This document shows, piece after piece, positions 1-64,000 of a stretch of 64,000 bases of DNA; within the stretch, counting starts at the first letter, position 1; the number at the start of each line of letters is the position of its first letter. The notes beneath the pieces were generated by a model. That model searched no databases and was not told the DNA's origin. It saw only the letters and a program-made list of their open reading frames with translations. The position numbers and the translations under genes were made by a program. The DNA comes from Arcticibacter eurypsychrophilus (lineage in GTDB: Bacteria > Bacteroidota > Bacteroidia > Sphingobacteriales > Sphingobacteriaceae). Location: contig NZ_MDFN01000007.1 in NCBI RefSeq assembly GCF_001730525.1, forward strand, positions 1-64,000. Direction: 5' to 3'.

Positions 1-62
1 TAGCCCGTTTACTTTTATCGGACAACAATGAATTTAAACAACCTTTTAAGTAAAGCTAATAG

Positions 63-1190
63 ATGATTATTCAAACCTTAACCTGTGGATCACTTCTATT
101 GCTTTCAATTCTTTTAGCCAGCAATCCACTGAACTTAAACTCTATTGCGAACAGGTGGCTATCCCTGCTTATTTTTTGTATTTTTTGTAGCCTTGCGGAC
201 GTGGTTTTTTATAATTCAGGTACCTACATCGCATATCCACACCTTAGGGGATTAAGTGAACTGTTTTTGTTTGCAATGGCACCTGCGCTATATTTAAGCG
301 TTGTTTATTTTACAAGTCCGGAGCATAGTTTCAAGATTATCGGATTGTTCCATTTTTTACCTTGTTTGGTTTTTTTGCTTTATCAGCTGCCATACTTTTT
401 TAATAGCAGTGAGGCAAAACGCTTTATGCAAGAGCACCCCATGCCGCTGACAACTATTGACAACTACAGAATATTTATACTAACACTAGCCGTGAAAATT
501 CAATTTCTGGTATATTGGTTATTGGCTTTTTTTCGCATCAGAAGACATCAACGAAACATTCAGTTGCTTGCTTCTGAGTTGCAATCCATTCAGCTTGATT
601 GGTTATATTACCTTCTTTTCTTTTTGCTTGGGATGTACCTTTTATGGTTAAATACGGTTTATTTTCATATTGAGTTTACAGATAAAATAACAGCACCAGC
701 TTACTTACTGGCAAGTTTCTTCATTGCTTTTTATGCCTTTAAACAAAAGGAAGTTTTCGCATATAGCGAACCGGTTTTAAAAGATCTGGATAATATCTTC
801 GAAACTACAAATGAAACCCTTTCTCAGGACAGACTCGAAGAGGAACAAGTCCAGGCTATTAAGAATAGAATCCAGAATTTTATGAGTTCAACAGAAATCT
901 ATCTGGATACAGGACTCAGTTTACCTGCACTTGCCCATGCAACGGGCTACGCGGTTCATGATCTTTCTTTTGTGATTAACAGAGGCTTTAATGAAAATTT
1001 TTATCAGTTCATCAATTCATACCGGCTCGAAAAGGCAAAGATTCTGCTACGTTCTGCGGATTGCCAGCATCTGAATATTGCTGGAATTGCTTTTGCCTGC
1101 GGTTTTAACTCCAAAACGGTATTTAATACAGCTTTTAAAAAGCTTACAGGGCTTACACCTTCTGAATATAAGAAAGCGGGCAGCGAATAA
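63..1190 (+). CDS. Membrane-anchored AraC-family transcriptional regulator
   Basis: The 375-residue product has about seven hydrophobic segments in its first 230 residues (roughly 7-20, 33-52, 64-84, 92-112, 135-160, 178-198 and 211-228), a linker, and a C-terminal AraC-type double helix-turn-helix at about 275-372. The HTH ends in the family-typical GFNSKTVFNTAFKKLTGLTP. This arrangement is common in Bacteroidota, where the membrane part is thought to sense an envelope or extracellular signal; the signal here is unknown. The ATG at 63 is the first in frame, and the first hydrophobic segment starts within a few residues of it. The serine hydrolase downstream starts 93 bp later and may be a target or operon partner. 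Family assignment is firm; the role is inferred. Confidence 0.88.
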   Translation: MIIQTLTCGSLLLLSILLASNPLNLNSIANRWLSLLIFCIFCSLADVVFYNSGTYIAYPHLRGLSELFLFAMAPALYLSVVYFTSPEHSFKIIGLFHFLPCLVFLLYQLPYFFNSSEAKRFMQEHPMPLTTIDNYRIFILTLAVKIQFLVYWLLAFFRIRRHQRNIQLLASELQSIQLDWLYYLLFFLLGMYLLWLNTVYFHIEFTDKITAPAYLLASFFIAFYAFKQKEVFAYSEPVLKDLDNIFETTNETLSQDRLEEEQVQAIKNRIQNFMSSTEIYLDTGLSLPALAHATGYAVHDLSFVINRGFNENFYQFINSYRLEKAKILLRSADCQHLNIAGIAFACGFNSKTVFNTAFKKLTGLTPSEYKKAGSE

Positions 1191-1283
1191 TCATCTTTAC
1201 GTAGAAGAAAGATGTTCGGATGGATAAGATTGAACATTTCTAAAGAATTATTTTTTGAGATTGGCTTAAACTTTATAAATCAG

Positions 1284-3164
1284 ATGAAAAATTACCTTAG
1301 CCATTTACTTATTCTTCTACTATGCCTGTCTTTGAGGGGATATGCTAGTCAGGAATCCACACATGATCTGAACGCTTCAGCCATTGATTCTATGCTGGTG
1401 CAACTAGAAAAGGCAATTGAGGAAGCACACATGCCCGGACTTATGATTGCCATAGCAAACCGGGATGGTATACTCTATAGTGGTGGTATAGGGTATTCTA
1501 GCCTCGAAAGCAGGAGGAAAGTAAATGGAAAAACATCCTTTAGATTCGCATCGGTAACCAAAATGTTTACTGCCCTGGCCATCGAAAAGCTAATCAGTGA
1601 AGGGCGGTTTAGGCTTGACGATACCCTAAAGAAAATCGCACCGGAGATTCCTTTTGAGAGCCCTTGGGAAAAGGACTCGCCCTTGCGGGTTGTGCATTTG
1701 CTCGAACATACGGCCGGTTTTGAAGATGTACAGCTAGGGCGAATGATAGCGCCAGATAATAAAAGTTTGCATGGACTTGCAGCACTGGAATTTCATAAAT
1801 CTTCACTTCGCTCCAGATGGAAGCCTGGAGAACGAATGTCTTATTCTAATCCCGGATATGAGGTTTTAGGATACCTAATAGAAAAATTTTCAGGAATGAG
1901 TGTTAAAAATTATATTGAGAAAAACATTCTTTCGCCAATGGGAATGAAAAATAGCTTGATTACAAGCGACAACCATAAAATAAAGAACTTGTCTACGGCT
2001 TATCATTTTAATGGAAATGGATATGTCGTACTTTCACCTTACACGTTGTCGAGTAATGGGGCAACTGGCAACCTGATTTCCTGTGCTGACGATATTGCCA
2101 TCTATTTAAATAGTTTGTTGAATTATCATAAGGGTATAGATATTCCTAAAACTTCCATAGTAGATATGGATATTATTCACAGCTCTCTTGCTTCAAAAAG
2201 GGGACTGCAAACCGGCTATGCCCTGGGAAACGAAATTTTCCCAAATAACAATCGAATCACTTTCAGGGGGCACAATGGATTAGGCGAAGGATTCAATTCC
2301 TGGATATTTTACAACAGAGCGCATGGCATTGCCTACGCTATCGCTAATAATTCAGGAGAAAATAACTGGCGGATCTCTCAGATAATTGAGTCATTTATCA
2401 CCAGGCATGTTAGCATTATACCCTCAAAAGAAAGTCAGGAAAACCTTGCCCGCTTCCATTCCTTTACGGGGTATTATGCATTTGCAAATCCTAAAAACGA
2501 CCGTTGGGATTTTCTTAAAAGAATATTTAACGGGGTTAATTTAAGCTTGTTGGGAAATAAAATCATCCTGAAAAATAACAGTGGAGGTATTGATACACTT
2601 ATATACGTGGAGAAGAATCTTTTCAGGCACCAATCTGACATAATACCTTCATTCATTCTTTCGCGAGATGACAATGGTGTTCCTTTTATCCAGGGTTATT
2701 CGAATTCTCTCTTTTTTACAAAAACCGGAAAAGCACCAATCTTACTGCAGCAATATCTTTTTTACCTGGGCTTTTTTTCGATTCTTGTTTCCCTGGTATG
2801 TGGAATCGTTGGTATTGTCCTTTTGGTTCTGAAAAAGATAAATCTTAAAAGATTTTCATTACTCTGGATGCCAGCAATGGCAACAGCAAGCGGCCTACTG
2901 TCTTACAGAAAATTAGTCCTGACCGATGAGGTAAATAAAGTTGCCTTTGCATCAGTAAATACTACAACATTATTTATACTTTTTGCCAGTGTAGGTTTTG
3001 GAGTTTTCACTGTAGTTTCACTCGTTCAGCTTATTAGGCAATGGAATACCTTAACAAATACATTCTTAAAAGCATTACTGACATTTATCATTGTGATGCT
3101 ATGTTATCTCACTGGAATATTTTTCATAAACGGATGGATAGGTGTTTGTACTTGGAATTTGTAG
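1284..3164 (+). CDS. Serine hydrolase of the beta-lactamase/penicillin-binding (AmpC-like) family with C-terminal membrane segments
   Basis: The product is 626 residues from the ATG at 1284. An ATG at 1212 is in frame, but only the later start puts the signal peptide MKNYLSHLLILLLCLSLRGY at the N-terminus. The catalytic SxxK motif is S90-V-T-K93 and the second motif is Y187-S-N; an HNG motif near residue 332 can serve as the third. After the hydrolase domain comes a lipocalin-like spacer and then four predicted transmembrane helices in the last 150 residues. Such proteins are exported esterases or D-aminopeptidases rather than true beta-lactamases in most cases. It follows the membrane AraC regulator on the same strand. 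The substrate cannot be told from sequence. Confidence 0.85.
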   Translation: MKNYLSHLLILLLCLSLRGYASQESTHDLNASAIDSMLVQLEKAIEEAHMPGLMIAIANRDGILYSGGIGYSSLESRRKVNGKTSFRFASVTKMFTALAIEKLISEGRFRLDDTLKKIAPEIPFESPWEKDSPLRVVHLLEHTAGFEDVQLGRMIAPDNKSLHGLAALEFHKSSLRSRWKPGERMSYSNPGYEVLGYLIEKFSGMSVKNYIEKNILSPMGMKNSLITSDNHKIKNLSTAYHFNGNGYVVLSPYTLSSNGATGNLISCADDIAIYLNSLLNYHKGIDIPKTSIVDMDIIHSSLASKRGLQTGYALGNEIFPNNNRITFRGHNGLGEGFNSWIFYNRAHGIAYAIANNSGENNWRISQIIESFITRHVSIIPSKESQENLARFHSFTGYYAFANPKNDRWDFLKRIFNGVNLSLLGNKIILKNNSGGIDTLIYVEKNLFRHQSDIIPSFILSRDDNGVPFIQGYSNSLFFTKTGKAPILLQQYLFYLGFFSILVSLVCGIVGIVLLVLKKINLKRFSLLWMPAMATASGLLSYRKLVLTDEVNKVAFASVNTTTLFILFASVGFGVFTVVSLVQLIRQWNTLTNTFLKALLTFIIVMLCYLTGIFFINGWIGVCTWNL

Positions 3165-3445
3165 AATGGTTCAGAAATTGAGTCAAAAGCAGCAGCCTCG
3201 AGTATTAGGGTTTGTAGCTACAATCAAAGTATTACTGTTGGTCTCAAAAAAGGATTGAATAGTATTAGCATACGAAATGCCATGGGATTTTATCCACTAC
3301 GATAACTTTAGAGATGGAGTGGAAAAGTAATATAACTTATAAAGATAACTCTGATATCATTTTTTATCCCTATAGTGCTGTAGCTACAAAGACTATAGCC
3401 ATTATCATAGCTATAGTCTTGATATTAGTTTTTGGTATTTTTTAA
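3165..3445 (+). pseudogene. Coding-like remnant downstream of the serine hydrolase
   Basis: This roughly 300-base gap holds no intact gene. Directly after the stop of the serine hydrolase, the same frame stays open for about 46 codons, including VGLKKGLNSISIRNAMGFYP. This resembles the end of a carbohydrate-binding beta-sandwich (a V.LKKG.N.I.. strand pattern). A shifted frame then continues with ITLEMEWKSN and ends at 3445 in a hydrophobic stretch (TIAIIIAIVLILVFGIF). The pieces would join if a frameshift near 3300 were repaired. I read it as the decayed tail of a lost gene; the family is a guess. Confidence 0.25.
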
Positions 3446-3481
3446 TTTAAAAACAGTCGTTTTCTAAGATGCAGAACAAGG

Positions 3482-4048
3482 TTATAAAGTTGTGAGTAAC
3501 TCTCTATTCAATTCTTCCAAACATAAAATTAATCGTTTAGAATGTTCCTTAGCGCTTCGTGTAATTTCTTCTGCAGAATAGCCAGCAGCTGTAGACGTTC
3601 CGTGGAAATATATGGGATCAATAAAGTTCATCTTGGCATAGTATGCAGTTTGTTCGATATTTTTACAAAAATCTAAAATGGGAAAGTGATGGTCGCCAAG
3701 CGTTTGGTACCCATTTTTAGGCGCACCTACTGTAAAGCTAGCTAAAAAGTTCTTTCCCTTTAATTTATCACCCTTTGATCCATATGCGAATTGATATTCA
3801 AAAACAACGTCGAACCATTGTTTCAAGATTGCAGGCATATTATACCAGTAGAAGGGATATTGAAATACTATAGTAGTATGCTCCAACAATGCTGTTTGTT
3901 CTGCTTTAACATCAATATTATAATCAGGATATAAGTCAAACAGATTACGAACTTCAATACCCATATTACTATTCAGTAGTTCCTCAATGATGATTTTATT
4001 TGCAAAAGAATTTTGAAAGTTCGGATGTGCCAGGATCACTAATGCCAT
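3482..4048 (-). CDS. NAD(P)H:quinone oxidoreductase-like flavoprotein (MdaB/KefF/NQO family)
   Basis: The product is a 188-residue flavodoxin-like protein. It begins with the FMN/FAD phosphate-binding segment LAHPNFQNSFANK and has the family signature YPFYWYNMPAILKQWFD at about residues 80-96, followed by the GAPKNGY loop. Members transfer two electrons from NAD(P)H to quinones or similar electrophiles in the cytoplasm, using a bound flavin. The length is usual for the family. It is transcribed divergently from an HxlR regulator 119 bp away, and the two promoters interlock, which strongly suggests that the regulator controls this gene. A quinone or aldehyde stress role is inferred. Confidence 0.85.
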   Translation of the reverse strand: MALVILAHPNFQNSFANKIIIEELLNSNMGIEVRNLFDLYPDYNIDVKAEQTALLEHTTIVFQYPFYWYNMPAILKQWFDVVFEYQFAYGSKGDKLKGKNFLASFTVGAPKNGYQTLGDHHFPILDFCKNIEQTAYYAKMNFIDPIYFHGTSTAAGYSAEEITRSAKEHSKRLILCLEELNRELLTTL

Positions 4049-4078
4049 ATTTATACGTTTTAATTAAACTAATTTTAG

Positions 4079-4148
4079 ACTATACTTTTTATAGTTGCAA
4101 AACTATATATAGGTTTATATCTTTGCAATAACTATCAAGATTGATAGT
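4079..4148. promoter_or_regulatory. Interlocked divergent promoters and inverted repeats between flavoprotein and HxlR genes
   Basis: Rightward promoter: TTG at 4095-4097, a 20-bp spacer, and -7 TATCTTTG at 4118-4125. Leftward promoter: -33 (CAA on the plus strand) at 4126-4128 and -7 (TAGTTTTG on the minus strand) at 4098-4105, also with a 20-bp spacer. The two promoters overlap completely and are bounded by the inverted repeat TTGCAAA/TTTGCAA. Further palindromes lie at 4079-4095 (ACTATA-N5-TATAGT), 4103-4112 (CTATATATAG) and 4131-4148 (ACTATCA-N4-TGATAGT), the last near the expected HxlR start point. A single repressor bound here would shut both genes. Confidence 0.7.
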
Positions 4149-4167
4149 ATATTAAATCTTTATTACC

Positions 4168-4527
4168 TTGAAATTTGAATGTCAAAATGATCTTGTTGAG
4201 ATGTCTGGTAAGTTGTATCCATGTACCGTAAGCCTGGCTATGGATATAATAGGGGGGAAGTGGAAAACTGTTATCCTTTATCATCTGAAAGATTCAAAGA
4301 AGCGGTATAGTGAATTAAGGAAAGATATGCCTACGGTGACTGAAAGAACATTGAGTCTGCAACTAAAGGAATTGCAAAAAGACGGTATGGTATCCCGGAC
4401 CGTTTACGGTGTAAAGCCTCCCATCAGGGTTGAATATTGTCTCACTGATTTTGGACAATCATTTCTTCCAGTGTTACAAGCAATTACGAATTGGGGTAAC
4501 CGGATTGCTTCGGAAAGCGCTACTTAA
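4168..4527 (+). CDS. HxlR-family winged-helix transcriptional regulator
   Basis: The product is 119 residues with the HxlR signature IIGGKWKTVILYHL (about 28-41), then the recognition helix region VTERTLSLQLKELQKDG and the wing GVKPPIRVEYCLTDFG. The start is the TTG at 4168; the next in-frame ATG would remove the N-terminal segment that contains Cys5 and precedes the domain. Cys5 and Cys18 are positioned like the redox-sensing N-terminal cysteine of quinone-responsive HxlR proteins such as YodB. The divergent neighbour is a quinone-reductase-like flavoprotein, which matches that role. The family call is firm; redox sensing is inferred. Confidence 0.88.
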   Translation: MKFECQNDLVEMSGKLYPCTVSLAMDIIGGKWKTVILYHLKDSKKRYSELRKDMPTVTERTLSLQLKELQKDGMVSRTVYGVKPPIRVEYCLTDFGQSFLPVLQAITNWGNRIASESAT

Positions 4528-4630
4528 TGAAAATAATTGGAATAGAGAATTAGCCACTAGATCACAGAATTTTCCGGTAAAGCAGCGGGCATGGGATAAG
4601 CAATTTTTGCGGATTGAATCAGGCAAGTAG

Positions 4631-4893
4631 TTCTACGTTTTTATGCTTGAAACGATTTCACTTGCCCCTATCAAAAGTTAAACTTGTGAATGCCGATGAT
4701 GTTGCTTTCAATTCAGCTATTAAAGCCGCTGGTGTGCATCTTGTAACATTAACGATTTTTTGAAGCATAAACTTGATAGCATATATGTTCTTGATCAAAG
4801 ATATCGTGAAGCAACAACCATGTTAAATAGTGGCTATGATTGTATTTGCATTTTTTACTACATTGTATTCAGACCTACTATTTATTTATAAAA
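4631..4893 (+). other. Intergenic stretch with a frameshifted coding-like fragment
   Basis: No intact gene is seen. From about 4667 one frame reads KLVNADDVAFNSAIKAAGV and stops just after a run of six T at 4756-4761. A shifted frame continues with KLDSIYVLDQRYREATTML to about 4850. The change of frame at the T run suggests a slipped, decayed gene. I do not recognise the family. Confidence 0.2.
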
Positions 4894-5484
4894 ATGGAGA
4901 CTAAAGATTTATTGCAGCAAGTAGGTTTTATTAAGGAGATTGATAAATTAAAGTATATCCAGCGCAAAACTAAACTGTTTAATAGTGATCGATGCGAAAA
5001 TGACGCAGAGCATAGTTGGCATTTAGCAATGATGACTATTATTTTAGCCGAACACGCAAATCAGCCGATTAACGTACTTAAAGTTTTGAAAATGGTATTA
5101 ATCCATGATATTGTAGAAATCGACGCAGGTGACACATTTCTTTATGACACAACTAAAAGTCATGATAATACAGAAGAGGAACTTTTAGCCGCAAAACGCA
5201 TTTTCGGTTTGTTACCAGCTAACCAGGCAAAAGAATTTATAGATATATGGATGGAATTTGAAGAGGGGTTTACTGAAGAGGCAAAATTCGCAAGGTCTAT
5301 GGACAGGTTTGAACCATTGCTGCAAAATACTTCGAACAATGGTGGAACCTGGGCTGAATTCAATGTGAATTACGAGAAAGTTTATAATAAGAAAAAAGTC
5401 ATCGAAAACGGTTCGAGATCTATCTGGAATTATGCTGAAAGTTTAATAAATGATAGCGTGGAGAAAGGAATTCTTAAAAAATAA
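4894..5484 (+). CDS. HD-domain hydrolase (YfbR-like nucleotidase type)
   Basis: The product is 196 residues from the ATG at 4894. The frame opens at 4840, but the extra residues are hydrophobic and unlike the family, which starts close to METKDLLQQVGFIKEIDKLK. Metal ligands fit an HD domain: His in DAEHSWH (about 41-47), the HD pair in LIHDIVEID (about 69-77), and a later Asp in SMDRFEP. Related proteins include 5'-deoxynucleotidases and other small metal-dependent phosphohydrolases in the cytoplasm. The substrate is unknown. It stands alone between remnants, with no operon partner on its strand. Confidence 0.85.
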   Translation: METKDLLQQVGFIKEIDKLKYIQRKTKLFNSDRCENDAEHSWHLAMMTIILAEHANQPINVLKVLKMVLIHDIVEIDAGDTFLYDTTKSHDNTEEELLAAKRIFGLLPANQAKEFIDIWMEFEEGFTEEAKFARSMDRFEPLLQNTSNNGGTWAEFNVNYEKVYNKKKVIENGSRSIWNYAESLINDSVEKGILKK

Positions 5485-5644
5485 TTGTTGATTATAGATT
5501 CGTTTACGATGTCATCTATAAAGTTCTTTACCAATTTTGTTAACTTTTCAGAATCAGGATTTTCGGGCTCATCTATCATAGTACCTTTTCTTTCTCAATT
5601 GACACATTAACAATTGACAATTCAAAGGTTGCGATTACTTTAGG

Positions 5645-6553
5645 TCAAAACTGTTCATCAGTAAGTTCCTTGTTTAAAATTGCACCAGCAAGGTTTCCAG
5701 TATATACAGAATTAGCGATAGAGCGCATCATAGCCGCATTGTCACCACAAGCATAAATCCCTTTTACAGTTGTTGCCTGAAAATTATCTACCTTCAGATA
5801 ACCTTGTTCTGTTAATTCACAACCTAGTGAGAGTGGAATATCTGAATTTTGAGTAAATGGAATAGCTGCATACAGTACACTAAAGCTTCTTTTGCTGCCA
5901 TCGTTGAAAACTACATTTCTTATTTGTCCATTCTCATGCTCTATTTCAGAAAATTCAGTCTCTATAATTTCAATTTTATGCTGACTTAGTTTAGAAACTT
6001 CTTCTGGATTGAAATCAGCCTTGCACGTAGTCAAAATCGTGATATCATTTGTTAGATTATTGATCAGCGAAGCCAGGTGAAGCCCTCTTGCTCCATTCGC
6101 CAGAATAGCTGTCTTCTGACTGCGAAGTTCATATCCGTGACAATAGGGACAATGTACTACAGAAATTCCCCAACATTCCGCAAAGCCTTTTATATCTGGC
6201 ATAATATCCTTTATCCCTGTTGCAAAAATCAATTTCTTTGATTGGAATTCCTGGCCGGTATGCGTATTAACTACAAAACCGTTTTTATTTTTCTTCCCAC
6301 TAACCGCCAGATCATCTATTATTTTTATTGTGCTGTACTTTAATACCTCTGCTCGCGCTTTTTCTGCAATTACACCTGGTTTCTCACCATCCTGTGTAAG
6401 GAAGTTATGAGAATGGGGAGTCTGTCGGTTGCAGCGCAGTCCGCTATCAATTATTAAAACTTCCCTCAATGACCGTCCCAATGCCATGGCTGCGGATAGT
6501 CCTGCGTAGCTTCCTCCAATAATTATCACTTCAAATTTTTTAGCGTCTTCCAT
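5645..6553 (-). CDS. Thioredoxin-reductase-like FAD/NAD(P) oxidoreductase
   Basis: The 302-residue product has an N-terminal FAD-binding GGSYAGLSAA motif (about 13-22), the redox pair C135-P-Y-C138 in VVHCPYCHGYE, and a C-terminal FAD motif GIYACGDNAA. This is the architecture of low-molecular-weight thioredoxin reductase, but the NADPH motif GxGxxA is replaced by ILANGARGLH. That placement is typical of the stand-alone TrxR-like group seen next to regulators rather than of the housekeeping TrxB. It is divergent from a Fur-family gene, and the shared spacer has a strong inverted repeat, so peroxide or metal-dependent control is likely. The physiological electron acceptor is not evident. Confidence 0.85.
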   Translation of the reverse strand: MEDAKKFEVIIIGGSYAGLSAAMALGRSLREVLIIDSGLRCNRQTPHSHNFLTQDGEKPGVIAEKARAEVLKYSTIKIIDDLAVSGKKNKNGFVVNTHTGQEFQSKKLIFATGIKDIMPDIKGFAECWGISVVHCPYCHGYELRSQKTAILANGARGLHLASLINNLTNDITILTTCKADFNPEEVSKLSQHKIEIIETEFSEIEHENGQIRNVVFNDGSKRSFSVLYAAIPFTQNSDIPLSLGCELTEQGYLKVDNFQATTVKGIYACGDNAAMMRSIANSVYTGNLAGAILNKELTDEQF

Positions 6554-6649
6554 ATTTGTATTCCTTTTATTAGCGAGGCAAGGCCAATTGTTTGGCTACT
6601 TCTCTCTTGCGATTTTTACATGCTTATTTGGCAAAGTTAGAAACTCTAC

Positions 6650-6678
6650 TTATTATTGCAACTTAATCGCAATAATAA
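6650..6678. promoter_or_regulatory. Inverted repeat, candidate Fur/Zur/PerR-type operator
   Basis: Arms TTATTATTGC (6650-6659) and GCAATAATAA (6669-6678) are a perfect 10-bp inverted repeat around a 9-bp spacer. A smaller palindrome CGAC-AAA-GTCG follows at 6682-6692, ending 9 bp before the Fur-family start codon. The site lies between two divergent genes, so the Fur-family protein may repress itself and the flavoprotein here. Confidence 0.55.
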
Positions 6679-6701
6679 TAACGACAAAGTCGCAATACCA
6701 A

Positions 6702-7076
6702 ATGAAACGAAGGAGTACGCCAACAAAAGAAGCTGTTATTTCGGTCCTTAATGCCAGTAACAAAGCAATGAGCCAGGACGCAATAGAGCACAAAATAGAA
6801 ATAGAAATTGACAGGGCTACAATCTATCGAGTCTTAAATCAATTTTGTGAGGATGGAATTGTCCATAAGATTATAGCTGATGATGGTAAACAGTATTTTG
6901 CTATATGCAAGAAATGCGATGATCAGAAATTGCCCGACAACCATTTCCATTTCCGATGCTCAAGCTGTCAAACAATTGAATGTCTTCCTGCACTCGTTCA
7001 CTTTTCGGTTCCAGAAAGTTATAAAGTCGAAAGATTCAATTGTATTCTTATCGGAAAGTGTAAGGATTGTTCCTAA
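6702..7076 (+). CDS. Fur-family metal/peroxide-responsive transcriptional repressor
   Basis: The product is 124 residues from the ATG at 6702. The frame opens at 6588, but only the shorter protein starts like the family (MKRRSTPTKEAVISVLNAS). The winged helix spans about 8-70, with IDRATIYRVLNQF as recognition helix. The dimerisation part carries HFHFRCSSCQTIECLP, where HxHF and CxxC are metal ligands, and a C-terminal CKDC forms the second half of a structural Cys4 zinc site. Whether it is Fur, Zur or PerR cannot be settled from this. The divergent TrxR-like flavoprotein favours a redox or metal stress role. Confidence 0.88.
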   Translation: MKRRSTPTKEAVISVLNASNKAMSQDAIEHKIEIEIDRATIYRVLNQFCEDGIVHKIIADDGKQYFAICKKCDDQKLPDNHFHFRCSSCQTIECLPALVHFSVPESYKVERFNCILIGKCKDCS

Positions 7077-7441
7077 TCGTTCAATACTTACGAACAGGGG
7101 GGAGAAGATAATTTACCTAATCAATTGATATCGCTTGATTGACAACTAAAGCAGTAGCGGAGTGAAAATATAAGGAATGAAATAAAAGCATTCCGAATAG
7201 TTAAGAAGTGATTCCAGCTGCGTGATAATGTTAACATGGCTGAACTTATCCATGTTAAAAATAGGGCTGATGAAGATTATAAATTGATTGGTTGCATTAA
7301 AGTCAAATCTGATTGTACACATTAGGCGAAATGGGTATAGTTTAACTGCATATAGGCCGCTTCCTTTTCAATCTTTTATGACATAATTGCTGCTGATAGT
7401 TTGTTCTCATTTGCAACCCTCCTTAATCAGAATACGGTATA
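7077..7441. other. Convergent intergenic spacer
   Basis: This spacer separates the ends of the Fur-family gene (+) and the acyltransferase gene (-). The only clear structure is an inverted repeat TTAACATGG (7231-7239) / CCATGTTAA (7250-7258). It has no T tract, so it is not a convincing terminator. No gene is seen. Confidence 0.4.
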
Positions 7442-8551
7442 TTAAACACCGCCAGCTTTCTGTTTAGCCAACCTTTTATGGCTTAAATACTTCCTTACGG
7501 GGATATCGTAAATTACCATTACCAGGTATGCAGCTCCAACCAGCAGGATTAGCCCGGCGATAATGATGAGAGCCAATTGCTGAGTGCCAGGCTTATGGCT
7601 GGCGTAATAATTGCCGAACATCCATAACACCGCATAATGGGTCATGTACAATGGGTAGGAGATCTTTCCCGAAAAAATGCACAACTTTTTAAAGCCAGGT
7701 GTTAGCACAGATCCTGCGCCCAAAGCTATCAGCAAAGGAAAGTAAAACAGTACGATAAAAGGTTCAGATAACCAGTTCCATTTTGAGAATGGCACGATAA
7801 AGGCCAGGAACAATAATATGGCCAGGCCCATAAATCCGAGCTTATTTTTGATGATCCAGTTAGAACGGTAAATAAGTAAGCCTGCTAAAAAGGAATATGA
7901 TATCCGGGCGCTCCCGTCCCAAAAGGTTGGGCCGCTCCAGCCACCCAACAAATTGCCCGAACGGTAACTAACAAAGCAAATGGCCAGGGCCGAAAGTAAA
8001 GTCAACAGCAACAGATAGCTGCGGCCAATCCGATAAAGCACAAATGCATAAACAATATTGGCCATGTATTCCCAAAACAACGACCATGCCGGTGCATTAA
8101 AACTGAAGAGGTTAAAGCCACGGTCAGCTATTACAGGTAGGGGAATAAGCAGTACCGAGCAAATGAAAACTAAAACAATTTTACCTGTGCTATACAATTC
8201 AGGATGGCCTCCAAATGGATCGAACAAAAATGCCAGAAGGCCTAATACCGATCCTGCTACAACCAGCGGGTGCAGCCGGATGATCCTGGATACAAAAAAA
8301 TTGAGAACCCCCATTTTTGCTATACGGTCGTCATAGGCATATCCGATCACAAATCCTGAAAGGCAAAAGAAGAAATCGACAGCCAAAAAACCGTGGCCTA
8401 TAAAGTTCTTGCTGGCATCGGTATAAGCCCATTCCATAAAATGGAACGTTACAATGGCCAAGGCGGCAATGCCCCTTAATCCGTCGAGAACATCAAAATG
8501 CTGTTTTGTTTGCAGAATTGTTGCGGTGGTCTTGTTCGTATCCATCTTCAT
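7442..8551 (-). CDS. Membrane acyltransferase, acyltransferase-3 (OafA/YrhL) family
   Basis: The product is 369 residues with about ten hydrophobic segments. The family signature lies at the N-terminus: LDGLRGIAALAIVTFHFMEW (about 21-40), whose Arg and His are conserved, followed by GFLAVDFFFCLSGFVIGYAY with the FFxLSGF motif. A short ISYPLYMTHY near the C-terminus is also typical. Members transfer acetyl or other acyl groups from the cytoplasm to extracytoplasmic glycans or lipids. No glycan synthesis genes are adjacent, so the acceptor is unknown. It is divergent from the NmrA-like gene. Confidence 0.9.
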   Translation of the reverse strand: MKMDTNKTTATILQTKQHFDVLDGLRGIAALAIVTFHFMEWAYTDASKNFIGHGFLAVDFFFCLSGFVIGYAYDDRIAKMGVLNFFVSRIIRLHPLVVAGSVLGLLAFLFDPFGGHPELYSTGKIVLVFICSVLLIPLPVIADRGFNLFSFNAPAWSLFWEYMANIVYAFVLYRIGRSYLLLLTLLSALAICFVSYRSGNLLGGWSGPTFWDGSARISYSFLAGLLIYRSNWIIKNKLGFMGLAILLFLAFIVPFSKWNWLSEPFIVLFYFPLLIALGAGSVLTPGFKKLCIFSGKISYPLYMTHYAVLWMFGNYYASHKPGTQQLALIIIAGLILLVGAAYLVMVIYDIPVRKYLSHKRLAKQKAGGV

Positions 8552-8923
8552 GTATATCCTGTCGGATTAAGCTTAATGTGGCAATTATGCCTGGTTTGCT
8601 ATTGCTCCAAGTTATATAAATTAGCTATCCAATCAAAATTAGAGCGATACATTAGTAGTTTGGGTACAAAAAATTAGGCATTCAAAAGACATTGAAAAAT
8701 TCGCTGCTAAATATGCTTAAATTTATACTATTGACTGCCTTGCTATAAACAATCCGGCAGTTAACCAGGTGACAAGCAGGATGCATATTTTTTCTCTGCC
8801 GTCTTGGAAACAGAGATAGCAAAAATCTAATAAACATATTCTATTTTTGACTACAAAAAAAGTTGATTAGGATACATCTGCTAATCACTGGCTACCGACC
8901 TTTAGAAAAACAAAAATGCAATT
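8552..8923. other. Divergent intergenic spacer
   Basis: This spacer lies between the starts of the acyltransferase (-) and the NmrA-like gene (+). A -7-like element TATTTTTG at 8842-8849 points to the right, but no matching -33 TTG is seen. Nothing else is recognised. Confidence 0.35.
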
Positions 8924-9826
8924 ATGAAAATAATAGTAACAGGTTCTTTAGGGAACATCAGTAGTCCCCTTACTCAAGCATTAGTGCAACAGGGACATTC
9001 AATTACCGTAATCAGTAGTAATCCTGCAAAACAAACAGAGATTGAAGCGCTCGGGGCAACTGCAGCAATTGGCTCGCTAGAAGACGTTGCTTTTCTAACC
9101 GAAACTTTTAAAGGCGCAGATGCAGTTTATTCAATGGTTCCGCCGAATAACTACTTTGACCCTACACTGGATTTGCTAAACTATTACCGCCAGCTCGGGA
9201 AGAATTACAAACAAGCAATCTCTGAAGCAGGGGTAAAGCGCGTTGTGAATCTTAGCAGCATCGGGGCAAATCTTGAAAAAGGCAATGGGATTTTACTTGG
9301 AGCACATGATGTAGAACAAATCTTGAATGAATTACCATCAGAAATTTCAATCACGCATATCCGTCCCACATCATTCTTTTACAATTTATTTGGCTATATG
9401 GGAATGATCAAATCAATGGGTATGATCGCAGCAAACTACGGAGCTTCAGATGTGATACCATGGGTATCGCCTAAAGATATTGCCGTTGCCGTTGCAGAAG
9501 AACTCGTTTCAAATTCGTCTGAAAGGAAAGTACGTTATGTTGCCAGTGAAGAACTTACAGCAGATGAAACTGCCCGGATCCTTGGCGAAGCTATTGGGAA
9601 ACCCGATTTGAAGTGGATTGTTATTTCAGATGAAGAAACTACCAATGGATTAGTTTCAATTGGCATGAATCCAGATATTGCTGCTGGCTTAGTGGAAATG
9701 TATGCAGGACTACATAGCGGTCTTCTTGCCGAAGATTATTACAAAAATAAGCCAGCTAAAATGGGTGAGGTTAAATTGGTCGATTTTGCACAAGACTTTG
9801 CTGCCGCTTTTCAACAAATTAATTAA
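8924..9826 (+). CDS. NmrA-like NAD(P)-binding atypical short-chain reductase
   Basis: The product is 300 residues with an N-terminal Rossmann fold: the nucleotide loop is MKIIVTGSLGNISSPLTQAL, with the GxxGxxS spacing of NmrA/HSCARG proteins. The mid part VKRVVNLSSIGANLEKGNG replaces the classical YxxxK catalytic site, as in this group. Such proteins act as NAD(P)H-dependent reductases or redox sensors in the cytoplasm. The next gene, an AraC regulator, begins 7 bp after the stop, so the two are probably co-transcribed and the regulator may control this gene. The substrate is unknown. Confidence 0.87.
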   Translation: MKIIVTGSLGNISSPLTQALVQQGHSITVISSNPAKQTEIEALGATAAIGSLEDVAFLTETFKGADAVYSMVPPNNYFDPTLDLLNYYRQLGKNYKQAISEAGVKRVVNLSSIGANLEKGNGILLGAHDVEQILNELPSEISITHIRPTSFFYNLFGYMGMIKSMGMIAANYGASDVIPWVSPKDIAVAVAEELVSNSSERKVRYVASEELTADETARILGEAIGKPDLKWIVISDEETTNGLVSIGMNPDIAAGLVEMYAGLHSGLLAEDYYKNKPAKMGEVKLVDFAQDFAAAFQQIN

Positions 9827-9833
9827 AATCAAT

Positions 9834-10751
9834 ATGGCAAATACACAAACCCTGCGGTTTAAAACTATAAGCGAATTTCATATATTTCGCGGTCTGTCTA
9901 AGCCCGAGCATCCCTTAATCAGTGTGATCAACTTGGAAGACGTAAAAGAATTATCGTCTGGAGAGTTGCGTTTTGTCAAAGATTTTTATTCGATTGCACT
10001 GAAAAGGAATTTCAATATAAAAATGAAATACGGTCAACAGGAATATGACTTCAACGAAGGGATCATGTTTTTTATGTCGCCGGGACAGGTTTTGCAGCTT
10101 ACTGTCGAAACAGATACACATTTACAACAATCAGGATGGATGTTACTCGTTCATCCTGATTTTTTATGGAATACGCCTTTGGCGAAAAATATTAAACAAT
10201 ACGAATATTTTGATTATTCGGTAAATGAAGGACTTTTCCTTTCCGAAAAGGAAGAAAAGATTATTGTCGGAATCTTACAAGCAATCCAACAGGAATACCA
10301 TTCTAATATTGATAAATTCAGTCAGGATATCATCATTGCGCAACTGGAACTGGTGTTATCGTATTCAGAACGATTTTATAACCGTCAATTCCTGACACGG
10401 AAAATAACCAATCATCAAATTTTAGCTCGTCTGGAAGAAGTATTGGGCGAATATTTTAATAGTGATGATTTAGTTGTCAAAGGAATTCCCACTGTTCAGT
10501 ATATTGCTGAAACGCTAAATGTATCACCAAGCTATCTAAGCGGATTATTAAAAGTATTAACGGGTCAGAGTACGCAGCAGCACATCCATGATAAGTTGAT
10601 TGAAAAGGCAAAAGAAAAGTTATCCATCACAGCGTTATCGGTCAGTGAAATTGCTTATAAGCTCGGTTTTGAACACTCACAATCATTTAGCAAGTTTTTC
10701 AAAACAAAGACAAATTTATCACCTTTGGCATTCAGACAATCCTTTAATTAA
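9834..10751 (+). CDS. AraC-family transcriptional regulator
   Basis: The product is 305 residues from the ATG at 9834; the in-frame start at 9702 lies inside the NmrA-like gene and is rejected. An N-terminal cupin-like part (about 20-140) is followed by an AraC double HTH at about 205-303, with helices IAETLNVSPSYLSGLLK and ISEIAYKLGFEHSQSFSKFF-type sequence, ending in TNLSPLAFRQ. This type sits next to reductases of the NmrA or aldo-keto group in many Bacteroidota and usually activates them. The likely operon partner lies immediately upstream. Confidence 0.88.
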   Translation: MANTQTLRFKTISEFHIFRGLSKPEHPLISVINLEDVKELSSGELRFVKDFYSIALKRNFNIKMKYGQQEYDFNEGIMFFMSPGQVLQLTVETDTHLQQSGWMLLVHPDFLWNTPLAKNIKQYEYFDYSVNEGLFLSEKEEKIIVGILQAIQQEYHSNIDKFSQDIIIAQLELVLSYSERFYNRQFLTRKITNHQILARLEEVLGEYFNSDDLVVKGIPTVQYIAETLNVSPSYLSGLLKVLTGQSTQQHIHDKLIEKAKEKLSITALSVSEIAYKLGFEHSQSFSKFFKTKTNLSPLAFRQSFN

Positions 10752-10754
10752 CAA

Positions 10755-10850
10755 AAGTAACAGCGCTAAATCAAGCATTTATACTTGCAGCCATCGGTAT
10801 TGCACTGTTATCAATTGCAATTCTTTGACTGGCTCCATTTTCTGTTTAAA
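10755..10850 (+). pseudogene. C-terminal fragment of a major facilitator transporter
   Basis: One frame reads VTALNQAFILAAIGIALL followed by SIAIL, a TGA at 10827-10829, and then LAPFSV with a TAA. The pattern fits the last transmembrane helix and tail of an MFS drug exporter (NQAF..AA..ALL...). No other part of the transporter is present, so this is a leftover of a deletion that joined the AraC gene to the GNAT gene. The TGA sits where a Trp would be natural. Confidence 0.4.
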
Positions 10851-10892
10851 GCTGGATGATAATAATCATATGAAATCTAAACGATAATTGGA

Positions 10893-11423
10893 ATGGGAGA
10901 TATAGAAATAAAAAAAGCCACCTTAAACGATATTGAAGCTTTACAGCAAATTGGTGTTCAGACTTTTTCAGAAACCTTTTCGGTACATAATACTGCTGAC
11001 GATATGACCAACTATCTCAAAGAAAGCTTCTCCCTGAATAAGCTCAATGCTGAACTGAGCGAAGCTGCTTCACAATTCTACTTTGCAACTCTCAACGAAG
11101 AAGTCATCGGTTATTTAAAGCTCAATACCGGAAATTTACAAACAGAATTGCAAGATAATCAAGCTGTTGAAATTGAACGGATTTATGTATTGCAGACTTA
11201 TCACGCCAAGAAAATCGGACAGCTGCTTTACGATAAAGCGATGCAGATATCTCAAAATACAGATGCAGACTATGTATGGCTGGGAGTGTGGGAAAAAAAA
11301 CCGAGAGCCATCAGTTTTTACAAAAAAAACGGTTTTGTAGCGTTTGGTAAACACAATTTTAAACTAGGAGACGATGAGCAAACCGACATTATGATGAAAA
11401 GAAAATTAAAATTAGTACAATGA
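10893..11423 (+). CDS. GNAT-family N-acetyltransferase
   Basis: The product is 176 residues starting MGDIEIKKATLNDIEALQQI. The acetyl-CoA binding motif A is IERIYVLQTYHAKKIGQLLY (about 89-108, Q/RxxGxG/A type), followed by ADYVWLGVWEKKPRAISFYK and the closing NGFVAFGKHNFKLG. This subfamily resembles spermidine/polyamine and small-molecule acetyltransferases. The stop overlaps the start of the PhzF-like gene by 4 bp (ATGA), which indicates translational coupling. The substrate is not predictable. Confidence 0.9.
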   Translation: MGDIEIKKATLNDIEALQQIGVQTFSETFSVHNTADDMTNYLKESFSLNKLNAELSEAASQFYFATLNEEVIGYLKLNTGNLQTELQDNQAVEIERIYVLQTYHAKKIGQLLYDKAMQISQNTDADYVWLGVWEKKPRAISFYKKNGFVAFGKHNFKLGDDEQTDIMMKRKLKLVQ

Positions 11424-12208
11424 AGCTTAATCTATATCAAATTGATGCATTTACAGACCGGGTATTTGGCGGAAACCCAGCCTGCGTTGTGCCCTTGGAA
11501 AGGTGGTTACCGGACGATATTCTACTCCAAATCGCAAAAGAAAATGCTGTAGCAGAAACAGCATTCTTTGTAGATCAAGGTGAAAAGATACATTTACGTT
11601 GGTTTACACCTGAAATTGAAATGGATTTATGCGGACACGCCACTCTTGCAACTGCACACTGTTTAAAGAAAATCCTTGAATACAAAAGTGATGAAATTAC
11701 ATTTAAGACTTTAAGTGGAGATTTGATTGTTTCGGTTGATAACGATTCGTATACAATGAACTTTCCATCAAGAATGCCCATTGCCGATAATTTGCCTGAA
11801 GTGATTTTGAAATCTTTAAACATTAAACCTCAGGAAGTTTTAAAATCAAGGGACTATATGCTGGTTTATAACAATGAAACCGAAGTTAGGAATATCAAAA
11901 TTGACCGGATGTTCTTTGATCAAATTAATCTTGATCCAGGGGGTATGATAGTAACAGCGGTGGGGGATAACTGTGATTTTGTATCCCGTTTTTTTACACC
12001 ACAAGCCTCAATTTTAGAGGATCCAGTTACTGGTTCTGCTCATTGCTCTTTAATCCCTTTTTGGGCGAAAAGACTTAATAAAAGCGAACTAAACGCTTTA
12101 CAGGTCTCAGATCGAATTGGAACACTATATTGTGGAGACCGAGGCGACCGGGTACTCATTAGTGGTCAAGCCAAGACGTATTCAATAGGGAACATATGGA
12201 TTGAATGA
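11420..12208 (+). CDS. PhzF-family isomerase
   Basis: The product is 262 residues with the diaminopimelate-epimerase-like fold of PhzF proteins. The N-terminal signature is YQIDAFTDRVFGGNPACVVP, the catalytic Glu46 lies in AVAETAFF, and the second half has DPVTGSAHCSL, the conserved Asp-Pro-x-Thr-Gly loop. The family includes trans-2,3-dihydro-3-hydroxyanthranilate isomerase, but most members outside phenazine clusters have no known substrate, and no other phenazine genes are present here. It is translationally coupled to the GNAT gene. Confidence 0.9.
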   Translation: MKLNLYQIDAFTDRVFGGNPACVVPLERWLPDDILLQIAKENAVAETAFFVDQGEKIHLRWFTPEIEMDLCGHATLATAHCLKKILEYKSDEITFKTLSGDLIVSVDNDSYTMNFPSRMPIADNLPEVILKSLNIKPQEVLKSRDYMLVYNNETEVRNIKIDRMFFDQINLDPGGMIVTAVGDNCDFVSRFFTPQASILEDPVTGSAHCSLIPFWAKRLNKSELNALQVSDRIGTLYCGDRGDRVLISGQAKTYSIGNIWIE

Positions 12209-12303
12209 CCAAATCATGGTGTTTCTGATGGTGTGACCTGGGATATAGTGTGATTTAATTACGCTTAAAATGATAATTTTTCATTCTCAGAGCTTGAGGA
12301 GAG

Positions 12304-12558
12304 CTACAGTCCTCTTCCAGTCTTATGCTGTAATTCATCTATTCGTTTCGACGCTTCAAATTTGTTTTATGTCTCATCAAAACCTTTACCTGCTTCATCT
12401 GAAAATGTCTTAAGATACGAATGCTGCTCCCCGGTCATCGGTTCATTTCCAGTAGTCCATTCATCAGGATTTTTAACAGTGTTAGGACCTTTTAAATCCG
12501 CGTTCGAATTTTTATCATCATTCTGTTCATCGAGCGATTCATCTTCTTTATTTATCAT
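12304..12558 (-). pseudogene. DUF3072-type small protein, interrupted by an in-frame stop
   Basis: From the ATG at 12556-12558 the frame encodes 63 residues: an acidic, Asn-rich start and then the DUF3072 core DEWTTGNEPMTGEQHSYLKT. It ends at a TAA (12367-12369) directly after GKGFDET. Beyond that stop the same frame continues with NKFEASKRIDELQ, the conserved C-terminal helix of the family, to a TAG at 12304-12306. Reading the TAA as TTA (Leu) would restore a normal full-length protein of 84 residues. It is therefore a recent nonsense mutant, or possibly a sequencing error. The function of the family is unknown. Confidence 0.65.
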
Positions 12559-13342
12559 AGGTTTTCAGTATAGGTCGGTAGTAAATTTCGATGTTACACA
12601 GAGAAAATTAGGCATTGTTTTTTTGTTAATAATTTTGTTTTTGTTGTAATTAGCGTAATTACAGGTAAAAAACTTAAATAAAAATTTTGCAAGAAAAAGA
12701 TATATTAAAAGCCTCGTAACTATTCAGGTATAACAAATTTACAATCCCTGAAACTTATCAAGTTATTAACATAGGAGAGAATAAGATTTAAATTTTCAGG
12801 CTTCAATTCACAATAGGTTGATAAAAGGGCAGTTAAATGTGTATATCCAGCTAGTCTAAGACGCGTCAATAAGCATGATATTGTTGATTTTTACAAAGCG
12901 TAAAAAATAAATCATTGTCACAAAGCAATACCATAAAAGCGCTTACCGCACTTGTAGAAAAACAGGCCGTTCAAATAAAGATAGCGTATTGTGCAAAGAA
13001 GTGTCCTTTAAGGAATAACCGGTTTTTTTTGAACTGATATTTGTTTTGTGCAGGCACTAAGAAATCTAATAGCTTAAAATTATTATCCATAATAGTATTA
13101 GATGTATTACGATTAATTTCAATATTTTAATATGTTTTAAGCATGATGTCAGTTAATATAAATCTCTTTTCCTTTCGAATTGGCAACGAAAACAAGTATA
13201 AAAATACTGTGTTAACCTTATTAGCGTTTCAAAAGTAATAAAGAGTCTATTCATATCATCATCAGAAACTCATAGGTTTCTTAGAAGGTGAAAACTTTAT
13301 AAGAAAAAATAACTAGCGGTCGATATTAAGGCAAGCATAAAA
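12559..13342. other. Long AT-rich intergenic region
   Basis: This stretch of nearly 800 bases has no convincing gene. A short open stretch at about 12940-13040 (KALTALVEKQAVQIK) could be a remnant. The region presumably contains the htrA-like promoter, but I could not place one with confidence. Confidence 0.4.
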
Positions 13343-14830
13343 ATGAGGAAAATACAACTTATAATGTTTTCGGTTATCCTTTTTAGTGTACAAATTCTGG
13401 GGATTAATTGCACAAACAACACAGGTCAGGATGGGCTTACCAGTCAGGATAGTCTTAACGGAAAATCTTTAAAGGGTAAAATAGGCAGTAGTAATTCAAC
13501 AGATGAATATGTAAACTTTGTAAGCGCTTCAAAAGCGGTTACCCCAGCGGTGGTGCATATAAAAACGCTCTCCAATGTATCTTCTGCTGGCAGGGGCAAT
13601 AATTATGGATCATCAGGCAGAAGTGTCCCGGCGATGGGCTCTGCTTCTGGTGTAATTATTACTGCCGACGGATACATTGCCACTAATAATCATGTAGTGG
13701 AAAATGCATCATCAATTGAGGTGATTTTGCCGGATAAACGCAAATTTATTGCTAAATTAATAGGAAGAGACCCAAATACAGATCTGGCCCTGATCAAAGT
13801 GGATGCTACAGGATTGCCAACTGTTAAATTTGGAAATTCGGATATTGCGGAGGTTGGGGAGTGGGTAATAGCAGTTGGCTACCCTTTCTCGCTGAATACT
13901 ACGGTTACAGCTGGGATTATAAGTGCCAAAGCTAGAAGTATAGGGATTATTAATCAGCCGGAAAATAATACTAATCAAGTGCAAATCGGTAATACGGCGG
14001 TGGAGTCTTTTATTCAAACAGATGCTGCTATAAATCCGGGTAATAGTGGAGGGGCACTGGTAAATACCAGCGGTGAGTTGATTGGTATTAATTCGGCTAT
14101 TGCATCGCAAACGGGCAGTTATGAGGGCTATGCTTTTGCTATTCCTGTGAACCTGGCCAAGAAGATTTTGGATGATCTAAAGAAATATGGATCTGTGAAA
14201 CGTGGAGTATTGGGCGTGTCTTTTCCTTCTCCTGCGTTAGAAGATCAATATTTTGCGCAGCAGGGACTGAGCGGGGGATCTGTAAAGGGCGTTTATATAA
14301 CAGGCGTGTTTAGTGAAAGTGCGGCTGCATCAGCCGGTTTGAAAGAGGGAGACATTATAAGAAGCATAGATGGATTGCAATTGACCTCCTCCTCTCAGTT
14401 TTCAGAAATGATAGCCAGACATAAGCCTGGCGATGTGATCAAGTTAAGTTATATGCGTAAAGGTAAAGTTGCAACTGCCTCTGTAACTTTAAAAAGTGAA
14501 GAACCAGCAAAGAAAGCAACTACTTCTAGTGATGCACTTAAGAAAATTTATAACAGACTTGGCGCCAGCTTTGCTCCCCTAACAGCGGAAATAAAGCAAC
14601 ACTTTAACCTGAATTCGGGTGTGGTGGTAACGGATGTCACTATAGGTGGGTTTTTTGATCAGATTGGTATTCCAAAGGGCACTATTATTGCCTTTATCAA
14701 TGGAAAACCAATAGATAATCCTAAAGATATTGACTCCGCTTTACTGTCTGCTCAAAGAGGAACCATACAAATTCTTGCCATTGCACCTGATGGTTCTAAA
14801 GTGGTTTTTAATTTTTCTTTAGGAACATAA
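13343..14830 (+). CDS. HtrA/DegP-like periplasmic serine protease
   Basis: The product is 495 residues with an N-terminal signal sequence (about 1-24, followed by Cys, possibly a lipoprotein although the lipobox GINC is unusual). The trypsin-like domain has the full triad: His117 in NNHVVENA, Asp147 in NTDLALIKVD and Ser235 in NPGNSGGAL. Two PDZ domains follow (about 280-385 and 395-495), as in DegP/DegQ. The protein degrades or refolds misfolded envelope proteins in the periplasm. A strong hairpin terminator follows, so it is a monocistronic unit. Confidence 0.93.
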   Translation: MRKIQLIMFSVILFSVQILGINCTNNTGQDGLTSQDSLNGKSLKGKIGSSNSTDEYVNFVSASKAVTPAVVHIKTLSNVSSAGRGNNYGSSGRSVPAMGSASGVIITADGYIATNNHVVENASSIEVILPDKRKFIAKLIGRDPNTDLALIKVDATGLPTVKFGNSDIAEVGEWVIAVGYPFSLNTTVTAGIISAKARSIGIINQPENNTNQVQIGNTAVESFIQTDAAINPGNSGGALVNTSGELIGINSAIASQTGSYEGYAFAIPVNLAKKILDDLKKYGSVKRGVLGVSFPSPALEDQYFAQQGLSGGSVKGVYITGVFSESAAASAGLKEGDIIRSIDGLQLTSSSQFSEMIARHKPGDVIKLSYMRKGKVATASVTLKSEEPAKKATTSSDALKKIYNRLGASFAPLTAEIKQHFNLNSGVVVTDVTIGGFFDQIGIPKGTIIAFINGKPIDNPKDIDSALLSAQRGTIQILAIAPDGSKVVFNFSLGT

Positions 14831-14843
14831 AAGATTTCTGTTA

Positions 14844-14887
14844 AGCTACCCATCATGCGCTGAATGATTGGTAGCTGCAGTTTTTTT
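14844..14887 (+). terminator. Rho-independent terminator of the HtrA gene
   Basis: The stem AGCTACC (14844-14850) / GGTAGCT (14870-14876) has an inner pairing ATCAT/ATGAT and is followed by GCAG and seven T. Confidence 0.8.
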
Positions 14888-14916
14888 AGTAGAGAGCTTC
14901 GAAAAGGAGTCTTGAC

Positions 14917-16110
14917 TTATAAACTTGTTTTATTGATGCTAAAGGTCAAGGATGTAAATTTATCATTAGAGGTAGCTTCAAGCTTTCCATGATGTGCACG
15001 GGCAATTTCTGATGCTATATATAACCCTAATCCTAACTCTTCGTGCCCAGCAGTGACCTCTCCTCTTGAAAATGGTTTGAATAGGGTGTTCATTGTTTCC
15101 TCAGGAATCTTTGTGCTAGGGTTTGTAACAGTTAATTCGAAACCATTTTCATTGCTGAACGCACGAATCACAACTGGCTGATCTTTTGTGCCATGCTCAA
15201 GCGCATTTCCTAATAGATTGGAAAATAATTGCGCAATCCTTTTATGATCACATCTGATTTCTTCCTTCAGATTCATTTCTACTTCAATCACCCGATCGGG
15301 CGCGATTGTTCTTAATTCTTCAATTACCTCATTTAAGGTATTCTCTAATGTTTTGCCAGTGGTGTAATTTAAAACTATTCCGTTGCCTAACTTTCCCTGC
15401 GCTAAGTCAAGCATCGTGTTGATCAGACCCATTGTCCGTTTTGATGAGTCATGTATTATTTTAGCTAATTTCAAGGTGCGTTCATCGAGCGGAAGCCTCA
15501 GTTGTAGTTGAGCAGCGCTATTAATCGCTCCTACGGGATTCCTTAAATCGTGACCTAAAATTGCAATGAACTGCTCCATGAACTTTGCCTCTTTCTTTTC
15601 TTCTTCCAGGTTAATTTGTGTCGCTCTAATTTCTTCCATGGCATTTAAATGGAATGAAATAAGATCTGTGAACAAACTAAACATACCTTTAACCTGTGGC
15701 GTTTTTATTTTAGCCGGATTAGGGTCTACAGCAAATAATATTCCAAAAAAAGCACCGCTTTTAAGAAAGATAGGAAAGGAGATATAACTTTTAAGTCCGT
15801 AAATAAGAGAAGTTTGATGATGTTTATACTCTTCATCCTGATCAAAATTATCAACTATGACAGGATCGTGATGTTTTGAAATTTCGTTACAAATAATGGT
15901 GTCAACCTTTAATTCTCCTCCAAGTGTCAATCCAAAATCTATGTTATCCCTCACTGCGCATGCAATCCATCTTTCTTCTGTAAATCTGGCTACTGCAGCA
16001 AATCCCATTCCTGTGATCTGACAAATAACCGCCAGAATATTTAATATCGCAGGATTGTGGTTTATCTCCTCAATCTCTTCTTGAAGTTTTTTGTCAAACT
16101 TGATCATCAA
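14917..16110 (-). CDS. Sensor histidine kinase with GAF domain
   Basis: The product is 397 residues without transmembrane segments. A GAF domain spans about 20-155, followed by a coiled linker. The HisKA H-box is FIAILGHDLRNPVGA with phospho-acceptor His187. The ATPase domain carries the N-box LFSNLLGNALEHG and the G-box GLGLYIASEIARAHHG. It phosphorylates itself in response to a cytoplasmic signal bound by GAF. No response regulator gene is adjacent, so it is an orphan kinase. The start could be the first or second Met. Confidence 0.92.
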   Translation of the reverse strand: MMIKFDKKLQEEIEEINHNPAILNILAVICQITGMGFAAVARFTEERWIACAVRDNIDFGLTLGGELKVDTIICNEISKHHDPVIVDNFDQDEEYKHHQTSLIYGLKSYISFPIFLKSGAFFGILFAVDPNPAKIKTPQVKGMFSLFTDLISFHLNAMEEIRATQINLEEEKKEAKFMEQFIAILGHDLRNPVGAINSAAQLQLRLPLDERTLKLAKIIHDSSKRTMGLINTMLDLAQGKLGNGIVLNYTTGKTLENTLNEVIEELRTIAPDRVIEVEMNLKEEIRCDHKRIAQLFSNLLGNALEHGTKDQPVVIRAFSNENGFELTVTNPSTKIPEETMNTLFKPFSRGEVTAGHEELGLGLYIASEIARAHHGKLEATSNDKFTSLTFSINKTSL

Positions 16111-16283
16111 ATGGACTTATTTATTTGTTAACAGTAATCGTGAGTTAAATTACTCGTTTTTAGAATTATATCTGCTAGGATGTACAATTTGATGCCAATA
16201 TTGTTTATTTATGTGATAGGATTTAATAAAATTTTACCCATCGCTGTATCATATACATTACATACAGGAGATAGCGAATGACG

Positions 16284-16291
16284 TATATTTG
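16284..16291 (+). promoter_or_regulatory. Putative -7 element upstream of the first pectate lyase
   Basis: TATATTTG matches the Bacteroidota TAnnTTTG consensus and lies 30 bp upstream of the start codon. At the position where the pectin-locus operator would sit (16227-16261) the sequence is only a weak match, so this gene may not belong to the same regulon. Confidence 0.45.
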
Positions 16292-16321
16292 GCTGACCAT
16301 TGTTATAAATAGTATATCAAT

Positions 16322-17701
16322 ATGAACCTTATTAAGATTTTACTTCTTTCAATTTTAAGTGGTACAACAATATTAACAAATGCGCAGTTACTTGCTTTTC
16401 CGGGAGCAGAAGGATTTGGTAAATTTACGGTTGGTGGTAGGGGAGGCCAGGTGTTAACCGTATCCAATCTGAACGATAATGGCGAGGGAAGTCTTCGTAA
16501 AGCAGTCAATACAAAAGGGCTCCGAATTATCGTTTTTTCCGTATCTGGTACTATTCATCTGGAATCTTCACTGTCTATTAAAGGAGATCTCACTATTGCA
16601 GGACAGTCTGCACCTGGGGATGGAATTTGCCTGGCTGATTTTCCGGTAATTTTAGGAGGTAACAATATCATTGTGCGTTACATGCGGTTCCGAATGGGTG
16701 ATAAAAATCAACGCGGTGGAATGGTAGATGGCAATGGTGTTGATGATGCATTTGGAGGAACCAGAAGGAAAAATATTATTATTGATCATTGCAGTATGAG
16801 TTGGAGCACTGACGAGGTTTTTAGCGTTTATGCCGGCGATAGCACTACGCTTCAATGGAACCTTATCTCTGAGCCATTAAATTATGCTTACCATTTTGAA
16901 ACAGGGGATAAGGATTATGAGCATCACGGTTTTGGAGGTATTTGGGGTGGAAGGCATTTGTCTGCTCATCATAACCTTTTTGCACATTGCAACAATCGTA
17001 CACCTCGGTTTGATGGACTAAGGAATAGTCCGGTTGAAAATGTAGACCTGCGAAACAATGTGATTTACAATTGGGGAAGCAATAACGTGTATGCGGGTGA
17101 AGGAGGCAATTATAACGTGGTGAACAACTACTATAAACCAGGGCCATCTACAAGTAAAAATGCGCTGAGCAAAGTGGTTAATCCGTATAAAACAGATAAA
17201 ATTCCTTACGGTAAGTTCTACATTTCAGGAAATTTTATCGCGGGCTCCGTAGAGGTAACACAAAATAACTGGTTAGGGGTAGCGATGAAAGATGGAACTC
17301 TAAAAGATGCTGAAGCAGCAAAACTTAAAGCGCCATTTCCTACAGTATCTATTCCTCAACAATCTGCAGTGGATGCCTATAAAGTGGTACTTGAGCAGGT
17401 TGGCGCCAGTTTTAGGCGTGATACATTGGATCAGCGTGTTATCAATGATGTGAAAAATGGAACGGGCAAATTTATAGATGTCCAGGGTGCGTTTGCACAT
17501 GGAACAGCCTACAGCGCTACGGTTAAGGCCTGGCCATCGTTAAAATCCATTGTAGCTCCTGTTGACAGTGATCGGGATGGGATGTCTGATATCTGGGAAA
17601 AGTCGCATGGTTTAAATAATATGAACGATGATGCATCTGCATTTACTACCGACAAAAACTATACTAATATTGAACTATATCTGAACAGTTTATTAAAATA
17701 A
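16322..17701 (+). CDS. Secreted PL1-family pectate lyase
   Basis: The product is 459 residues with a signal peptide of about 22 residues ending in TNAQ. The mature part starts LLAFPGAEGFGKFTVGGRGG, the standard N-terminus of PL1 beta-helix lyases. It contains the IDHCSMSWSTDE (vWiDH-type) calcium-site motif and NNRTPRFDG, which carries the catalytic Arg of the RxPxxR type. The enzyme cleaves polygalacturonate by beta-elimination with Ca2+. The C-terminus has a calcium-binding TSP3-like repeat, DSDRDGMSDIWEK. The next gene starts 2 bp after the stop, so endo-lyase and oligogalacturonate processing are probably coupled. Confidence 0.92.
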   Translation: MNLIKILLLSILSGTTILTNAQLLAFPGAEGFGKFTVGGRGGQVLTVSNLNDNGEGSLRKAVNTKGLRIIVFSVSGTIHLESSLSIKGDLTIAGQSAPGDGICLADFPVILGGNNIIVRYMRFRMGDKNQRGGMVDGNGVDDAFGGTRRKNIIIDHCSMSWSTDEVFSVYAGDSTTLQWNLISEPLNYAYHFETGDKDYEHHGFGGIWGGRHLSAHHNLFAHCNNRTPRFDGLRNSPVENVDLRNNVIYNWGSNNVYAGEGGNYNVVNNYYKPGPSTSKNALSKVVNPYKTDKIPYGKFYISGNFIAGSVEVTQNNWLGVAMKDGTLKDAEAAKLKAPFPTVSIPQQSAVDAYKVVLEQVGASFRRDTLDQRVINDVKNGTGKFIDVQGAFAHGTAYSATVKAWPSLKSIVAPVDSDRDGMSDIWEKSHGLNNMNDDASAFTTDKNYTNIELYLNSLLK

Positions 17702-17703
17702 TA

Positions 17704-19074
17704 ATGATGAAATCTCACTTATTCCTGTTAGGGCTTTTTATAAGCTCTTTCTTGTTTTCTCCAGCTGTTGCTCAGATTGGCAAACGTTTTCCTTCAGAAA
17801 AGAAAATAGTGAAAGATCCTGTTACGGGAACTATGCTGACTTTTCTAACCAGTACATCTTCAGGTGATTCGAAAATTTATCAAACGCACAACCAATGGAC
17901 ATCTGATGGGCAGTGGCTTATTTTTCGCTCCGGACGGGTATCTGGTGAGGCGATGGCGGTGAATGAGCAGTCTGGCGATATCGTTCAGGTCACAGAAGGA
18001 GGGTATACCGGTATGCTGAATGTGGCGCGGAAGTCAATGAAACTTTATTTCATGCGGAATATAGATACGACCCAAAATAGTTCGTTGCAGATCGTAGAGG
18101 TTGATCTTGCTAAAGTGTTTGCTGATAGTAAGAAGGGGGTAATGAAACCTGCTTCGGTTTATCAACGGGTATGTGGTGTTACACCTGTTGAATTGGGTGC
18201 AGGGGGTGATATGGCTTTGGATGGGGATGAAGAATGGGCCTATTTTAGGGTTGGACAGGCGGAGGCTGCAAAACATTTGGCAGCGGGTACAAAATTAGAA
18301 AGTGATTTCGGACCGCGTAAGATGGGTGCAGGGCCTGGAGGAATTGCAGGAATGCAGGTGAAAACCGGTGAAATAAAATTCGTGGTGTCTGTTCCGTTTC
18401 AGATAGGTCATATCCAAACGAATCCATGGCTTACAGGAGAGATTGTTTTCTGCTGGGAGACTGGAGGGAAGTCACCACAGCGAACCTGGACGGTAATGTC
18501 GGACGGTACAGGCTTGCGTCCCCTTTACCCTGAATCAGAATTTGAGTGGGTAACTCATGAAGCGGTTATTTCAAAGGACGAAGTAGCGATGGCTATTATG
18601 GGTCATCGGAAAATACCTGGTACAAGTGGTCAGGTTGCTCCGCAGACTGCTGTTACAGGACCTAATCCCGGTCAGGAGGCGACATGGGGTCCTTCAGGAA
18701 CAAGGGAAAAGCCAACGGGACTGGCTATTGTAAATCTACGGACGCGGGAGATGACTATTGCGGGGCAAACTCCCAGTGGAAGCGGACTGTGGCATGTGAG
18801 CGGATCCCCAGACCAAAGATGGGCTGTTGGTGATGATTTTTCGCGAAGTGTTTATCTGATAGACAGACATACGCATGAGATGATCATGCTTTCTACGGGC
18901 CATAAGGAGACGGCGGCAGATCATCCACATCCTACGATGAGTCCGGATGGTACTAAGATTGAGATCCAGTCGGCAATGTTATCTAAAGACAACCGTGCTA
19001 TGAATATTTGCATTATACCGGTGCCGGCGGCATGGTTAAAGAGGAATTATACTTTAAGTAAAACTGCTGATTAG
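17704..19074 (+). CDS. Oligogalacturonate-lyase-like beta-propeller protein (PL22 type)
   Basis: The product is 456 residues with a signal peptide of about 24 residues (ending PAVAQ). Repeated WD/TolB-like blades follow: HNQWTSDGQWLIFRSGR, DEEWAYFRVGQ and HPHPTMSPDGTKIEIQS. The overall plan and the His-rich positions (GHIQTNPW, FEWVTHEA, ADHPHP) resemble oligogalacturonate lyases of PL22, which turn unsaturated digalacturonate into keto-deoxyuronate using Mn2+. It follows the pectate lyase directly, which supports that role. The propeller fold is fairly certain; the exact enzyme family is probable. Confidence 0.7.
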   Translation: MMKSHLFLLGLFISSFLFSPAVAQIGKRFPSEKKIVKDPVTGTMLTFLTSTSSGDSKIYQTHNQWTSDGQWLIFRSGRVSGEAMAVNEQSGDIVQVTEGGYTGMLNVARKSMKLYFMRNIDTTQNSSLQIVEVDLAKVFADSKKGVMKPASVYQRVCGVTPVELGAGGDMALDGDEEWAYFRVGQAEAAKHLAAGTKLESDFGPRKMGAGPGGIAGMQVKTGEIKFVVSVPFQIGHIQTNPWLTGEIVFCWETGGKSPQRTWTVMSDGTGLRPLYPESEFEWVTHEAVISKDEVAMAIMGHRKIPGTSGQVAPQTAVTGPNPGQEATWGPSGTREKPTGLAIVNLRTREMTIAGQTPSGSGLWHVSGSPDQRWAVGDDFSRSVYLIDRHTHEMIMLSTGHKETAADHPHPTMSPDGTKIEIQSAMLSKDNRAMNICIIPVPAAWLKRNYTLSKTAD

Positions 19075-19111
19075 TAATGGCTAAGTTGGTTGCTGCTTAA
19101 AGATTACTTGC

Positions 19112-19152
19112 AAAAAAGGGGTTAACGCCAGATGGTGTTAACCCCTTTTTTT
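19112..19152. terminator. Bidirectional terminator between the lyase operon and the tRNA-Leu genes
   Basis: Stem GGGGTTAAC (19118-19126) / GTTAACCCC (19137-19145), with A6 on the left and T7 on the right. It can terminate both the plus-strand lyases and the minus-strand tRNAs. Confidence 0.85.
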
Positions 19153-19153
19153 G

Positions 19154-19237
19154 TATCCGAGATGAGATTCGAACTCACACACCCGTACAGGCGCCACCCC
19201 CTCAAGGTGGTGCGTCTACCAATTTCGCCACCCGGAC
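19154..19237 (-). tRNA. tRNA-Leu (anticodon GAG)
   Basis: Read on the minus strand, the acceptor arm GTCCGGG pairs with CTCGGAT (two G-U pairs), with discriminator A. The anticodon stem-loop is CCACC-TTGAGGG-GGTGG with anticodon GAG, and the T arm is GTGAG-TTCGAAT-CTCAT. The long variable arm is typical of class II tRNA-Leu. CCA is not encoded. Confidence 0.95.
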
Positions 19238-19258
19238 TTATTAACCTTTATACTTTAG

Positions 19259-19341
19259 TGCCCGAGAAGAGACTCGAACTCTCAAGGGAAACTCCCAACG
19301 GCTTCTGAGGCCGCAACGTTTACCAATTTCGCCACTCGGGC
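19259..19341 (-). tRNA. tRNA-Leu (anticodon CAG)
   Basis: On the minus strand, the acceptor GCCCGAG pairs perfectly with CTCGGGC, discriminator A. The anticodon stem-loop GCGGC-CTCAGAA-GCCGT gives CAG, and the T arm contains TTCGAGT. It lies 21 bp upstream of the other tRNA-Leu in transcription order and is probably co-transcribed with it. CCA is not encoded. Confidence 0.95.
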
Positions 19342-19733
19342 ATAAAGGACTGCAAATATAGGATGAAGATTGAGAAGAGAGGGCAATATAAAGAAAAAAA
19401 TTATTGCGCAGGGCTGAAGGGTTAAGGCATAGGAGGATAGTTTTTGCGGAAAAGATAAATATTATTTTCTGATGAACGATTTGGAATTAAATCAGCGCAT
19501 TTTTAGGAAGAATCTGCTTTTAAATAACGTATTTAGGAAGATTTTATATACTAATTGAAATTCTAATTTTAACTTATTACGTTTATATCCTAAAGACTTA
19601 CTCATGCTTTAGTTTGGTTATTATAGAAATGAATGATCTATATTAGCATGATTTTATTGATAGAAAAGATACTATACAAAAAGACTCTTATCTAAATTAC
19701 ATAGGCTAACCGCTGTTATTGATAAATTTGATT
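19342..19733. other. Intergenic region between tRNA-Leu genes and the GH3 gene
   Basis: No gene is seen. It holds the tRNA promoter (minus strand) and the start region of the GH3 unit. A 10-bp direct repeat TTTAGGAAGA occurs at 19502-19511 and 19532-19541. One sequence close to a pectin-operator half-site (GAAAAGATACTATA, 19663-19676) is present, but without a partner or -7 element at the proper distance. Confidence 0.4.
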
Positions 19734-22343
19734 ATGAAAAAACCTTTGTTGCTTGTTTTAGTATTTATACTTTTTAACACTGTATCATTTGCTCAGAAAA
19801 AGACCTATAAGTTTCAAAATACAATTTTGTCTTTTGAAGATAGGTCGGCTGATTTGGTCAGTCAGTTGACCCTGGAAGAAAAAGTAGCACAAATGATGAA
19901 TACTGCTCCAGCCATACCCCGCCTGGGTATTCCTGCCTACGATTGGTGGAATGAAGTTCTCCATGGTGTGGCACGTACCCCATATAATGTTACTGTTTAT
20001 CCGCAGGCCATTGCCATGGCCGCCACATTTAATCCCGATGCTTTACATACGATGGCTGATTATTCTGCTTCAGAAGGCAGAGCAATATACAATGATGCTA
20101 TTGCATCCGGAAAGGCAGGGGAACGATATGTAGGTTTGACTTACTGGACGCCTAATATTAATATTTTTCGTGATCCGCGTTGGGGAAGGGGACAAGAAAC
20201 ATACGGGGAGGATCCTTATTTGACCGGGGCACTAGGAAAAGCTTTTGTAAAGGGCCTTCAGGGCGATGATCCTAAGTATTTAAAGGCTGCTGCATGTGCT
20301 AAACATTATGCGGTACATAGTGGACCAGAGCCTTTACGCCATGTGTTTGATGTATCGCCAAGTGATTATGATTTATGGGATACCTACTTGCCTGCTTTTA
20401 AAGAATTAGTGGTAGATGCCAATGTGGCTGGAGTGATGTGTGCGTATAACGCTTTTAAAGGTCAGCCTTGTTGTGGCAGCGACCAGCTGATGATGGATAT
20501 CTTGCGTAATCAATGGAAATTTAAAGGTTACGTCACGTCAGATTGCTGGGCTATTGATGACTTTTTTAAGAATCATAAAACACATCCTGATGCTGCTAGT
20601 GCGTCTGCAGATGCTGTTTTTCATGGTACTGACATAGATTGTGGTACTAGCGCTTACCTGGCATTGGTTGATGCTGTTAAACAGGGAATCATTACTGAGA
20701 GTCAGATCGATGTATCTGTGCGAAGACTGTTTATGATTCGGTTTCGTTTAGGCATGTTTGATCCGATAGCAATGGTTAAGTATGCGCAAACTCCTAAGAG
20801 TGTGATCGAAAGTAAATCTCATCAGGCTCATGCATTAAAAATGGCTCAGGAGTCTATTGTGTTGCTCAAAAATGAAAACAATACGCTTCCTTTAAGTAAA
20901 AATATTAAGAAAATTGCAGTATTGGGGCCTAATGCAGATAACTCAATTGCGGTATTAGGAAATTACAATGGAATGCCATCTGAGATTATTACGGCACTAA
21001 AAGGCATTAAAGATAAGGTGGGGAATCAGGTAGAGGTTACTTATGAAGCTGCTGTGAACTTTACCAATGATACATTGCTTCACTATACGAACATCAGTCA
21101 ATCCTATTCATTTAATGGAAAAAAGGGGATTAAAGCGGAGTATTATAGTAATAAAAACCTGGAGGGGTCACCTGTAGTTACACGCATAGAAAGTGATTTG
21201 GATCACATCTGGCAGGAAGGGGAAATGGTTCTTCCTAAATTGAAAGCATATAATTTTTCTGCCCGATACACCACAAATTATAAAGCAGACCAAACAGGGG
21301 AAATTACTTTTGAATTGGAAGGCGACGATGGTTACCGGTTTCTGGTCGATGGGAAAGAGCATATCAATGCATGGTCAAGAAATAGGTGGGGTGCTAAAAC
21401 ATTTAAACTTGAAACAGTAAAGGGAAGGGTATATCGTTTAGTTGTTGAGTATTTTCAGGGAGAAGGGAAAGCATCAGTGAAACTAAGGGCGGGTTCATAT
21501 GAAAAAACAGATTTTGCGGCTTTGGCCAACCGGGTTAAAGATGCCGATGCTATTGTGTTCGTTGGTGGAATTTCACCTCAACTGGAAGGGGAAGAAATGA
21601 AAGTGGATTTTGAAGGTTTCAACGGCGGTGACCGGACTTCTATTCAACTGCCCCGCGTGCAAACCCGTTTGATGAAGGCATTACAGGAGACAGGAAAACC
21701 CGTTGTGTTTGTTATGATGACTGGGAGTGCAATTGCGATTCCATGGGAGGCAGAGCATATTCCTGCAATTATCAATGCCTGGTATGGTGGTCAGTCTGCT
21801 GGAACGGCGATTGCAGATGTATTATTTGGTGATTATAACCCTTCAGGCCGTTTACCTGTTACGTTTTATGAGGCAGATGCGGATCTTCCTGCTTTTGATA
21901 ATTATAGTATGGATAATCGTACGTACCGGTATTTTAAAGGAAAAGCTTTATATCCATTTGGCTACGGTCTAAGTTATACTACATTTGCATATGCATGGAA
22001 ACAGCAGCCTGTAAAAAAGGAATATACAGAGAAGGATAAAATTAGCTGTACCATCGAAATAAATAATACAGGTTCGAAGGACGGTGCAGAAGTGGTGCAA
22101 GCCTATATTGAATATCCTCAAACCGGAAGCGTATTGCCATTAAAAGAACTTCGACAGTTCGACCATGTTTATATTAATAAATCGGGCTCAAAGGAATTAA
22201 ATGTCGAGATCCCAATCGAAGTATTGAAAAAGTGGAGTGTTGAAAAGAAAGAATTGAAATTAGTGCCGGGTGACTATCACTTAATTATTGGTTCTCATTC
22301 AAGCGACAAGAAATTGGATTTTGCATTTAAGTTGATTGAATAA
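19734..22343 (+). CDS. Secreted GH3 beta-glycosidase with inserted PA14 domain
   Basis: The product is 869 residues from the ATG at 19734 (an earlier in-frame start at 19719 is less likely). The signal peptide MKKPLLLVLVFILFNTVSFA opens it. The GH3 (beta/alpha)8 domain contains GYVTSDCWAID, whose Asp at about 271 is the nucleophile. The second GH3 domain is split by a PA14 carbohydrate-binding domain at about 464-600, starting KGIKAEYYSNKNLEG. A C-terminal fibronectin-III-like domain follows. Close relatives are beta-xylosidases or beta-glucosidases; here it would trim a neutral side chain in the periplasm. It heads a unit with GH97. Confidence 0.9.
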   Translation: MKKPLLLVLVFILFNTVSFAQKKTYKFQNTILSFEDRSADLVSQLTLEEKVAQMMNTAPAIPRLGIPAYDWWNEVLHGVARTPYNVTVYPQAIAMAATFNPDALHTMADYSASEGRAIYNDAIASGKAGERYVGLTYWTPNINIFRDPRWGRGQETYGEDPYLTGALGKAFVKGLQGDDPKYLKAAACAKHYAVHSGPEPLRHVFDVSPSDYDLWDTYLPAFKELVVDANVAGVMCAYNAFKGQPCCGSDQLMMDILRNQWKFKGYVTSDCWAIDDFFKNHKTHPDAASASADAVFHGTDIDCGTSAYLALVDAVKQGIITESQIDVSVRRLFMIRFRLGMFDPIAMVKYAQTPKSVIESKSHQAHALKMAQESIVLLKNENNTLPLSKNIKKIAVLGPNADNSIAVLGNYNGMPSEIITALKGIKDKVGNQVEVTYEAAVNFTNDTLLHYTNISQSYSFNGKKGIKAEYYSNKNLEGSPVVTRIESDLDHIWQEGEMVLPKLKAYNFSARYTTNYKADQTGEITFELEGDDGYRFLVDGKEHINAWSRNRWGAKTFKLETVKGRVYRLVVEYFQGEGKASVKLRAGSYEKTDFAALANRVKDADAIVFVGGISPQLEGEEMKVDFEGFNGGDRTSIQLPRVQTRLMKALQETGKPVVFVMMTGSAIAIPWEAEHIPAIINAWYGGQSAGTAIADVLFGDYNPSGRLPVTFYEADADLPAFDNYSMDNRTYRYFKGKALYPFGYGLSYTTFAYAWKQQPVKKEYTEKDKISCTIEINNTGSKDGAEVVQAYIEYPQTGSVLPLKELRQFDHVYINKSGSKELNVEIPIEVLKKWSVEKKELKLVPGDYHLIIGSHSSDKKLDFAFKLIE

Positions 22344-22406
22344 TTGTTAGGAACTATAAACAAAAAATCCTAAAGATCAGGTACTTGTATCTGTATATAA
22401 AATTAA

Positions 22407-24518
<2,112 letters not shown>

Positions 24519-24563
24519 TTGTTTTTAATCAGCTCTTTAAGATGAATTGAAAATAAAATATCT

Positions 24564-24598
24564 TATACGGTGTAACAAATTAATTGTTATACCGTATA
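24564..24598. promoter_or_regulatory. 15-bp inverted repeat upstream of the orphan 177-residue gene
   Basis: Arms of 15 bp (24564-24578 and 24584-24598, 14 of 15 pairs) flank a 5-bp spacer. The left arm reads TATACGGTGTAACAA. It ends 13 bp before the start codon. There is no T run, so an operator or a 5' leader hairpin is more likely than a terminator for GH97. Confidence 0.5.
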
Positions 24599-24611
24599 CT
24601 TTAGGAGTCAA

Positions 24612-25145
24612 ATGGGGAAATTTAAATCATATTCTGAAGGGGTTGAAGTAGTGGGTCAGACCATATTGTGCTTTATATATGGTGTCCCTAAATATGAAGA
24701 TGAAATGAGGGAGCTTCTGGTACGGCATGGTCTCGAAGATATTCAGCCAGATGGTTGGTATCCACAACAGAAATGGCTTGATGCTTTTTCAGAATTGTTT
24801 GATAATTATGGACCCTTTACTTTATTCACACTTGGTAAGTCTATTCCCGAGCAAGCCGCTTTCAGGCTTCAATTTACAGAACTCGAGCAGGCTTTAAGAG
24901 CAGTTGACGTTGTTTATCAAATGAATCGTCGTAATGGAGAAGTAGGACATTATACGATAACAAAGTATGATGCTGAACTTAAAGAGGCATTAATGGAATG
25001 TACAAGTCCGTACCCTGCTGATTTTGAAAGAGGCGTTCTGGTAGGAATGATTCGGAAATATAAATCTCATGTTGGTTCGGTTCCTAAAGTCGAATTGCTA
25101 TCTCCTCTAACTGAAGGCTTCAGAACATTCAGTATTAATTGGTAA
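24612..25145 (+). CDS. Uncharacterised 177-residue cytoplasmic protein
   Basis: I do not recognise this protein with certainty. It has no signal peptide or membrane segment. Conserved-looking blocks are PDGWYPQQKWLDAFSEL (about 41-57), FTLFTLGKSIPEQAAF (about 68-83), VDVVYQMNRRNGEVGHY and CTSPYPADFERGVLVGMIRKY (about 128-148). The order WYPQQ / GxxIPE / MNRxxGEVGHY / PYPxDF recalls small-ligand sensor domains of the V4R/heme-NO-binding type, but the usual C-terminal Cys is missing. It lies among secreted pectin enzymes and is preceded by its own 15-bp inverted repeat, so it may be a sensor or regulator. Confidence 0.55.
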   Translation: MGKFKSYSEGVEVVGQTILCFIYGVPKYEDEMRELLVRHGLEDIQPDGWYPQQKWLDAFSELFDNYGPFTLFTLGKSIPEQAAFRLQFTELEQALRAVDVVYQMNRRNGEVGHYTITKYDAELKEALMECTSPYPADFERGVLVGMIRKYKSHVGSVPKVELLSPLTEGFRTFSINW

Positions 25146-25206
25146 TTCTAAGGGTATAGAACTCTTCTATTTAATAATACTTTGTCACAGCATTGTTAAT
25201 CTCTAA

Positions 25207-25271
25207 GACAACATACTATAGTATGTTGTAAATTTTGTACAAGAAAGAGTCATCCCTCGCCTTTAATTTTG
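25207..25271 (+). promoter_or_regulatory. Pectin-locus operator/promoter A
   Basis: Half-site 1 GACAACATACTATA (25207-25220), half-site 2 GTAAATTTTGTACA (25228-25241), and -7 TAATTTTG at 25264-25271. The half-sites are 21 bp apart, and the -7 element ends 64 bp after the first base of half-site 1, as in the five other sites. A perfect 22-bp palindrome (25208-25229) overlaps half-site 1, making this the most divergent member. It precedes the five-gene unit that begins at 25333. Confidence 0.65.
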
Positions 25272-25332
25272 TAAACTGATACTTTTCTAACCAAAAGAAT
25301 CTTTAACCAAAATACCTGAGACACACATTGAG

Positions 25333-28101
25333 ATGATTATGAGGCGTATTATTTATATATTTTGTACTATACTTTTTATGGCTGGGGACCTTGCTTACGC
25401 AAATCCTTTAGATGTTAAACAGCAGCAGATTAACATTGTAATAACTACTGGAGCACACGCCCGCTTAGAGTTTGGAGCAGATCGTTTGGCAGAATCGTTA
25501 ACCGCTGCGGGATTTAAAGTTAAAATTCAACGTGCCAATAAACCTTCCGGGAAGAAAAATACAATCGTCATTGCAGAAAAAGGAGATGATTTAATTGGTA
25601 AATCATTAGCACTGTTTAAGGTTAAATCATTAGTACCTACTAATAAAGAAGGTTTTTCAATTCAATCAGGTACGAACAATACGATTGTTATTTCAGGTGC
25701 AGACCAAACAGGAGCCTTATATGGATGTCTGGAGTTAGCAGATCTCGTGAAGGCGGCCGGAAAGATACCTATAAATATCAGTTTGACTGATCATCCACAA
25801 ATGGTACTTCGTGGAACTTGTATTGGAATCCAGAAGCCTGTTTTTCTACCCGGACGAGGTCAATATGAGTACCCATATACGCCGGAAACTTTTCCCTGGT
25901 TATATGACAAGGCTTTATGGATCAAATACCTGGATATGATGGTAGATAACCGTTATAATTCCTTGTATCTATGGAATGGACATCCTTTTTCATCACTGGT
26001 AAGAGTAAAGGAATATCCTTATGCTGTTGAAGTAGACGATGCCACTTTTAAAAAGAATGAAGAGATTTTTCGTTTTCTTACTACAGAAGCAGACAAACGA
26101 GGGATTTGGGTGGTCCAGATGTTCTACAATATTATCATTCCGAAACCTTTTGCAGAAAAGAATCATCTGGTTACGCAAGACCGTAACCGTCCTATCATAC
26201 CTATTATTGCCGATTATACCCGTAAATCTATTGCCGCTTTTGTGGAGAAATATCCTAACGTTGGATTGCTTATTACTTTGGGTGAAGCCATGGAAGGGGC
26301 AGGACAGGATGATGTGGACTGGTTTACAAAAACAATCATTCCAGCGGTTCAGGATGGATTAAAGGCTTTAGGGCAAACAACAGAACCTCCAATAGTACTG
26401 CGTGCTCATGATACAGATGCACCACGGGTAATGAAGGCTGCACTGCCCTTATATAAAAATCTGTACACGATGGCGAAGTATAATGGAGAGGCTTTAACAA
26501 CCTATACGCCACGGGGTTCATGGGCTGAATTACATCGTACACTCAGCCGGATTGGTACAATACATGTGCAGAATGTGCATATTTTGGCTAACCTGGAGCC
26601 TTTTCGCTATGGCTCTGCTGACTTCATTCAAAAATCGGTGCAGGCAATGCATGACGTATATGAATCCAATGCGATTCATTTGTATCCTGAGGCTTCCTAT
26701 TGGGACTGGCCTTATTCGGCAGACAAGGCTCCGGAGCGATTGTTAGAGGTAGACCGGGATGCAATATGGTATAAAGCTTGGGCCCGTTATGCATGGAACT
26801 GTCGCCGTGACCGTAATGAGGAGATTGAATACTGGGGAAATCAGCTCTCCAATACATATGGTACAGATTTAAAGGGTGGTAAAAATATAATGGCAGCTTA
26901 TGAGGAGACCGGTGAGATCGCACCTAAAATGCTTCGAAGGTTTGGAATCACAGATGGTAACCGTCAGACTTTAACACTAGGGATGACGATGCCGCAGCTT
27001 ATTAATCCTGTTCGTTTCAATCTATTTACCATGTTATATGAATCTGAAGCTCCGGAAGGGGAGATGATCATTGAATATGCGGAAAAGGAATGGAATAAAA
27101 AAGCACATATTGGCGAAACCCCTGTAAGGGTTGCTAATGAGGTTGTAGTTCATGGTCAAAAAGCGGTTGATGCTATTAATGCAGCATCTGCAGGGGTTAA
27201 GAAAGAAAGAGCGGAGTTTGATCGGTTGAAAAATGATGTATACAGTTATAATGAACTGGCAAAGTTTTATTCTGAGAAAGTAAAAGCTTCTTTACTGATC
27301 TTACGCTATAAATATTCAATCGATGTTGCTGACCTGGAAAAGGCAGTTCCTTTATTGGAAAGCAGCGTGGTTCATTATCGTAAGCTGGCTGAGCTGACTA
27401 AAGACACTTACCTGTATGCCAATAGTATGCAGACTAAACAACGTAAAATACCGGTGCGTGGAGTAGATGCTACCTATAAACATTGGGTAGAGGTTTTGCC
27501 TGTTTACGAAAAGGAACTGATGCACTTTAAAAATAGTATAGATTCATTGAAATCTCCAGGAAAGCAGGTACTAATTAAAAAAAATCAAGGGTATACGAAT
27601 GCACCTGTGACGTTGATCGGCAATAAATCAAAGTATATCAGTCTTAAGAAGGGACAAAGTGTTTATTCGGATACGACTGTACTCATCCGCGATTTCGCGC
27701 CTGAGCTTAAAGGCCTCCGAGGTTTAGCTGTATCCAAAAAAGATCAGGTTTTAAATGGTACTACTATTCGATTTTCTTCAACTGTTCCTGTAAAGGTACT
27801 TGTTGGCTTTTATACGAACAAAGCTCCTGGTTTATTGACGCCTCCCGATCTTGAACATGATGCGAGTGCCAATGATTTTGGTCAGTCTGAAATAAAGATA
27901 GGGAATGCGCTATTAGCAGGGGATTTATCGCCCATTAACGTCCATGAGTATTCATTTGACGCTGGGATACATACTTTAACACTGGCTAAAGGAGCTTGTG
28001 TAATACTTGGATTTGTAAACGCAAAGGAATCGGTTCGTTTATATGATGCCGGAATAGGGGTAACTGGATTTAAGAAGGATATTGACTGGTTGTTTGAATA
28101 A
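25333..28101 (+). CDS. Secreted GH67/GH20-like exo-glycosidase (alpha-glucuronidase or galacturonidase type)
   Basis: The product is 922 residues with a signal peptide ending DLAYAN; translation could also start at the second Met (25339). The N-terminal domain (about 25-150, ending in SGADQTGALYGCLELADLV) is the alpha/beta domain that precedes GH20 and GH67 catalytic barrels. The barrel starts near HPQMVLRGTCIGIQKPVF and contains YNSLYLWNGHPF, LLITLGEAMEG and IHLYPEASYWDWPY, acidic loops that probably hold the active site. The C-terminal 250 residues are helical, then beta-sandwich. It heads the unit with MGH1-like, GH28, GH95 and GH2 genes. An acidic-sugar exo-hydrolase is inferred; the exact family is uncertain. 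Confidence 0.65.
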   Translation: MIMRRIIYIFCTILFMAGDLAYANPLDVKQQQINIVITTGAHARLEFGADRLAESLTAAGFKVKIQRANKPSGKKNTIVIAEKGDDLIGKSLALFKVKSLVPTNKEGFSIQSGTNNTIVISGADQTGALYGCLELADLVKAAGKIPINISLTDHPQMVLRGTCIGIQKPVFLPGRGQYEYPYTPETFPWLYDKALWIKYLDMMVDNRYNSLYLWNGHPFSSLVRVKEYPYAVEVDDATFKKNEEIFRFLTTEADKRGIWVVQMFYNIIIPKPFAEKNHLVTQDRNRPIIPIIADYTRKSIAAFVEKYPNVGLLITLGEAMEGAGQDDVDWFTKTIIPAVQDGLKALGQTTEPPIVLRAHDTDAPRVMKAALPLYKNLYTMAKYNGEALTTYTPRGSWAELHRTLSRIGTIHVQNVHILANLEPFRYGSADFIQKSVQAMHDVYESNAIHLYPEASYWDWPYSADKAPERLLEVDRDAIWYKAWARYAWNCRRDRNEEIEYWGNQLSNTYGTDLKGGKNIMAAYEETGEIAPKMLRRFGITDGNRQTLTLGMTMPQLINPVRFNLFTMLYESEAPEGEMIIEYAEKEWNKKAHIGETPVRVANEVVVHGQKAVDAINAASAGVKKERAEFDRLKNDVYSYNELAKFYSEKVKASLLILRYKYSIDVADLEKAVPLLESSVVHYRKLAELTKDTYLYANSMQTKQRKIPVRGVDATYKHWVEVLPVYEKELMHFKNSIDSLKSPGKQVLIKKNQGYTNAPVTLIGNKSKYISLKKGQSVYSDTTVLIRDFAPELKGLRGLAVSKKDQVLNGTTIRFSSTVPVKVLVGFYTNKAPGLLTPPDLEHDASANDFGQSEIKIGNALLAGDLSPINVHEYSFDAGIHTLTLAKGACVILGFVNAKESVRLYDAGIGVTGFKKDIDWLFE

Positions 28102-28189
28102 CAGAAAATAAGAATTAGCTATTGACTGGTTATTCGAATTTAAAAGAATAATATAAGGAAGATTAGCTATTGACTGGTTGTTTGAATAA
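28081..28189 (+). repeat. Three copies of the 3' end of the preceding gene
   Basis: The last 21 bases of the preceding gene (encoding IDWLFE and the stop, 28081-28101) recur imperfectly at 28121-28141 and exactly at 28169-28189. The copies are separated by 40 and 48 bp and share flanks such as ATTAGCT before and ATAAGGAAGATT after. The spacer to the next gene is thus built from copies of the upstream gene's end. Confidence 0.85.
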
Positions 28190-28241
28190 GATAAGGAAGA
28201 TTTAAATTATAATGGGAAAACTAAATAATATTAAAAGGTAC

Positions 28242-29789
28242 ATGAAGTTTAAAAGCATTTGCTTTGGGACTATGCTTGTCTTATTGGGACAGGTCGCTTT
28301 TGCTCAATCAAAAGTTTCTGTGCTTGGCACCGATCAACTAAAAGCATACACCCAACACTTTAATTCATTGGATAGTGAGGATGTCAAGAATTATGTTCCG
28401 AACGATCAGGCTTTCGAATGGTTAGCTAAAAATGTGCCCTTATTTGAATGTCCGGATTCAGCTATTCAGAAAATTTACTATTACCGTTGGTGGACGCTCA
28501 GGAAACATCTGAAAGAAACTCCTGCAGGCTTTATTTTTACCGAATTTATCACGCCTGTTAAACATGCAGGCAAGTTTAATGCGATTAGCAGTGCACTTGG
28601 CCATCACGTTTATGAGGGTAGATGGATTCATAATCCGGAATACATTAAACAGTACCTTGATTTTTGGCTGATTAAAGAAAAGACCTTGTCGTACCAGCGC
28701 TTTCATTCATTCAGCAGTTGGGTAGATGATGCGGTATATAATTTTTATCTTGTTAATCATGATAAAGGTGTGGTTGAACATCTTTTGCCTTCAATGACTG
28801 CTGATTATTCGGTTTGGGAAAACGAGAGACAGCTTAAAAGTGGTTTGTTTTGGCAATATGATGTCAAAGATGCTATGGAAGAGTCTGTAAGTGGAGGACG
28901 TAAGGTAATGAACAGACGTCCTTCTATTAACAGTTATATGTACGGTAATGCAGTTGCGCTTTCTAAAATGGCAGGATTGGTAAAGAACGATAGTCTGAAA
29001 AATCTGTACGCAGCAAAAGCATCATCATTAAGAAAACTGGTATTAGATAGCCTTTGGAATGCGGACGAACCCTTCTTTAGAACCAAACTGGCAAAGGATG
29101 GATCATTGGCACCCCGAGAGGCAATAGGTTTCACTCCCTGGTACTTTAATCTTCCACCTGATACGAAGAATTACGCAAAGGCTTGGTCACAAGTCGTTGA
29201 TACGGCTGGTTTTAATGCCCCATGGGGGTTGACTACTGCTGAACGTCGGGAACCTACTTTTAGGACAAGGGGTTCCGGACACGGGTGTGAATGGGATGGA
29301 GCTGTTTGGCCTTTCGCTACAACTCAAACCTTGAAAGGAATGTCTGCCTTTTTAAACAACTATAAAAACAATAAAACAGTTTCTGCACAGGTATTCTATG
29401 ATGAGCTGCATAAGTATGCACTTTCGCATCAAATGAAGGGTGAAACCTACATAGGAGAATATCAGGATGAGAAAAATGGAGATTGGCTGAAGGGTGATAA
29501 TCCAAGAAGCCGTTTTTATAACCATTCTGGATTTTGTGATCTTGTAATTAGTGACCTGGTTGGGCTTAAGCCTGCGGATGACAATATCCTGCGTATTCAG
29601 CCACTGGTACCTCAAGGTCAATGGGATTGGTTCTGTCTGGATAATGTATTATACCATGGAAAGATGATTACTGTTTTATGGGATAAAACAGGTGAAAAAT
29701 ATAATAGAGGTAGAGGTTTCCGTGTATTTGCGGATGGTAAACAAATTATATATTCTGCAAAGTTAAAATCGGTTAAGGCTAAAATATAA
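28242..29789 (+). CDS. Secreted (alpha/alpha)6-barrel glycoside hydrolase, MGH1-like
   Basis: The product is 515 residues from the ATG at 28242, which places the signal peptide MKFKSICFGTMLVLLGQVAFA at the N-terminus; an earlier in-frame ATG lies at 28212. Helix-pair motifs follow: YYRWWTLRKHL, FHSFSSWVDDAVYNFY, SINSYMYGNAVALSKMA, GCEWDGAVWPFATTQTL and FYNHSGFCDLVISDLVGL. These match the barrel of mannosylglycerate-hydrolase-like and glycogen-debranching-type families. The acidic pairs in CEWDG are candidate catalytic residues. Position in a pectin unit between two exo-enzymes suggests removal of a side-chain sugar. The CAZy family is uncertain. Confidence 0.65.
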   Translation: MKFKSICFGTMLVLLGQVAFAQSKVSVLGTDQLKAYTQHFNSLDSEDVKNYVPNDQAFEWLAKNVPLFECPDSAIQKIYYYRWWTLRKHLKETPAGFIFTEFITPVKHAGKFNAISSALGHHVYEGRWIHNPEYIKQYLDFWLIKEKTLSYQRFHSFSSWVDDAVYNFYLVNHDKGVVEHLLPSMTADYSVWENERQLKSGLFWQYDVKDAMEESVSGGRKVMNRRPSINSYMYGNAVALSKMAGLVKNDSLKNLYAAKASSLRKLVLDSLWNADEPFFRTKLAKDGSLAPREAIGFTPWYFNLPPDTKNYAKAWSQVVDTAGFNAPWGLTTAERREPTFRTRGSGHGCEWDGAVWPFATTQTLKGMSAFLNNYKNNKTVSAQVFYDELHKYALSHQMKGETYIGEYQDEKNGDWLKGDNPRSRFYNHSGFCDLVISDLVGLKPADDNILRIQPLVPQGQWDWFCLDNVLYHGKMITVLWDKTGEKYNRGRGFRVFADGKQIIYSAKLKSVKAKI

Positions 29790-29790
29790 G

Positions 29791-31359
29791 ATGAAAAGAT
29801 ATACGCAAGTACGCTTAGTACTGGTTTTGATGGCAGCGTGTTTATATGTCACGTCGGCATCCGCTCAAAGCTATTATAACGTAACCAAGTATGGAGCAAA
29901 GAATGACAGCAGCAAGCTTGCTACTGATGCTATTAAGCAGGCTATCGCTGCGGCATCTAAAGCTGGAGGAGGCACTGTGTATTTCCCTGCAGGAAAATAT
30001 CTGACCGGACCAATACACCTAAAAAGTAATATTACTTTATTTATTGATGCAGGGGCAGAGCTTCACTTTAGTGATAACTTCGATCATTATCTTCCTATGG
30101 TGAAGAGCCGTTGGGAAGGTACCGATGTGATGAATTTTTCTCCTCTATTTTATGCAGATGGAGCCGAAAATATTGCCATTAAGGGAAGTGGCCTTATTGA
30201 CGGTCATGGAAAGAAATGGTGGGCTTACTCAGAAGTACATGTAAAAAAAATACCTACTTCAAAGTGGCAGGAAGAATTTAAACGCTTGAATGCCGATGTG
30301 CTGGCACCTGATCTGCCGGGATGGATTGAGAGAGGTTTCCTTCGTCCTCCTTTTATTCAGTTTATGAACTGCAAGAATGTGCTGATTGAGGGTATTCGTA
30401 TTCAAAACTCTCCGTTTTGGACTATTAATCCGCAGTATTGTGACAATGTGACCATTACTAAGGTGACTATAGACAATCCGCCTTCTCCTAATACGGATGG
30501 AATTAATCCTGAATCCTGTCGCAATGTGCATATCTCAGACTGCCACATCAGTGTGGGAGATGATTGTATCACTATTAAATCGGGTAAAGATCGTTCGGGA
30601 AGGAAAGCTAATGTACCTGCAGAGAATCATACGATTACGAATTGTACCATGTTATCTGGTCATGGGGGAGTGGTTATCGGAAGTGAAATGTCAGGAGGCG
30701 TGAAAAAAATAGTCATCTCCAACTGTATATTTGATGGCACAGACCGGGGAATTCGCATTAAAACTGCTCGTGGTCGTGGAGGGGTAGTAGAAGATATCAG
30801 GGTAGACAATATTATCATGAAAAATATTCGAGATCAGGCTATTGTGTTGGATATGCAATATGCCAATACACCAGCTGAACCGGTTACAGAGCGTACTCCT
30901 GCTTTTCGAAATATCCATTTTAGCAATATTACAGCGGAAGGAAACCAGGCTGGCTATTTAAATGGTCTTGATGAAATGCCGATAGACAATATCTCCTTCA
31001 ATGATATCAACATGGATATGAAAACCGGATTTGTAGTCAAGATGGCAACAAATATCGAGTTTCATAATGTACGTGTAAATACCACTATTGGACCTGTTAT
31101 CAAAACAGAGAATGTTAAGGGACTTGAAATCGATGGCGTTAAATCGCATCAGCCTTTAGTAGGTACGCCTGTTATTGAGCTTAATAATACAGAGGACGTG
31201 TTTATTCACAATACCTTTGCCGCTAAAGGAACAGATGTATTTCTGAAACTGAAGGGCGAGAAGACGGATGGAATTGTTTTGCGGGCGAATAATTTTAGTC
31301 ACGTTAAAACGCCCATTGAACAGGAAACCGTTGTTAAGGAAAAGATTAAAATAAATTAA
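29791..31359 (+). CDS. Secreted GH28 polygalacturonase-type hydrolase
   Basis: The product is 522 residues with a signal peptide of about 26 residues (ending TSASAQ). The right-handed beta-helix carries all GH28 motifs: NTDGINPE (Asp near 235), VGDDCITIKSG (Asp pair near 256), SGHGGVVIG (His near 291) and RGIRIKTARG. These make up the inverting catalytic site that hydrolyses alpha-galacturonic linkages. Exo-polygalacturonase or rhamnogalacturonan activity cannot be separated by eye. The start codon lies 1 bp after the previous stop, so the two are translationally close. Confidence 0.93.
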   Translation: MKRYTQVRLVLVLMAACLYVTSASAQSYYNVTKYGAKNDSSKLATDAIKQAIAAASKAGGGTVYFPAGKYLTGPIHLKSNITLFIDAGAELHFSDNFDHYLPMVKSRWEGTDVMNFSPLFYADGAENIAIKGSGLIDGHGKKWWAYSEVHVKKIPTSKWQEEFKRLNADVLAPDLPGWIERGFLRPPFIQFMNCKNVLIEGIRIQNSPFWTINPQYCDNVTITKVTIDNPPSPNTDGINPESCRNVHISDCHISVGDDCITIKSGKDRSGRKANVPAENHTITNCTMLSGHGGVVIGSEMSGGVKKIVISNCIFDGTDRGIRIKTARGRGGVVEDIRVDNIIMKNIRDQAIVLDMQYANTPAEPVTERTPAFRNIHFSNITAEGNQAGYLNGLDEMPIDNISFNDINMDMKTGFVVKMATNIEFHNVRVNTTIGPVIKTENVKGLEIDGVKSHQPLVGTPVIELNNTEDVFIHNTFAAKGTDVFLKLKGEKTDGIVLRANNFSHVKTPIEQETVVKEKIKIN

Positions 31360-31400
31360 GGAAAAGATTAAAAGGATTAAGGAAAGATTAAACTAAATTA
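31334..31400 (+). repeat. Three tandem copies of the GH28 gene's 3' end
   Basis: TTAAGGAAAAGATTAAAA begins at 31334 (inside the gene, encoding KEKIK), again at 31356, and in a shortened form (TTAAGGAAAGATTAAA) at 31377. The periods are 22 and 21 bp. The whole 41-bp spacer before the GH95 gene consists of these copies. Confidence 0.85.
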
Positions 31401-34214
31401 ATGGTAAGATATATGCGTTTGGCTCTCGTTGTTGCGATACTTGGTGTGCTCAGTAGTCCCTTAAAAGCACAGGAACTGAAGCTTTGGTATAATCAGCCTG
31501 CGCAAAATTGGACAGATGCCTTGCCTTTAGGGAATGGTAGATTAGGTGCCATGGTGTTCGGTGGCGTTGCACAGGAACATATACAGTTTAACGAAGAGAC
31601 ACTGTGGACGGGTGAGCCAAGGGACTATAATCAGCCAGATGCAGCTAAATACTTACCCGAAATAAGAAGTTTACTTTTTGCCGGCAAGCAAGCTGAAGCT
31701 GAGAAGCTGGCTGCCGAACATTTCATGGGAACTAAATCTTCTGAAGGAAAAAGAGCAGGCTGGTTTAAGGATATGCGTGCCTTAAAAGGCCTTGTAGGTA
31801 ATCCTGCTGCCACTGCTTTTAACGACAGTAAATGGAAAACGATACAGCTTCCTGCTCCAAGCGGTTGGGAAACTGTAGGTTTGGAAGGTGTAGACGGTGC
31901 CGTTTGGCTCCGCAATTCTTTTATACTACCTGCGAAATGGGCAGGCAAGAATCTTGTATTTGATCTGGGTAAAATCAGGGATCAGGACTTTACCTATGTC
32001 AATGGAGTTCTTGTAGGTTCTATGGAAGGCAGCACGGAGGGACGTAAATATGTAATTTCTGCAGATAAACTGAAACCTGGTTTAAATCATATCGCTATAC
32101 AGGTACTTAATTATTTCGATAAAGGTGGCTTAGTAGGGTATAAGGATACTTCAAGAGCGTTAATGGTATATCCAGAAGATGGCACTGAAAAGGATGCTGT
32201 CAAATTAAGTAAGTCCTGGAAATACTTGATCCAGAATGAAGATCCCCCATTAGTAGGCGCTTTTCAAGCTAGCTATCAACCTTTTGGTGATCTATTGCTT
32301 AATTTCCCCGCTAGTAAGGTCTCTGGTTATAAAAGAGAGCTTGATCTGAATACAGCAATTGCTAAAACTTCCTATATTTCTAACGGAATTACCTATACCA
32401 GGGAGTATTTTGTTAGTAAGCCTGACCAGTGTATCGTTATAAGACTGAGTGCCAATAAAAAGAATAGTATCTCTTTTCAAGCCGGATTAAGGAGTCCACA
32501 TAAAAATTCTATCGTAAAGGTGATTGATACGACATCAATTGGTCTCTCTGTACAGGTAAAACATGGCGCCTTAAGAGGCGAAAGTATCCTGAAAATTAGA
32601 GCTATTAGGGGAAAAGCTACTGTTATAGGGGATAAAATAAATGTAAATCATGCCGATGAGGTCTTTTTGTATCTAACAGCTGCAACAAACTTTAAGAATT
32701 ACAAAGACGTTTCAGGAGATCCCATTGCTCTTTCAAAAGCGGATATGGCAAAGCTGCTTAAACGTAATTATTCCACGATCAAAGAGGCACATACTAAAGA
32801 GTATCAAAGCTATTTTAAAAAGCTAACTGTTAATTTCGGTACTTCCGAATATGCTACTTTACCTACAAACGAACGTATTGCGCATTTTTCTAAAGGTAAT
32901 GATCCTGCATTTGCAGCTTTGTACATGCAGTACGGGCGTTATTTGTTAATCTCTTGCTCTCGACCAGGTACCGGTCCCGCCAACCTACAGGGAATATGGA
33001 ATGACCTGCTCACTCCACCATGGGGGAGTAAGTACACCACGAATATCAACCTGGAGATGAATTACTGGCCTGCGGAAAGTTTAAACCTATCTGCCTTACA
33101 TGAGCCTCTTTTTACGATGATGGAAGAGCTGAGTAAGACAGAGGCAGAAACGGCTAAAAAGTACTATAACGCCCCCGGATGGGTTTTGCACCATAACACA
33201 GATATCTGGCGGGGAACTGCCCCTATAAATGCATCAAACCACGGTATTTGGGTAAGCGGAGCTGCCTGGCTGACTAAACATGTATGGGAACATTATAACT
33301 TTACTCAGGATACCACTTTTCTAAGAAACAGGGCGTATCCTCTTATGAAGGAGGTTGCTTTATTCTTTAATAGTTATTTAGTGAAAGACCCGGCAACAGG
33401 ATACCTGGTTAGTGGACCTACTAATTCCCCTGAACAAGGAGGATTGGTGATGGGCACTGCTATGGATCATCAGATTATCCGTGATTTGTATGAAGCCTGT
33501 ATCAAGGCTTCTGAAATCCTGAATGTAGATCCTGCATTAAGGGTGATCATGAAAGAAAAATATGCCCGGTTGACGCCTAATAAAATCGGCCGCTTTGGAC
33601 AACTACAGGAATGGACAGTGGATCTCGATGATACAACAAATAAACATCGTCATGTTTCCCATTTATGGGGAGTATATCCGGGCTCTGATATCACCTGGGA
33701 TAAGAGTCCGGAAATGATGAAGGCAGCGAAACAATCGCTTATCTATCGTGGAGATGAAGGTACAGGATGGAGTCTCGCCTGGAAAATTAATTTCTGGTCA
33801 CGCTTTAAAGAGGGCGACCATGCCTGGAAAATGGTCAATATGCTAATCAGTCCCGCTGAAACAGGGGGAGGCTCCTATGTCAATCTGTTTGATGCACATC
33901 CGCCATTCCAGATTGACGGTAACTTTGGTGCAGCTGCAGGCATCGCCGAGATGCTGGTTCAAAGCCATTCCGGCTATATAGATCTTCTTCCAGCTTTGCC
34001 TTCTGCTCTTGAACAAGGTGAAATAGATGGCATTTGTACCCGTGGGGGATTTGAATTGAATATGAAATGGTCCAAAGGAAAATTGTCATCTCTGGATGTA
34101 CTCTCCAAAGCGGGCAAGGAATGTATCCTGAAATATGCAGGCAAAGAGGTTCGCTTTCCAACGAGTAAAGGAAACACGTATACCCTGAATGCGGAATTAC
34201 AATTAATGAATTAA
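31401..34214 (+). CDS. Secreted GH95 alpha-L-fucosidase/alpha-L-galactosidase with an inserted beta-sandwich domain
   Basis: The product is 937 residues with a signal peptide ending SPLKAQ. The GH95 N-terminal domain begins LKLWYNQPAQNWTDALPLGN. Catalytic residues are visible in NINLEMNYWPAE (Asn pair), TNSPEQGG (acid Glu) and FQIDGNFGAA (Asp). Between AEKLAAEHFMG (about 110) and AFQASYQPFGDLLLNF (about 288) lies an extra block of about 175 residues resembling a GH2-type sugar-binding sandwich (KWKTIQLP...WLRNSFILP...TYVNG). In rhamnogalacturonan II loci GH95 removes L-galactose. The GH2 gene follows after 3 bp. Confidence 0.92.
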   Translation: MVRYMRLALVVAILGVLSSPLKAQELKLWYNQPAQNWTDALPLGNGRLGAMVFGGVAQEHIQFNEETLWTGEPRDYNQPDAAKYLPEIRSLLFAGKQAEAEKLAAEHFMGTKSSEGKRAGWFKDMRALKGLVGNPAATAFNDSKWKTIQLPAPSGWETVGLEGVDGAVWLRNSFILPAKWAGKNLVFDLGKIRDQDFTYVNGVLVGSMEGSTEGRKYVISADKLKPGLNHIAIQVLNYFDKGGLVGYKDTSRALMVYPEDGTEKDAVKLSKSWKYLIQNEDPPLVGAFQASYQPFGDLLLNFPASKVSGYKRELDLNTAIAKTSYISNGITYTREYFVSKPDQCIVIRLSANKKNSISFQAGLRSPHKNSIVKVIDTTSIGLSVQVKHGALRGESILKIRAIRGKATVIGDKINVNHADEVFLYLTAATNFKNYKDVSGDPIALSKADMAKLLKRNYSTIKEAHTKEYQSYFKKLTVNFGTSEYATLPTNERIAHFSKGNDPAFAALYMQYGRYLLISCSRPGTGPANLQGIWNDLLTPPWGSKYTTNINLEMNYWPAESLNLSALHEPLFTMMEELSKTEAETAKKYYNAPGWVLHHNTDIWRGTAPINASNHGIWVSGAAWLTKHVWEHYNFTQDTTFLRNRAYPLMKEVALFFNSYLVKDPATGYLVSGPTNSPEQGGLVMGTAMDHQIIRDLYEACIKASEILNVDPALRVIMKEKYARLTPNKIGRFGQLQEWTVDLDDTTNKHRHVSHLWGVYPGSDITWDKSPEMMKAAKQSLIYRGDEGTGWSLAWKINFWSRFKEGDHAWKMVNMLISPAETGGGSYVNLFDAHPPFQIDGNFGAAAGIAEMLVQSHSGYIDLLPALPSALEQGEIDGICTRGGFELNMKWSKGKLSSLDVLSKAGKECILKYAGKEVRFPTSKGNTYTLNAELQLMN

Positions 34215-34217
34215 AAT

Positions 34218-37200
34218 ATGCGCTTTTTATATACTTTTTTGCTGGTTGTATGGTGTTCCGGATGTGCGACTGAACTTTTTGCACAGGATAAAGTCCGCCG
34301 TTCTATATCACTCGACGAAGGATGGAGGACTGTGGCCCATGATACCGATCAAAAGCTATATGCTGGTTTTGAAGTTGCAGGTTATCAGGATGCCAGCTGG
34401 AAAAAAGTAACGGTGCCTCATAATTGGGATGCATATGAAGGATACAGAAGATTATTAAAAGGCAACCGTCACGGTTATGCCTGGTACCGCAAAGAATTTA
34501 CCGTTACAGAAAAAAAGAAGAACCAGCGTTACTTCCTCTTTTTTGAAGGCGTTGGCTCCTACGCTACCGTGTGGCTTAACGGAATAAAGGTTGGCTATCA
34601 TGCAGGGGGAAGAACCACGTTTACGCTCGATGTCACATCCGCTATTCGATTAAATAAATCCAATTTACTAGCTGTTCGGGCAGACCATCCCGATGAGATT
34701 CGTGACCTTCCTTGGGTAGATGGGGGTTCATCTGAAGAAAGAGGCTTTTCTGAAGGATCGCAGCCAATGGGTATCTTCCGACCAGTGCATCTAATTGTGA
34801 CCAATTCAGTTCGTGTAGAACCATTCGGCTTGCATGCCTGGAATGATACCACCGTTTCTACTCGTTCTGCGAAGCTCAACTTTGCTGTTGAAGTAAAGAA
34901 TTATGATCATACTTCAAAAACTGTGCGAGTTGTTAATCGCTTGGAAAACAGAGAAGGGAATAAAGTAGTCGAGCTCAGTACGCTGAAAACCATTAAACCT
35001 GGTGTGGTTGCTCATATAAGTCAGCAAACTCCTGTGTTCTCTAATCCACATTTATGGTCATTAGAGGATCCCTATCTGTACACCATTGTCACCGAGGTTA
35101 TTTATAAAGGCAAGGTCACCGACAGAATCAAAACCCCCTATGGAATCCGCTGGATTAGCTGGCCGGTAGGAAGAGCATCAACTGATAAGCGCTTTCTGTT
35201 GAATGGAAAACCTGTGTTTATTAATGGTATTGCTGAGTACGAGCACCTTCTTGGAGGGAGTCATGCCTTTAGTGCCGAACAGATTCGATCCAGAGTGTTG
35301 CAAATGAAAGCGGCGGGATTTAATGCCTTCCGTGATGCACATCAGCCTCATAACCTGAGATATCAGGAACACTGGGACGAAATGGGGATCCTGCTTTGGA
35401 CACAAATGGCCGCACATATTTGGTTTGACAGCCCAGAGTTTAGAAATAACTTTAAGACTTTATTGAGGGATTGGGTAAAAGAAAGGCGGAACAGTCCTTC
35501 AGTTGTATTATGGGGACTCGAAAATGAAAGTACCCTTCCCGAAGATTTCGCTAAGGAATGTGCGGCTATCATCAGAGAAATGGATCCTACCGCATCCTCT
35601 CAACGCAAAGTGACCACCTGTAATGGAGGTAAAGGAACGGATTGGGATGTACCACAAAACTGGACAGGTACCTATGGAGGTGATCCCAAAACATACGGTG
35701 AAGATGTAAAACGACAGGTTTTAATAGGAGAGTATGGCGCATGGCGCACATTAGACCTACATACAGAAGGGCCATTTCAACAAAATGGTAGTTTTAGTGA
35801 AGACCGGATGACCCAGTTAATGGAGATGAAAGTCCGTTTGGCCGATTCCGTTAAAAATGAAACTGCAGGACATTTCTTCTGGTTATTTACCTCGCATGAT
35901 AACCCGGGTAGAGTGCAAGGTGGCGAAGGTTTACGTGAACTGGATCGCATAGGTCCAGTCAATTACAAAGGACTTTTGACTCCCTGGGAGGAACCACTTG
36001 ACGTGTATTACATGTTCCGTTCTAATTATGCTTCTAATGTAACCGATCCGATGGTTTATATTGTATCGCATACCTGGGCAAACCGATGGAAATCTCCAGG
36101 AATAAAAGATAGTATCACTGTTTATTCCAATTGTGACGAAGTAGAATTATTTAATGATGTGAATAATTTATCTTTAGGAAAGAGAAAGAAAAACGGAATT
36201 GGTACTCATTTTCAATGGGATCAGGTAAATGTCAAGTACAATGTCCTGTATGCTGTTGGTTATGTAAATGGAAAGGCTGTTGCGCGTGATTATATTGTGC
36301 TAAATAATTTGCCGCAATCACCACAGTTCAATGCTTTTTACAATGAGGCTGCAAATTCAAATATAATAGCTCCGCAAAAGAACTTAAATTACCTGTACCG
36401 TGTAAATTGTGGAGGTCCAGATTATATAGATAAAAATGGTCATCTATGGATGGCCGACAGGCAGATTAAAGATCATACTACTTGGGGATCAAATTCATGG
36501 ACAGCAGACTTCCCCGGAATGCCTGCCTATTTTGCCAGTCAGCGCAAAACCAATGATCCCATAAAAGGCACCATTGATTGGCCTTTGTTTCAAACCTTCC
36601 GTTATGGACGAGAAAAGTTAAACTTTAATTTCCCTGTTCCAGATGGTGTATACATTGTTGAGCTGTATTTCAATGAACCTTGGTTAGGTACTGGAGGTGG
36701 AATAGATTGCACAGGTTTCCGGTTATTTGATGTGGCTGTAAATGGAACAACCTATTTGAAAGACCTGGATATCTGGAAAGAAGCAGGACATGATGCAGCA
36801 TTAAAAAAGACCATTCAAGTTCAAATAAAGGGCGGTCAATTGCAACTGTCTTTTCCTAAAGTAGCATCCGGACAAGTCGTTATCTCAGCAATTGCAATTG
36901 CATCCGCAGATAAAAATATACAGCCAGCAGCCGGACCTGCAGATTTAATACAAGGTTTCAAGGCTAACCCTAAAAGTTCAGTTGAATCCTGGATGGACGC
37001 AGGAGATAAGCAGTTCATTGGTCAGGATATTACGTTTACCTCCTTACCTCCTGTACTTTATGGTGCAGACTGGATTAAAGCTACAGAAGGAGAAGAGGCT
37101 AATGCAGACTTCACTCTTGCAGATGATGCCGACGTATTTGTAGCCGTAAAAGAGCATAACAACAAACCAGCAGGGCTTCAAGATTATGAAGATACCGGTT

Positions 37201-37733
37201 TCTATATAGAAAATAGTCAGGCTGAAAACTCAAAATACAAAGTATACCGTAAACGTTTTACTAAAAACGCGACAGTATATCTCATTAAAGGATTGACAAC
37301 CGCAGTACTTCCTGCAACAACCCTGCAACCCGCTTTTGATTTAAAGAAAGTGAGTTCTTACAAATCACACGTAGCCCTGTTTACAAAAAATATACAGGTT
37401 GGAATAGTGAATGAAAAAGATGCAGTTACCTTCCGTAAACCAGCAGGCGATGTTTTAGAATTTACCTTTTCTGTAGGAGTTGCCGATACCTATTCCCTAA
37501 CGGTAAAATATGCCAATACCTTAGAAAAAACCATGAAAGCCAAGTTGCAGCTGGTCATGGCAGATGGCACAATCCTTAAAGAAGAATGGGTTGATTTACT
37601 GACTAGTAAAACCGGTAAGTGGAACTATTTGAATGGCACTACAGGATCCATGATAAACGCCGGTACTTACAAACTGCGGCTTATTGCAATAGACGCAGAA
37701 GGGTTGAGTATTTCAGGCTTAGAAGTGCAGTAG
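34218..37733 (+). CDS. Secreted GH2 glycosidase with C-terminal malectin-like domain
   Basis: The product is 1171 residues. The N-terminus is hydrophobic and may be a signal peptide ending LFAQ or a lipoprotein signal at Cys17. The GH2 order is sugar-binding sandwich (about 25-190), Ig-like domain (to about 300) and TIM barrel with acid/base Glu in WGLENES (near 435) and nucleophile in LIGEYGAW (near 506). A malectin-like carbohydrate-binding domain covers about 720-897 (FPVPDGVYIVELYFNEPW), followed by a further beta-rich tail. Likely a beta-galactosidase or beta-galacturonidase/glucuronidase; the family alone does not decide. It ends the unit that starts at 25333. Confidence 0.9.
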   Translation: MRFLYTFLLVVWCSGCATELFAQDKVRRSISLDEGWRTVAHDTDQKLYAGFEVAGYQDASWKKVTVPHNWDAYEGYRRLLKGNRHGYAWYRKEFTVTEKKKNQRYFLFFEGVGSYATVWLNGIKVGYHAGGRTTFTLDVTSAIRLNKSNLLAVRADHPDEIRDLPWVDGGSSEERGFSEGSQPMGIFRPVHLIVTNSVRVEPFGLHAWNDTTVSTRSAKLNFAVEVKNYDHTSKTVRVVNRLENREGNKVVELSTLKTIKPGVVAHISQQTPVFSNPHLWSLEDPYLYTIVTEVIYKGKVTDRIKTPYGIRWISWPVGRASTDKRFLLNGKPVFINGIAEYEHLLGGSHAFSAEQIRSRVLQMKAAGFNAFRDAHQPHNLRYQEHWDEMGILLWTQMAAHIWFDSPEFRNNFKTLLRDWVKERRNSPSVVLWGLENESTLPEDFAKECAAIIREMDPTASSQRKVTTCNGGKGTDWDVPQNWTGTYGGDPKTYGEDVKRQVLIGEYGAWRTLDLHTEGPFQQNGSFSEDRMTQLMEMKVRLADSVKNETAGHFFWLFTSHDNPGRVQGGEGLRELDRIGPVNYKGLLTPWEEPLDVYYMFRSNYASNVTDPMVYIVSHTWANRWKSPGIKDSITVYSNCDEVELFNDVNNLSLGKRKKNGIGTHFQWDQVNVKYNVLYAVGYVNGKAVARDYIVLNNLPQSPQFNAFYNEAANSNIIAPQKNLNYLYRVNCGGPDYIDKNGHLWMADRQIKDHTTWGSNSWTADFPGMPAYFASQRKTNDPIKGTIDWPLFQTFRYGREKLNFNFPVPDGVYIVELYFNEPWLGTGGGIDCTGFRLFDVAVNGTTYLKDLDIWKEAGHDAALKKTIQVQIKGGQLQLSFPKVASGQVVISAIAIASADKNIQPAAGPADLIQGFKANPKSSVESWMDAGDKQFIGQDITFTSLPPVLYGADWIKATEGEEANADFTLADDADVFVAVKEHNNKPAGLQDYEDTGFYIENSQAENSKYKVYRKRFTKNATVYLIKGLTTAVLPATTLQPAFDLKKVSSYKSHVALFTKNIQVGIVNEKDAVTFRKPAGDVLEFTFSVGVADTYSLTVKYANTLEKTMKAKLQLVMADGTILKEEWVDLLTSKTGKWNYLNGTTGSMINAGTYKLRLIAIDAEGLSISGLEVQ

Positions 37734-37741
37734 TGTATTTT

Positions 37742-37806
37742 GATAATATCCTACAATAGTCAGAAAAAATGATATAGGAATAAGACCCTATAGGAAGGTA
37801 GATTTG
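37742..37806 (+). promoter_or_regulatory. Pectin-locus operator/promoter B
   Basis: Half-site 1 GATAATATCCTACA (37742-37755), half-site 2 GAAAAAATGATATA (37763-37776), and -7 TAGATTTG (37799-37806). No TTG lies at the -33 position. It drives the symporter-aldolase pair, leaving a leader of about 75 bases that contains a small hairpin AAGAG/CTCTT (37816-37830). Confidence 0.8.
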
Positions 37807-37885
37807 TAGCGTTATAAGAGGGTTTCTCTTAAAAAACAAGCGAATTTAAGCCAGCTGGATAATATTGAGTTATTTAGCCTTTATT

Positions 37886-39442
37886 ATGAAGAACCTTCCA
37901 ATTTTTGATCTAGCTGTTATAGCAATTTATCTTCTGGGGATGATCCTTGTTGGCTTTTATTTTTCAAGAAAAAATAAAAGTTCCGATCATTTTACTAAGG
38001 CTTCCGGATCAATTCCAGGATGGGCAATCGGAATGTCCATTTATGCCACTTTTTTAAGCAGCAATACCTTTCTGGGTGTTCCGGGAAAAGCATTTGGTGG
38101 AAACTGGAATGCATTTGTTTTCAGTATTTCTATGCCACTTGCCGCATGGGTAGCCTCTAAATATTTTGTTCCTTTTTATCGTAACACAGGCGAAATATCA
38201 GCCTATACCAATCTGGAGAATCGCTTTGGTGCCTGGGCCAGAACGTATGCAGTTGTGTGTTTCCTTTTAACGCAGCTTGCGCGAATGGGCTCCATCTTCT
38301 TTGGAATAGCATTAAGTCTTCAGGCCCTGACCGGTTACCCTATGGGGATGATCATGGTTATCATGGGGATCTGTATCATCATATACACCGTTCTTGGTGG
38401 AATTGAAGCCGTTATCTGGACAGAAGTCGTCCAGGGAGTAATCAAAACCCTTGGAGCTGTCATGATTCTTTATCTGATTATTGATGGAATGCCAGGAGGG
38501 GTATCTTCTATCATAGAAATTGGAAAAGCAAATGATAAATTCAGTCTGGGAACCTTTGACTTTAATTTCACTGAATCCTCCTTCTGGGTGATCCTATTAT
38601 ATGGTTTTTTTATCAACCTGAATAACTTTGGGATGGACCAAAACTATGTGCAGCGCTATCATACGGCCAGAACTTCTAAAGAAGCCTCTAGTTCAATATG
38701 GTTATGTGTTTTCATCTATGTACCCGCTTCTTTATTATTCTTTGCTATAGGATCAGCCTTGTTTGCCTATTATAGTGTAAATCCGGAATTTACTGAAGTG
38801 TTAAAACAACAAGTGGCGGTAGAAAGACTTCCTGTAGGTTCCACACTGGCACAAATACGACAATTAGCAGCAACACTAACACCTGCAGACTATGGAGATA
38901 AAGTAATGCCTCACTTTATGGTTACGAAAATCCCAGTAGGTTTGGTAGGACTTATCGTCTCCGCTATTCTTTCTGCAGCAATGTCTACTATCAGCTCAGG
39001 AATGAACGCCTCAGCAACCGTATTCTCTGTCGATATCTACAAACGATACTTTAGAAATGACATCACAGAAAAGGAAACCATGTTCGTCTTGCATACCGCA
39101 ACCGTCGTATTTGGTTTACTTGGAATGGGTGCAGGAATTGCCATGATCGGTGTAAAGAGCATCCTTGACGTGTGGTGGCAGTTGTCCGGAATCTTTGCTG
39201 CAGGAATGCTTGGTTTGTTCCTTCTAGGATTCATCAGTAAGCAGAGTAAAAATCATGAAGCGATCCTGGCAACGATAATTGGAATCCTGGTGATCATCTG
39301 GATGACTTTTTCACCAATGCTATCCGGTGAATACGAATACCTGCGGAATCCCCTTCATTACAACATGATCATCGTGGTAGGAACACTTACTATCTTCCTT
39401 GTAGGAGTCCTGTTAACCAAAATAAGAAGACAAATAAAATAA
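37886..39442 (+). CDS. Sodium:solute symporter (SSS family)
   Basis: The product is 518 residues from the ATG at 37886; the frame opens earlier, but MKNLPIFDLAVIAIYLLGMI is the standard SSS start. About 13 transmembrane helices are visible, with the SSS landmarks ASGSIPGWAIGMSIYATFLS (helix 1 unwound region), GGIEAVIWTEVVQG and SAILSAAMSTISSGMNASAT (helix 8, sodium site). It imports a small solute with Na+ across the inner membrane. Pairing with an aldolase 15 bp downstream suggests a sugar acid, for example a keto-deoxy sugar or uronate. Confidence 0.92.
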   Translation: MKNLPIFDLAVIAIYLLGMILVGFYFSRKNKSSDHFTKASGSIPGWAIGMSIYATFLSSNTFLGVPGKAFGGNWNAFVFSISMPLAAWVASKYFVPFYRNTGEISAYTNLENRFGAWARTYAVVCFLLTQLARMGSIFFGIALSLQALTGYPMGMIMVIMGICIIIYTVLGGIEAVIWTEVVQGVIKTLGAVMILYLIIDGMPGGVSSIIEIGKANDKFSLGTFDFNFTESSFWVILLYGFFINLNNFGMDQNYVQRYHTARTSKEASSSIWLCVFIYVPASLLFFAIGSALFAYYSVNPEFTEVLKQQVAVERLPVGSTLAQIRQLAATLTPADYGDKVMPHFMVTKIPVGLVGLIVSAILSAAMSTISSGMNASATVFSVDIYKRYFRNDITEKETMFVLHTATVVFGLLGMGAGIAMIGVKSILDVWWQLSGIFAAGMLGLFLLGFISKQSKNHEAILATIIGILVIIWMTFSPMLSGEYEYLRNPLHYNMIIVVGTLTIFLVGVLLTKIRRQIK

Positions 39443-39457
39443 GATTAAAATATATAT

Positions 39458-40390
39458 ATGGACAAGTCAAAGAAGGGATTTATTCCTGTAATGCTAACAC
39501 CATTCAAAGACAACGGAGAGATAGATTATGATTCATTAACAAAGCTGACAGAGGTATATCTGAAAGCAGGCGCTTCTGGATTATTCGCTAATTGTTTATC
39601 AAGTGAAATGTTTGAACTTTCTGATGAAGAGCGGATATCAGCTATTAAACATGTGATAAAAGTGGTAGATGGTGCGGTTACGGTTGTAGCAACAGGTACT
39701 TTTGGAGGCCCCATAGAAAAACAAGCTGATTTTGTGAAACGTGTGCATGACACCGGAACCGATGCAGTAATTGTAATCACCGGTTTGTTAGCTGTAGAAA
39801 AAGATTCAGATGAAATCTTCAATGCACGCGTATTTGACTTAATAGATCAAACTCCTGCTATTCCTTTAGGATTTTATGAATGTCCGGTTCCTTACAAACG
39901 CGTTTTATCTGCCGATCAGTTGAAAGCATTTGTAGAAACAAAGCGGGTGATCTATCATAAGGATACTTGTCTGGATATCGAACAGGTAAAAGCTAAGCTT
40001 AAAGTGACCCAAGGCTATGAATTTGGATTATATGATGCCTACATGGTTCATGCCGTAGAATCATTAAAAGCCGGTTCTGCAGGTCTTTCTTGCATTCAGG
40101 GTAATTATTTTCCTGAACTCATCGTGTGGTTATGCGATAACTACAACAACGATGCAATGAAAGATCAGGTAAAAAAGGTACAGATTTTCCTTGATGACAA
40201 TATGGATGTCATGCACAATGTATACCCAATTGTTTCAAAATACTTTTTACAGAAAAGAGGACTCGATATTTCCACTTTTACCAGAAGGAAAGTAGGTGAT
40301 TTCACCAGAGCAATTACAACAGAAATTGAAACGCTTTATACGGATTATAACTATCTTCAGCAAGAATTAGAGCTAGACATGAAGATATAA
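39458..40390 (+). CDS. DapA/NanA-family aldolase for a 2-keto-3-deoxy sugar acid
   Basis: The product is 310 residues in a single TIM barrel: KGFIPVMLTPFKDNGEIDYD at the start, the conserved Tyr in GFYECPVPYKR (near 139) and the Schiff-base Lys in VIYHKDTCLD (near 168). Members split 4-hydroxy-2-oxo acids into pyruvate and an aldehyde, as in NanA, KDG aldolase and related enzymes. It is not the housekeeping dihydrodipicolinate synthase, since it is longer and sits with a symporter in the pectin locus. A substrate such as Kdo, Dha or 2-keto-3-deoxygluconate is inferred. Confidence 0.85.
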   Translation: MDKSKKGFIPVMLTPFKDNGEIDYDSLTKLTEVYLKAGASGLFANCLSSEMFELSDEERISAIKHVIKVVDGAVTVVATGTFGGPIEKQADFVKRVHDTGTDAVIVITGLLAVEKDSDEIFNARVFDLIDQTPAIPLGFYECPVPYKRVLSADQLKAFVETKRVIYHKDTCLDIEQVKAKLKVTQGYEFGLYDAYMVHAVESLKAGSAGLSCIQGNYFPELIVWLCDNYNNDAMKDQVKKVQIFLDDNMDVMHNVYPIVSKYFLQKRGLDISTFTRRKVGDFTRAITTEIETLYTDYNYLQQELELDMKI

Positions 40391-40398
40391 ATAGAATT

Positions 40399-40461
40399 AA
40401 ATACGAGCTGCTGTTTCTGCAAAGTTTGGATGTATGCATTATTATATTTCAGCTCGTGTTT
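40399..40461. terminator. Hairpin between converging aldolase and AraC genes
   Basis: Arms at 40399-40410 and 40450-40461 pair over 12 bases with one mismatch (core ACGAGCTG/CAGCTCGT), followed by a T run. The loop is long (39 bases), so efficiency is uncertain. It can serve both strands. Confidence 0.5.
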
Positions 40462-40474
40462 TTTAATTGAATAC

Positions 40475-41350
40475 CTATTTCTTTTGAAGGTACTGCCTTT
40501 TATAATCCAATGGGGTTACACCAGTAACCTTTTTAAAGTGGCGGTAAAAGTTTGATACATTATTAAAGCCGCAATCAAAACAAATTACTTCCGTAGGAAG
40601 TTTGTTCTCCACTAATGCCCGGCATGCATGACTTATTCTAATTTCAATAAGAAAATCATAATACGTCTTCTTCGTCATTAACTTGAAATACCTGCAAAAC
40701 GAGGTCACACTCAAATTGCTGATCTCAGAGATCTCTTCTAAACTAATTTCCTTTTTGTAATTCGTAAGCGTATAGTTGTATACCTTATTTAAACGGATTG
40801 TATCCGTTTCTGTCGATCTGTTTATAGAATGCTGTCCTGTAGCTATGGTTTCATAATCTTCTGCTTCTGCCAGAATCTTCAAGATAGATAATAGGATGAT
40901 TACCTTGTCTAAATTGGTGGCATAGATAGCTGAGAACATCAATTCGTTCAACTTATCCTTTGCCGCACCATTAATGATCATTCCTTGTTTAGCTTTCTCA
41001 AAAAGGTTTGGAATAAGATAGGCCTCAGGCAGATGTAGAATGTCTTTTCCCAGGCAGTCCGGTAAAAAATGTATCACAATTGCTTCCACCTCTAACTCAG
41101 AGTTAGGAGCAAAATACTCATCTTTACAACGCCAGGTATGAGGCAGGTTTTCTCCAAGCAGAATCAATTCTCCGGAAGAAAAGTTGCTAATATTATCACC
41201 AATAAACCGAACCCCTTCTCCTCTCACAGTAAGATGCAGCTCCAGCTCAGGATGATAATGCCAGATCGTATCAAACTTAGACCAGATATCATGGCGAATG
41301 CTGAAAGAACTCTGAAGTTTTACGGGTACTTTATGAAATAAGGGCTTCAT
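40475..41350 (-). CDS. AraC-family regulator, candidate activator of the pectin locus
   Basis: The product is 291 residues with an N-terminal cupin sugar-sensing domain (IWHYHPELELHLTVRGEG, about 29-46; LILLGENLPHTW) and a C-terminal AraC double HTH at about 190-287 (LEEISEISNLSVTSFCRYFK; CFDCGFNNVSNFYRHFKKV). It is the only transcription factor encoded inside the locus and the only minus-strand gene there. The shared upstream region holds one of six matching direct-repeat operators, 57 bp from its start codon. I infer that it binds those sites and may control itself. No hybrid two-component regulator is visible as an alternative. Confidence 0.88.
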   Translation of the reverse strand: MKPLFHKVPVKLQSSFSIRHDIWSKFDTIWHYHPELELHLTVRGEGVRFIGDNISNFSSGELILLGENLPHTWRCKDEYFAPNSELEVEAIVIHFLPDCLGKDILHLPEAYLIPNLFEKAKQGMIINGAAKDKLNELMFSAIYATNLDKVIILLSILKILAEAEDYETIATGQHSINRSTETDTIRLNKVYNYTLTNYKKEISLEEISEISNLSVTSFCRYFKLMTKKTYYDFLIEIRISHACRALVENKLPTEVICFDCGFNNVSNFYRHFKKVTGVTPLDYKRQYLQKK

Positions 41351-41376
41351 ATTCTTTAATTCCTACATTTAAATCA

Positions 41377-41384
41377 CAAGTATA
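41377..41384 (-). promoter_or_regulatory. Possible -7 element of the AraC regulator gene
   Basis: On the minus strand TATACTTG matches TAnnTTTG at 7 of 8 positions, 27 bp before the start codon. The shared operator C lies just upstream of it, over its -33 region, which would fit autoregulation. Confidence 0.4.
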
Positions 41385-41406
41385 CGCTATTTTAAGAAAA
41401 TAGAAT

Positions 41407-41471
41407 GCTAAGATCGTACATGAACAGGATAACAATATGCAACAATGCCATTACATGAGCATGCATATTTG
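41407..41471 (+). promoter_or_regulatory. Pectin-locus operator/promoter C
   Basis: Half-site 1 GCTAAGATCGTACA (41407-41420), half-site 2 GATAACAATATGCA (41428-41441), and -7 CATATTTG (41464-41471). The spacing is the same as at the five other sites. It lies between the AraC gene and the isomerase gene, with a leader of about 120 bases before the latter. Confidence 0.7.
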
Positions 41472-41598
41472 TACTATGCCTTGAGCAGATTGCAGGCAGT
41501 TGTTAAGGGAAAATGCTTATTTATAGCCTTTTTGAAATATTTACAATAAGCTTAATTAGTCGTTGCCAATTTGTTAAAGGAATGTTAAAAATTATACA

Positions 41599-43215
41599 AT
41601 GTTGAAAGGAAATAGGGAAGTATTATTAGTTGCAAGTGGTGATCTTAGAATTGCTGCAAACCAAAATTGCTGGCAAGCCCAGAGCGAAATGGAAATGCTT
41701 CTTAAAAATGCAATCGAGAAACAAGGCTGGACAGTAAAACGTGCTCATAGTTATGAAGAAAACAAAAAGCATGGCTTTATTGATTCTCAAAAAATGGGTA
41801 TGGATGTTTTTCGTGGACTTGATCCTGACCAACCTTTAATTGTTGCCGAAAGTGTATGGCAATATAGCCATCATGTTCTTTCGGGTTTAACTACACATCG
41901 TGGCCCGATACTTACTGTTGCTAATTGGAGCGGACAATGGCCAGGATTAGTAGGAATGCTGAATCTGAATGGCTCCCTTTCAAAAGCAGGAGTAAAATAT
42001 AGTTCATTATGGAGCGAAGGATTCAATGACGATTTCTTTGTTAATTCCTTAAAAGAATGGTTTGAGACAGGCATCATCAAACATGATCAAAGTCATGTAA
42101 AAGATTATAGTCTGGTTAAAATTCCATTGAAAGAAGAACAAATAGGAAAAGATTTTGCAAAAGCATTCAAGAGTCGGAAAGGGATCATGGGGATCTTTGA
42201 CGAAGGATGTATGGGCATGTATAATGCCATTGTACCCGATGATCTTTTACATCGCACCGGTTTCTTTAAAGAGCGCTTAAGTCAGTCCGCATTATTTGTG
42301 GCCATGAGAAAGGTGAGTGTTGACGAAGCAGAAGAGGCATTAAACTGGCTTCTTGAGCGAGGCATGACCTTTGAATGGGGAGAAGACCCCGAAACGGAAC
42401 TCACCAGAGAGCAATCCCTGGAGCAATGCAAAATGTATATTGCCTCTTTACGTATCGCAGATGAGTTTGGATGCGATACTATAGGAATTCAATATCAGCA
42501 GGGACTTAAAGACCTTACCGCAGCTAGCGACTTAACCGAAGGATTGCTAAATAATAAATTACGTCCCCCTGTATTAAATGAAGCAGGTAAGGAAATCTAT
42601 GCCGGTAATGCTTTACCTCATTTCAATGAAGTAGACGAATGTGCCGGTTTAGATGGATATATCACCTATCATTTATGGGAACAACTGGGAATGGACGGTG
42701 AGAACACGCTTCATGACCTGCGTTGGGGACAGCATTTCAAGGGTGAAGGTGTTGACGATTTTGTTTGGGTGTTTCTTATTTCAGGAGCTGTTCCTGCAGC
42801 GCATCTTATTGATGGTTACAAAGGAGCTATAAGTGTAAGGCAACCCGCTATGTTTTTCCCCTTTGGAGGAGGAACATTAAAGGGAATCAGTAAACCGGGA
42901 CATATTGTATGGAGCCGGGTCTTTGTCATGGATAATAAATTACAATGTGACCTTGGAGTAGGAGAGGCTGTATTTTTACCTCAGGAAGAAACCGACAGAA
43001 GATGGGCAGAAACAAATCCGCAATGGCCTATTATGCATGCAGTATTGAAAGGTGTAAGTCGTGACCAAATGATGGCCCGCCATAAAGCCAATCATGTCCA
43101 GGTTGTATATGCCACTGATGAAGAATCAGCACATCGTGCATGTCGCATTAAAGCAGCTACCCTTGCAGAACTAGGCTTTGAAGTGCATTTCTGTGGTGAT
43201 GTTAAGTTTGTTTAA
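41599..43215 (+). CDS. L-fucose/L-arabinose-isomerase-like protein
   Basis: The product is 538 residues without a signal peptide, so it acts in the cytoplasm, unlike most neighbours. Conserved blocks include TVANWSGQWPGLVGMLNLNG (about 110-129), KGIMGIFDEGCMGMYNAIVP (about 194-213, with the Asp-Glu candidate metal ligands) and HFNEVDECAGLDGYITYHLW (about 336-355). The three-domain layout and these acidic motifs fit the L-fucose/arabinose isomerase superfamily, which interconverts aldose and ketose with Mn2+. The true substrate may be L-fucose, L-galactose or another pectin sugar. No kinase or aldolase specific for fucose is adjacent. DUF3826 follows after 16 bp. Confidence 0.7.
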   Translation: MLKGNREVLLVASGDLRIAANQNCWQAQSEMEMLLKNAIEKQGWTVKRAHSYEENKKHGFIDSQKMGMDVFRGLDPDQPLIVAESVWQYSHHVLSGLTTHRGPILTVANWSGQWPGLVGMLNLNGSLSKAGVKYSSLWSEGFNDDFFVNSLKEWFETGIIKHDQSHVKDYSLVKIPLKEEQIGKDFAKAFKSRKGIMGIFDEGCMGMYNAIVPDDLLHRTGFFKERLSQSALFVAMRKVSVDEAEEALNWLLERGMTFEWGEDPETELTREQSLEQCKMYIASLRIADEFGCDTIGIQYQQGLKDLTAASDLTEGLLNNKLRPPVLNEAGKEIYAGNALPHFNEVDECAGLDGYITYHLWEQLGMDGENTLHDLRWGQHFKGEGVDDFVWVFLISGAVPAAHLIDGYKGAISVRQPAMFFPFGGGTLKGISKPGHIVWSRVFVMDNKLQCDLGVGEAVFLPQEETDRRWAETNPQWPIMHAVLKGVSRDQMMARHKANHVQVVYATDEESAHRACRIKAATLAELGFEVHFCGDVKFV

Positions 43216-43231
43216 TTCTTAAATAAAGGAT

Positions 43232-43912
43232 ATGAAAAAAATTGCTATAACAATCTCATTATGCTTATTTGGAGCTATATGGTTAATAAATCCTGTCTTT
43301 GCTCAACAGAAAACAGAAGAGAGCGAAGTTGTGTATACAAAAGTTATCACTCAAAGAGCTCATAAAATTGCCGTTAAATTAGATCTTACAGATACTTTAA
43401 AAGTAAATAAGGCGACTGCCATCATTGCTGATCAATACCGCCAGTTAGGTATCATTCATGATCTTCGCAACGATCAAGTAAAGGCTTTAAAAAAGGACAG
43501 TACGCTAAGTAAGGAAGTAGTCGCAGCAAAAGTGACAGAACTTGAAAAAATAGCTGACCTTAAACTTAAAAAGCAACATGCTATTTACCTGTCTAAATTA
43601 GCGAAAGTGCTTAATAAGGAACAAATTGGCAAGGTAAAAGATGGTATGACTTTCGGAGTTTTACCAGCAACCTACAAAGGGTATGTGGAAATGTTACCTA
43701 TGCTTACTGAAAAACAAAAAGTGCAGATTTTAGCCTATCTAACTGAGGCTCGGGAATTGGCAATAGATGCCGAGTCAGCTGAAAAGAAACATGCCACATT
43801 TGGTAAGTATAAAGGAAGAATAAACAATTACCTCTCTGCCGAAGGTGTAGAAACAAAGAAAGCCAGGGAAATTTGGGAACAGAAGTTAAAGGAACGTCAG
43901 GCAAAAGGTTAA
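43232..43912 (+). CDS. DUF3826 family secreted protein
   Basis: The product is 226 residues with a signal peptide of about 25 residues (ending NPVFAQ). The rest is charged and helical. The family landmarks are FGVLPATYKGYVEMLPMLTE (about 140-159), LTEARELAIDAESAEKKH and FGKYKGRINNYLSAEG near the end. DUF3826 proteins recur in pectin utilisation loci of Bacteroidota, but their function is unknown. It is probably co-transcribed with the isomerase-like gene. Its helical, lyase-free sequence suggests a chaperone, binding or envelope role rather than an enzyme, but this is a guess. Confidence 0.8.
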   Translation: MKKIAITISLCLFGAIWLINPVFAQQKTEESEVVYTKVITQRAHKIAVKLDLTDTLKVNKATAIIADQYRQLGIIHDLRNDQVKALKKDSTLSKEVVAAKVTELEKIADLKLKKQHAIYLSKLAKVLNKEQIGKVKDGMTFGVLPATYKGYVEMLPMLTEKQKVQILAYLTEARELAIDAESAEKKHATFGKYKGRINNYLSAEGVETKKAREIWEQKLKERQAKG

Positions 43913-43970
43913 TACGATAGATACAGCCTGATTCGCTGAATATAAAGGAATTAGGATGTAACTAGTGAGT

Positions 43971-44035
43971 GATAATATCGTACATAATGTAGAGAAAATA
44001 ATACAAAAAATACCGTTTTGCGCTTAATATATTTG
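43971..44035 (+). promoter_or_regulatory. Pectin-locus operator/promoter D (SusC/SusD)
   Basis: Half-site 1 GATAATATCGTACA (43971-43984), half-site 2 GAGAAAATAATACA (43992-44005), and -7 TATATTTG (44028-44035). The leader to the SusC start codon is about 240 bases, long enough to hold further control. The rest of this intergenic region shows no gene. Confidence 0.8.
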
Positions 44036-44279
44036 TATACACCGCATTCCACTAGCCAGGATAGCGAACCTAAATGTAACAAATTTTAATAACGATTTGA
44101 ATATCAATATAGTAAGTGGCAATAATCCAATTGCATCTCATTTAACATTAAAAACAAAAACTGAAAATATGATATAATATTACCTGCTTTTCGATCATCG
44201 AAAATAACCATGATTATTTCCCTGATAAACCAACCCATTATTTTATTGAAATCTTAATAACTAAAAAATCGAATAATTT

Positions 44280-47200
44280 ATGAACTTACTTTTACAAGCG
44301 AGCATTTGCCGGACTAAGGTTCTGACAGTGATCCTGATCTGTCTGTTTGTATTGCCTGGCAGTGTTAACACTGTTTTCGCAGCAAACCCGGCAATGGTAA
44401 TCTCAGGAGGAAAGTCTGTGGCAGCACGGATTAATATTACAGGAACAGTAAAGGATGCAAAAGGTGAACCCCTTGTTGGCGTTACTGTACGAATTAAAGG
44501 TACCAAATCAGGTACAAGCACTGATGTTAATGGTGTATATAGATTAAACTTACCTGTAGGAAATGAAACTTTAGTATTTACCTATGTAGGTTTTCTAACT
44601 AAGGAGGTTGTTGCTAAAGGAATATCAATGGACGTTCGGTTAGAGGAATCTAGCAGTAATCTGGATGAAGTTGTTGTAGTTGGTTATGGAACACAGAGAA
44701 AAGCAACTTTAACTGGTGCTATTTCAACAATAAATATGAGTGCCATTGAAGACCTTCCAGTAAGTAATCTTGGAGCTGCTTTGGCTGGACGTATTCTCGG
44801 CGTTGGAGTGAGTGGTGGAGTTGCCCGGCCAGGTAGCGCAGCTAAAATCACAGTTAGAAATCCAAATACTTATTTTGGTAAAGATGGTGGAAGTACTGAG
44901 CCATTATTTGTTATTGATGATATTGTTCAGATTGGTGGTAATGGTCAACCGGATGCAACACTTTTTAATAATCTTGACCCTTCAGAAATTGAGAGTATCT
45001 CTGTACTAAAAGATGCTTCAGCGGCTATTTATGGTTCACGTGCTGGAAATGGTGTTGTGTTAGTGAAGACTAAACGTGGTAAAGAAGGAAAACCTCGTAT
45101 CAGTTATAGTGGTTCTTATGCGATCAATGATGAAGCATACAGAACAAAAATGATGAGTGCTTATGAGTTTGGACAATATTACAATATAATGAATGGTCCA
45201 AATGGTGCAGACGCCAAACCTGGTGTCAATAACTTTTTCTCTCAAGATGAACTAGACCATTTTAAAACCATCGATAATAATTGGTTAACTGATGCATGGT
45301 CTCCTGCCTTTAATACACGTCATACCCTAAGTATGAGTGGTGGTGCTGAACGTGCAACTTATTTTGGAGATGTATCTTACTTCAAACAAGATGGAAATTT
45401 AAACAGCCTTGATTTTAACAGATGGAATTTCCGTGCAGGTTCTGATGTCAATGTAGCTGCAAATTTAAAGGTTGGTTTACAGGTTTCCGGTAATAACTCA
45501 GATCTTACCAAAACCTTTAATAAAATAGGTGGTGAGAATGAAGAAAATGATTACCGTAACTTGTTGTTAACTCCTCGATATATACCTATGTATATTGACG
45601 GTTTGCCCGTTAAGATTCCCGGTACTACCAATGATTTGTCTATGTACCATTTCTACGAAATACAAAAGCTTGGAAATTTAGCTCAAACAGACAGCAAAAC
45701 ATTCACTGTAAATCTGTATGCTGAGTATAACATTCCTTTTGTAAAAGGCTTAAAGGCAAAAGCATCTTATGGAAGTAACAACAGTTCTTCAAGAGGATCT
45801 CAAATTGGAACTAAATATACCTTATATGAGTTCAATAGATTAGGCGAAAATCAACATATTTATGAAGGCGCAACCTTAGCAACTAGTAAACCTATTTCAG
45901 CTTCAAATGGTAATCGCCTTTATTATGCAAATACAACAGCAGAGTCTTACCAGACTAACTTCTTGTTGAACTATAATCGTCAATTTGGAAAGCATAATGT
46001 TAGCGGTTTATTTACTGTTGAAAAATCAGAGTCAGAAACAAATCAAGAATCTGTATATAGAGAATCTCCTTTTCTAACTACTAATGGTCAATTTGCTACT
46101 GCTTCTGGTGATGTAGTTGGAGCTACATCAGCCGCTGAATCCGGATCATTATCTTATATCGGTCGTGCTAATTATAGTTATGCTGATAAATACTTAGCAG
46201 AAATATTGTTCAGAACTGATGCATCCACTAAATTCGCTCCGGAAAATTACTGGGGTAAATTTTATTCAGGTTCATTAGGATGGGTACTATCTGAAGAGGA
46301 TTTCTTTAAAGTTGAAGGCATAGATTTTCTAAAACTTAGATATTCATTCGGATTGTTGGGTAATGACCAAACAAAACCTTGGTTATGGAGACAACGTTAT
46401 ACATATCAAGATGGTAAAGGCGCTGTTTTTGGTGGAAACACAAATACTACAACTGGTATGAAAATGGAAGCATCTCCTAGTCCTGATGCACATTGGACTA
46501 CTGAATTTAAAAACAATGTCGGTTTGGATGCCCAATTTCTTAGAAGTCGTCTTTCTGCAACAATGGAAGGATATTACAATAAAGCTTCAGAGATCTTAAT
46601 CGAAAGGACTGGAAATGTTCCGGTTACAGTAGGTGGTTCAGTAGCTTCTGAAAATTATGGCAAGGCTGACTATTACGGTCTTGAACTTGAATTAGGATGG
46701 AATGACAAAATTGGTAATGACTTCCGTTATGGTGTGAGTACCCGTTATTCATTCACTGATAATAAGGTCATACAGATGAACTTCAATGACACTGATATTA
46801 TGTATCCATGGAATGCACAACCTAATCATTCAAATGATAATGGTATGTGGGGATATGACAATTTGGGAATGTTTAAATCACAAGCTGAAATAGACACTTA
46901 CGTAAGTGAAAATAATATTATTTCCGTATTTGAAACTCCTGCAGCTCAGCTTAAACCAGGTATGTTATATTACAGTGATGTAAGGGGAGCCTTACAATCA
47001 GATGGATCATTTGCTGGAAAAGATGGAATCATAAATGATAATGATCAAATCAAACTATCTAACCGTAAAGATAATCACCACGGATATTCATTAACATTGA
47101 AGGCTGGGTATAAAGGTTTGAATATCGATTGTGTAATCGGCGGTTCTTTTGGTGGCTGGTCTGAAATAGATGCCCGTAAAAAATTGAACAATTCAATTGC

Positions 47201-47546
47201 TAGAGCTTTTCAAAGTTTGCCTAATATCTGGGGAGATATTTATGACCCTGAACTTAATCCAACTGGTACTATGCCAAACCCTAACTGGCAAGATATTAGT
47301 CTTACGCCAGCTTCCAATTTCTGGAAAGTTAGTTCTTTTAGAATGCGTATGACTAACTTCAACGTCAACTATACAATTCCTAAAAAAGTAGTGGATTATT
47401 TAAAGGTAAGCAATGCACGTGTGTATTTCACAGGATTAAATCCAATGAATTTGTACAATCCATATTCTTATAGGGATTCAGACACAGCGTATGACGTGTT
47501 TCCAAATCTAAGAACATATTCTTTTGGTATTAACTTAACACTTTAA
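44280..47546 (+). CDS. SusC/RagA-family TonB-dependent outer-membrane transporter
   Basis: The product is 1088 residues. After a signal sequence (about 1-37) comes a carboxypeptidase-regulatory-like domain (INITGTVKDAKGEPLVGVTV, about 57-76), then the plug with the SusC signature LDEVVVVGYGTQRKATLTGA (about 133-152), and a 22-stranded barrel ending in the aromatic-rich tail TYSFGINLTL. SusC forms the outer-membrane channel that takes up oligosaccharides with energy from TonB. There is no N-terminal STN domain, so signalling to an anti-sigma factor is unlikely, in keeping with AraC-type control. SusD follows after 38 bp. Confidence 0.95.
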   Translation: MNLLLQASICRTKVLTVILICLFVLPGSVNTVFAANPAMVISGGKSVAARINITGTVKDAKGEPLVGVTVRIKGTKSGTSTDVNGVYRLNLPVGNETLVFTYVGFLTKEVVAKGISMDVRLEESSSNLDEVVVVGYGTQRKATLTGAISTINMSAIEDLPVSNLGAALAGRILGVGVSGGVARPGSAAKITVRNPNTYFGKDGGSTEPLFVIDDIVQIGGNGQPDATLFNNLDPSEIESISVLKDASAAIYGSRAGNGVVLVKTKRGKEGKPRISYSGSYAINDEAYRTKMMSAYEFGQYYNIMNGPNGADAKPGVNNFFSQDELDHFKTIDNNWLTDAWSPAFNTRHTLSMSGGAERATYFGDVSYFKQDGNLNSLDFNRWNFRAGSDVNVAANLKVGLQVSGNNSDLTKTFNKIGGENEENDYRNLLLTPRYIPMYIDGLPVKIPGTTNDLSMYHFYEIQKLGNLAQTDSKTFTVNLYAEYNIPFVKGLKAKASYGSNNSSSRGSQIGTKYTLYEFNRLGENQHIYEGATLATSKPISASNGNRLYYANTTAESYQTNFLLNYNRQFGKHNVSGLFTVEKSESETNQESVYRESPFLTTNGQFATASGDVVGATSAAESGSLSYIGRANYSYADKYLAEILFRTDASTKFAPENYWGKFYSGSLGWVLSEEDFFKVEGIDFLKLRYSFGLLGNDQTKPWLWRQRYTYQDGKGAVFGGNTNTTTGMKMEASPSPDAHWTTEFKNNVGLDAQFLRSRLSATMEGYYNKASEILIERTGNVPVTVGGSVASENYGKADYYGLELELGWNDKIGNDFRYGVSTRYSFTDNKVIQMNFNDTDIMYPWNAQPNHSNDNGMWGYDNLGMFKSQAEIDTYVSENNIISVFETPAAQLKPGMLYYSDVRGALQSDGSFAGKDGIINDNDQIKLSNRKDNHHGYSLTLKAGYKGLNIDCVIGGSFGGWSEIDARKKLNNSIARAFQSLPNIWGDIYDPELNPTGTMPNPNWQDISLTPASNFWKVSSFRMRMTNFNVNYTIPKKVVDYLKVSNARVYFTGLNPMNLYNPYSYRDSDTAYDVFPNLRTYSFGINLTL

Positions 47547-47584
47547 TTTCCAAGGTTATATATTTTATAAAAGATAAATCAGAT

Positions 47585-49624
47585 ATGAAAAATAATAAAA
47601 TAATTTTGGCACTAGCAGCATTGTTTATTGTGCTTGCTGGTTGTAATGATGATTTCCTAGCCGAAAAACGAGATTTAGCCGGTGTCAATGAGGAGGTATT
47701 TACGGAGCCTATTCTCGCAACTGCTTATGTAGATTATATTTATGGTATGTTTCTTCCTGCGAATAATGCACAAGCACCTACCTGGAACCTAGCGACTAAT
47801 AGCGACGATTTTACTAAGACTACTGAAGAGCTTGGAGGTCAAACGAATTGGAATAAAGAATGGGCAAATGTTTCTTATTTGAATAGTCACGCACTTTCCT
47901 ACTTTGGAGGAAAATTAACCGGTAGTGTATCGAATACACCTTATACAAGGATTAAGGAAATTAATCTTTTCCTTACTAATGTCGATAAGTATGGAATGGC
48001 TGACAATATCAAAAAACCACTTAAAGGTCAGTTATATTTCTGGAGAGCTTGGCAGTATTTTGACTTGGTCAGATTGTATGGAGGAGTTCCATTAGTATTA
48101 ATGCCTCAAGACCCCATTATTTCCGATGATGGAGAAACTGAAGTACAAAGAAGTAGCACTTCTTTATCTATTGAGCAAATTTGTGCCGATTTGGATACTG
48201 CTATCAGTCTTTTACCTGGAAAGTATGCAAGTACTACCGATTGGGGTAGGATTACAAGTGGTGCAGCTGCTGCTTTAAAAGGCCGTGTGTTATTAACATG
48301 GGCAAGTCCGCTATTTAATCGTTCTGATGATGTTACACGTTGGAAAAGAGCATATGATGCTAACTTGGCCGCAAAGACTTTATTGGAAGCAAATGGTTTT
48401 GGTCTATTTACAACCGGAGGAACTGCAAAGGGTGTAGCTTGGGGAAACATGTGGTTTACTGAAGGAGGTAATCCAGAAGCGGTTTTAAGCTATGGTTTCA
48501 ATAACTCAACTACTGGTAACGTGCAAAAAAATAGCGGATGGGAGCAAGCAGTGAGATCAAAGACATTAGCAGGTGGAGGTTCAATATCTCCCACTAAACA
48601 AATGGTTGATGCATTCCCAATGAAAGACGGTAAAATGGCCGGAGCTTCAAAATATCAATACGATCCACAGGTTTTCTTCAAAGACAGAGATCCCCGTTTC
48701 TATAAAACGTTTGTTTATAACGGCGCTTTATGGCCTTATGCTGGATTAGCAACATATAGACAATGGACTTATAAATGGTATACGCCTGCAGATTTGGCAA
48801 CCAAAGTAGATTTGAAAGTACCTACAGCCAGTACAGAAATAGCAGGGGCTAATTCAACAGGTATTTACTTATGTAAAGCTACAAGTCCTAGCGCCAATAA
48901 CACCCTTGATGGATTTAAGTACAGTGGTACAGATTTTATGGAACTGCGTTTTGCTGAAGTCGTGTTAAACTTGGCTGAAAGTGCGATTGGTATCAATAAT
49001 CTTACTGAAGGATTAGCAGGTATTGCATCAATCAGACAACGTGCGGGCATTGAAAACCTGGATGGTAGCTATGGATTAAGTGCTGCTGTATCTCGTGATC
49101 AGTTATTTGTTGCGGTATTAAATGAAAGAAAAATTGAGTTTGCTTATGAAGGAAAACGTTTCTTTGATTTACGTCGCTGGATGTTATTTGATGCGACAAG
49201 TCCTGTTGCTATTCGTTTAGGATTACAAAATGAAACCCTGAATGGAACTCGTAGAACTGGGTATTTTATAACAGTTAAAAAGGCTGACGGAACTAATTAT
49301 TCTGCGGCTGCAGGAGCGGCTAAAGATCCTATGCTTAAAACTGCAACAGCAGCTGCGCCTGTTATCGATCGTGAACCTGCAGTTCTTCCAACTGGTTTCA
49401 CTAATTTTGATGGATACTTGGAGTATTTATATAAAAATCACTTTACCATTACGGTAAAGGATGACATAGATCCTACCAGTCCCGCTAACTGGAAGTTCAA
49501 ATGGTATGATCAATATTATTTCTTTGGATTTAATCAAAGTATATTGAGTGGATCTCCGTATCTGGAACAAACACAAGGATGGGATAGCTTAACCGGAAAG
49601 AATTCTTTCGACCCATTATTATAA
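47585..49624 (+). CDS. SusD/RagB-family surface glycan-binding lipoprotein
   Basis: The product is 679 residues. The lipobox LAGC places the lipidated Cys near residue 20, followed by NDDFLAEKRD. TPR-like helices include KGQLYFWRAWQYFDLVRLYG (about 146-165) and GAAAALKGRVLLTWASPLFN, and the C-terminus has NERKIEFAYEGKRFFDLRRW, all standard SusD signatures. It forms the lid of the SusC channel on the cell surface and binds the glycan. It is longer than most SusD proteins (about 500-600). Together with SusC this defines the locus as a polysaccharide utilisation locus. Confidence 0.95.
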   Translation: MKNNKIILALAALFIVLAGCNDDFLAEKRDLAGVNEEVFTEPILATAYVDYIYGMFLPANNAQAPTWNLATNSDDFTKTTEELGGQTNWNKEWANVSYLNSHALSYFGGKLTGSVSNTPYTRIKEINLFLTNVDKYGMADNIKKPLKGQLYFWRAWQYFDLVRLYGGVPLVLMPQDPIISDDGETEVQRSSTSLSIEQICADLDTAISLLPGKYASTTDWGRITSGAAAALKGRVLLTWASPLFNRSDDVTRWKRAYDANLAAKTLLEANGFGLFTTGGTAKGVAWGNMWFTEGGNPEAVLSYGFNNSTTGNVQKNSGWEQAVRSKTLAGGGSISPTKQMVDAFPMKDGKMAGASKYQYDPQVFFKDRDPRFYKTFVYNGALWPYAGLATYRQWTYKWYTPADLATKVDLKVPTASTEIAGANSTGIYLCKATSPSANNTLDGFKYSGTDFMELRFAEVVLNLAESAIGINNLTEGLAGIASIRQRAGIENLDGSYGLSAAVSRDQLFVAVLNERKIEFAYEGKRFFDLRRWMLFDATSPVAIRLGLQNETLNGTRRTGYFITVKKADGTNYSAAAGAAKDPMLKTATAAAPVIDREPAVLPTGFTNFDGYLEYLYKNHFTITVKDDIDPTSPANWKFKWYDQYYFFGFNQSILSGSPYLEQTQGWDSLTGKNSFDPLL

Positions 49625-49645
49625 TAAATTTATTTTGAATATCAA

Positions 49646-49680
49646 AAAGAGGCATCTGTAACTGGATTGCCTCTTTTTTT
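49646..49680 (+). terminator. Rho-independent terminator after SusD
   Basis: Stem AAAGAGGCA (49646-49654) / TGCCTCTTT (49668-49676) with a T7 tract ends the SusC-SusD transcript. Confidence 0.85.
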
Positions 49681-49968
49681 ATGTACAAAAATATCCTGGT
49701 GCAAAACAGTTTAAATGATAAGACTTACCAACTCAAACAATGAAAAAATATAATCTCTTAACTGTTTGGATATTAAAGAGCCTAATTTGATAGCAGTATC
49801 TATCTGGGTTGAGTCCGACTTAAAGTAGGTTGTACCGGACTTATATTGGTAGCATATCGCTAACATACTAGAATCAATTATTATCAGGTATCAGGAATTT
49901 GGCAGTGAATACAAAGGTAATTTATAAGTCTTAAACAGATTAACACTTATAAGTCATCTCAATACATT
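49681..49968. other. Intergenic region between SusD terminator and operator E
   Basis: No gene or clear structure is seen. The sequence is AT-rich. Confidence 0.4.
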
Positions 49969-50033
49969 GATAATATCCTACAGTATATGGCGAAAATGGT
50001 ATAGTATTTCCTGTGTTTTATCTCTGATATTTG
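49969..50033 (+). promoter_or_regulatory. Pectin-locus operator/promoter E
   Basis: Half-site 1 GATAATATCCTACA (49969-49982), half-site 2 GCGAAAATGGTATA (49990-50003), and -7 GATATTTG (50026-50033). The leader carries the palindrome ATACTT-CTAACCA-AAGTAT at 50040-50058, similar to the leaders at sites A and F. Confidence 0.8.
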
Positions 50034-50117
50034 AATGGCATACTTCTAACCAAAGTATTCTTATTTCAACCTTAATTATTTAGTACAAAACACAATAGAT
50101 AAGCGAGTTAAATTATA

Positions 50118-51770
50118 ATGAAAAGAAGATTTTTAATTATGACATTGATGTTGGGCATCATGCATGCAGCATCAGCACAGTATCCTGATATTCCTCAGGA
50201 TGTTCAAAAAGCTACAAGTGACATGATGGAAGCGGCACGCAAGCAATCTGATATTGCCTGGCTGAAAGCAGTTCCAATCATTGAAAAAGAAGCAAAAGAA
50301 GGCAAACCTTATGTTCCATTTGCTGGCCGTCCTACCGATCTTCCTCAATCTGAAATTATTGCTTTTCCAGGTGCTGAAGGTGGTGGTGCGTACTCTTTTG
50401 GTGGTCGCGGTGGTAAAGTTATCGTGGTAACCAGTCTGGCCGACAATGGTCCGGGTTCTTTGCGCGAAGCCTGTGAAATGGGTGGCGCACGTACCGTTGT
50501 ATTTAACGTTTCTGGTATTATCCGCATCAAAACACCTTTAGTGATCCGTGCGCCTTACATTACCATTGCAGGTCAGTCTGCTCCTGGTGATGGCGTTTGT
50601 GTTGCCGGAGAATCCGTATGGATCAATACCCATGACGTGATCGTTCGCTTTATGCGTTTCCGTCGTGGCGAAACTTATGTTGGCCGCAGGGATGATGCTA
50701 TCGGAGGAAATCCAATTGGAAACATCATGATTGACCACGTTTCTGCAAGTTGGGGACTGGATGAGAATATGTCCATGTACCGCCATATGTATAATGACAG
50801 TACAGGTAAGGCAGAGATTAAACTGGGAACGGTTAATATTACGATTCAAAACTCAATCTTCTCTGAAGCCCTTGATACCTGGAACCATGCGTTCGGAAGT
50901 ACACTGGGTGGAGAAAATTGTGCCTTCACACGTAATTTGTGGGCTGATAATGCTGGACGTAATCCTTCTATCGGATGGAACGGTATTTTCAACTTTACCA
51001 ATAACGTGGTCTTTAACTGGGTAAACCGCTCTACGGATGGTGGCGATTATACTGCGTTGTATAATATTATTAATAATTACTACAAACCTGGACCCCTAAC
51101 AAATCTGAATGAGCCGATCAGTTACCGGATTTTAAAACCAGAGGCTGGAAGAAGCAAGCTACCTTATGTGGTTTTTGGACGGGCACATGTTGAAGGTAAC
51201 ATCGTAGAGGGCAATAAGAAAGTAACCGCTGATAACTGGGATGGTGGTATTCAAATAGAAAACAAAAAGGGTGACCTGATGACTTACGAGCAATCACAAC
51301 CGTATTTTGCTGCTATGCGCGTAAACAAACCTTTTCCAATGCCTGCCGTTACAATTATCCCTGCACAGGATGCTTATTCTTATGTGCTGGCTAATGCAGG
51401 TGCCACTTTACCGAAAAGAGACCCTGTTGACGTACGTATTGTAAAACAGGTTACCACAGGTAAGATTGATTATCTGCCGAATGTTAAATTACCTGATACA
51501 AACTTTAAGCATCGCAGACTGCCAATAGATTCATATAAAGGTGGAATCATAACTGACATCAGTCAGGTTGGTGGATACCCGGTTTACAAGGGATCTCCCT
51601 ATGTTGATGCGGATCATGATGGTCTTCCTGATGCTTGGGAAAAGAAGAATGGTTTAGATCCTAAAGATCCTTCTGATTCTGGTAAATATGGGAAAGACGG
51701 ATATACTAATATCGAAGGGTATTTAAACAGCCTGGTAAATGTACAGAATGTATGTCCTGGAAAAGGATAA
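50118..51770 (+). CDS. Secreted PL1-family pectate lyase (second copy)
   Basis: The product is 550 residues with a signal peptide ending AASAQ. About 60 extra helical residues precede the lyase domain, which begins IIAFPGAEGGGAYSFGGRGG (about 77-96). It has the MIDHVSASWGLDENMS motif, the NAGRNPSIGWNG region with the probable catalytic Arg, and a C-terminal Ca2+-binding repeat DADHDGLPDAWEKKNGLDPK. It cleaves pectate by beta-elimination, and is related to but clearly distinct from the lyase at 16.3 kb. It is a single-gene unit between operator E and a terminator. Confidence 0.92.
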   Translation: MKRRFLIMTLMLGIMHAASAQYPDIPQDVQKATSDMMEAARKQSDIAWLKAVPIIEKEAKEGKPYVPFAGRPTDLPQSEIIAFPGAEGGGAYSFGGRGGKVIVVTSLADNGPGSLREACEMGGARTVVFNVSGIIRIKTPLVIRAPYITIAGQSAPGDGVCVAGESVWINTHDVIVRFMRFRRGETYVGRRDDAIGGNPIGNIMIDHVSASWGLDENMSMYRHMYNDSTGKAEIKLGTVNITIQNSIFSEALDTWNHAFGSTLGGENCAFTRNLWADNAGRNPSIGWNGIFNFTNNVVFNWVNRSTDGGDYTALYNIINNYYKPGPLTNLNEPISYRILKPEAGRSKLPYVVFGRAHVEGNIVEGNKKVTADNWDGGIQIENKKGDLMTYEQSQPYFAAMRVNKPFPMPAVTIIPAQDAYSYVLANAGATLPKRDPVDVRIVKQVTTGKIDYLPNVKLPDTNFKHRRLPIDSYKGGIITDISQVGGYPVYKGSPYVDADHDGLPDAWEKKNGLDPKDPSDSGKYGKDGYTNIEGYLNSLVNVQNVCPGKG

Positions 51771-51817
51771 ATAAGTAATAATTTAGTAAATATTATTGAG
51801 ATAAATTTAATCTATTA

Positions 51818-51855
51818 AATAAAGCCGGTCAATGTGATCGGCTTTATTGTTTTAT
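51818..51855 (+). terminator. Rho-independent terminator after the second pectate lyase
   Basis: Stem AATAAAGCCG (51818-51827) / CGGCTTTATT (51839-51848) followed by a T-rich stretch. Confidence 0.8.
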
Positions 51856-51936
51856 AGCTTTTGGTGGGTTGAAGTTCTTGAATATGACTATTGAAAAAGG
51901 CCATTTCAGTTACCTTACTATTAGTTTGATATTACG

Positions 51937-51966
51937 TAACTTTGGTATACAAAAGGTATACAAAAA
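51937..51966 (+). promoter_or_regulatory. Promoter and tandem operator of the toxin-antitoxin module
   Basis: -7 element TAACTTTG at 51937-51944. It runs directly into two adjacent copies of GGTATACAAAA (51944-51954 and 51955-51965), at the expected start point. Each copy contains the palindrome GTATAC. Repeats at the start point suit autorepression by the antitoxin complex. Confidence 0.6.
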
Positions 51967-51997
51967 GTAAACTATAAGGTTAACTAAAGGCAAACAT

Positions 51998-52234
51998 ATG
52001 AAAGTAACTGTAGAAATCAGATATGAGCAATTGCTTGCAGCTATCAAGAAGTTGCCTGCTGCAAAGATTAAACAATTAAGATTAGTATTGGATGATGCCC
52101 TTATTTATGAAAAAGCATCAGAAGATCTTTCAGACTTTCAAAGCTTTTTATTGAAAGGGCCAGTTATGAAAGAAGAACAATATAAACAGTACCAGGCTGA
52201 TAGGAAATATTTTAATCAATGGAGAACGAAATAG
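51998..52234 (+). CDS. Antitoxin-like protein of a VapBC-type module
   Basis: The product is 78 residues, starting MKVTVEIRYEQLLAAIKKLP, with a helical body and a basic C-terminal tail (QYKQYQADRKYFNQWRTK). The C-terminal part is of the kind that folds into the active site of a PIN toxin. It overlaps the toxin gene by 16 bp, as is usual for such pairs. No classical AbrB or ribbon-helix-helix motif is evident, so the DNA-binding mode is unclear. Assignment rests mainly on context. Confidence 0.7.
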   Translation: MKVTVEIRYEQLLAAIKKLPAAKIKQLRLVLDDALIYEKASEDLSDFQSFLLKGPVMKEEQYKQYQADRKYFNQWRTK

Positions 52235-52608
52235 TCTGTTTGGATACCTCCATACTAATTGATTTTTACAGAAAGAAGGTGAAAGAAAAAAGTGTTTTCT
52301 TTCAGTTAACTAAAAAATATAAGATTTTTGCTATTTCAGTAGTAACTGAGTATGAAATATTGGTAGGAGCAGATCAACTACAAACTGAATTCTGGCAGGA
52401 ATTTCTTGAACGGGTGACTGTCCTTCCATTTGATAAAATAGCAAGCCACGCAGCTATTGCTATCGCGAAAAATCTTAAAGAAAGAAATAAGCTGATACAG
52501 ATTCCTGATATTTTTATTGGTGCAACTGCTCTTTCCAGAAATATGAAAATTGCTACTCTAAATAAAAAACACTTTGAACTGATTCTTGATCTAGTATTAG
52601 TTAACTAA
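52219..52608 (+). CDS. PIN-domain ribonuclease toxin (VapC-like)
   Basis: The product is 129 residues with the PIN acidic residues in place: Asp9 in VCLDTSILIDFY, Glu in ISVVTEYEILVGA (near 45) and Asp in IPDIFIGATAL (near 97), closing with ATLNKKHFELI, where Asn stands in the fourth position as in many VapC. It probably cleaves tRNA or other structured RNA and is neutralised by the upstream protein. The module sits between two pectin-locus transcription units and has no metabolic link with them. Confidence 0.9.
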   Translation: MENEIVCLDTSILIDFYRKKVKEKSVFFQLTKKYKIFAISVVTEYEILVGADQLQTEFWQEFLERVTVLPFDKIASHAAIAIAKNLKERNKLIQIPDIFIGATALSRNMKIATLNKKHFELILDLVLVN

Positions 52609-52713
52609 TGCCTTGTGCTTTCATTATATTCTTGAAGCTAATTATGCGTTGAGTCGTTAATTCGTTTCTTAAATCTGATTATTCCTATTAAAATCTAAGT
52701 TTGATCTGCAGAC

Positions 52714-52944
52714 ATGAAAATAATTGCAATTAACGTATCTCCTCATTTAGCTGACGCTTTTGACAAAGCTGATGGTGAAAGTAAAAGGAAAGTTGAGTTC
52801 TTTATTAATGCTTGGCTAACCACATTTTTCAGTAAACAAACCTCTAATGATAGATTGTTCGATGTAATGAAAAGGGCAACTGAAGAAGCTAGCGCTAACG
52901 GTTTTAGCGAAATGGAATTCCAGACAATAATTAAAGAGGATTAA
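52714..52944 (+). CDS. Small antitoxin-like protein
   Basis: The product is 76 residues: a short beta-strand start (MKIIAINVSPHLADAFDKAD), a helical middle, and an acidic helical end (MKRATEEASANGFSEMEFQT). This plan resembles small antitoxins that accompany PIN or other toxins, where the last part reads E.A...G.....L. No toxin follows, so it may be an orphan left after loss of its partner, or a second antitoxin for the module 105 bp upstream. Confidence in function is low. Confidence 0.55.
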   Translation: MKIIAINVSPHLADAFDKADGESKRKVEFFINAWLTTFFSKQTSNDRLFDVMKRATEEASANGFSEMEFQTIIKED

Positions 52945-53047
52945 CTAAAAACTACCATTATTTATAATACTTATAGCAACTAAGAGAAAGCTATGTATTA
53001 AAAGAGTTACATCCCTTTTTTGTTTCTCACAAGGTTTATCTCATCAA

Positions 53048-53112
53048 GATAAGATACTACATAACCTTGAAAAAATGCTATATAAAACAAATGAATAGTC
53101 CTTTTACATTTG
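53048..53112 (+). promoter_or_regulatory. Pectin-locus operator/promoter F
   Basis: Half-site 1 GATAAGATACTACA (53048-53061), half-site 2 GAAAAAATGCTATA (53069-53082), and -7 TACATTTG (53105-53112). The leader carries TTTCTAACCAAAGGTAT near 53128-53144. It drives the unit that starts at 53225 and runs past the window edge. Confidence 0.8.
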
Positions 53113-53224
53113 TAGCTAGAAGTATCATTTCTAACCAAAGGTATTGCTAAATTAATCTTCCTGAAATATGCTTTCGGGATAGATCTTTTTTATAAATTTC
53201 ACACACTAGATAAATCAGCTCTAA

Positions 53225-56200
53225 ATGAATGATTTAGACCATTATTACAAACGCGTGCTGACAGGCTTCATGGTCTGTTTTGTAGCACTTCCTTTTTCAT
53301 ATGCGCAAAAGGGAAAACCTAAACCTGTGCTTCCGATTTCCTTTATAGATGGCAAACTTTACTATTCTCCTGATACATTAGGTAACCGGATTCCTGATTT
53401 TTCTTATGCTGGTTATATGGCTGGGGAAACAGCAATCCCTGATGTATCGATCAAGGTGGTGGTACCTGTTAAAAAGGGCGATGCCACCCTGAGGATTCAG
53501 GCAGCTCTTGATTATGTAGCATCTTTGCCTGCCGATAAACAGGGTGCAAAGGGTGTGGTATTGCTGCAAAAGGGAACTTATACGGTTAATGGTTTTTTAA
53601 AGATGAAAACTTCCGGAGTTGTCTTACGCGGAAGTGGAATGAATGAAGCGGGTACCATTTTGTTGGGAGCTGGTAAAACCAGGGAAACGTTGATTAAAAT
53701 TGAGGGGATCAATAACAGAACGGAAGCTGATGCTGTAAAATTGGCGGATGTATATCATCCTGTAAATACGAAGGAATTGATCTTATCTGGTAAAGCCAAC
53801 TTCAAGGTGGGTCAGAAGATAATTATTCATCGGCCTTCTACAGCAAACTGGATCAATGTTCTAGGTACGCATCATTTTGGTGGTGGTCTTACTACGCTGG
53901 GATGGAAACCGGGTGACCGCGATCTGGAATGGGATAGAACGATTACTGCTGTGAATGGAAATAAAATCAGTATCGATGTACCACTAACGACTGCATTGGA
54001 TCCCTTATTTGGTGGGGGTACGGTTTCTGCTTATACCTGGACAGGAAGGATCATTCAGCTGGGAATAGAAAATATACTTCTTCGTTCGGAATACGACAGT
54101 ACGAATAAAAAAGATGAAGATCATCGCTGGATGGCTATTTCCCTCGATCATGTAACTGATAGTTGGGTTAGGCAGGTGCGCTTTGAGCATTTTGCCGGTT
54201 CTGCAGTATTGGTGCTTGCGGGCGGAAAACGAATTACAGTAGAAGATTGTAAATCGTTGAATCCTATTTCTGAAATTGGGGGACAGCGTCGTTATACTTT
54301 TTATACCATGGGACAGCAGACCTTATTTCAACGGTGTTATGCTGAAGATGGATATCATGATTTTGCGGTTGGGTATTGTGCCACTGGTCCTAATGTATTT
54401 GTGCAGTGCGAATCACATCTGCCATACAGCTTCAGTGGAGCGATAGATAGCTGGGCATCGGGAATCTTGTTTGATATTGTGAATGTGGATGGGCAGGCTT
54501 TGTCCTATGCTAATCGGGGACAGGATGCACAGGGTGCGGGATGGTCTGCTGCCAATAGTGTATTTTGGCAGTGTTCGGCTGCGATGATGGATTGTTCTGC
54601 TCCGCCAACTGCGAATAACTGGGCTTTGGGCTCATGGGCGCAGTTTAAAGGGGATGGTTACTGGGATCAATCCAATGAACAAATTAATCCCCGAAGCTTG
54701 TATTATCAGCAATTAACAGAGCGGATAGGGGAAAGCGTAAAGTTGCGAACTTTCTTATTGCTGGACCCTGGTTCTGCATCAAGTAGTCCTAGTATTGAAG
54801 TAGCAGCTGAACTAACTGCAGCATCAGTTTCTGCTGCTCCTCAACTGGTTGATTTGATTGATCGGGCAGCTGAGCGAAATGCTCTTGCTGTATCCGCTAA
54901 AGGTGTTAAAACTATTGATGAGATTGGGGTTAAACCTGCAGCACCTGTAAGTCTGGCTCCATCCATGCATGTTGAAAATGGCTGGCTGGTGAGGGGTAAC
55001 GAAGTTTTAACGGGAGCAAGGCATGATGTCCCTTGGTGGAGAGGTACTTTGCAGCCTAAAGATTTGAAGGCTTCTGAGCCTGCAGTCACTCGTTATGTAC
55101 CTGGAAGGACTGGCTTGGGACTGACTGATGATTTGAATGATGTGACCGATTGGATGAAGAAGGGTCATATTGTTTCCCTTGAACATAACTATGGTTTATG
55201 GTATGAACGCCGTCGTGATGATCATGAACGGATACGACGGATGGATGCAGACGTGTGGCCTCCTTTTTATGAGCAGCCATTTGCACGGAGTGGAGAAGGC
55301 AAGGCTTGGGATAACCTGAGTAAATATGATCTGACTAAATATAACGGATTTTATTGGAGTCGCCTGAAGCATTTTGCTGACTTAGCTGATCAAAAGGGAT
55401 TGGTGTTGGTTCACAAGAATTATTTCCAGCACAATATCATTGAGGCCGGTGCTCATTATGCTGACTTTCCATGGAGAACGGCTAATAATATTAATAATCC
55501 GGGGTTCCCTGAACCACCTAATTATGCGGGTGACAAGCGGATCTTTATGGCTGAGCAGTTTTATGACATCACTAATCCGACCAGAAGAGCCTTGCATCGT
55601 GCTTACATCCGCCAGTGTCTCTCTAATTTCAAAGGCAACAATGGGGTGATTCAATTGATAGGAGAAGAATTTACAGGTCCTCTGCATTTTGTTCAGTTCT
55701 GGATAGATGTGATCAAGGAGTGGGAACAGGAAAATAATAAGAAAGTAATTATTGGTTTAAGTACCACTAAAGACGTTCAGGATGCAATTTTGACGGATAA
55801 GTCAAGGGCATCAGTTATTGATTTGATTGATATCCGTTATTGGTATTACCAGGCGGATGGGTCAGCTTATGCTCCTGCAGGTGGCCAGAACCTAGCACCA
55901 AGACAACAGGCTCGTCTGTTTAAACCTAAAAAAACATCGTTTGAGCAGGTGTATAGGGCCGTTTCAGCGTATAAAGTAGCTTATCCGGATAAGGCAGTAA
56001 TGTATTCGGGGGATAATTACGATAGCTTTGGCTGGGCTTCCTTTATGGCGGGAGGTTCTATTGCCCAATTACCGGTTGGTTTGGATCCTCATTTTCTTCA
56101 GGATGCTTCAGCAATGAAACCAGTTAAAGGGTTATCTAACGGGAATTATATGTTGTCAGGAAATCAAAAGTTTATTATCTACAGCACAGCTGATCAAGCT

Positions 56201-56365
56201 ATTTCCCTTGATTTGAGTGCTTATAAAGGCCGGTTTAAAACGGTGTGGATTAATCCTAAAGATGGAACGATCCTGAAAAAAGGATTAACTGTAACTGCTG
56301 GAAAATCAGTAGAAATTAATAAAGTAATGGCAGGAGATGCCATTTTATTGGTAAGCCCATTTTAG
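53225..56365 (+). CDS. Secreted beta-helix (pectate-lyase-like) protein fused to a DUF6298-like domain
   Basis: The product is 1046 residues with a signal peptide ending FSYAQ. The first 510 residues form a right-handed beta-helix: GVVLLQKGTYTVNGFLKMKT, GVVLRGSGMNEAGTILLG, WMAISLDHVTDSWVRQVRFE and RYTFYTMGQQTLFQRCYAED. An Ala/Ser-rich linker spans about 515-580. The second half (about 590-1046) is barrel-like, with WWRGTLQPKDL, HNYGLWYERRRDDHERIRRM and IQLIGEEFTGPLHFVQFW, whose acidic and Arg/Trp residues suggest an active site. It heads the last operon of the locus and is the least characterised large protein here. A two-step enzyme for a branched pectin structure is inferred. Confidence 0.7.
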   Translation: MNDLDHYYKRVLTGFMVCFVALPFSYAQKGKPKPVLPISFIDGKLYYSPDTLGNRIPDFSYAGYMAGETAIPDVSIKVVVPVKKGDATLRIQAALDYVASLPADKQGAKGVVLLQKGTYTVNGFLKMKTSGVVLRGSGMNEAGTILLGAGKTRETLIKIEGINNRTEADAVKLADVYHPVNTKELILSGKANFKVGQKIIIHRPSTANWINVLGTHHFGGGLTTLGWKPGDRDLEWDRTITAVNGNKISIDVPLTTALDPLFGGGTVSAYTWTGRIIQLGIENILLRSEYDSTNKKDEDHRWMAISLDHVTDSWVRQVRFEHFAGSAVLVLAGGKRITVEDCKSLNPISEIGGQRRYTFYTMGQQTLFQRCYAEDGYHDFAVGYCATGPNVFVQCESHLPYSFSGAIDSWASGILFDIVNVDGQALSYANRGQDAQGAGWSAANSVFWQCSAAMMDCSAPPTANNWALGSWAQFKGDGYWDQSNEQINPRSLYYQQLTERIGESVKLRTFLLLDPGSASSSPSIEVAAELTAASVSAAPQLVDLIDRAAERNALAVSAKGVKTIDEIGVKPAAPVSLAPSMHVENGWLVRGNEVLTGARHDVPWWRGTLQPKDLKASEPAVTRYVPGRTGLGLTDDLNDVTDWMKKGHIVSLEHNYGLWYERRRDDHERIRRMDADVWPPFYEQPFARSGEGKAWDNLSKYDLTKYNGFYWSRLKHFADLADQKGLVLVHKNYFQHNIIEAGAHYADFPWRTANNINNPGFPEPPNYAGDKRIFMAEQFYDITNPTRRALHRAYIRQCLSNFKGNNGVIQLIGEEFTGPLHFVQFWIDVIKEWEQENNKKVIIGLSTTKDVQDAILTDKSRASVIDLIDIRYWYYQADGSAYAPAGGQNLAPRQQARLFKPKKTSFEQVYRAVSAYKVAYPDKAVMYSGDNYDSFGWASFMAGGSIAQLPVGLDPHFLQDASAMKPVKGLSNGNYMLSGNQKFIIYSTADQAISLDLSAYKGRFKTVWINPKDGTILKKGLTVTAGKSVEINKVMAGDAILLVSPF

Positions 56366-56389
56366 TACAAACATTATAAATTGCAATCA

Positions 56390-57787
56390 ATGCGTCATAT
56401 AATTTATTTATCTTTTTTAGTATTATCGGTTGTTGCTTCCTGCAACATAGAAAAAAAGGAAATGCGGGAAACGGGACCTTTAAAGGTTTCTGAAAATGGC
56501 AGGTATCTGTTGAAGGAAAATGGTGATCCTTTTTTCTGGCTAGGGGATACCGGTTGGCTTTTGTTTGGTAAGCTTAATCGCGAAGAGGCTGATAAATACC
56601 TGGAAGACCGGAGTAAAAAGGGGTTTAATGTGATCCAGGTAATGGTTTTACATGGTGTAGGGGTGATGAATTTCTATGGTGACTCTGCATTGATCAATCA
56701 TGATGTTTCAAAACCTAATGTCACTAAAGGAAATGCGATTGCTGATTCTACTCAATATGATTATTGGGATCATGTAGATTATATCGTTGATAAGGCTGCT
56801 GAAAAGGGCTTGTATATGGCACTTGTTCCTATTTGGGGATCTGATGTAAAAGGGGGTAATGTTTCAGTTGAACAAGCAGCCACCTATACTAAATTCTTAA
56901 CGGAACGCTATAAAAATCGTCCCAACGTCATCTGGATGAACGGTGGGGATATTAAAGGAAGTGATTCATTGGCGGTATGGCAGACCATAGGAAATGGATT
57001 GAGAAAGGGTGATCCAAATCATCTGATTACTTTTCATCCAAGGGGACGTACTTCTTCTACGGAATGGTTTCACAACGAGAAATGGCTGGATTTTAATATG
57101 TTTCAATCCGGTCACCGTCGTTATGATCAGGATACAACAGCAAAGGAGAAAAATCATTATGGAGAAGATAACTGGAAACATGTTCAGTATGATTATGCGT
57201 TAAAACCTGCAAAACCAACTATTGATGGTGAGCCGTCTTATGAAGGGATTCCTCAGGGATTGCATGATACTACAGAGGTGCGGTGGACAGATAGTGATGT
57301 GCGCAGGTATGGTTACTGGTCGGTTTTTGCAGGTGCTTTCGGGTATACCTACGGACAGAATTCAGTGATGCAGATGCATACTGCAAAAGATGTTGGCAGT
57401 GCGTATGGCTCTCACCAGCTATGGGATGATGCTATTAATGAACCGGGTGCCGGACAGATGGTACATCTGAAAACGTTGATGCTTTCAAAACCTTTCTTGG
57501 AACGGGTGCCTGATCAATCTATTCTTGCTGAAAATGGAGATAAGTATAACTACCAGGTAGCTACCAGAGGTGCGGAATATGCATTTATATATACCTATAA
57601 TGGCCGGAATATAAAGGTTCATATGGGCAAAATTGCCGGCGATAAGGTGAAAGCCAGCTGGTTTAATCCAAGAGATGGAAAAACTACAGCAATTGCTGAG
57701 TTTCCGAATACAGGTACCCATGAGTTTGATCCACCGGCAGACATTAAAAATGGTAATGACTGGGTATTGGTTTTAGAGAAAGCATAA
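56390..57787 (+). CDS. GH140-like apiosidase lipoprotein
   Basis: The product is 465 residues from the ATG at 56390; the upstream TTG at 56381 is not needed. The signal ends SVVASC, a lipobox. The barrel starts LKENGDPFFWLGDTGWLLFG, and the candidate catalytic residues are Asp near 187 in WMNGGDIKGS and Glu near 280 in TIDGEPSYEG, the positions expected for GH140. GH140 enzymes remove D-apiose-linked side chains from rhamnogalacturonan II. A small C-terminal beta-sandwich (FIYTYNGRNIKVHMGK onward) closes the protein. It lies 24 bp after the fusion gene. Confidence 0.88.
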   Translation: MRHIIYLSFLVLSVVASCNIEKKEMRETGPLKVSENGRYLLKENGDPFFWLGDTGWLLFGKLNREEADKYLEDRSKKGFNVIQVMVLHGVGVMNFYGDSALINHDVSKPNVTKGNAIADSTQYDYWDHVDYIVDKAAEKGLYMALVPIWGSDVKGGNVSVEQAATYTKFLTERYKNRPNVIWMNGGDIKGSDSLAVWQTIGNGLRKGDPNHLITFHPRGRTSSTEWFHNEKWLDFNMFQSGHRRYDQDTTAKEKNHYGEDNWKHVQYDYALKPAKPTIDGEPSYEGIPQGLHDTTEVRWTDSDVRRYGYWSVFAGAFGYTYGQNSVMQMHTAKDVGSAYGSHQLWDDAINEPGAGQMVHLKTLMLSKPFLERVPDQSILAENGDKYNYQVATRGAEYAFIYTYNGRNIKVHMGKIAGDKVKASWFNPRDGKTTAIAEFPNTGTHEFDPPADIKNGNDWVLVLEKA

Positions 57788-57796
57788 TCAATAGCT

Positions 57797-58702
57797 ATGA
57801 AGCGTTACCTGTTTATCCTGTTCTCTTTATTGCTTTTTGGTTCCTGCTCTGAAAGCGCGTACGTGTTTACCTCATTTCATGAGCCTGCAAATGAAGGTCT
57901 CCGGATGTTGTACAGCATGGACGGCTATAAATGGAATGACTTTAACCGGGTTTTTATGAAACCAGAGATAGGGGAACAGAAGATTATGCGCGATCCGTCT
58001 ATGGCTCAAGGTCCGGATGGAACTTTTCATCTGGTTTGGACAACGGGATGGAGGGGGACAAAGGGATTTGGTTATTCCAGTTCAAAGGATCTGATTCACT
58101 GGTCAGCACAACAATCTATTGAGGTGATGCAAAATGAACCTACAACGGTGAATGTATGGGCACCGGAAGTATTTTATGACGATGAAACGAGTCAGTTCAT
58201 CATCATCTGGGCTTCTACTATTCCTTTTCGTTATCCAAAAGGAGAGGAGGAAGAGAACAATAATCACCGGATGTATTATGTGACTACGAAAGACTTTAAG
58301 GTGTTTTCGGATAAAAAGTTATTTATGGATCCGGGCTTTAGTGTGATCGATGCGGTTATTGTGAAGATTAATAAAGGGAAATATGCCCTGGTTTTAAAAG
58401 ATAATACGCGTAAGAACCGTAATATGAAAATCGCTTTTTCTGATCATGCTATTGGGCCTTATACTAATGTAAGTGCTGCATTTACAGATAACCTCACGGA
58501 AGGTCCCAGTGTGGTCAAGGTTAAGCACAAATGGCTGGTCTACTATGATGCCTATGGGGAGAAGAAATATCTGGCTAAGGCAACAACTGATTTTAAATCT
58601 TTTCAGGATGTGCGTGTTGAAGTTCAATTACCTGAAGGACATAAACATGGAACCATAGTAAAGGTTCCTAAAAAGCTGATTCGGAATATTTTAAATAAAT
58701 AA
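57797..58702 (+). CDS. GH43-like five-bladed beta-propeller lipoprotein
   Basis: The product is 301 residues with lipobox LFGSC. Family landmarks are the first acidic residue in KIMRDPSMAQGPDGTFHLVW (about 62-81), the second in NVWAPEVFYDDETSQF (the WAPE motif) and the third near VIDAVIVKI. The domain is short for GH43, without an accessory sandwich. It would act as an exo-hydrolase on arabinose- or galactose-type side chains at the cell surface or in the periplasm. Spacing to GH140 is 9 bp. Confidence 0.8.
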   Translation: MKRYLFILFSLLLFGSCSESAYVFTSFHEPANEGLRMLYSMDGYKWNDFNRVFMKPEIGEQKIMRDPSMAQGPDGTFHLVWTTGWRGTKGFGYSSSKDLIHWSAQQSIEVMQNEPTTVNVWAPEVFYDDETSQFIIIWASTIPFRYPKGEEEENNNHRMYYVTTKDFKVFSDKKLFMDPGFSVIDAVIVKINKGKYALVLKDNTRKNRNMKIAFSDHAIGPYTNVSAAFTDNLTEGPSVVKVKHKWLVYYDAYGEKKYLAKATTDFKSFQDVRVEVQLPEGHKHGTIVKVPKKLIRNILNK

Positions 58703-58753
58703 TGCTATTAAGATTACCAGGGCAAAGTTTTTTGTCCTTTATTGAATTTTGTT

Positions 58754-60613
58754 ATGAATAGGGTGCCAAGAAATTATAAAACTGCTTTAGCTGCATTCGT
58801 TGTGGTTTTAACTGCCGGAGTATCTTCAGCAATTGCGCAGGATACAGTACGGTATACAGGAACGACGCTTTCAAATGTGGATTATCATCATGGTCAGTTG
58901 AGTCCGGCGATGGGAGTTCATAATATTCAGATATTACGGGCTAACCGGGAGCAGCCTGATGAGTCAAACGGGAATGGCTGGACGTATAATCATGCTCCAA
59001 TGATTGCTTACTGGAACAATACTTTTTATCTGCATTATCTGAGTAATCCAGTTGGGGAACATGTTCCACCGGGTCAGACTTTATTGAAGACCTCTAAAGA
59101 TGGGTATAGCTGGACCAAACCAGTCATTTTGTTTCCGCCGTATAAAGTTCCTGATGGTTTTAAGAAAGAAGGAAGAGAAGGAGTTTCGAAAAATCTAATG
59201 GCAGTGATGCACCAGCGGATGGGGTTTTTTGTTTCAAAGAAACAACGCTTGCTTACTTTGGCCTATTATGGGGTTGCAATGGATGCTAAAGATGATCCTA
59301 ATGATGGAAAAGGTATTGGCAGGGCAGTAAGGGAGATTCATAAGGATGGAAGTTTTGGTCCGATTTACTTTATCCGCAATAATTCGAGCTGGGATCAGAA
59401 GAAATCTACTTACCCTTTCTACACAAAAAGTAAGGATAAGGGCTTTGTTGCGGCTTGTAATGAGTTGTTAGCTAATCCATTAATGATGCAGCAGTGGGTG
59501 GAAGAGGCAGATAGGAATGATGCACTTATTCCGATCAAGAAGGCCTATAAGGCTTTTAGTTATTACCATTTGCCGGATGGACGTGTAGTTGGTTTATGGA
59601 AACATGCATTAACAACCACTATAACAGAAGGTAAGCCATGGCCTCAAAGTGCATCGAGAGCACCCGGCTTTGTGAATAGTAATGCAAAGATCTGGGGACA
59701 GCGTACCTCTGATGGAAAATATGCCACTGTATATAATCCTTCGGAATACCGTTGGCCACTTGCACTTTCAGTGAGTACAAATGGATTGGAGTATACTAAT
59801 CTTTTGCTTGTAAATGGGGAGGTTTCGCCCATGCGTTACGGAGGGAATTATAAATCTTATGGTCCTCAATATATAAGAGGAATACTGGAAGGTAACGGAG
59901 TTCCTCCTGATCATAATATGTGGTTGGCCTACAGTATGAATAAAGAAGATATCTGGGTTTGTAAAATTCCTGTTCCTATCGTGGACAAAGCGCCTCAACA
60001 GGCAAATGATATCTTTAACAACCTTCCTGATCAAAAGGAGCTGGTTTTATGGAACACATTCAGTCCTTTGTGGGCTCCAGTACAGGTGCAAAAAGAGGCA
60101 GATGGAGTTAAATACCTTTTGTTGAAAGATAAGGACCCTTACGATTATGCCAAGGCAGAAAGAATGATTCCTGCGACTAAAAAGTTGTTGGCAGAGTTTG
60201 ATATTACAGCTGGACAGAATAGTTATGGACGTTTGGATGTTGAGTTTCAGGACAAAAAGGGTACTCCATTTGCAAGACTTACCTTTGATTCGACAGGACA
60301 AGCAATTTTCAAAGCAGGTGCGCGGGATAAGGGTATCATGAAGTATGAGGCTGGTAAAAAGTATACATTTCAGGTTACGTTGAACACAGAGAACAGGGCA
60401 TGTACCATAAACGTGAATGGCAAGGATGTCGTAAATGGGATTGCATTTTCGCCAGTTGCAGTGATTGAAAGGGTTGTTTTTCGTACAGGTGGAGTGCGTC
60501 GTTTTCCTGATATTGATACTCCTGCAGACCAGACTTACGATTTACCGCAGGCTGGAATACCTGTTACAGAAGCGAAATATCAGATTAGCTTCTTAAAAAC
60601 TAAAGCCTTATGA
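58754..60613 (+). CDS. Secreted beta-propeller hydrolase, possibly GH143-like
   Basis: The product is 619 residues from the ATG at 58754 (in-frame TTG at 58742 upstream). The signal peptide ends VSSAIAQ. Blades carry NGWTYNHAPMIAYWNNTFYL, LLKTSKDGYSWTKPVILFPP and YHLPDGRVVGLWKHAL, and the C-terminal 170 residues form a concanavalin-like sandwich (FDITAGQNSYGRLDVEFQDK). The plan resembles sialidase-type propellers and the GH143 hydrolases that release Dha from rhamnogalacturonan II, which would suit the aldolase in this locus. The fold is likely; the GH143 label is tentative. It overlaps the next gene by 4 bp. Confidence 0.6.
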   Translation: MNRVPRNYKTALAAFVVVLTAGVSSAIAQDTVRYTGTTLSNVDYHHGQLSPAMGVHNIQILRANREQPDESNGNGWTYNHAPMIAYWNNTFYLHYLSNPVGEHVPPGQTLLKTSKDGYSWTKPVILFPPYKVPDGFKKEGREGVSKNLMAVMHQRMGFFVSKKQRLLTLAYYGVAMDAKDDPNDGKGIGRAVREIHKDGSFGPIYFIRNNSSWDQKKSTYPFYTKSKDKGFVAACNELLANPLMMQQWVEEADRNDALIPIKKAYKAFSYYHLPDGRVVGLWKHALTTTITEGKPWPQSASRAPGFVNSNAKIWGQRTSDGKYATVYNPSEYRWPLALSVSTNGLEYTNLLLVNGEVSPMRYGGNYKSYGPQYIRGILEGNGVPPDHNMWLAYSMNKEDIWVCKIPVPIVDKAPQQANDIFNNLPDQKELVLWNTFSPLWAPVQVQKEADGVKYLLLKDKDPYDYAKAERMIPATKKLLAEFDITAGQNSYGRLDVEFQDKKGTPFARLTFDSTGQAIFKAGARDKGIMKYEAGKKYTFQVTLNTENRACTINVNGKDVVNGIAFSPVAVIERVVFRTGGVRRFPDIDTPADQTYDLPQAGIPVTEAKYQISFLKTKAL

Positions 60614-62037
60614 GATTAAAATATATAGCTCTTGCTGTGTTGATGACTGGCTTCAGCCAATTGAAAGCTGAAGTGGTATTACCAAGTGTGTTGGGCCACA
60701 GTATGATTCTTCAGCGGGAACAACCTGTTCCGGTATGGGGAACGGCGGCAGCGGGAGAGATGATTCGTATTCAGTTTGCCCAACAGGTTAAAGAAACACA
60801 GACTGATGGCAATGGGAAATGGAAAGTACTTCTTGATCCGATGGAAGCATCAGCTCAGCCTCAGGATTTAACTATTGCGGGTACGAATACGATTGTATTG
60901 AAAAATATTCTGATAGGGGAAGTTTGGCTATGTTCAGGACAATCCAATATGGAATATGCCATGAGGAAGAACAGTAAATTAACGAAGCCTTATAGTGGTG
61001 TGAATCCGGTTGATGAATTGGAGTATGCAGATAATGATCAGATCAGGATTTTCCTGGTAAATAGAAAAGAGTTAATTAAACCTCAAGCTGATCATGGGGG
61101 CTGGAATGTGGCCAGTGGTTCAGCTTTACGATCTTTTTCAGCAGCAGGGTATTTCTTTGCAAAGGAGTTAAATAAACGATTGCAGGTTCCGGTAGGTATG
61201 ATTTCATCTGCTATACCTGGGAGCAGGATAGAGCCATGGATGCCTTTGGCTGTTGCGCCTACATTGGATGGCGAACCAGGAAAGTTTTATACGCCTATGA
61301 TAGAGCCCTTACTGCCTTTTGCGGTGAAAGGTTTTTTATGGTATCAGGGTGAAACGAGCGTTTTTTTAAATGATTCCAGTCAGTATACCGCGAAAATGAA
61401 GTTATTGATTGATAGTTGGAGGAAGGCATGGAATTCTCCTGATTTGCCCTTTTACTATGTACAACTTGCTCCTTTTTATTATTCAAAAAGTGGTGGGGAG
61501 ATTAAGCTGAACAGAGAGTCGTTGCCTAAAATGTGGGAAGCGCAGGAACAGGCGCTATCTATTCCGCATACAGGGATGATGGTGAGTACGGATTTGGTTT
61601 CCGATCTGAATGGTATACATCCAGGATTTAAATGGGAAATCGGCAGACGTCTTGCTTTGCTTGCGTTGCGAGATACTTATCATGTAAAGGTAGTGGCAAA
61701 TGGCCCGGTTTATCAAGGCATGAAGCAGGTTGCTAATAAAATGCAGCTTTCATTTAAGTCTGTAGGAGCGGGACTTTACAGTAAAGACGGTCAAAAGTTA
61801 AGATGTTTTACTATTGCAGGTGCTGATGGCAAGTTTGTTCCGGCAGATGCTGTGATTAAAAACAATAAAGTTTTGGTATCGGCTTCTTCGGTTAAGAAAC
61901 CTGTTGCGGTACGGTTTGCCTGGACTGAGGATTCGCAGTCCAATTTCTTTAACCGGGATGGCTTACCAGCTGCACCATTCCGGACGGACAGACCGGCTTT
62001 TTTAAAGTCCAATCAAGATTTATACACGATAAAATAG
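60610..62037 (+). CDS. Sialate-O-acetylesterase-like SGNH hydrolase
   Basis: The product is 475 residues with a signal peptide ending LKAE. The catalytic Ser is in WLCSGQSNMEYAM (near 111), the oxyanion Gly/Asn residues follow, and His lies in LNGIHPGFKWEIG (near 338). The domain is interrupted and followed by beta-sandwich parts, as usual for the SASA group. In pectin loci such enzymes remove acetyl groups from sugars so that glycosidases can act. Its start ATGA overlaps the previous stop, which indicates translational coupling. Confidence 0.9.
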   Translation: MRLKYIALAVLMTGFSQLKAEVVLPSVLGHSMILQREQPVPVWGTAAAGEMIRIQFAQQVKETQTDGNGKWKVLLDPMEASAQPQDLTIAGTNTIVLKNILIGEVWLCSGQSNMEYAMRKNSKLTKPYSGVNPVDELEYADNDQIRIFLVNRKELIKPQADHGGWNVASGSALRSFSAAGYFFAKELNKRLQVPVGMISSAIPGSRIEPWMPLAVAPTLDGEPGKFYTPMIEPLLPFAVKGFLWYQGETSVFLNDSSQYTAKMKLLIDSWRKAWNSPDLPFYYVQLAPFYYSKSGGEIKLNRESLPKMWEAQEQALSIPHTGMMVSTDLVSDLNGIHPGFKWEIGRRLALLALRDTYHVKVVANGPVYQGMKQVANKMQLSFKSVGAGLYSKDGQKLRCFTIAGADGKFVPADAVIKNNKVLVSASSVKKPVAVRFAWTEDSQSNFFNRDGLPAAPFRTDRPAFLKSNQDLYTIK

Positions 62038-62038
62038 A

Positions 62039-64000
62039 ATGAAATTGATTCGTACGCACATTATATTAGTTTGCCTTTTTCTATACGCAGGCATTACCCT
62101 TCAGGCACAGGAGACGCAGCAGCTTTTTCTTTCCGGTACGGGGAGTGATCATACTGTAAATTGGCAATTCTATGTTACCGGAGGAATGCAAGCAGGCAAG
62201 TGGGCCAGCATTGCTGTTCCATCCAACTGGGAACTGCAGGGATTTGGTAAATACGACTACGGATTTTCAAAAGATAGCTTGCGGGGAAAGGAACAAGGTC
62301 TGTATAAATATACGTTTCGGGTTGCTGATCAGTGGAAAGGTAAGAAGGTGAATATTGTGTTTGAAGGATCCATGACGGATACGGAAGTAAAGGTAAATGG
62401 TAAATTGGCCGGACCAATTCATCAGGGATCGTTTTATTCATTTAAGTATGATGTTTCCAAACTGGTTAAATATGGTGCTGATAATGTGCTGGAAGTTAAG
62501 GTTTCGAAGCATTCTGCAAATAAGTCAGTTAACTCAGCAGAGCGTGAAGCTGATTTCTGGCTCTTTGGTGGAATCTTTCGTCCGGTATTTTTAGAAGCGT
62601 TACCACAGAATCGTATAGAGAGGGTGTCTATTGACGCTCAGGCAGATGGAACTTTTAAAGCGCTTGTTCGCACTATGGGGAATGCGGATCATTTAGAGGT
62701 TTCTCTGTTTACTGCTGATGGTCGTTCTTTTGGTGAGGCAGTTAAAGATCGCTTGAATAAGAAAAATGGTTCTGTGCTATTAAATGGAGCTTTTAAATCT
62801 CCGGATTTATGGTCTTCAGAATTCCCTAACCTATATAAAGCGGTGTTTACGCTGTATCAAAAGGGTAAAATTGTACATACGGTGTCTCAGAAGTTTGGTT
62901 TTCGTACCGTTGTTGTCAAACTAAGGGATGGGATGTACGTGAACGGGGCTAAGATTAAGTTTAAAGGGGTGAACCGGCATTCTTTCTCGCCTGAGTCAGG
63001 ACGTACAACCAATAAAGATTTAAGTATTAGTGATGTGCTTCTCATGAAGGAGATGAATATGAATGCGGTCAGGATGTCTCATTATCCTCCGGATGGTCAT
63101 TTCCTGGATGTATGCGATTCGTTAGGACTGTATGTGATGGATGAACTGGCTGGCTGGCACGGTACTTATGATACACCTACAGGTTCAAAATTGCTAGAGG
63201 AAATGATTGTTCATGATGAGAATCATCCTTCCATCGTGTTTTGGGCGAATGGTAATGAAGGGGGACATAATTTGGATCTCGATACATTATTCAGACAGTT
63301 TGATTTTCAAAAAAGACCTATTATTCATCCTTGGCAGCTGTTTGATGGTTTTGAAACGCAGCATTACAGGGAATATGATTACGGAATCGGTAATTATATG
63401 CATGGGCATGAGATTGTGATGCCTACAGAATTTCTACATGGAATGTATGATGGGGGACATGGCGCAGGTCTGGAGGACTATTGGAGAGAAATGTGGCGGA
63501 ATCCTTTATCTGCAGGTGGATTTTTATGGGACTTTGCTGATCAGGGTGTTGTACGGACGGATAAAAATGATAGTATTGATACGGACGGTAATCATGCTTC
63601 GGATGGTATTGTTGGTCCGCATCATGAAAAAGAAGGTAGCTTCTTTGCGATAAAAGAAATTTGGAGTCCTGTATATATCGAACACAGGGAAATAGCAGCT
63701 GGCTTTGATGGCACGTTTCAAGTGGAAAACCGCTATTCATTTGCCAATTTAAATCAGGTTGGGTTTACATGGAAACTGACTAAACTAAAGGGTCTCCAGG
63801 TTTTGGAAGACAAATCAGTTACTGGTATCTCTGTATCTCCAGATTTGAAACCGCTGGAAAAGGGAAGTATTCAGGTTCCTCTGCCTGCAGACTGGAAAGA
63901 GTATGACGTTTTATATGTTACAGCAACCGGATTAGATAAAAAAGAAATTTTTACATGGAGCTTTCCAATTACTCGTCCTGCTCAAACTGCCCTGAAGATG
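62039..64000 (+). CDS. GH2 beta-glycosidase (partial, runs off the window)
   Basis: The frame is open for 654 codons from the ATG at 62039 to the last base. A signal peptide ends GITLQAQ. The sugar-binding sandwich starts NWQFYVTGGMQAGKWASIAV, and the barrel has acid/base Glu near 406 in WANGNEGGHN and nucleophile Glu near 463 in MPTEFLHGMYD. SAGGFLWDFADQGVV is the usual loop after the nucleophile. It is the second GH2 in the locus and differs in length and loops from the first. It follows the esterase after 1 bp, so the operon continues beyond the window. Confidence 0.92.
   Translation, partial: MKLIRTHIILVCLFLYAGITLQAQETQQLFLSGTGSDHTVNWQFYVTGGMQAGKWASIAVPSNWELQGFGKYDYGFSKDSLRGKEQGLYKYTFRVADQWKGKKVNIVFEGSMTDTEVKVNGKLAGPIHQGSFYSFKYDVSKLVKYGADNVLEVKVSKHSANKSVNSAEREADFWLFGGIFRPVFLEALPQNRIERVSIDAQADGTFKALVRTMGNADHLEVSLFTADGRSFGEAVKDRLNKKNGSVLLNGAFKSPDLWSSEFPNLYKAVFTLYQKGKIVHTVSQKFGFRTVVVKLRDGMYVNGAKIKFKGVNRHSFSPESGRTTNKDLSISDVLLMKEMNMNAVRMSHYPPDGHFLDVCDSLGLYVMDELAGWHGTYDTPTGSKLLEEMIVHDENHPSIVFWANGNEGGHNLDLDTLFRQFDFQKRPIIHPWQLFDGFETQHYREYDYGIGNYMHGHEIVMPTEFLHGMYDGGHGAGLEDYWREMWRNPLSAGGFLWDFADQGVVRTDKNDSIDTDGNHASDGIVGPHHEKEGSFFAIKEIWSPVYIEHREIAAGFDGTFQVENRYSFANLNQVGFTWKLTKLKGLQVLEDKSVTGISVSPDLKPLEKGSIQVPLPADWKEYDVLYVTATGLDKKEIFTWSFPITRPAQTALKM

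Follow-up and report, generated by a model that had tools for sequence, protein, structure and literature searches.

A conserved fusion of a beta-helix with a DUF6298 barrel, probably a two-part pectin enzyme, in Arcticibacter eurypsychrophilus

The fusion gene and its surroundings

The stretch of DNA analysed here (the window) comprises 64,000 nucleotides of Arcticibacter eurypsychrophilus contig NZ_MDFN01000007.1 and carries, at 53225-56365 of the forward strand, a single ATG-started open frame for a protein of 1046 amino acids in which a beta-helix is followed by an Ala/Ser-rich connector and by a C-terminal half that is the Pfam family DUF6298 (PF19815). Only 15 bases separate this frame from that of a GH140 apiosidase (56381-57787; Pfam and sequence match), which is followed on the same strand by genes for a relative of GH43-like arabinosidases (57797-58702; Pfam), a homologue of the N-terminal part of BT_1020, which we take to be a GH143 enzyme (58742-60613; Pfam and sequence match), a SASA-type esterase, presumably of family CE20 (60610-62037; Pfam), and a GH2 enzyme that is cut by the window end (62039-64000; Pfam). 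Upstream, also on the forward strand, are genes for a DUF3826 protein (43232-43912), a SusC/SusD-like pair recognized by eye, with homologous genes so named in Rufibacter (44280-49624), and a pectate-lyase-like protein that resembles PelZ, albeit far below the cut-off of that model, and has a solved relative, 9buj (50118-51770). The lyase gene lies 1.45 kb upstream of the DUF6298 gene, with a VapC/PIN-domain toxin gene and its small upstream partner (51998-52608) in between. The window thus holds the combination by which we recognize an RG-II locus, namely, apiosidase and BT_1020-type genes together with a SusC/D pair, the latter assigned by eye. A second glycan-degrading block, with MGH1-like, GH28, GH95 and malectin-domain GH2 genes, is found at 28212-37733.

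The PF19815 match spans residues 478-964 and all 487 profile positions (832.3 bits, E 1.7e-250; gathering score 28.1 bits) and begins before the helix module has ended, which shows that the Pfam and domain borders do not coincide. In the AlphaFold2 model of the whole protein (52-row alignment; mean pLDDT 86, pTM 0.85), the beta-helix occupies residues ~76-486, and a barrel with a beta-sandwich occupies residues ~590-1046. A first-pass annotation, made from the letters alone, had described a beta-helix joined to a DUF6298-like domain by an Ala/Ser-rich linker at about residues 515-580, and both the fusion and the linker are borne out: Ala and Ser make up 25 of the 66 residues at 515-580 (38%, vs 16% in the whole protein), and the richest 66-residue windows begin at 515-517. 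The same annotation saw no known family in the C-terminal half, which holds for its function but not for its family, PF19815 itself.

The layout, as delimited by the model and by conservation, begins with a likely Sec signal peptide (~residues 1-27, 53225-53305), called by eye and seen as an N-terminal helix in the model; no lipobox Cys was seen after it by eye, and the protein is likely to be secreted, presumably into the periplasm. There follow a right-handed beta-helix module with a DUF4955-like end (residues 76-500, 53450-54724), the connector (residues 501-580, 54725-54964), the DUF6298 (beta/alpha) barrel (54965-56116) and a C-terminal beta-sandwich (56117-56362). The connector is poorly conserved and Ala/Ser-rich, but it is not plainly disordered, with helices predicted by AlphaFold2 at 524-533 and 541-551. 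The sandwich, likewise poorly conserved, has a sub-threshold match to Collagen_bind_2, a domain that the GH140 neighbor also carries. In blocks of 25 residues, conservation is 0.49-0.81 in the helix (76-500), 0.42-0.56 at 501-600, 0.64-0.89 in the barrel (601-950) and 0.41-0.47 in the terminal sandwich. Across the window's protein and 51 relatives, picked to span helix and barrel, mean column identity is 59%, which indicates conservation of both halves beyond chance. Model confidence drops below 50 at 657-670, 749-752 and 767-769, within invariant loops.

Spread of the fusion and its usual neighbors

Among 296 genomes from the window's phylum (Bacteroidota, by the window's relatives), 20 have PF19815 matches at E 0.001. 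The 15 strong matches (at least 767 bits, the window's own included) all lie in frames of 1035-1083 amino acids, and the remaining nine are weak (20-33 bits) and lie in frames of 480-524 amino acids. A profile of the barrel matches 18 of these genomes, in the 15 fused frames and in four weak matches (E 1.6e-8 or worse). The helix profile reaches 41 genomes: besides the 15 fused frames and some weaker matches, it hits 23 unfused frames at E 2.3e-67 or better, which are spread over 19 genomes and include one from the genome of the window itself. A scan with exact peptide patterns, which is biased to close relatives, found 83 relatives, of which 80 were kept, among them a planctomycete MAG (L080); helix and barrel share one frame in 78 of the 80, so that the fusion is a stable architecture. 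The two exceptions are L102, which ends at a contig end, and the copy of Spirosoma telluris (L099, 9944-13137), split into frames of 431 and 730 amino acids by a frameshift or a sequencing error; another copy, L082, is a single frame that lacks the terminal sandwich. Seven plasmid records match, two over the full length (Rufibacter and Bacteroides finegoldii) and five over the helix part only (three Streptomyces, Paenibacillus and Flammeovirga), and the helix-only matches in Streptomyces and Paenibacillus indicate that the helix occurs outside Bacteroidota. Among the matches listed for 14 control genomes, the sole one is in Bacteroides ihuae. As far as the literature was searched, we found no paper naming DUF6298 or DUF4955, and the titles and abstract starts in literature listings held nothing on the DUF6298 family.

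A tree built from 34 helices has all 24 fused helices on one side of a branch that is present in 90% of the bootstrap trees and has support of 91/90, below the 95/80 level that we mark with a star. This topology fits a single fusion event, without proving it. Pairwise identities of the two halves correlate, with a Pearson coefficient of 0.88 for 1326 pairs and of 0.74 once the three most divergent rows are removed, although common descent alone would be expected to give such a correlation.

The first-pass annotation placed the gene at the head of an apiosidase operon. It does directly precede the GH140 gene, but the apiosidase is not its most constant partner: a pectate-lyase-like gene is present in 73 of the 80 loci vs 55 with GH140. 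By best match, the 80 loci contain, besides those 73, SusC-like genes in 63, GH143-like in 61, GH43-like in 55, GH140 in 54, GH2 in 46, DUF3826 in 45 and SASA esterase genes in 34 (with every match counted, GH140 rises to 55 and GH43-like to 56); all these counts are lower bounds, many loci being cut by contig ends or by the 10-kb flank. The lyase gene, the commonest neighbor, is immediately upstream of the DUF6298 gene in 68 of the 80. Immediately downstream, a GH140-bearing frame is found in 54, if one includes L089; in the breakdown by neighbor, in which L089 is placed under GH143-like, the counts are GH140 53, GH143-like 8, MGH1-like 5, esterase 4, GH43-like 1, unknown 4 and none within 600 bp 5. 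The case of L089 (Chitinophaga japonensis) is a single frame of 1411 amino acids, from 12820, directly after DUF6298, that unites GH140, GH43-like and GH143-like parts, and this natural triple fusion supports the view that the parts work together on a single substrate. Among the 14 other strong loci of the 296-genome set, the lyase adjoins DUF6298 in 13 and GH140 does so in 11. Two lyase genes occur in the locus in 27 of the 80 relatives and in 10 of the 14 other strong loci.

From these observations we infer that the lyase and DUF6298 genes are the usual core of the locus. Genome G238 and the B. finegoldii plasmid have the two together, with no GH140 or annotated SusC/D gene in the stretch, and the Spirosoma and Larkinella loci have lyase, DUF6298 and GH143-like genes and lack GH140; in the Dyadobacter and Hymenobacter loci, neither GH140 nor GH143-like genes were found within the stretch. 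What counts against such a core is the VapC-type module between the two genes in the window, along with the seven of 80 loci in which no lyase gene was found (L056, L080, L088 and L091-L094), which include the closest relative, L056, and three rumen-type Bacteroidales. A point against a lyase role of the fusion itself is that genes of the GH88 type, expected beside a lyase, are found in only two of the 80 loci, though the window's genome has six other frames with GH88-family matches.

Several side observations concern these genes. The pair of B. finegoldii 'plasmid 78' (L148, 16252-21060) shares its stretch with a MobV relaxase gene, and no SusC/D gene is annotated within 39 kb in the incomplete gene table. 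At 9319-10998 of L169 (G000, contig C44) there is another lyase gene, which shares 86% identity with that at 50118-51770 and has no other obvious RG-II-type gene as a neighbor. The second lyase of a relative has its closest copy in the window's genome at 64%.

The two modules and their candidate active sites

Comparison of the predicted halves with known folds, the check proposed with the first-pass annotation, places the helix among lyase and epimerase folds and the barrel with GH140; both the full-length model and a model of the C-terminal half alone were compared with the solved-structure sets 'pdb' and 'pdb_via'. For the helix, the fold match to the alginate epimerase/lyase 8jaz has Z 28.2 (rmsd 2.1, 265 aligned), and AlgE-type epimerase/lyases and a GH28 polygalacturonase, at Z 28.2 and 27.0, stand high among the matches listed. 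At Z 27-28, these matches could suggest that the helix acts as a hydrolase of epimerase-like or GH28-like type rather than as a lyase, but profile homology points to PL29/DUF4955, and having the beta-helix fold in common does not fix the mechanism, so we consider this reading very unlikely. Aligned by hhalign with eight PL29/DUF4955-type proteins, of which L105 exceeds the PL29 cut-off and the other seven, L106-L112, are relatives, the helix gives probability 99.8 and E 1.6e-27 over 410 columns; with L105 and L106 alone, which are closest to PL29, the values are 98.6 and 1.3e-15 over 264 columns. An earlier hhalign value (probability 100, E 5e-43) was discarded as inflated because one member of the set, L113, is an unfused helix of the same kind as the window's, with which it shares 38% identity. 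In the wider PL29/DUF4955-type set, DUF4955 passes its cut-off in three of the five proteins scanned. Sequence searches of solved structures gave no match at E 1 with the full protein, and the full-length and helix profiles matched only the helix start of 7chu.

The homology to PL29 (the BT3328 family) and DUF4955 proteins runs along the helix and includes the closing SL(Y/F)-x-x-QL motif. However, the window helix scores 35.8 bits with the NCBIfam PL29 model NF058554, far below the cut-off of 1100 bits, and the candidate catalytic positions hold other residues in the PL29-type proteins compared. His300 (54122-54124), predicted to be catalytic from the alignment of fused and unfused helices, and Arg356 of the Arg355-Arg356 pair (54287-54292), predicted from the alignment to serve in uronate binding or catalysis, are each present in 52 of 52 fused rows and invariant over 24 fused and eight unfused helices aligned, the latter being seven of the 23 unfused frames and one Paenibacillus record. 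A five-row PL29-type set has Gly, Pro or Tyr at the position of His300 and His at that of Arg356. This difference, combined with invariance within its own family, suggests a helix family that is related to PL29 but likely has an active site of its own. A further candidate, His378, was dropped, being Arg in three of the eight unfused helices. BT3328 itself acts on glycosaminoglycans (PMC6994673), whereas the window helix sits in a pectin-type locus.

One could imagine that only the barrel is an enzyme, to which the beta-helix, as a scaffold for binding or positioning, would present acidic pectin. In line with this, the helix appears not to retain the histidines of PL29, and part of the invariant barrel loops (~678-707) has confidence block means of 56-83 in the full-length model vs 32-52 in that of the C-terminal half alone, as would fit a shared site; the two models come from different alignments (52 vs 45 rows), and no comparable rise is seen at residues 658-677. 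Nevertheless, a mere scaffold of the barrel needs no solo existence, and the helix does exist unfused, in the 23 frames of 19 genomes, with His300 and Arg356 invariant in all eight unfused helices aligned, so a role confined to that of a scaffold appears doubtful. In six unfused-helix neighborhoods, where ten frames were scanned with Pfam and the others were compared to window genes only, GH28 adjoins the helix in three, in one of them along with GH88, and UxaC is close by in a fourth; in the neighborhoods of L137 and L138, no pectin gene was found among the few frames checked. The unfused helix of the window's genome (L135, 7350-9230) has GH28 and sulfatase genes next to it and a SusC-like gene not far away, and may belong to a locus for another uronate polysaccharide.

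For the C-terminal half alone, a predicted model (45-row alignment; pLDDT 77.6, pTM 0.75) has GH140 as the first match by both structure aligners among the matches listed, with a Foldseek E of 1.6e-13. Among the matches listed, the structure comparison gives 8t9w at Z 20.1 (3.4 A, 336 aligned) and BT_1012 (5msy) at Z 18.9, followed at 18.4 by 4qfu, which is related in sequence to the GH140 of the window, and by GH5 mannanases from 17.9 down, so that only 8t9w is clearly above these. The predicted likeness to GH140 thus lies in the fold, barrel and beta-sandwich together, whereas the DUF6298 protein has no match to the Pfam Apiosidase family (PF13204) at E 0.1 and lacks a conserved acid at strand beta-7. 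By hhalign, the barrel aligns with the neighboring GH140 set in the sandwich only (47 columns, probability 14.7), and a solved-structure search with its profile gave a sole match to an antibody chain (E 0.32). A bridge is provided by seven unfused barrels, which align with DUF6298 at 98.8% over 301 columns and with the GH140 end, sandwich included, at 96.1% over 134 columns.

These barrels belong to nine distant DUF6298-related proteins of ~490 amino acids with no helix in the frame (L016-L024; Pfam 20-33 bits). They have in common with the fused proteins Glu815 and 20 more positions, shared by all 23 fused rows and at least six of the seven unfused barrels aligned. Of the seven scanned with Pfam, two are narrowly over the cut-off and five below.

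The conserved acids expected of a barrel active site by the first-pass annotation, whose absence from the C-terminal half would have spoken against it, are indeed present. Glu815, after strand beta-4 (55667-55669), is found in 52 of 52 fused rows and in seven of seven unfused barrels, and Asp869, on strand beta-6 (55829-55831), is Asp in 51 of 52 fused rows (Asn in one) and Asp in five and Glu in two of the unfused barrels. Ten further acids do not vary among the 52 rows (Asp635, Asp665, Asp666, Asp696, Asp702, Glu740, Asp747, Glu763, Asp850 and Asp853), of which only Asp702 also occurs in all seven unfused barrels; a near-invariant loop rich in Arg, Asp and His, in part of low model confidence, spans residues 659-690 (55199-55294). 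GH-A enzymes keep the nucleophile after strand beta-7. In the fused rows, by strand order in the model and with no residue-level superposition, the acid position there is not conserved (Asp930 in 38 of 52, Asp933 in 33 of 52), and it has no counterpart in the seven unfused barrels, which might mean that the barrel is inactive or relies on a different pair. If it is a catalytically dead relative of GH140 that is used for binding, only the helix would be an enzyme, but the constancy of Glu815 in fused and unfused barrels, the retention of Asp or Glu at 869 in nearly all of them and a degree of conservation in the barrel that does not fall behind that of the helix (mean pairwise identity 0.65 vs 0.60) make this unlikely. 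A pair of carboxylates on strands 4 and 6 is known in other glycosidases, e.g., those of clan GH-D, and by analogy such a pair may operate in the DUF6298 barrel, with Glu815 and Asp869, predicted from the alignment, as the best catalytic carboxylate candidates.

A possible role in RG-II utilization

Both the apiosidase BT1012 and BT1017, an esterase with a DUF3826 module, have RG-II as their substrate (PMC7939467), which makes RG-II the likely substrate of the window locus; the GH140, GH143-like, GH43-like, esterase and DUF3826 genes around the fusion suggest the same. The fusion is probably a two-part pectin enzyme and, most likely, a periplasmic lyase/hydrolase. The best explanation, on which our confidence is evenly balanced, is that the RG-II utilization locus encodes a two-module enzyme that is secreted and probably resides in the periplasm. 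The earlier interpretation, that it may be a new enzyme pair for a branched pectin structure, is partly supported, and such a pair is plausible.

Conceivably, the neighboring lyase would open the chain first, after which the helix would cleave or grip the galacturonan backbone at branched sites, possibly by beta-elimination with His300, while Arg356 neutralizes the uronate. The barrel, with Glu815 and Asp869 as its carboxylate pair, might hydrolyse a linkage of that same oligosaccharide, either in a branch or between branch and backbone, and its invariant Arg/Asp/His loop would suit an acidic sugar. Tentatively, we propose that the protein is a bifunctional RG-II enzyme that acts as one unit behind a dedicated pectate lyase and could found two CAZyme families, one of lyases (or other backbone-acting enzymes) apart from PL29 and the other of glycosidases with a GH140-like fold and a beta-4/beta-6 carboxylate pair.

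The new assignments are those of the helix as a remote relative of PL29 that also occurs unfused and of the barrel as a fold like that of GH140 apiosidases without the beta-7 acid. That this fusion is conserved in pectin-type loci of Bacteroidota from soil, rumen and gut, and also occurs in one planctomycete record, points to an as yet unassigned step or alternative route, for whose study the protein offers named residues and two separable modules. We also considered that DUF6298 might be the missing Kdo hydrolase; however, sialidase-type BNR_2 genes are present in 17 of the 80 loci, 12 of which are without GH140, so DUF6298 is not needed for that role there.
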